From: a virus
IMG/VR virus record: IMGVR_UViG_3300032326_001349
Span: 1-21,277 of that record
Length of the DNA: 21,277 nt
Strand: one strand, 5' to 3'
The notes below the pieces were generated by a model, which had not been told where the DNA came from, did not search any database, and saw only the letters and a list, made by a program, of their open reading frames with translations. Below, piece after piece: positions 1-21,277 of the stretch. Made by a program: the position numbers and the translations under genes. How positions within the stretch are numbered: position 1 is the stretch's first letter; each line of letters opens with the position of its first letter.

Positions 1-2733
1 CCTGTTGATAAACCAAGATATTCACAACCACAAGCCTTAATTGATACTGACTTTGAATATGGTACTCAAATTTCCAAATGGGAAAATTTAATTATGACAA
101 ATAATAGACCATTTGCATTTGCTGTACCAACACAAATTCCAGCTGTTAGTGGTATGACAATGAACCAAAACTCAAGAACAGTAACTGTTACTTTGAGTTC
201 AGGTAGTGCTCCAACAGTTGGTACTCCTATTACAGTTCAAGACACTTATTTAGGTATAGCTAATGGTAACTATTTAATTGAAACAGGTGGTGGTACTAGT
301 ACATTTACCTATACAGCTGAAGGTACAAATACAACAACTATTACTTCAATTTTTGATTCTAATAAAACAAACATATATAGAGGACAACTTTATACAAGTG
401 CCTCTATTGGTACTTCAGTTGCAGCAAATGGTTTAAGCTATACAGGATCTTTAGTTAATGTTGTAACAACAGTTCCACACGGTCTTTCATTAGGAAATGA
501 AATTGCAATAAGTGGTTCTACAGGTGCTACTACAAACTCTCCTACAGGTTCGTTTATTGTTGCAAATATTAAAAGTCCAACAACATTTGGATATTATGTA
601 CCAACAGGATCTGTTCCAACAGGTAACTTAACAGGTACTTCTACTACTTATATTTTTGCAAGACCACAAGGTCAATTTTTACATAGACCATTTGATGGTG
701 GTGTTCAGTTTTCAAGTAATGGTAGTTCAAATTTTGTACATGCTGTTCGCCAAACAAGAAGATATTTCCGTTACCAATCAGGTAAAGGTATTCAAATAAG
801 TTCTGGTACTATTTTAAAACCAAACTTCCAATTAGATTCACTAACATCATCAGGTACAACAGTAACTGTTCAAACAAAAGAACAACACAACGTATTCCCA
901 GGAGATATTATTACAGTTTCAGGTGCTAATGAGTCTGCTTACAATGGAACTTTTACAGTATTGCTAGTAACAGGGTTTAATACATTTACTTACACAGCAT
1001 TATCTACACCTTCAGCAGCAACAGCTTCAGGCACATATTATGTATCTGTTGTTGGTTGGTATGGTGCTGCAAACAGATTAGGTGTATTTGATCACCAAAA
1101 TGGATTGTTTTTTGAATTTGATGGTCAACAATTATATGCTGTTAGAAGAACATCTACATTCCAACTTTCAGGTAAAGTAACTGCTACAGCAGGTTCAAAT
1201 ACTATTACCCAAACAAATGCTTCTTTCCCTACAATATTCTCTAAACAATTATCACCAGGTGATTATATTGTACTTCGTGGTGTTTCTTATAGAGTAATAG
1301 ATATAGCTAGTGATACAAGCATGACAATTTCTCCTTCATATAGAGGAACTACTACACAATTTGCTATTGTATCAAAAACACAAGATTTTAAATATCCACA
1401 ATCATCCTGGAATATTGATAAAATGGATGGTACAGGCCCTTCAGGCTACACTTTAGATTTATCTAAAATGCAAATGTTCTATATTGACTATAGTTGGTAT
1501 GGTGCTGGATTTATTCGTTGGGGATTAAGAGGTACTGGTGGTAATGTTACTTATTGTCATAAGGTTATAAACAACAACGTTAACACAGAAGCATATATGA
1601 GATCAGGTAACTTACCTGCTCGTTATGAAACTTTAACACAACCTCCTTACACAACAACTACAGCAACATTTAATATTGGTGATACAACATTAAACGTTTC
1701 AAGTTCAGCTGGTTTCCCTCTTTCAGGTACTTTGTGTATCAGAAACGCTTCAACATATGAATATGTAAACTACGAAGGTACAGGTTCAACTACCTTTAAT
1801 ATTAGAAGAAGAGCTCAATCTGGTTCTTTAGCCATAGCATTAACAATGAATGCTGGTTCTAATATAGGTGTTGTTGCATCAACAGCATCATTACAACCAG
1901 GAATGAGAGTTTTAGGACCTTCATTCCCAGATGGTACTTACATTACAGCTTTATCTTCATCAGCAGTAATTCTTACACAAGCATCTACAGGTTCAAATCC
2001 AGTAGTACAAATAGCGCCTATGGGTGTTGGTACAGCATCATTATTTACTTATTCAGCAACTGCTCCAACAGCAGTTGAATTAGCATTCCCAACATTTGCA
2101 CCTTCAATATCACACTGGGGTACTTCAATTATCATGGATGGTAGATATGATGATGATAAATCATTATTATTTACTTACGGACAAACAACAGCAACAACAA
2201 TTGCTGTTGGTCAAACTAGAGCCTTATTCTCAATCAGAATTGCTCCTTCAGTTGATAATGGTTTACCTGCAGCTTTTGGTGCTCGTGAATTAACAAACAG
2301 AATGCAGTTGATATTAAGACAATTGGGTATTGCAACAAACCAACCAATTAGTGGTAGTGCGGTTAACTTACTTATCAGAGCAAACTTAAATGGTCAACCA
2401 AGTGGATCAGTAGCAACTGCTTGGACAAACGCAGTAGGTAACTCTCCGTCAGTTGTTAACTCATCACTTGCTCAAATTGCTGACTATTCTGGTCAAAACG
2501 TTCAAGTAATTGGAGGTGAAACTACAGCAGGATTCTTCGTAGATGGTACAGGTACAACAGACCTTGCACTAGTAAGAGACTTAGGTAACTCAATCTTAGG
2601 AGGTGGAGGTTTAACATCAAATGCAGGTATTTATCCTGATGGCCCTGACGTATTAACTTTCATCGCTCAGAATGTGGGTGTACAAACAGTAAACGTATTC
2701 GGTCGTTTGTCATGGACGGAAGCTCAAGCATAA
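1..2733 (+). CDS. Large virion structural protein, 5'-partial
   Basis: The reading frame is open from the first base, so the gene enters from outside the window and the ATG at 94 is probably internal. The first visible residues include DTDFEYGTQISKWE. From memory this resembles an FEYG-x-Q-x-x-KWE motif in large structural proteins of marine T4-like phages. Downstream are three similar beta-rich units of about 50-60 residues (roughly 157-340, 450-610 and 841-1040), each with a 'G(D/N)xIxVSG...NGTFxV...TTFxYT' pattern. At about 1675-1830 lies a 'GDTTLNVSSSAGFP..GTLCI...EYVNYEG' unit, common in phage tail and baseplate proteins. Composition is rich in Thr, Ser and Gly, with no signal peptide or membrane segment visible. 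The role is inferred as a surface or baseplate-associated protein, since fiber and LamG genes follow 9 bases later. The exact T4 equivalent cannot be named. Confidence 0.85.
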   Translation, partial: PVDKPRYSQPQALIDTDFEYGTQISKWENLIMTNNRPFAFAVPTQIPAVSGMTMNQNSRTVTVTLSSGSAPTVGTPITVQDTYLGIANGNYLIETGGGTSTFTYTAEGTNTTTITSIFDSNKTNIYRGQLYTSASIGTSVAANGLSYTGSLVNVVTTVPHGLSLGNEIAISGSTGATTNSPTGSFIVANIKSPTTFGYYVPTGSVPTGNLTGTSTTYIFARPQGQFLHRPFDGGVQFSSNGSSNFVHAVRQTRRYFRYQSGKGIQISSGTILKPNFQLDSLTSSGTTVTVQTKEQHNVFPGDIITVSGANESAYNGTFTVLLVTGFNTFTYTALSTPSAATASGTYYVSVVGWYGAANRLGVFDHQNGLFFEFDGQQLYAVRRTSTFQLSGKVTATAGSNTITQTNASFPTIFSKQLSPGDYIVLRGVSYRVIDIASDTSMTISPSYRGTTTQFAIVSKTQDFKYPQSSWNIDKMDGTGPSGYTLDLSKMQMFYIDYSWYGAGFIRWGLRGTGGNVTYCHKVINNNVNTEAYMRSGNLPARYETLTQPPYTTTTATFNIGDTTLNVSSSAGFPLSGTLCIRNASTYEYVNYEGTGSTTFNIRRRAQSGSLAIALTMNAGSNIGVVASTASLQPGMRVLGPSFPDGTYITALSSSAVILTQASTGSNPVVQIAPMGVGTASLFTYSATAPTAVELAFPTFAPSISHWGTSIIMDGRYDDDKSLLFTYGQTTATTIAVGQTRALFSIRIAPSVDNGLPAAFGARELTNRMQLILRQLGIATNQPISGSAVNLLIRANLNGQPSGSVATAWTNAVGNSPSVVNSSLAQIADYSGQNVQVIGGETTAGFFVDGTGTTDLALVRDLGNSILGGGGLTSNAGIYPDGPDVLTFIAQNVGVQTVNVFGRLSWTEAQA

Positions 2734-2742
2734 AAAAATACT

Positions 2743-3450
2743 ATGGGAATATCAGGTGGACCAGATATGATTCAAGATGGATTAGTGTTATCACTAGACG
2801 CCAGTGATAGAAATAGCTATCCTGGTAGTGGAAATAAATGGTTTGATGTAAGTGGAAATAATCATACTGGAAGTTTAGTTAATGGGGTTACTTATGATTC
2901 TTATAGAGGAGCAGCAGCATTTAGTTTTAATACAAGTCAACAACGTCATATTACCACTACGTTTACACTTCCACAACAAAGCCTATCCTCATCTTTTTCA
3001 ATCAATGCATGGTTTGCTCCACAGTTTCAAGACGATACTCTAGTTGCAGGATATAGAGGACCATCTTTGATATTTTATAAGATAACACCTAACAAGTTTG
3101 AAATGTATCCTGGTGAAATATTTTTGCCATCTACTTTAGCTACATGGAATAACATGTGTGCTGTTTGGGACGGTGCTACTTTCGGCACTAATACAAATAA
3201 TATGAAATATTATTATAATTCATTAAGCACACCAACATTAACAACTATAACGTCTCCTCCATATCTTAGAGATGGAGACAATCCTACATTTTACTCGGGT
3301 AACATGCCTTTTTATGTAGGTGGTGATCCAACAGGAAATGACTATTTTCAAGGATATATTGCATTAGTTCAAGTATATAATCGTGCTCTATCTTCAACAG
3401 ATGTTTTACAAAATTACAACGCACAAAAATCACGCTTCGGCTTAAAATAA
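2743..3450 (+). CDS. LamG-like (concanavalin-fold) virion protein, copy 1
   Basis: A 235-residue protein with the layout of a Laminin-G/concanavalin A-like lectin domain. It opens with 'DGLVLSLDASDRNSY', then 'W.DVSGNNHTGSL', a central beta-sandwich with 'INAWFAPQ', and a late 'GYIALVQVYNRALSSTDVLQNYN' strand. The last is the usual closing signature of Laminin_G_3 domains. Such domains bind glycans, and in phages they usually sit on virion surfaces for reversible attachment to cell-surface polysaccharide. No signal peptide is present. It starts 9 bases after the structural gene and ends 6 bases before a paralogue, so these genes are probably co-transcribed. The leader is A-rich (taaaaaaatact) with no Shine-Dalgarno. 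The C-terminal 'NAQKSRFGLK' tail is nearly identical in the next gene. The sugar target cannot be read from sequence. Confidence 0.8.
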   Translation: MGISGGPDMIQDGLVLSLDASDRNSYPGSGNKWFDVSGNNHTGSLVNGVTYDSYRGAAAFSFNTSQQRHITTTFTLPQQSLSSSFSINAWFAPQFQDDTLVAGYRGPSLIFYKITPNKFEMYPGEIFLPSTLATWNNMCAVWDGATFGTNTNNMKYYYNSLSTPTLTTITSPPYLRDGDNPTFYSGNMPFYVGGDPTGNDYFQGYIALVQVYNRALSSTDVLQNYNAQKSRFGLK

Positions 3451-3456
3451 AGTTAT

Positions 3457-4167
3457 ATGGCAACACAATACGCATTTGGAAAAATAGTAACAAACGGTTT
3501 AGTATTAGCATTGGACGCTGCTGATAGAAATAGCTATGTAAGTGGTAGTATGGTATGGAATGACTTAAGTGGAAATAGTATATCTGCTTCCTTTAATAAT
3601 CCTGGAACCGCTTCGTTTTCAAACAATGCTATTAATTTTACACCTTCAAGCTCATTCAATTCTACTGGTAGTTTTTACTCTATAACTGATTCAAGAATAT
3701 CATCTCTTACTACAGAACTTACTTTAGAAACCTGGGCAAATCCCTCTACAGTTACTTTCAATCTAACACGCCCTGTAAGTCCTAGAATTGATGAACGTGG
3801 TTCTCCATTAGGATTTAGTTTAGGTAGTAATGCTATAACTTATGAAATGAACACGTCTACAGGTTGGGTTACAGGAAATACTTCCAATTCAAATATATCA
3901 GCAGGTCGATGGGTACATGTAATGCAAACAACTTCAGATGCAGCAAAATCTTTTAAAACTTATGTAAATGGAGTTTTAGTTGCTGATTTAACATTTACAG
4001 GAACTCCAAATAGTGGTGGTGGTTTACTAATAGGTAGAGGATTCTATGGTGGAATTCAAAACTATAGTGGATTTGTACGTGTTGTTAGATATTACAACCG
4101 TGCATTATCTGCAACCGAAATCCTGCAAAACTACAACGCACAAAAATCACGATTCGGTTTAACTTAG
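3457..4167 (+). CDS. LamG-like (concanavalin-fold) virion protein, copy 2
   Basis: A 236-residue paralogue of the preceding gene. It shares the opening 'NGLVLALDAADRNSY', the 'W.DLSGN' motif, a central 'ELTLETWANP' strand and 'GRWVHVMQTTSDAAKSFKTYVNG' (typical of LamG sandwich edges), and it closes with 'VVRYYNRALSATEILQNYNAQ'. The middle differs strongly from copy 1, while the last about 13 codons are nearly the same at the DNA level (about 3411-3448 against 4126-4164). This is the pattern of an old tandem duplication with a conserved C-terminal tail. The probable role is a glycan-binding decoration or adhesion subunit. A candidate regulatory gap follows immediately, so this gene may end a transcription unit. 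Confidence 0.8.
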   Translation: MATQYAFGKIVTNGLVLALDAADRNSYVSGSMVWNDLSGNSISASFNNPGTASFSNNAINFTPSSSFNSTGSFYSITDSRISSLTTELTLETWANPSTVTFNLTRPVSPRIDERGSPLGFSLGSNAITYEMNTSTGWVTGNTSNSNISAGRWVHVMQTTSDAAKSFKTYVNGVLVADLTFTGTPNSGGGLLIGRGFYGGIQNYSGFVRVVRYYNRALSATEILQNYNAQKSRFGLT

Positions 4168-4170
4168 CGA

Positions 4171-4180
4171 TATTTATATA
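4171..4180 (+). promoter_or_regulatory. Recurrent intergenic TATTTATATA motif (copy 1)
   Basis: TATTTATATA sits 3 bases after the stop of the second LamG gene and 41 bases before the large fiber gene. It overlaps a 12-base perfect palindrome, TTTATATATAAA. The same ten bases occur in the gaps at 12330, 16576 and 18061, with shorter TATTTATTA forms at 19337 and 21133. Its placement suggests a promoter or other regulatory site; function is inferred only from recurrence. Confidence 0.45.
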
Positions 4181-4189
4181 TAAACCCGC

Positions 4190-4213
4190 ATCTCAGGGAC
4201 AGTGAACTGAGGT
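4190..4213 (+). promoter_or_regulatory. Leader hairpin masking a Shine-Dalgarno-like GAGG
   Basis: ATCTCAG (4190-4196) can pair with CTGAGGT (4207-4213), giving seven pairs with one G-T wobble around a 10-base loop. The 3' arm contains GAGG (4209-4212), 9 bases before the ATG at 4222. It is the clearest Shine-Dalgarno-like leader in the window. If the RNA folds as drawn, the ribosome site would be hidden. The fold is weak to moderate and not proven. Confidence 0.35.
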
Positions 4214-4221
4214 ACTAACAC

Positions 4222-7200
4222 ATGCCTAATGAATTCGTAGCGCGCAATGGTATCATTGCTCTTAGTAACACCACTATAAGTGGTTCTTTATCTGTAACCA
4301 ATAACATAAGTGGTTCTATATTTACAGGCTCATTCGTTGGCAACTTAATTGGTACCTCATCTCAGGCTCTCACTGCATCTTTCATACAAGCATCAGGCGT
4401 TATTGGATTAAATTTATCACAAATTGCTACAGGTTCCGTTACAGCATCTGTAAGTGATGGTAGTGGTTCATTTGCTATAACTTCAGGATCTTCAACATTA
4501 TTATTTGTAAGTAGAAGTGGAAATGTTGGTATAGGTACTACAACCCCTAATAACTTAACTGATATAGTAGGTTCTACTACTGGAGATGGAGGCTCATTTA
4601 ATGGTACAGGAGCAATATTAAGAGTTAAACAAAACACATCTTGGTCTGCAAGTCAACCTTGGGCTTTATACGTTGAAGGATATTCATACTTAAATGGTTT
4701 TAGAATTAATGCTAGCGATGGTATTAGAGCATTATTAAAAACATCAGCAGGAGGTCAATTAGGCTTTGCTACTACTGGTAATGATCCTATTACCTTCACT
4801 CAATTAGACGCTACCGAAAGAATGCGTATTGCCGCCGGTGGTAATGTTGGTATTGGTATTACATCCCCAACAGCTTTACTTCATGTTTCAGGAACTTCAG
4901 GTACTTTATTACAAACAACAAGTGGTTCTACTACAGGTTTATTTGTAAGCTCTAGTGGATTTGTAGGTGTTGGAAATACAAATCCAACCCATATGCTTGA
5001 TATTACTACTAATAAAACAGGTAATGGTGCAGGAAGTACAATTAGAATAAATAGACTAGATAATAGTTCATATGAAAATGCTATTAACTGGGCTACTGGT
5101 GGAACTAATAAATGGTTTTTAGGATCAGATAATGATTCAACTGATAATTTTTATCTATACAATTGGGCAAGAAGTGCTTTTGAAATTACAGTATTATCAA
5201 CATCAGGCAATGTTGGTATAGGAAAAACAGCACCAAACACTCGTTTAGATGTTAATGGTAATACCTTAATATCAGGTAGTCTTACAGTAACAGGTAGTAT
5301 TATAGCTCAAACACTTATAGTACAAACAGTATCTTCATCTATAATTTATAGCTCAGGATCAAATATATTTGGAAACAAAGCTACAGACACTCAACAGTTT
5401 ACAGGATCTGTTTTAGTATCAGGTTCAATTACAGTATCAGGAAGTGTTACAAATAACCTTACTGCATCATATGCCTTAAATGCTGATGCTTTAGATGGTA
5501 TAAACAGTACCCAATTAGCAACTACAGGCTCAAACATATTTAGAGGAAACCAATCAATAACTGGTTCCTTAATCGTATCATCTTCTACATTCGCTACCGC
5601 TATTATAGGTAGTGGTTCAGGTGTATTTACAGTAGATGGTACTTCAGGTCGTCTATTCTCAGTTGATGATTCGCTTTCAGGATCATTATTCTCAGTGAAT
5701 ACAGCCGCTGGTTTACCAGTGATAGAAGCATTCTCTGACAATACAGTTCGTATTGGTCAGTTTGGTAGAAGAGCATTATTTGTTTCTCAATCCGCTATTG
5801 GAATAGGTAAGGAAACAGGTATAAATGGTGTTTTAGATATTAGTGGTAGTGTAGTAATTACTGGTAGCCTTTCAGTATCAGGAAGCATAGTAAATAATCT
5901 AACATCATCATTTGCTATATCAGCATCTTATGCTAGTAACTTTGATGCTGGATATGCAAAAACATTCTCACAATTAACACCAGCTGTTACTTGGTCAATT
6001 ATACATGATTTAAACTCATTAGTACCACTTATACAAGTGTATGATTTGAATTATAGTCAGATAATACCAGCATCAATTGTAAACACATCAAGAAGTGGTT
6101 CATCAATAACATTTGCAACTTCACAAGCAGGATATGCAGTTATATCAACGGGCGGTATAACCGTTACCGGATCAAACGCAATACTGTCGCAAACAACGCC
6201 GTCTGCTACTTGGTCGTTCGCTCATAACCTAAACACTCAATTCCCAGTTTTCACCGTTTTTGATTCAAGTAACAACGTTATAATGCCGTTACAAATTAAC
6301 GCAACTAACGCTAACTCTGCATCAATTTACTTCAGTTCACCTCAAATAGGTACTGCAGTAGCAGCAAACGGTGGTGTGGGTGCTGCTGCATCAAACAATG
6401 CTACAGCATCGTTTACAAACTCATCAACTTGGACATTCAACCATAATTTGAATAGACAGAATATAATAGTACAAACGTACGATTCTAGCTATAATCAAAT
6501 TATACCTCAAAATATTCAGTTAACAAGCATTAATACTGCTGTTATAACATTCCCTTCAAACACAAGTGGATATGCAATCGCCTCTATTGGTGGTGTTACA
6601 GGACAAGCTGTATCAGCATCTTATGCTTTTACTTCGTCTTATGTTTTACCTTTAGTACAAGATATATCAATTACGGGTTCATTAAGAATGAGTGGTAGTG
6701 CAACTTTTGGATTAGCATCTGCTGTAACAATAGATACTGATGGTACTTTTGGCCAAGATTATGGTACTATTGGATTTGGAGGAAGATCAAATGGATTCAA
6801 CAGAATATACGGCCGTTCAAACACAAGTGACGGTTTATATTTAGGTGCTGCAACAGGAAGAGGAATATTTTTAAGACCTAATGGAGCAAATATAAGTTAT
6901 TTAATTGTATCTTCTTCTGGAGCTGTAGGTATAGGACCTAATCTTTTAACACCACAAGCCTCACTTCACGTTTCAGGCACTACAGGTGGTGTATTTGAAG
7001 TTGATGGTGCTGCATCAGTAAATGCATTATATGTTAGTGCTAGTGGTGATGTTGGTATAGGAAAAATAGCACCAAACGCTCGTTTAGACGTTTCAGGTTC
7101 AGTATTAATATCAGGTAGCATTACAACAACAGGTACTATAACTGCACAAACGTTAGTTGTACAAACAGTAACATCTAGTGTTAGTTTTATAACTGGTTCT

Positions 7201-8349
7201 ACTAAATTCGGATCGTTAGCTTCTAATACGCATCAGTTTACTGGTTCAGTTTTAGTATCAGGTAGTCTTACATCAACTGGTACTGGATTGAATTCAAGTT
7301 TGAGAATTACTAACACAACTGCTACAACGGGTGTTGATTGGCATCTATATAGTTTAAATAATGGAAATTTTGGACTATATAATAATACTGGAGGTGCTTA
7401 TGCTTTGCAAATAAGTAGCAGTGGTAATGTTGGTATTGGTACAGCAACCCCTACAAGACCTCTTTTTGTAAATGGTAGTGCCTTTTTTGATAATAATGGA
7501 GATGGCTCTACTACAAACCCATCAATAGCTATTGGTTCAACAAATGTAGGTTTTTCTTATATTGCTGGTGGTGCTTTATCATTATTAACAGGTGCTACTG
7601 AAAGAATGCGTATTGTACCTTCAGGACATCTTCACATTAAAAACCGTGTTGCTTTTGATAGTCCTGTAGAGTTTATGTTTAACTCTAACTATGATAATAA
7701 TACTGACCTTGTTACTGCTGCTGGATATATTGCTAGAATTGAATTTTTGAATACAGATGGTATAATAAGATTCCAAACAGGAACTTCCGCAGCCTCTGTT
7801 TCTTCAGGTTCAGTTCCTGCATTTTCAGATAGACTAACTATTACTCCTGCTGGAAAAATATTAATTGGTACATCTACAAATGTAGGCCAACAACTTAGAA
7901 TATACCAGGCAACTACTAGTGAATGGAATATTAAACTTGTACAACCAAATGGTTCTAATCAACTGTTTCAAGAATTTTTAACTACAACAGATAGTGATGC
8001 TACCGCTACAGCAAGAGGCTCTATTACATATAATGGAACAAATGTGTTGTATACTGGAACCTCTGATTATAGATTAAAAGAAGATTTAAAAGAATATAAT
8101 GGCTTATCTATTATTAGTCAATTAAAAACATATGATTTTAAATGGAAAGAAGCTGGTACAAGAGATTATGGTATGATGGCTCATGAATTACAAGAGATAT
8201 TACCAAATGTTGTAACAGGAGAAAAAGATGCTTTAAATGAAGATAATAGTATAAAACCTCAGGGTGTAGATTATTCTAAATTAGTACCAATACTGATTAA
8301 AAGTATCCAAGAATTAACAGCACGCATAGAACAACTAGAAAATAAATAA
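4222..8349 (+). CDS. Large tail fiber protein with S74 self-cleaving chaperone
   Basis: A 1375-residue fiber and the longest gene here. The shaft is made of GSxxxSGS repeats and several 'SGNVGIGxxxP' units, usual in trimeric beta-helical phage fibers. 'ATERMRIAAGGNVGIG' occurs near residue 200 and recurs later. Residues about 580-795 hold three tandem 'TW(S/T)..H(N/D)LN...IxVYDxxxxxIxP' domains. The 45-residue 'AQTL(I/V)VQT' stalk module occurs twice (5293-5427 and 7132-7266). The C-terminal about 95 residues are a Peptidase S74 intramolecular chaperone. The site is S1281-D1282-Y-R-L-K1286: in this family the Ser and the Lys five residues on catalyse cleavage before the Asp, after trimer folding. 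'YGMMAHELQEILP' and a coiled coil ending 'IEQLENK' complete the domain. The role is host recognition. Receptor specificity is unknown. Confidence 0.88.
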   Translation: MPNEFVARNGIIALSNTTISGSLSVTNNISGSIFTGSFVGNLIGTSSQALTASFIQASGVIGLNLSQIATGSVTASVSDGSGSFAITSGSSTLLFVSRSGNVGIGTTTPNNLTDIVGSTTGDGGSFNGTGAILRVKQNTSWSASQPWALYVEGYSYLNGFRINASDGIRALLKTSAGGQLGFATTGNDPITFTQLDATERMRIAAGGNVGIGITSPTALLHVSGTSGTLLQTTSGSTTGLFVSSSGFVGVGNTNPTHMLDITTNKTGNGAGSTIRINRLDNSSYENAINWATGGTNKWFLGSDNDSTDNFYLYNWARSAFEITVLSTSGNVGIGKTAPNTRLDVNGNTLISGSLTVTGSIIAQTLIVQTVSSSIIYSSGSNIFGNKATDTQQFTGSVLVSGSITVSGSVTNNLTASYALNADALDGINSTQLATTGSNIFRGNQSITGSLIVSSSTFATAIIGSGSGVFTVDGTSGRLFSVDDSLSGSLFSVNTAAGLPVIEAFSDNTVRIGQFGRRALFVSQSAIGIGKETGINGVLDISGSVVITGSLSVSGSIVNNLTSSFAISASYASNFDAGYAKTFSQLTPAVTWSIIHDLNSLVPLIQVYDLNYSQIIPASIVNTSRSGSSITFATSQAGYAVISTGGITVTGSNAILSQTTPSATWSFAHNLNTQFPVFTVFDSSNNVIMPLQINATNANSASIYFSSPQIGTAVAANGGVGAAASNNATASFTNSSTWTFNHNLNRQNIIVQTYDSSYNQIIPQNIQLTSINTAVITFPSNTSGYAIASIGGVTGQAVSASYAFTSSYVLPLVQDISITGSLRMSGSATFGLASAVTIDTDGTFGQDYGTIGFGGRSNGFNRIYGRSNTSDGLYLGAATGRGIFLRPNGANISYLIVSSSGAVGIGPNLLTPQASLHVSGTTGGVFEVDGAASVNALYVSASGDVGIGKIAPNARLDVSGSVLISGSITTTGTITAQTLVVQTVTSSVSFITGSTKFGSLASNTHQFTGSVLVSGSLTSTGTGLNSSLRITNTTATTGVDWHLYSLNNGNFGLYNNTGGAYALQISSSGNVGIGTATPTRPLFVNGSAFFDNNGDGSTTNPSIAIGSTNVGFSYIAGGALSLLTGATERMRIVPSGHLHIKNRVAFDSPVEFMFNSNYDNNTDLVTAAGYIARIEFLNTDGIIRFQTGTSAASVSSGSVPAFSDRLTITPAGKILIGTSTNVGQQLRIYQATTSEWNIKLVQPNGSNQLFQEFLTTTDSDATATARGSITYNGTNVLYTGTSDYRLKEDLKEYNGLSIISQLKTYDFKWKEAGTRDYGMMAHELQEILPNVVTGEKDALNEDNSIKPQGVDYSKLVPILIKSIQELTARIEQLENK
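5965..6600 (+). repeat. Three tandem HNLN-type domains inside the large fiber gene
   Basis: Three copies of a roughly 65-70 residue domain follow each other, starting near 5965, 6172 and 6394. Each has a Trp followed by a His-(Asp/Asn)-Leu-Asn step, then 'V(Y/F)D(S/L)xxxxIxP', a 'SxxIxF' strand and a closing 'G-Y/T-A-x-x-x-x-GG(I/V)'. Protein identity between copies is only partial, so the repeat is old. The middle copy uses more C/G-ending codons (for example acg, ggc, ccg, tcg) than its surroundings, consistent with import from elsewhere. Confidence 0.7.
7132..7266 (+). repeat. Exchangeable 45-codon fiber stalk module (best of six copies)
   Basis: This block encodes 'GTITAQTLVVQTVTSSV', 'TGSTKFGS' and 'NTHQFTGSVLVSGS'. 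In-frame copies of the same length lie at 5293-5427, 8643-8777, 10415-10549 and 12829-12963, with a shorter relative at 14831-14950. The copies at 7132, 8643 and 10415 are close even at the DNA level, which suggests recent exchange or conversion. Each copy precedes gene-specific sequence, so it may be the crossover point for swapping fiber segments. Confidence 0.8.
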
Positions 8350-8354
8350 TTAAA

Positions 8355-10283
8355 ATGGTAATATATACCCCAGTCATATCAGGCTCATTAATAATCTCAG
8401 GTTCAATAGTAACTACAAGCGGTGGTTTACCATTAACAGGTAGTTTAGTGTCTTCAGGCTCATTTACCTCTATAGGACCTACTATAGTATCAGGTTCACT
8501 AACTGTTATTACAGGTAGTTCAATTGAATTTCAAGTATTAGATACAGGTGTTAGAATAGGAAACTTAGCTACTGATAACCATAATATAACTGGTAGCTTG
8601 CGGGTAAGTGGTTCTATTACAGGTTCTGGATTTTTAACTACTGGTACAATAACTGCGCAGACATTAGTTGTACAAACAATAACATCTAGTGTTAGTAATA
8701 TTACTGGTTCTACTAAGTTTGGATCAATTATAGGCAATACGCATCAGTTTACTGGTAGTGTATTGGTAAGTGGAAGTTTAGGAATTGGGACAAGTCCAAG
8801 TTCGCCTTTAGATGTAGTTGCTGATAATAGCACTGCAATAAATTTAAGATTAAGAGGTAGAGTATTAGATAATGTTGGGCAAATGGAATTTTGGAACAAT
8901 GCTCAATCCACAAGATATGGTTATATAGCTACTGACTCTGTTTCTATGGGGATAGTTACAACACAAAATCTTCCATTAGTATTAGGAACAAATAGTACTG
9001 AAAGAATGCGTATTAGCGGAAGTAATGTTGGAATTGGAACTACAAATCCAATTTCACAATTTCATATAAATGGTAGTACTGGAGGTACTTTTACAGATGG
9101 ATTAAGAATAAATAGAAACGGTAATGCTAATCAATATACGGTTATAAATCATGTTGGAGGTGCTTCTAATTTTATGACTGTTGATACATCTGGAAATAAC
9201 ATTGCTGAAATGTATTTCCAAAGATCTATAAATGGTACGGCCGCTACATCAAGCATGATGATAAACACTAACGGTAACGTTGGAATAGGAATGACGAATC
9301 CAACTACCGCTAGATTACAAATACAAACATCAGGCAATGGTCTTTCATATAGCAGTCCATTTTATTCGTGCGACAATTCTACTTATCAAAACGGATTCTT
9401 GATAAGTCATCTTGATGGACTTACAAGACTTATGACTACTTATACAGGCACCGGTATTAATTGTGATATGACATTTTGGACTACATTAAGTAATGGAAAC
9501 CAAGGTGAACGTATGCGTATCACAGCGGGGGGTAATGTATTAATAGGAATTGATAGAGTTTTTGGTATTAATACAGCTGACGGAACTGATAATGGATATT
9601 TAGCTTTATGCGGTGCCGGGGCAGACGGACCTACTAGAGGTGGGCATATCTATTTATCTGGTAATGAAAGAGGATCTGATCCTGGTACAGTTGTTTTATC
9701 TGCAGGTAACGTATCAGGCGGTTCAGTTATAGTTAGAACAGGTGCTGGTACAGAAAGAATGCGTATTGATTCAAGTGGTAATGTAACTTTTGGAGTAACT
9801 TCTGCTTATGATACTGCATTAATTTGGAGAACTGATTTTACAAGTACTGTTCACGGAAGAATATACGCAACTGGTTTACCAAGAGTAGTTGTAGTTGCCG
9901 GAGAAAGTGGTGGAGTTCAATTAACAAGCGGTGCAACATCTTGGACTTCAAATTCCGATGAAAGATTAAAAAATATTAACGGAGAAATTGAAAATGCTTT
10001 AAACAAATTATTAACTCTAAGAGCAGTTAATTTTAGCTGGAAATCCGATTTAACAAATAAAGAAAATTTAGGTCTTATTGCACAAGATGTAGAAGAACAG
10101 TTTCCACAAATAGTTGATAAAACAGAATTACCTAAATACGGCGAAGAGGAACAATCAGATAAAACAGAATATTTAGGAGTAAGATATACAGAAATGATCC
10201 CAGTCCTAGTAAAAGCAATCCAAGAACTAAAAGCAGAAAACGACACACTAAAAGAAATATTACAACGTAACAATATACAATAA
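8355..10283 (+). CDS. Tail fiber protein with S74 self-cleaving chaperone
   Basis: A 642-residue fiber paralogue. It begins 'MVIYTPVISGSLIISGSI', an N-terminal peptide resembling those of the genes at 10283, 12352 and 16591. The 45-codon stalk module follows at residues 97-141, then repeated '(S/T)ERMRI...GNVGIG' units. A unit near 9600-9720 with 'DGPTRGGHIYLSGNERG' looks like a distinct beta domain. The C-terminal S74 chaperone carries S534-D535-E-R-L-K539, 'LGLIAQDVEEQFPQIV', 'TEMIPVLVKAIQEL' and a coiled-coil tail. Cleavage before D535 would leave a mature fiber of about 534 residues. Its stop overlaps the next ATG by one base (TAATG), so the two are translationally coupled. Probable role: an alternative or additional receptor-binding fiber. 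Confidence 0.87.
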   Translation: MVIYTPVISGSLIISGSIVTTSGGLPLTGSLVSSGSFTSIGPTIVSGSLTVITGSSIEFQVLDTGVRIGNLATDNHNITGSLRVSGSITGSGFLTTGTITAQTLVVQTITSSVSNITGSTKFGSIIGNTHQFTGSVLVSGSLGIGTSPSSPLDVVADNSTAINLRLRGRVLDNVGQMEFWNNAQSTRYGYIATDSVSMGIVTTQNLPLVLGTNSTERMRISGSNVGIGTTNPISQFHINGSTGGTFTDGLRINRNGNANQYTVINHVGGASNFMTVDTSGNNIAEMYFQRSINGTAATSSMMINTNGNVGIGMTNPTTARLQIQTSGNGLSYSSPFYSCDNSTYQNGFLISHLDGLTRLMTTYTGTGINCDMTFWTTLSNGNQGERMRITAGGNVLIGIDRVFGINTADGTDNGYLALCGAGADGPTRGGHIYLSGNERGSDPGTVVLSAGNVSGGSVIVRTGAGTERMRIDSSGNVTFGVTSAYDTALIWRTDFTSTVHGRIYATGLPRVVVVAGESGGVQLTSGATSWTSNSDERLKNINGEIENALNKLLTLRAVNFSWKSDLTNKENLGLIAQDVEEQFPQIVDKTELPKYGEEEQSDKTEYLGVRYTEMIPVLVKAIQELKAENDTLKEILQRNNIQ

Positions 10284-12058
10284 TGGTAATACATAACGCA
10301 ATACTAACAGGTTCAATATTAATGCAGGCACCCCCTGTAATATCAGGTTCCTTAACACTAACAGGTAGCCTTAACGCTACAGGCCCTATAACAGGTTCAG
10401 GTTTCTTTACTGCAGGTACAATAACTGCACAAACGTTAGTAGTGCAAACAGTAACGTCTAGTGTTAGTAGTATCACTGGTTCTACTAAGTTTGGATCAAT
10501 TATAGACAATACGCATCAGTTTACTGGTAGTTTATACATTACAGGTAGTGTTGGTATAAATGCTGCTTCATCATTTAGATTTAACGGTGTTGGAGATATA
10601 TCACACGCTGTTGGGTATGATTCTGTTGTTGATGGTGCTTTTTTAAGAGGACAAAATGGAGTTAGATTTATAACAGGAACTGGAGGTGGTACTGAAAGAA
10701 TGCGTATTAGTGCTGCAGGAACTGCATCATTTACTGCTAACGTTTTAGCTAGTGCTGGAGATGCTGCTACTATTACTTTAAAACAAAATTCAACAACTGC
10801 TACTAGTGGTATTTACCTTGAAAGAAGTGGTGAACAAAAAGGTTACTATATATACATGGGAGGAAGTGTTGATAGCTTAACATTCCAAAGAAACAACGCA
10901 GGTACTAAAGCAGACGTAATGTCTTTAACTAGAGATGGCAATGTTGGAATCGGAACGACTAGTCCACAACAAAAACTTCATGTAGAGGGTGATGTTTATT
11001 TAGCAAACAATAGAAATTTATATTTTGCAAATAGTGGTGTTGCTGCTGGTGCAATTAGATTCTATAATTCAACAAGTAGCGCTACAAAGTCAATTATAGG
11101 TTCTTACTTAAATATAGCTGATGAGGGAAATATTGAATTTGCTAATGGTGCATCATTAACTACAAAAATGGTAATCACAAGCGGTGGTAATGTTGGAATC
11201 GGAACTTCTACCGTAACCGAGGGAACTCAAGCTGCAGGTTCTATATCTATATTTCCAAGCAGCTCAGTCTCAAGTGCTCCATTAATTCAATTTCCAGGAA
11301 ACGGAAGAATAAGACCAGCAAGCACAGGAGATAGATTATCTATAGACGGAAACTCGTTATTTCTTAATGGTACTTTTGGCGCAAATATTGTAATGGCTAC
11401 TGGAGGTGGTAGCGTTGGAATTGGAACGAGTAGTCCTACTAATGCATTACATTTAGTTAATGCCAATCATTATCAATTTAAAATTCAAGATAGTGCTGCA
11501 TCAATGTTATTTGGAGCAGATGATGGTATTATGATTGGTATTGAAATGGCAAATAGTGCCGGTGCAACTTGGTTTATAGGCCCTCATGATCCCGGTACCA
11601 CCGGCATTCAAGATAGATTAACAATAGGTAGATTATCGGGTACTTGGTCATATCCAGCTAAATTTTCATCAGGTGGAAATTTAACTATTTTAGGAACATT
11701 AACACAAAACGCATCCGATATTAGATTAAAAGATAATATTGTAAATATACCTAATGCTCTTAATAAAATTTTATCTTTAAATGGTTTTATTTTTAATTGG
11801 AATGAATTAGCATCTAGTCTAGGGCCATACTCTACTGATACAAAACAAGTTGGTGTATCAGCACAAGAAATACAATCCGTTTTGCCCGAAGCTGTATTTT
11901 TAGCTCCTTTTGATGTTGATAGTTTTGATGATAATAAATCAAAAAGCGGAGAAAAATATTTAACAGTTCAATATGATAAAATTATACCATTATTAATTGA
12001 AGGTATTAAAGAGCAACAAGCACAAATAGAAGAATTAAAAGCATTAATAAATAAATAA
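10283..12058 (+). CDS. Tail fiber protein with S74 self-cleaving chaperone
   Basis: A 591-residue fiber paralogue starting in a one-base overlap with the previous stop. The start 'MVIHNAILTGSI' resembles the previous gene's N-terminus. The 45-codon stalk module is at residues 45-89, followed by three 'GNVGIGT' units and 'GGGTERMRISAAG'. The S74 domain has S478-D479-I-R-L-K483, then 'KQVGVSAQEIQSVLPEAV', 'YDKIIPLLIEGIKEQQAQIEEL' and a short coiled coil ending 'ALINK'. Directly after the stop the same frame continues into a second, remnant coiled-coil tail (12059-12118), so the 3' end has been rearranged. Expected to be a trimeric receptor-binding fiber that trims its own C-terminal chaperone. 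Confidence 0.87.
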   Translation: MVIHNAILTGSILMQAPPVISGSLTLTGSLNATGPITGSGFFTAGTITAQTLVVQTVTSSVSSITGSTKFGSIIDNTHQFTGSLYITGSVGINAASSFRFNGVGDISHAVGYDSVVDGAFLRGQNGVRFITGTGGGTERMRISAAGTASFTANVLASAGDAATITLKQNSTTATSGIYLERSGEQKGYYIYMGGSVDSLTFQRNNAGTKADVMSLTRDGNVGIGTTSPQQKLHVEGDVYLANNRNLYFANSGVAAGAIRFYNSTSSATKSIIGSYLNIADEGNIEFANGASLTTKMVITSGGNVGIGTSTVTEGTQAAGSISIFPSSSVSSAPLIQFPGNGRIRPASTGDRLSIDGNSLFLNGTFGANIVMATGGGSVGIGTSSPTNALHLVNANHYQFKIQDSAASMLFGADDGIMIGIEMANSAGATWFIGPHDPGTTGIQDRLTIGRLSGTWSYPAKFSSGGNLTILGTLTQNASDIRLKDNIVNIPNALNKILSLNGFIFNWNELASSLGPYSTDTKQVGVSAQEIQSVLPEAVFLAPFDVDSFDDNKSKSGEKYLTVQYDKIIPLLIEGIKEQQAQIEELKALINK

Positions 12059-12118
12059 TATGAAATACTGGTTTATCAATCAATTAGACAAAAAGTAAAC
12101 GCATTAGAGAATAAATAA
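12059..12118 (+). pseudogene. Remnant of an S74 coiled-coil tail
   Basis: Reading on in frame past the TAA at 12056 gives 'YEILVYQSIRQKVNALENK' and a second stop at 12116-12118. 'KVNALENK' and 'ILV..SI' look like the end of S74 chaperones (compare 'IEQLENK' at 8349). Bases 12097-12118 are a degenerate direct repeat of 12037-12058, offset by exactly 60 bases. This suggests that the present 3' end replaced or duplicated an older one. It is not expected to be translated unless the first stop is read through. Confidence 0.5.
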
Positions 12119-12134
12119 AATAAAATAAAACAAT

Positions 12135-12329
12135 ATGAAATACATCGTACTAATGGAATTTTTACCAGGTTTAGCACAAATCTGGGTAGCACGTTTAACA
12201 CCAGAAGATCCAATCTACTCATTCGACACGTATGAGGAATGTGTTGCAAAAGCAGCAGAACTACAAGCCGCAGACGAAACAGGCAGATTGTACAAAGCAT
12301 CTCAAGAAGAAGAAGGAGTAACGTACTAA
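12135..12329 (+). CDS. Small protein of unknown function (64 aa)
   Basis: I do not recognise this gene. It encodes 64 residues: a hydrophobic N-terminal third ('YIVLMEFLPGLAQIWVARL') followed by an acidic, probably helical part ('TYEECVAKAAELQAADE') and an acidic C-terminus. The first part is too interrupted by Pro and charge to be a confident membrane helix; a small beta-hairpin plus helix fold is more likely. It lies between two fiber genes, behind an (AATAA)-like AT tract and an SD-less A-rich leader (aaaacaat). Codon use is more C-rich (atc, ttc, cgt) than in the fiber genes, which supports real coding and perhaps separate ancestry. A fiber assembly factor or a passenger gene are both possible; neither is shown. 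Confidence 0.65.
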   Translation: MKYIVLMEFLPGLAQIWVARLTPEDPIYSFDTYEECVAKAAELQAADETGRLYKASQEEEGVTY

Positions 12330-12339
12330 TATTTATATA
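12330..12339 (+). promoter_or_regulatory. Recurrent intergenic TATTTATATA motif (copy 2)
   Basis: The motif begins directly after the stop of the 64-residue gene and ends 12 bases before the next fiber ATG. It lies in a small perfect inverted repeat: ATATTT (12329-12334) and AAATAT (12340-12345) around ATATA. At this distance it would be a very short leader if transcribed from here. Confidence 0.45.
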
Positions 12340-12351
12340 AAATATAACTAA

Positions 12352-14658
12352 ATGATTTTAGATAGTCCCTTTATAAGTGGCAGTATGAGTTTTGGCATCG
12401 CCAACCCATCAGCAACAATGCATATTTCTGCATCGACAGGAGCTGTATTGCGAGTAGATGGTGGTGGTGTAACAAACACAGGTTCCCTATTCGTTAGCTC
12501 TAGTGGAAACGTTGGTATTGGAACCACAATTCCAGTATCAAAATTACAAATTGAAGGTGGAGCTTTAAGAATAGGTGATGGTGCTGGTGCGTGGTCTGGA
12601 TTTACATTTTCTGGAGGTCTTAGACAAACAAATAATAATCCTTTAACAATATTAGGAGAATTACGTGTTGACAGTACAGCAGGTAATCCTAGCTACATTA
12701 GTGGTAGTGGAGGACTTGGTATTGGTAAAACTACAGCTAACACTCGTTTAGATGTTAATGGCAACACTTTAATTTCAGGTAGCATAAATGCTACAGGTCC
12801 TATTACAGGTTCTAGTTTTACAACTACAGGTACTATAACTGCACAAACATTAATAGTACAAACGATTTCATCGTCTCTTGAATTTGTGACTGGTTCTACT
12901 AAATTTGGATCGTTAGCTGCTAATACACACCAGTTTACTGGTAGTTTATTTGTTACTGGTGCTTTAAGTGGTACAAGTGCTACATTCTCAAATATTGTCA
13001 ATCTAAATGGAGAAGGTACTTATATTGGAATAGATGCCCAAGCAATTCCAAGATTAGGTTTTGTAAAAATATCAGGTGCTCAACCTTTTTTAGGATTTGC
13101 AACAGATCCTTTTACTATAAGAGTTTCAAGTGGAGCTACAATAGCCACTTCTAATACATTTACAACTTTATTATCCATTGCTACTTCAGGCGCTGCTACA
13201 TTCTCAGGTAGTGTACAATCAAGGGGATTTGTTGCTGTTGGCGCAAGTGGTGGATATACCACTGGTGATAATACTTATATAAATTTAGGAGGTGCTGCAT
13301 CTGTTGATAGCTTTGGGGCAATTAATATGCCTTTTGGTGATAGAATGAGATTTAATTCATATCATGGATTTGAATTTAAAACAAGTAACACTACTGCTTC
13401 ACCTATAACAATGGTTACTATTGGTATAAATGGTACTGCTATTTTTAATGGTGGTAATTCTGCTGATGTTAATAATACTCCAATAAGAGTACCAAATAAT
13501 AAATTTTTAACATTTTATAATGCAGCTGATAATGGGTGGGCATTTACACTAGGTGCAAATACTGACAATAGTGGTGGTATTGGTGGAAATGCTGGTCTAG
13601 TATTTCAAACAGGTGGTTCACTTGCTACAAGAATGTTTATTGCAAGTGGAGGAAACATTGGGATTGGAACTACTACTAATATAGATAGAAGACTTACTAT
13701 AAATTCAGGTGCTTCAGAAGGTATACTTGGATTAACATCAAATAATGGTGTTGAGATAGATATGGTTGGATATGGTACTGGGTTTACATATCCTCAAGCA
13801 AGAATAAAATTAACAGATGATGGATTTTATGGAGGTAGTTTAAGTATTTGGACAAAAAATAATGGTGCGCAAACAAATCCTCTAGCAGAAAGATTTAGAG
13901 TTGGTGGAATTGGTTTTACAGCAAGTGTAAGAGGGGCTAACGATGCTGATTCTAAAACTTTTATGAATGCTCTTAATACGTCTTGCGGATTAATTCCAAC
14001 ACCAGCAGGCACAACTCTTTATTTATATAATAGAGATGGAGGTACTAATTATAGAGTATTGTTAACATCAAGTACATACTTTACAGGCCAACATGGTAAC
14101 AAACCCGTTAATTTAGACTTAAAAACTAATCTCCAAAACTATATTGGATTAATCGTTAGTTCAGCTGGTACTTTCTACTCAGTAAATCCAATTACTCAAG
14201 AAGTAACTACAGGAAAAGATGCAATTCAAATCTCAGAAGCATTACCAGAAATCAAATTAACAGATACAGATCAGGATAAAGCGGTTTGGGGTGTTGTTAC
14301 AAACGTTAAAAACGATAACTACAACACAGATGGTACTGTTGAAACAGATAACGATACAGAATGGGGTGATAGATTAGGTAGTAATATTGTTCGTATAAAC
14401 GGATTAGGTGAAGGAGCAATTTGGATAACTAATATCAATGGCAATATTGAAAATGGAGATTACATTTGTTCATCAATCATACCAGGGTATGGTAGAAAAC
14501 AAGATGATGATTTGTTACACAATTATACAGTAGCAAAATCTACTATGGATTGTGATTTTGATTTAAATAATGATGGATTGTATGTATGTGAAGAATTTGA
14601 ATTTGAAGGACAAACATATAAAAAAGCATTTATAGGTTGTACTTATCACTGCAGCTAA
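12352..14658 (+). CDS. Tail fiber protein with non-S74 C-terminal domain
   Basis: A 768-residue fiber. It starts 'MILDSPFISGSM', has 'GNVGIGTTIP' and 'GLGIGKTTANTRLDVNG' units, the 45-codon stalk module at residues 160-204 and a long beta-rich middle. Unlike its neighbours it has no S-D-x-x-L-K site. Instead, from about residue 570 it carries 'STYFTGQHG', 'YIGLIVSSAG', 'DAIQISEALPEIKL', 'GVVTNVKN', 'LGEGAIWITNINGNIENGDY', 'IPGYGRKQDDDLLHNYTVAK' and a Cys-containing end 'FIGCTYHCS'. From memory, very similar strings occur in predicted proteins of algal giant viruses and other marine phages. The pattern also recalls Peptidase_G2-type self-cleaving chaperones. I infer an alternative trimerisation and maturation domain, not confirmed. 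The TATTTATATA motif lies just upstream. Confidence 0.82.
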   Translation: MILDSPFISGSMSFGIANPSATMHISASTGAVLRVDGGGVTNTGSLFVSSSGNVGIGTTIPVSKLQIEGGALRIGDGAGAWSGFTFSGGLRQTNNNPLTILGELRVDSTAGNPSYISGSGGLGIGKTTANTRLDVNGNTLISGSINATGPITGSSFTTTGTITAQTLIVQTISSSLEFVTGSTKFGSLAANTHQFTGSLFVTGALSGTSATFSNIVNLNGEGTYIGIDAQAIPRLGFVKISGAQPFLGFATDPFTIRVSSGATIATSNTFTTLLSIATSGAATFSGSVQSRGFVAVGASGGYTTGDNTYINLGGAASVDSFGAINMPFGDRMRFNSYHGFEFKTSNTTASPITMVTIGINGTAIFNGGNSADVNNTPIRVPNNKFLTFYNAADNGWAFTLGANTDNSGGIGGNAGLVFQTGGSLATRMFIASGGNIGIGTTTNIDRRLTINSGASEGILGLTSNNGVEIDMVGYGTGFTYPQARIKLTDDGFYGGSLSIWTKNNGAQTNPLAERFRVGGIGFTASVRGANDADSKTFMNALNTSCGLIPTPAGTTLYLYNRDGGTNYRVLLTSSTYFTGQHGNKPVNLDLKTNLQNYIGLIVSSAGTFYSVNPITQEVTTGKDAIQISEALPEIKLTDTDQDKAVWGVVTNVKNDNYNTDGTVETDNDTEWGDRLGSNIVRINGLGEGAIWITNINGNIENGDYICSSIIPGYGRKQDDDLLHNYTVAKSTMDCDFDLNNDGLYVCEEFEFEGQTYKKAFIGCTYHCS

Positions 14659-14674
14659 AACTAAAAAATAAATA

Positions 14675-15979
14675 ATGGGTCAAACTGTAACTTTAGTTAA
14701 ACAAGGAGGTGATCCATCATTTACCTCACTAACAGTAAATGGACCCACCATTTTAAGTGGTAGTTTCTATACTAGTGGTAGTTTAAATGTTAGTGGAAGT
14801 ATATTTACAAGTGGTAGTTTAGTTGTTAGTGGTAGTATTATTGCTCAAACATTAATTGTAAACTCTACTTCGTATAGTAGTGGATCAAACGTATTTGGTA
14901 ATTCACCTTCAAACACTCAAGTGTTTACAGGTTCAATGTATGTTAGAGGATTTATATCAGGTTCTTCATTTACAGGTAGTGGTGCTGGTTTAACTTCAAT
15001 CCCTAATAGTGCTTTAATTAATAGCACTATTTCAGGTATTTCTTTAGGTTCTAATTTAGCTAAATTAACAATTGGAACTGGATTAAGTGGAACTTCATAC
15101 AATGGTTCTACTGGAATTACTATTGCAAACACAATTACAAACACAAACCAATTAACTAATGGTGCTGGGTTTATAACATCTGCAGGCACTGCAGCTGCTA
15201 TTTCTCAAACAGTTACAGGTACAAACAGTGCTGAACTTGTTAGAGGTAATATGGCTGATAACGATCAGTTTAGAATATTAGTTGGAGGTACTGCTTCAAA
15301 TGCTGGCTTTGTAGAGATTGCTACTGCAGATGATGGTACAGAACCAATTTATGTTAGACAATATACTGGAGTATTTACATCACTTACTAGAACAGCTACA
15401 TTATTAGATGGATCAGGAAATACAAGTTTTCCTGGAACTGTAAGTGCAGCAGCAGCAACTATTACTAATAGTATAACAGTATCTTCTGGTAATACAACAG
15501 GAAATGGTATTATATTAGCAGATGATGGAGATATAGTAGATCTAAATGATGCCTATTGCTCAATGAGATTTTCGGCTGGTGTGAGAGTTTTTTCAGCAAA
15601 TAGAGGAGGAAGTGCTGTTATTAAACTAGGAAATGGAGGTGATATTGTAGCATCTGCAGATATTACAGCATATGGTTCTCCTTCTGACATTAACTTAAAA
15701 GAAAATATAAAACCGCTAGATAATTCACTAAGTAAAATTCTAAAATTACAGGGTGTAACTTTTGACTGGAAAGAAGACTCTGAAACAAGACAATACACTA
15801 ATTTAAAAGAAGATATAGGTTTTATAGCACAACAAGTACAGGAAGTTATGCCGGAGTTGGTTAGAAAAAATGATAATGGATTATTGTCTTTAAGAGATAA
15901 AGGTATTACTGCTTTATTAGTTGAAGCAATTAAAGAGCAACAAAAACAAATAGATGAATTAAAAGCAAAATTAGGTTAA
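14675..15979 (+). CDS. Tail fiber protein with S74 self-cleaving chaperone
   Basis: A 434-residue fiber. The N-terminus, 'MGQTVTLVKQGGDPSFTSLTVNGP', differs from the other fibers, so it may attach elsewhere. A GSxxxSGS shaft follows, then the shortened stalk module (14831-14950), a Gly/Thr/Asn-rich stretch ('LTNGAGFITSAGTAAAISQTV', close to common phage fiber linker repeats) and a short head. The S74 chaperone has S337-D338-I-N-L-K342; the usual Arg is Asn here, but the catalytic Ser-Lys pair is intact. 'IGFIAQQVQEVMPELV' and the coiled coil 'IKEQQKQIDELKAKLG' end the protein. It is separated by 16 bases from the preceding fiber and one base from the next gene, so it is likely co-transcribed with both. 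Confidence 0.86.
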   Translation: MGQTVTLVKQGGDPSFTSLTVNGPTILSGSFYTSGSLNVSGSIFTSGSLVVSGSIIAQTLIVNSTSYSSGSNVFGNSPSNTQVFTGSMYVRGFISGSSFTGSGAGLTSIPNSALINSTISGISLGSNLAKLTIGTGLSGTSYNGSTGITIANTITNTNQLTNGAGFITSAGTAAAISQTVTGTNSAELVRGNMADNDQFRILVGGTASNAGFVEIATADDGTEPIYVRQYTGVFTSLTRTATLLDGSGNTSFPGTVSAAAATITNSITVSSGNTTGNGIILADDGDIVDLNDAYCSMRFSAGVRVFSANRGGSAVIKLGNGGDIVASADITAYGSPSDINLKENIKPLDNSLSKILKLQGVTFDWKEDSETRQYTNLKEDIGFIAQQVQEVMPELVRKNDNGLLSLRDKGITALLVEAIKEQQKQIDELKAKLG

Positions 15980-15980
15980 T

Positions 15981-16544
15981 ATGGGTGCTTTACCTTCAGC
16001 AGGACCAATATCAATAAGCCAAATTAGACAAGAATTAGTAACTAGTGATGGATCATTAAGAGCATTAAGCTCTAGAGCTAGTAAAGGAACCCCAGATTCA
16101 ATAAGTGAATTTAGAGGGTACCAATGGCCAACATCAACTGTTAATATGTCTCAAAATGTAGGTCAATTGTATGATGGTTGTTCTATGTCAATGGACTCAT
16201 ATGGTTGGTTTGTGTCAACAGATCCTAATTTTGGGTATCAAGGTCCCTATGAGGGAAGTTTTATATCTAGTACTGAAAGAGGAGCTAATGCAGGTACTTT
16301 TTTAACATTTGGAGGTAATTGTAGTGCAACAGTTCACGGCAGTTACACTGTAACTATTTATGCTTCATCAAATGGATATGGTCTTTCTCCTTGTCAACCG
16401 ATATTTTCATTTATAAACGTAGACGGTGTAAGAAGAGCCAATACCAACACTAATTCAGGGTATACTGAAATATCTTTTTCATTCACCGCTAACCCAGGCA
16501 CAACATATAATGTTGAAATTGGATTAGGTTATGGATCTGTTTAA
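15981..16544 (+). CDS. Virion surface protein with 'ISISQIRQEL' N-terminal domain
   Basis: A 187-residue protein. Residues 1-45 ('LPSAGPISISQIRQEL', 'SLRALSSRA', 'PDSISEFRGY') match a small N-terminal module I recognise from many phage structural proteins, where 'SGPISLSQI...S(I/M)S(E/D)F.GY' precedes a variable beta domain. No family name is certain. The rest is beta-rich and aromatic, with Cys near residues 69, 112 and 133, and ends 'GTTYNVEIGLGYGSV', like the last strand of an Ig-type sandwich. No signal peptide or membrane segment is visible. It starts one base after the previous stop. Probably a fiber-associated or decoration protein; the ligand is unknown. Confidence 0.7.
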   Translation: MGALPSAGPISISQIRQELVTSDGSLRALSSRASKGTPDSISEFRGYQWPTSTVNMSQNVGQLYDGCSMSMDSYGWFVSTDPNFGYQGPYEGSFISSTERGANAGTFLTFGGNCSATVHGSYTVTIYASSNGYGLSPCQPIFSFINVDGVRRANTNTNSGYTEISFSFTANPGTTYNVEIGLGYGSV

Positions 16545-16575
16545 GAAAATTTAACTACTTTTTAAAAACAATGCA

Positions 16576-16585
16576 TATTTATATA
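16576..16585 (+). promoter_or_regulatory. Recurrent intergenic TATTTATATA motif (copy 3)
   Basis: The motif ends 5 bases before the ATG at 16591, too close for an ordinary promoter with a leader. It lies inside a weak inverted repeat: CTTTTT (16558-16563) and AAAAAG (16585-16590). This copy argues that at least some motifs act on RNA, or that transcripts here are leaderless or start further upstream. Confidence 0.4.
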
Positions 16586-16590
16586 AAAAG

Positions 16591-17016
16591 ATGATAATAG
16601 ATAATGGTTTAGCTACAGGTTCACTTTCAATAAGCGGTTCATTAATACAATCGAATGGCAACGTTGTGATTAGCGGTAGCTTTACTGTAGTATCGGGTTC
16701 AATATTTCCTTTACAATTTAATAGACAAGCAACAAACTATGTTCTTTCATTAGCTGACCAAGGTGTAGTTATTGAAACTAATGTAGGATCTGCAAATACA
16801 ATTACAGTACCTTTAAATGCAACAGTTCCATTCCCATTGGGAACAGAAATTGCTGTTATACAAAGAGGAACTGGGCAAACTAGTTTTGTTACTGCAAGCG
16901 TTGGTATTACATTAAATAGTTTTAATAACTCTAGAACTATATCTGGACAATATGCTGCCGTTTCATTATTAAAGGTAGCTACAGATGAGTGGTATTTAGT
17001 AGGTAGACTAGCTTAA
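16591..17016 (+). CDS. Short fiber-type structural protein (141 aa)
   Basis: The N-terminus 'MIIDNGLATGSLSISGSLIQSNGNVVISGSF' repeats the start style of the fibers at 8355, 10283 and 12352, so it may use the same docking site. The remainder, 'YVLSLADQGVVIETNVGSANTITVP', 'PLGTEIAVIQRGTGQTSFV', 'ISGQYAAVSLLKVATDEWYLVG', matches a compact beta domain widespread in phage tail fibers, in which SANTxTVPxN and GTxIxVxQxGxGQ are hallmarks. No chaperone domain follows, so it would fold unaided. It could be a minimal fiber tip or a spacer. The TATTTATATA motif precedes it by 5 bases, and a Thr-Pro-Ser protein gene follows after 9 bases. Confidence 0.78.
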   Translation: MIIDNGLATGSLSISGSLIQSNGNVVISGSFTVVSGSIFPLQFNRQATNYVLSLADQGVVIETNVGSANTITVPLNATVPFPLGTEIAVIQRGTGQTSFVTASVGITLNSFNNSRTISGQYAAVSLLKVATDEWYLVGRLA

Positions 17017-17025
17017 TAAGTAACT

Positions 17026-18015
17026 ATGCATAATCTAAGATTAGGAATATATGAAAATCAGGTGCCGTCGGCTACACCTTCACTTACGCCAACTGCTACT
17101 CCTAGTCTTACGCCTTCTATCACTAGAACGCCTAGTATTACTGCTACACCTTCTATAACGGCTACTCCATCATTGACTGCTACTCCATCGTTAACGCCTT
17201 CTATTACTAGAACTCCTAGTATTACTGCTACTCCATCGTTAACCGCTACTCCGTCATTAACGCCTAGTGTTACAAGAACGCCTAGTATTACTGCTACACC
17301 TTCTATAACAGCAACACCATCATTAACGCCTTCTATTACTAGAACACCATCTATAACAGCTACTCCATCATTGACTGCTACACCATCGTTAACACCTAGT
17401 ATTACTAGAACACCTAGTATAACAGCAACACCTAGTATCACTAGAACACCTAGTATTACTGCTACACCTTCTATTACTAGAACACCAGACCCAACTAGAA
17501 CACCATCCGTAACTAGAACACCAGATCCAAGTGTAACACCAACACCATCTGTATCTAGAACACCAGACCCAAGCATAACACCAACACCATCTGTATCTAG
17601 AACACCAGATCCATCTGTATCTAGAACACCATCAGTTACACCATCAGCAACAATACCAAATGTAACAATAAGTGCTCAAGGTTCAGTAAATGTGTACTCT
17701 TCAACTATTGCTTATAAATTCTCTACAAGTGAAGGATCTACAGGAGCTAACCAAGCTACTATATACGGAACTTTCAATTCGGCTAACTTTAATGTTCCTA
17801 ATTTACCATCTGATGGCTCAAATATTGATGTAACATTCTATGTAAATAGAGTAGCTCCGGACGGCATTGCTGGTGATATAGGTTATATGTATTGGTATGT
17901 AGATTCTGTTCCTCAAGATTATCAAGAATTTGACTCAGGTCTTACAGTGTCAAGATTCTCTGTTCTAAGCATAAATAAGAATAGTGTTGTAGTAGTAACT
18001 GTTCAAGAAGGATAA
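17026..18015 (+). CDS. Thr-Pro-Ser repeat stalk protein with C-terminal beta domain
   Basis: A 329-residue protein in three parts. Residues 1-17 are a short leader ('MHNLRLGIYENQVPSAT') with no clear signal peptide. Residues about 18-210 are an almost pure Thr-Pro-Ser repeat built from PSITRT, PSITAT, PSLTAT and PSLT units, drifting to TPDPSVTPTPSVSR at the end; this should form an extended, stiff, non-globular rod. Residues about 211-329 form a globular beta domain ('PNVTISAQGSVNVYSS', 'FNVPNLPSDGSNIDVTFYVN', 'YWYVDSVPQ'). I do not recognise that domain. The layout, a rod carrying a head, fits a thin fiber or whisker. The many Ser/Thr residues could be glycosylated, but nothing shows this. 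The minus strand is also open because the repeat lacks stops; I treat that as a by-product. Confidence 0.8.
   Translation: MHNLRLGIYENQVPSATPSLTPTATPSLTPSITRTPSITATPSITATPSLTATPSLTPSITRTPSITATPSLTATPSLTPSVTRTPSITATPSITATPSLTPSITRTPSITATPSLTATPSLTPSITRTPSITATPSITRTPSITATPSITRTPDPTRTPSVTRTPDPSVTPTPSVSRTPDPSITPTPSVSRTPDPSVSRTPSVTPSATIPNVTISAQGSVNVYSSTIAYKFSTSEGSTGANQATIYGTFNSANFNVPNLPSDGSNIDVTFYVNRVAPDGIAGDIGYMYWYVDSVPQDYQEFDSGLTVSRFSVLSINKNSVVVVTVQEG
17113..17460 (+). repeat. 66-base tandem repeat coding the Thr-Pro-Ser rod
   Basis: Units start at 17113 (a longer 84-base version with one extra hexapeptide), 17197, 17263 and 17329, each of the last three exactly 66 bases, with a diverging unit from 17395. 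Each encodes PSITRT-PSITAT-PSLTAT-PSLT with small changes. Synonymous codons change along the array: acg-cct and act-cct early, aca-cca late. Length variation between relatives is expected through slippage or unequal recombination. Confidence 0.85.
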
Positions 18016-18060
18016 TTTGGATATCTAAAATAAATTTGGTTGTTTCCTAAATCTATTATA

Positions 18061-18070
18061 TATTTATATA
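18061..18070 (+). promoter_or_regulatory. Recurrent intergenic TATTTATATA motif (copy 4)
   Basis: The motif lies in the 78-base gap before the small membrane protein gene, 23 bases ahead of its ATG at 18094. In the same gap, TAAATTTG (18031-18038) fits the Bacteroidota -7 element TAnnTTTG, but the upstream TTTG at 18016 is too close for the usual -33 spacing. This gap is the best candidate for a new transcription start before the small-gene group. Confidence 0.45.
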
Positions 18071-18093
18071 CAGTAAACAAATAAAACAAAAAT

Positions 18094-18345
18094 ATGAGTA
18101 CATTCGCTATCGTAGTATTAGTATTGGCTATCGGTGCTATCGCTACATTCATCGCCATGAAAACTGGTAAAGTTGCAGATGCAAACAACAACAACATTCC
18201 TGACGCTATCGAAACTAAAGTAGAAGAAGTTAAAGAAGTTGTTAAAGATGTTAAAAAAGCAGTTGCTAAAGTAACTGAAGCTCCTAAGGCTAAAGCTCCA
18301 AAACAACCTGCTAAACCAAAAGCTAAAAAAACAACTAAGAAGTAA
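18094..18345 (+). CDS. Small single-pass membrane protein with basic tail (83 aa)
   Basis: Residues 4-22 ('FAIVVLVLAIGAIATFIAM') form one clear N-terminal membrane helix. Then comes 'DANNNNIPDAIE', which resembles an Asp/Asn-rich calcium-binding loop (the DxNxDGIPD type of thrombospondin-3 or EF-hand-like repeats). A charged amphipathic helix 'VEEVKEVVKDVKKAVAKV' and a Lys/Pro/Ala tail ('PKAKAPKQPAKPKAKKTTKK') follow. The length and single helix are compatible with a small holin-like or membrane-anchored protein, but the long basic tail is not typical of known holins and the function is unknown. Codon use favours ATC and TTC, as in the sheath gene and unlike the fiber genes, which suggests strong expression. 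The next ATG is 3 bases after the stop. Confidence 0.75.
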   Translation: MSTFAIVVLVLAIGAIATFIAMKTGKVADANNNNIPDAIETKVEEVKEVVKDVKKAVAKVTEAPKAKAPKQPAKPKAKKTTKK

Positions 18346-18347
18346 TT

Positions 18348-18809
18348 ATGGAAAAAATCAGTTTAAAACTATATGAATTCTATAACCTAGAATCAGAATT
18401 AAACGGAGTTGTGAATCAACAAACCGGTGATAAAGTATCAGCTGGTTTATTAGCTGAGAAATTAAAGTTAACAACTAAATATTGGTTAACGGAATTATCT
18501 AAAAAAGTTATTGCTGAAAAAGCTACTGTTGAATCTTTGAAAGAAGAATTGATCAAAAAGCACGGCGAAACTGATGAACAAGGTAATGTTGGTATTTCAA
18601 TGTACATCGACATCGTTAGAGATGAAGAAGGTAAAATTGTAGAAGGTAAAAACAATCCAAAATTCATTGAATTCCAAAATGAATTTAACATGTTGTTACA
18701 AGAAGAAAAAGAATTAGAATACAAGCCTATTGATCTTAATGAATTAGAAAACATTGAGTCTGAAGGTAACTATCCTACAATCTTCAAACTAGTAAAAGTT
18801 AGTGAATAA
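18348..18809 (+). CDS. Tail-region protein of unknown function (153 aa)
   Basis: A mainly helical, acidic 153-residue protein with no signal or membrane segment. The order is 'LKLYEFYNLESELNGV', then a long helix 'TKYWLTELSKKVIAEKATVESLKEELIKKHGETDEQGNVG', then 'NNPKFIEFQNEFNMLLQEEKELEYKPIDLNELENIE'. This plan (N-terminal strand and helix, a 'KYGxxDExGN' turn, then 'FxxEFNxLLxxExEL.xKPIxLxxLE') resembles the DUF1617 phage family as I remember it. That family is typically encoded near tail genes and has no known function. The match is by pattern only. Coupling is tight: 2 bases after the previous stop, with an 8-base overlap into the next gene. Confidence 0.72.
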   Translation: MEKISLKLYEFYNLESELNGVVNQQTGDKVSAGLLAEKLKLTTKYWLTELSKKVIAEKATVESLKEELIKKHGETDEQGNVGISMYIDIVRDEEGKIVEGKNNPKFIEFQNEFNMLLQEEKELEYKPIDLNELENIESEGNYPTIFKLVKVSE

Positions 18810-19032
18810 ACTTAGTGAAATATTTCAGGCGTGGGTAGCTGCGGCTAATCCCACACCTGAAAAAAAACTATTAGCTGAACAGCGCACTGCTATTTGTGAC
18901 GGATGTGAACACAAAACCTATACTAAATTATTAGATTTATATACGTGTGGGTTATGTGGATGTCCTCTTAAGAAAAAAGTATTTAGTCCTAATGGACCTA
19001 ATGCCTGTCCAGGCAATAAATGGGAAAAATAA
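18802..19032 (+). CDS. Zinc-ribbon-like small protein (76 aa, GTG start)
   Basis: The likely start is GTG at 18802, overlapping the previous gene by 8 bases; no in-frame ATG exists near the 5' end. After a helical N-terminus come 'CDGCEH', 'CGLCGCPLKKKV' and 'NACPGNKW'. That is two CxxC pairs plus two further Cys, enough for a zinc-binding ribbon. Small proteins ending 'CGxCGCPLxxK...CPxxKW' are common in phage tail regions and appear to be a recognisable but uncharacterised family. They may bind a structural metal ion. The overlap implies translation coupled to the upstream gene, perhaps to set a low level. No catalytic motif is visible. Confidence 0.75.
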   Translation: MNKLSEIFQAWVAAANPTPEKKLLAEQRTAICDGCEHKTYTKLLDLYTCGLCGCPLKKKVFSPNGPNACPGNKWEK

Positions 19033-19037
19033 ACGTT

Positions 19038-19307
19038 ATGTCACAAAAATTAACACCAGAAGAATTACAACAAGTAAAAGATTTACAGTCAAAGTACAAT
19101 CAAACAGTATTTGAAATTGGTATTGCTGAAGCACAAATTTTAACATTCGAAAAGAATATTGCAAAATTGCGCGAAGATAAAACTAATTTAGTAGCCGATC
19201 TTGAAACAATTGAACGTAAAGAATCGGAACTAATCGAAGTATTGAAAGTAAAGTACAGCGAAGGCGTGATTAATCCTGAAACTGGTGAAATAACACCTGC
19301 TCAATAA
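19038..19307 (+). CDS. Coiled-coil protein of the tail region (89 aa)
   Basis: I choose the ATG at 19038 (MSQKLTPEEL) over an in-frame ATG at 19020. The earlier start would overlap the upstream gene by 13 bases and add only MGKINV; 19038 has the A-rich leader seen elsewhere. Residues about 4-72 form an almost continuous coiled coil ('LQQVKDLQSKYNQTVFEIGIAEAQILTFEKNIAKLRED...LETIERKESELIEVLKVKY'). A short tail 'GVINPETGEITPAQ' follows. Proteins of this size and layout with an 'INPETGEI' ending recur next to tail genes of T4-like phages; the function is unknown. A scaffold or assembly factor for sheath or tube is possible from position only. Confidence 0.75.
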   Translation: MSQKLTPEELQQVKDLQSKYNQTVFEIGIAEAQILTFEKNIAKLREDKTNLVADLETIERKESELIEVLKVKYSEGVINPETGEITPAQ

Positions 19308-19328
19308 GATATCTGCGTTTTATGGTGG

Positions 19329-19374
19329 TTTTTGGATATTTATTATTAGGTCAATCCTAATAAAATTCCAAAAA
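19329..19374 (+). promoter_or_regulatory. Two-part hairpin in the tail sheath leader
   Basis: Outer arms TTTTTGGA (19329-19336) and TCCAAAAA (19367-19374) are perfect complements. Inside them, TTATTAGG (19343-19350) and CCTAATAA (19356-19363) form a second perfect 8-base stem around TCAAT. ATT (19338-19340) can also pair with AAT (19364-19366). The structure ends 11 bases before the sheath ATG and contains the TATTTATTA motif (19337-19345). No U-run follows the stem, so a simple terminator is unlikely; RNA stabilisation, processing or a protein-bound operator fits better. Confidence 0.6.
19337..19345 (+). promoter_or_regulatory. Recurrent intergenic motif, TATTTATTA form (copy 5)
   Basis: This shorter form of the TATTTATATA motif lies between the two stems of the sheath-leader hairpin, 40 bases before the ATG. 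The same form precedes the tube gene at 21133, so the two main tail genes share one variant and the fiber and small genes share another. Confidence 0.4.
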
Positions 19375-19385
19375 TAATATAAAAA

Positions 19386-21116
19386 ATGAGCGAAAAAATC
19401 ATTTCTCCTGGAGTATTCCAGAATGAATCAGATCAGAGTTTAGTAGAAAGAGGTATTCTAGGTACATCAACCGCTATTGTAGGTCCTACAGTATTGGGTC
19501 GTCCTTTCGTACCAACTTATGTTACTTCATACTCTGAGTACTTATCAAAGTTCGGTTCAACATTCAAAAGTGGTAGTTACTACTATGAATATTTAACATC
19601 ATTAGCTGCAAAAGAGTTCTTTAATAACGGTGGTCAAACATTGTTAGTAACTCGTGTAATTAGTGGTTCTTCAACAGCACAAACATATGCTTCAGCAGCT
19701 GTAACTGCTTATGTAGCTAACACTCCTGCAACGTCTTCATTCACTCTAGAAACATTAGCTTGGGGTGATCAAATGAACAATACATCAAGTATGTCAGCGG
19801 GTGCTTTATCAAGCGGTAGCGCAGTAAACGTTCGTTGGGAAGTTACAAATGTAAACACAGGTAGTGGTACATTCACTTTAGCTATTCGCAAAGGTGATGA
19901 TAACACATCTAATCCTAACTATATTGAAACTTGGCCTAATTTATCATTAGATCCAAATACATCTAACTTTATCTCTCGTGTAATTGGTGATACAAAACCA
20001 GTATACGCTTTAGACAGTGATGGTAATCCATTTATAGCAATTAGTGGTTCTTATGCTAACGCATCTCAATACGTTCGTGTAGCATCAGTTGCAACTCCTC
20101 AAGTAGATTCTATCGATAATAACGGTAATTTTAAAGCTGCTCAATACAGTGGTTCATTACCAGCTTTAGGTAGTGGTTCTTATGGTGGTTCATTTGCTGG
20201 TGGTGTTGCTGCAACAAATAGAGTTCAATTAATGAACGAATCTATCACAGCAGCTAACATGGAAGGATTTGCAGTAGCAGATTACACTACAGCATTAGCT
20301 TTATTAACAAATAAAGACGATTATCAATTTAATGTATTGTTAGCTCCAGCTGTTGGTTTAGATAGCGCTGCTTCAACTACATTAATATCAGTTGCTGAAA
20401 ATAGAGGTGATGCCTTTGCTCCAGTAAGTGCTGGTGTTTATGGTACTTCAATCTCAGCTGCTACAAGTACAGCTGCTGGTAATTCAAGCAACTACGCTGC
20501 TTCTTACTATCCTTGGATTCAATTATTCAACTCTAACTTAGGTAAGAATGTATGGTGTCCTCCAACAACAGTAATGGGTGGTGTGTTAGCATTTAACGAC
20601 CAAGTAGGTGCTGAATGGTTCGCTCCAGCAGGTTTAAACCGTGGTGGTGTTCCTTCAGTATTAAGAGCTGAAAGAAAATTATCTCAAGCAGATCGTGATA
20701 CATTATATAATGCAAATGTTAACCCATTAGCTACATTCCCTGGAGAAGGTGTTGTAGTATTTGGTCAAAAGACATTACAACGTAAACAAACATCATTAGA
20801 TAGAGTTAACGTTCGTCGTTTGTTGATTGCATTAAAAGGATTCATCGGACAAGTAGCTAATAACTTAGTATTCGAACAAAATACAATTGCTACTAGAAAT
20901 AGATTCTTAGCTCAAGTTAACCCTTACTTAGAATCAGTAGTACAAAGACAAGGTTTATACGCTTACAAAGTAGTAATGGACGATACGAACAATACTCCAG
21001 ATGTAATCGATAGAAACCAATTAGTAGGTCAGATTTATATCCAACCAACTAAGACTGCTGAGTTTATCATCTTAAACTTTAACGTATTACCAACAGGCGC
21101 TACATTCCCAGCATAG
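19386..21116 (+). CDS. Contractile tail sheath protein (T4 gp18-like)
   Basis: A 576-residue protein with the classic sheath start 'IISPGVFQNESDQSLVERGILGTSTAIVGPTVLGRPFVPTYVTS', followed by 'YLTSLAAKEFFNNGGQTLLVTRV'. The middle is a variable, Ser/Gly-rich insertion (about residues 85-290) that would face outward. The C-terminal core has 'YYPWIQLFNSNLGKNVWCPPTTVMGG', 'WFAPAGLNRG', 'NVNPLATFPGEGVVVFGQKTL', 'SLDRVNVRRLLIALKGFIGQVA' and 'VFEQNT', the conserved polymerising domain of T4-type sheaths. Six-subunit rings stack around the tube and contract on infection. The length is a little below T4 gp18. Codon use is strongly biased to frequent codons, as expected for an abundant protein. Strong hairpins lie in its leader and across its stop codon. 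Confidence 0.95.
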   Translation: MSEKIISPGVFQNESDQSLVERGILGTSTAIVGPTVLGRPFVPTYVTSYSEYLSKFGSTFKSGSYYYEYLTSLAAKEFFNNGGQTLLVTRVISGSSTAQTYASAAVTAYVANTPATSSFTLETLAWGDQMNNTSSMSAGALSSGSAVNVRWEVTNVNTGSGTFTLAIRKGDDNTSNPNYIETWPNLSLDPNTSNFISRVIGDTKPVYALDSDGNPFIAISGSYANASQYVRVASVATPQVDSIDNNGNFKAAQYSGSLPALGSGSYGGSFAGGVAATNRVQLMNESITAANMEGFAVADYTTALALLTNKDDYQFNVLLAPAVGLDSAASTTLISVAENRGDAFAPVSAGVYGTSISAATSTAAGNSSNYAASYYPWIQLFNSNLGKNVWCPPTTVMGGVLAFNDQVGAEWFAPAGLNRGGVPSVLRAERKLSQADRDTLYNANVNPLATFPGEGVVVFGQKTLQRKQTSLDRVNVRRLLIALKGFIGQVANNLVFEQNTIATRNRFLAQVNPYLESVVQRQGLYAYKVVMDDTNNTPDVIDRNQLVGQIYIQPTKTAEFIILNFNVLPTGATFPA

Positions 21117-21125
21117 GGAATGTAG
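21100..21125 (+). terminator. Hairpin spanning the sheath stop codon
   Basis: CTACATTCCC (21100-21109) and GGGAATGTAG (21116-21125) are a perfect 10-base inverted repeat around AGCATA. The stop codon TAG (21114-21116) lies at the loop and 3' arm. The following bases, ttgcttatattta, are T-rich but not a clean T-tract. It could be a leaky terminator or an RNA stabiliser that sets sheath above tube, or a processing site between them. Confidence 0.55.
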
Positions 21126-21132
21126 TTGCTTA

Positions 21133-21142
21133 TATTTATTAA
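21133..21142 (+). promoter_or_regulatory. Recurrent intergenic motif, TATTTATTAA form (copy 6)
   Basis: TATTTATTAA lies between the sheath-end hairpin and the tube ATG at 21165. It is flanked by TTGCT (21126-21130) and AGCAA (21144-21148), a second small inverted repeat, so again the motif sits in a potential loop. Confidence 0.4.
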
Positions 21143-21164
21143 TAGCAATTAAATTTAACATAAA

Positions 21165-21277
21165 ATGGCAGTATTAGACGCTAACGAAATAATGTTCACC
21201 GCTTTTGAACCAAAAGTTCAGAATCGTTTCATCATGTATATTGATGGTATCCCATCATACTTGATTAAAAGTGCAAC
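21165..21277 (+). CDS. Tail tube protein (T4 gp19-like), 3'-partial
   Basis: Thirty-seven codons are visible before the window ends. The start 'MAVLDANEIMFTAFEPKVQNRFIMYIDGIPSYLIKSA' matches the N-terminus of T4 gp19-type tube proteins, where 'FxPKxxNRFxMxIDGIPSYxIK' is characteristic. The tube is the inner channel for DNA, formed by stacked hexamers inside the sheath. Position directly after the sheath gene is the standard order in T4-like phages. The leader is A-rich (aatttaacataaa) and SD-less. The gap of 48 bases from the sheath holds a hairpin and the TATTTATTAA motif, so tube expression may be controlled separately from sheath. Confidence 0.92.
   Translation, partial: MAVLDANEIMFTAFEPKVQNRFIMYIDGIPSYLIKSA

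Follow-up and report, generated by a model that had tools for sequence, protein, structure and literature searches.

All five tail-fibre genes in a virus record from an uncultured, contractile-tailed phage carry a module of about 45 residues (consensus GTLTAQTLVVQTITSSVQFVTGSTKFGNLLTDTHQFTGSVNISGSL), which we consider to be probably a connector in the fibre stalk. Selection would act on its protein sequence, and ordinary phage recombination would use it as a joint that supplies homology and keeps the register. Related phages are often alike in a fibre up to the module and wholly different past it, and recent junctions of this kind are concentrated at the 3' edge of the module.

A module repeated across five consecutive tail-fibre genes

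The window, i.e. the whole stretch of DNA that was analysed, is 21.3 kb long. It includes a tail sheath gene at 19386-21116, whose nearest isolates are Flavobacterium phage immuto (~53% identity) and Microcystis phage Mel-JY01 (50%). The five fibre genes lie in a row on the plus strand (4222-15979), and Peptidase_S74 was found above the Pfam cut-off in fibre genes 1, 2, 3, and 5, and not in gene 4. Using a module profile of 46 residues, built iteratively from relatives, we located the following copies:

4222..8349, + strand: fibre gene 1, 1375 aa, C-terminal Peptidase_S74 chaperone, two module copies
5293..5427, + strand: module copy 1, in frame in fibre gene 1, 65.6 bits
7132..7266, + strand: module copy 2, fibre gene 1, 74.2 bits
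8355..10283, + strand: fibre gene 2, 642 aa, Peptidase_S74
8481..8618, + strand: divergent module copy, fibre gene 2, 51.0 bits, in tandem upstream of the 8643 copy
8643..8777, + strand: module copy 3, fibre gene 2, 70.9 bits
10283..12058, + strand: fibre gene 3, 591 aa, Peptidase_S74
10415..10549, + strand: module copy 4, fibre gene 3, 71.5 bits
12352..14658, + strand: fibre gene 4, 768 aa, without Peptidase_S74 or another Pfam family
12829..12963, + strand: module copy 5, fibre gene 4, 73.1 bits
14675..15979, + strand: fibre gene 5, 434 aa, Peptidase_S74
14831..14956, + strand: module copy 6, fibre gene 5, 42.2 bits, four codons shorter

The initial annotation had proposed six in-frame copies over five fibre genes, five of equal length and a shorter sixth. 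Indeed, all six start in codon phase 0 on the plus strand, and copies 1-5 form a gapless alignment of 45 codons. The count of six was too low, as the divergent seventh copy at 8481-8618 had been overlooked, and the proposed placement at similar points of the fibres applies to genes 2-5 (residues 45-160) and not to gene 1 (residues 358 and 971).

Several other features of the window were recorded alongside the fibre genes. The C-terminal region of fibre gene 4 (13801-14658), in which neither S74 nor any other Pfam family was found, is possibly a different intramolecular chaperone. The region between fibre genes 3 and 4 (12107-12332) contains a 64-codon ORF (12135-12329) and has matches of 72-80% nucleotide identity in six related loci (L011, L019, L035, L031, L015, and L049), at least some of which sit in other gene contexts, as in L011; a search of 12100-12330 gave no Rfam match, and the region and its ORF gave no significant Pfam or PHROG match. 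Directly upstream of the fibres, at 2743-4167, two neighbouring paralogs that carry Laminin_G_3 (ConA-like lectin) domains have the C-terminal motif QNYNAQKSRFGL in common. Finally, an ORF of 329 aa at 17026-18015 has a long TPSIT/RTPS repeat array with periods of 18 and 48 nt and matches PHROG_15511 (unknown function; 4.9e-16).

The module is widespread among uncultured phages

In IMG/VR we confirmed at least 527 module stretches, and after removal of redundancy 103 loci gave 210 fibre ORFs with 364 copies in all. A single copy is present in 129 of these ORFs, at a median residue of 104 of the open frame, and the others have up to 11; large phage records (119-212 kb) hold 1-11 copies each. 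Scanning of MAG contigs added six candidate stretches. The window copy, searched together with its flanks, matched no isolated phage at E <= 1e-3. The module consensus finds one isolate, Microcystis phage Mel-JY01 (3e-8), whose structural protein WWT39289.1 contains two copies in one gene. Pfam has no family on the N-terminal fibre pieces that contain the module, and single copies gave no PHROG match below E 0.05.

The longest array was seen in L149, where an ORF of nearly 3000 codons from locus position 7198 has 11 module hits. Two of these hits, which overlap or are adjacent, are 98.6% identical and represent a recent tandem expansion.

Signs of protein-level constraint on the module

Judged by its Gly/Ser-rich alternating sequence and its fibre context, the module is probably a beta-rich trimerising stalk segment that sets the strand register. 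The AlphaFold monomer model is weak (pLDDT 74, pTM 0.33), and with this model no significant fold match was obtained in PDB or BFVD. A profile search of PDB sequences returned hits at E 0.4-1 only, including the T5 straight-fibre protein pb4 and the Tip attachment protein J, which serve as leads only.

The initial annotation had suggested comparing synonymous divergence in the module with that of its flanks. Across 58 pairs of orthologs that span the module, module and flanks had equal pS in most identity bands (e.g. 0.53 compared to 0.50 and 0.52), pS of the module being lower in a single band (80-85%, six pairs), so that no overall synonymous difference emerged. In the same pairs, pN of the module was usually lower than that of the flanks. 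Lower pN at about equal pS indicates protein constraint rather than homogenisation of the DNA.

Recent fibre junctions of related phages are enriched at the 3' edge of the module

When DNA homology between related phages was compared pairwise by blastn, 12.7-19% of the break sites fell within the module, slightly above the 10-12% expected. Its final 20 nt stood out, with about six times the expected number of ends of upstream homology. Counting how many alignments end in the module was nevertheless rejected as a measure, because the excess is weak and partly a product of alignment behaviour. For this reason, we adopted a strict junction test on a non-redundant set, in which the DNA upstream had to be at least 85% identical and the 100 residues that follow had to show no detectable similarity at the protein level. 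Under this definition, 10 of 36 junctions were located between -30 and +20 nt relative to the module end, where 1.3 were expected (7.9-fold), and the maximum across 400 rotations was 5. Chimeric junctions at the module, which the initial annotation had called for, are therefore present between related phages. Homology of high identity ends at 33 of the modules that it reaches and runs through another 43, a stop share of 43% compared to 25 ± 5% at random intervals. Junctions of the reverse type, with the same body and a different upstream part, showed no enrichment at 85% identity (2 of 21 at the module).

At the ten junctions, identity within the module falls from 5' to 3' (0.86, 0.79, and 0.70 by thirds), although these junctions were chosen by where the alignment stops, and such selection alone favours falling identity in the last third; where homology continues, identity is flat at 0.95, 0.98, and 0.96. 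The decay fits crossovers that would lie inside the module or at its 3' end.

Single pairs of phages illustrate such switches. In one fibre of loci L164 and L189, the N-terminus and the first module codons are common to both at about 95-96% and divergence sets in inside the module; the remainder of the L164 module, and the L164 body with it, are ~77-81% identical to other L189 fibres. In the preceding gene of this pair, N-terminus and module are 89% identical and are followed by unrelated bodies, past which homology returns at the start of the next gene. A third case involves L138, the contig of L018, which is 83% identical to the window over 18030-21277. The L018/L138 module is 86% identical at the nucleotide level to window copy 2, and in L138 this copy-2-like module is followed by a body 88% identical to that of window gene 5 after copy 6.

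The module is not the sole joint, as most mosaic breaks fall outside it. Three-way mosaic switches showed no significant enrichment at the module (none at 70% identity), and two other fibre motifs, GNVGIG and ERMRI, showed an edge enrichment comparable to that of the module. These observations bear on a second explanation, according to which the module is a purely structural repeat and the junctions reflect selection for breaks at domain boundaries, produced by random or illegitimate recombination in which the module DNA has no part. The equal pS of module and flanks in orthologs agrees with this explanation, as does the equal enrichment of breaks at other conserved motifs, and at left-type breaks the partner carries the module at that spot in just 14 of 159 cases. 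At recent right-type junctions, however, the module is present in both partners and its identity drops along its length, which is what crossovers within shared DNA would produce, and L164 and L189 switch within the first module codons. We therefore regard a purely structural role as unlikely, if still a serious contender.

The recombination joint that the initial annotation had envisaged is supported in part: the concentration of recent junctions at the 3' edge speaks for it, and the missing pS signal and the similar behaviour of other motifs speak against it. Of the two observations that were together to argue against such a joint, equal synonymous divergence was found and an absence of chimeras was not.

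General phage recombination as the likely source of the junctions

Neither a reverse transcriptase (RVT_1), as in a diversity-generating retroelement, nor a serine recombinase (Resolvase) of the Mu Gin or P1 Cin type was detected in 13 large relatives, in line with the initial description of a modular system without a recombinase nearby. RecA-family matches were present in 12 of these 13 relatives, with eight scoring above the family cut-off; the window, at 21 kb, is only a fragment. Given that neither reverse transcriptase nor serine recombinase was detected in these relatives, the simplest mechanism would be general phage homologous recombination during co-infection.

We thus return to the stalk connector that doubles as a joint. 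The module would be a short structural connector of tail-fibre stalks, often closing the N-terminal shaft before the host-facing body and, mostly here, the S74 chaperone. Its recurrence as one protein unit across many fibre genes could let it act as a joint as well: in a co-infected cell, homologous or homology-relaxed recombination would cross over within the module or at its 3' edge, thereby attaching another body with reading frame and register kept. The enzymes at work would presumably be those of the general phage machinery, and the swapped bodies may alter receptor specificity. The module profile provides a searchable landmark of the points at which environmental phage fibres are broken and rejoined; with it, host-range evolution through exchange of bodies can be tested in metagenomic long reads without isolates.

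Some window copies share DNA ancestry, and near-identical copies within a genome are rare

The copies at 7132, 8643, and 10415 had initially been described as very close at the DNA level, more so than their flanks. Their nucleotide identities are 79%, 79%, and about 85.5-87% (the last between copies 3 and 4), and their flanks are mostly unalignable (~30% identity); copies 3, 4, and 5 also have ~20 codons upstream in common (63-72% nucleotide identity). Since most paralogous flanks are unrelated, comparing module with flank among paralogs is not meaningful, and pairwise synonymous distances of the window copies and their flanks were discarded as uninformative on the same grounds. A codon-usage control, which left out the shorter copy 6, counted identical codons at positions with the same amino acid against the expectation from codon usage. 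Identical synonymous codons amounted to 30 of 38 between copies 3 and 4 (17.6 expected), 28 of 37 between copies 2 and 4 (17.2), 27 of 41 between copies 2 and 3 (18.9), and 25 of 35 between copies 2 and 5 (17.0), while copy 1 remained at the codon-usage background against all other tested copies. This excess indicates that copies 2-4, and partly copy 5, are of more recent common DNA ancestry than copy 1. The described closeness is thus borne out as DNA ancestry beyond codon usage, with the flanks unusable as a yardstick.

Such shared codons could also point to exchange among the fibre genes of one phage. The module might be kept partly as a built-in, recombinase-free platform, on which occasional conversion or crossover between paralogs circulates bodies within and between phages, a reading that we consider quite improbable; if true, such paralog exchange would mean that fibre bodies circulate among one phage's own fibre genes. 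A stronger version posits an active intragenomic cassette system, in which the fibre genes of one phage are continually trading bodies or converting each other's modules. Besides the synonymous codons that window copies 2-4 have in common beyond codon usage, the relationships of module copies across contigs are compatible with it. For 34 of 77 ortholog pairs, a paralog from the same genome is more similar than the ortholog: window gene 3 and ORF 5475 of L035, for example, are 82.7% identical in their N-termini and only 65% in their modules, and window copy 4 and the L035 module are each closer to own-genome paralogs (85.5% and 87.7%, respectively). The nearest neighbour of a module copy lies in the same contig in 17% of cases, compared to 1% expected, and copies are on average more similar within contigs than between them. 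However, near-identical paralogs are rare, as only 2 of 707 within-contig pairs reach at least 90% identity, and both are confined to one ORF. Synonymous sites are close to saturation in typical within-contig pairs (synonymous codon match 0.50, compared to 0.46 from codon usage), no within-strain variants were seen, and no dedicated recombinase was found in the 13 large relatives. A continually active cassette system is therefore highly unlikely.

Recent gene conversion as a general process was likewise rejected for typical pairs, whose synonymous matches are near the codon-usage level. Because most copies are near-saturated at synonymous positions, frequent present-day swapping within genomes is not supported, and the proposal that the phage swaps fibre segments inside its own genome found no support in these comparisons. 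Occasional duplication or conversion among own-genome copies is likely.

Chance likeness of low-complexity, Gly/Ser/Thr-rich stalk sequence, which the many GSL/TGS repeats of the window fibres might suggest, can be set aside as next to impossible, because the window modules score 42-74 bits with the HMM compared to a maximum of 5.7 in 200 composition-preserving shuffles of the same fibres, and the module has invariant residues at fixed spacing.

Relation to known systems

In T-even-type adhesins, short conserved motifs within the gene are recombination joints that work without a dedicated recombinase. Tetart and colleagues reportedly found in 1998 that recombination between such motifs swaps adhesin specificity (cited through PMC6466182 and PMC11414711). 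The arrangement found here is of the same kind, with homology on one side of the motif and unrelated sequence on the other at 10 of 36 strict junctions. Whereas adhesin swapping of the T-even type takes place at one locus, the stalk module is present in up to 11 copies and in several genes.

Smug et al. 2023 (PMC10684548) report recent domain shuffling in phage receptor-binding proteins and fragments common to otherwise unrelated fibres. The module resembles those fragments in being common to otherwise unrelated fibre proteins. Theirs is a general survey, whereas the present case concerns one module that occurs in several genes per genome and marks the junction.

For the tail-spike genes of Ackermannviridae, conserved 5' ends have been proposed as homology sites, and recombination between tsp4 and tsp5 has been observed (PMC11414711). 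The conserved N-terminal part of these paralogous receptor-binding genes is thus a homology site similar to the role considered here for the module; it belongs to the tail-spike branching domains, in contrast to a repeated stalk module in mid-fibre.

Microcystis phage Mel-JY01 shares with the window both the module and a tail sheath of 50% identity, but has the module in one gene only, annotated merely as a structural protein, compared to five genes in the window. What differs here is a single module without a named family that extends over several fibre genes per genome and is common to many uncultured phages.
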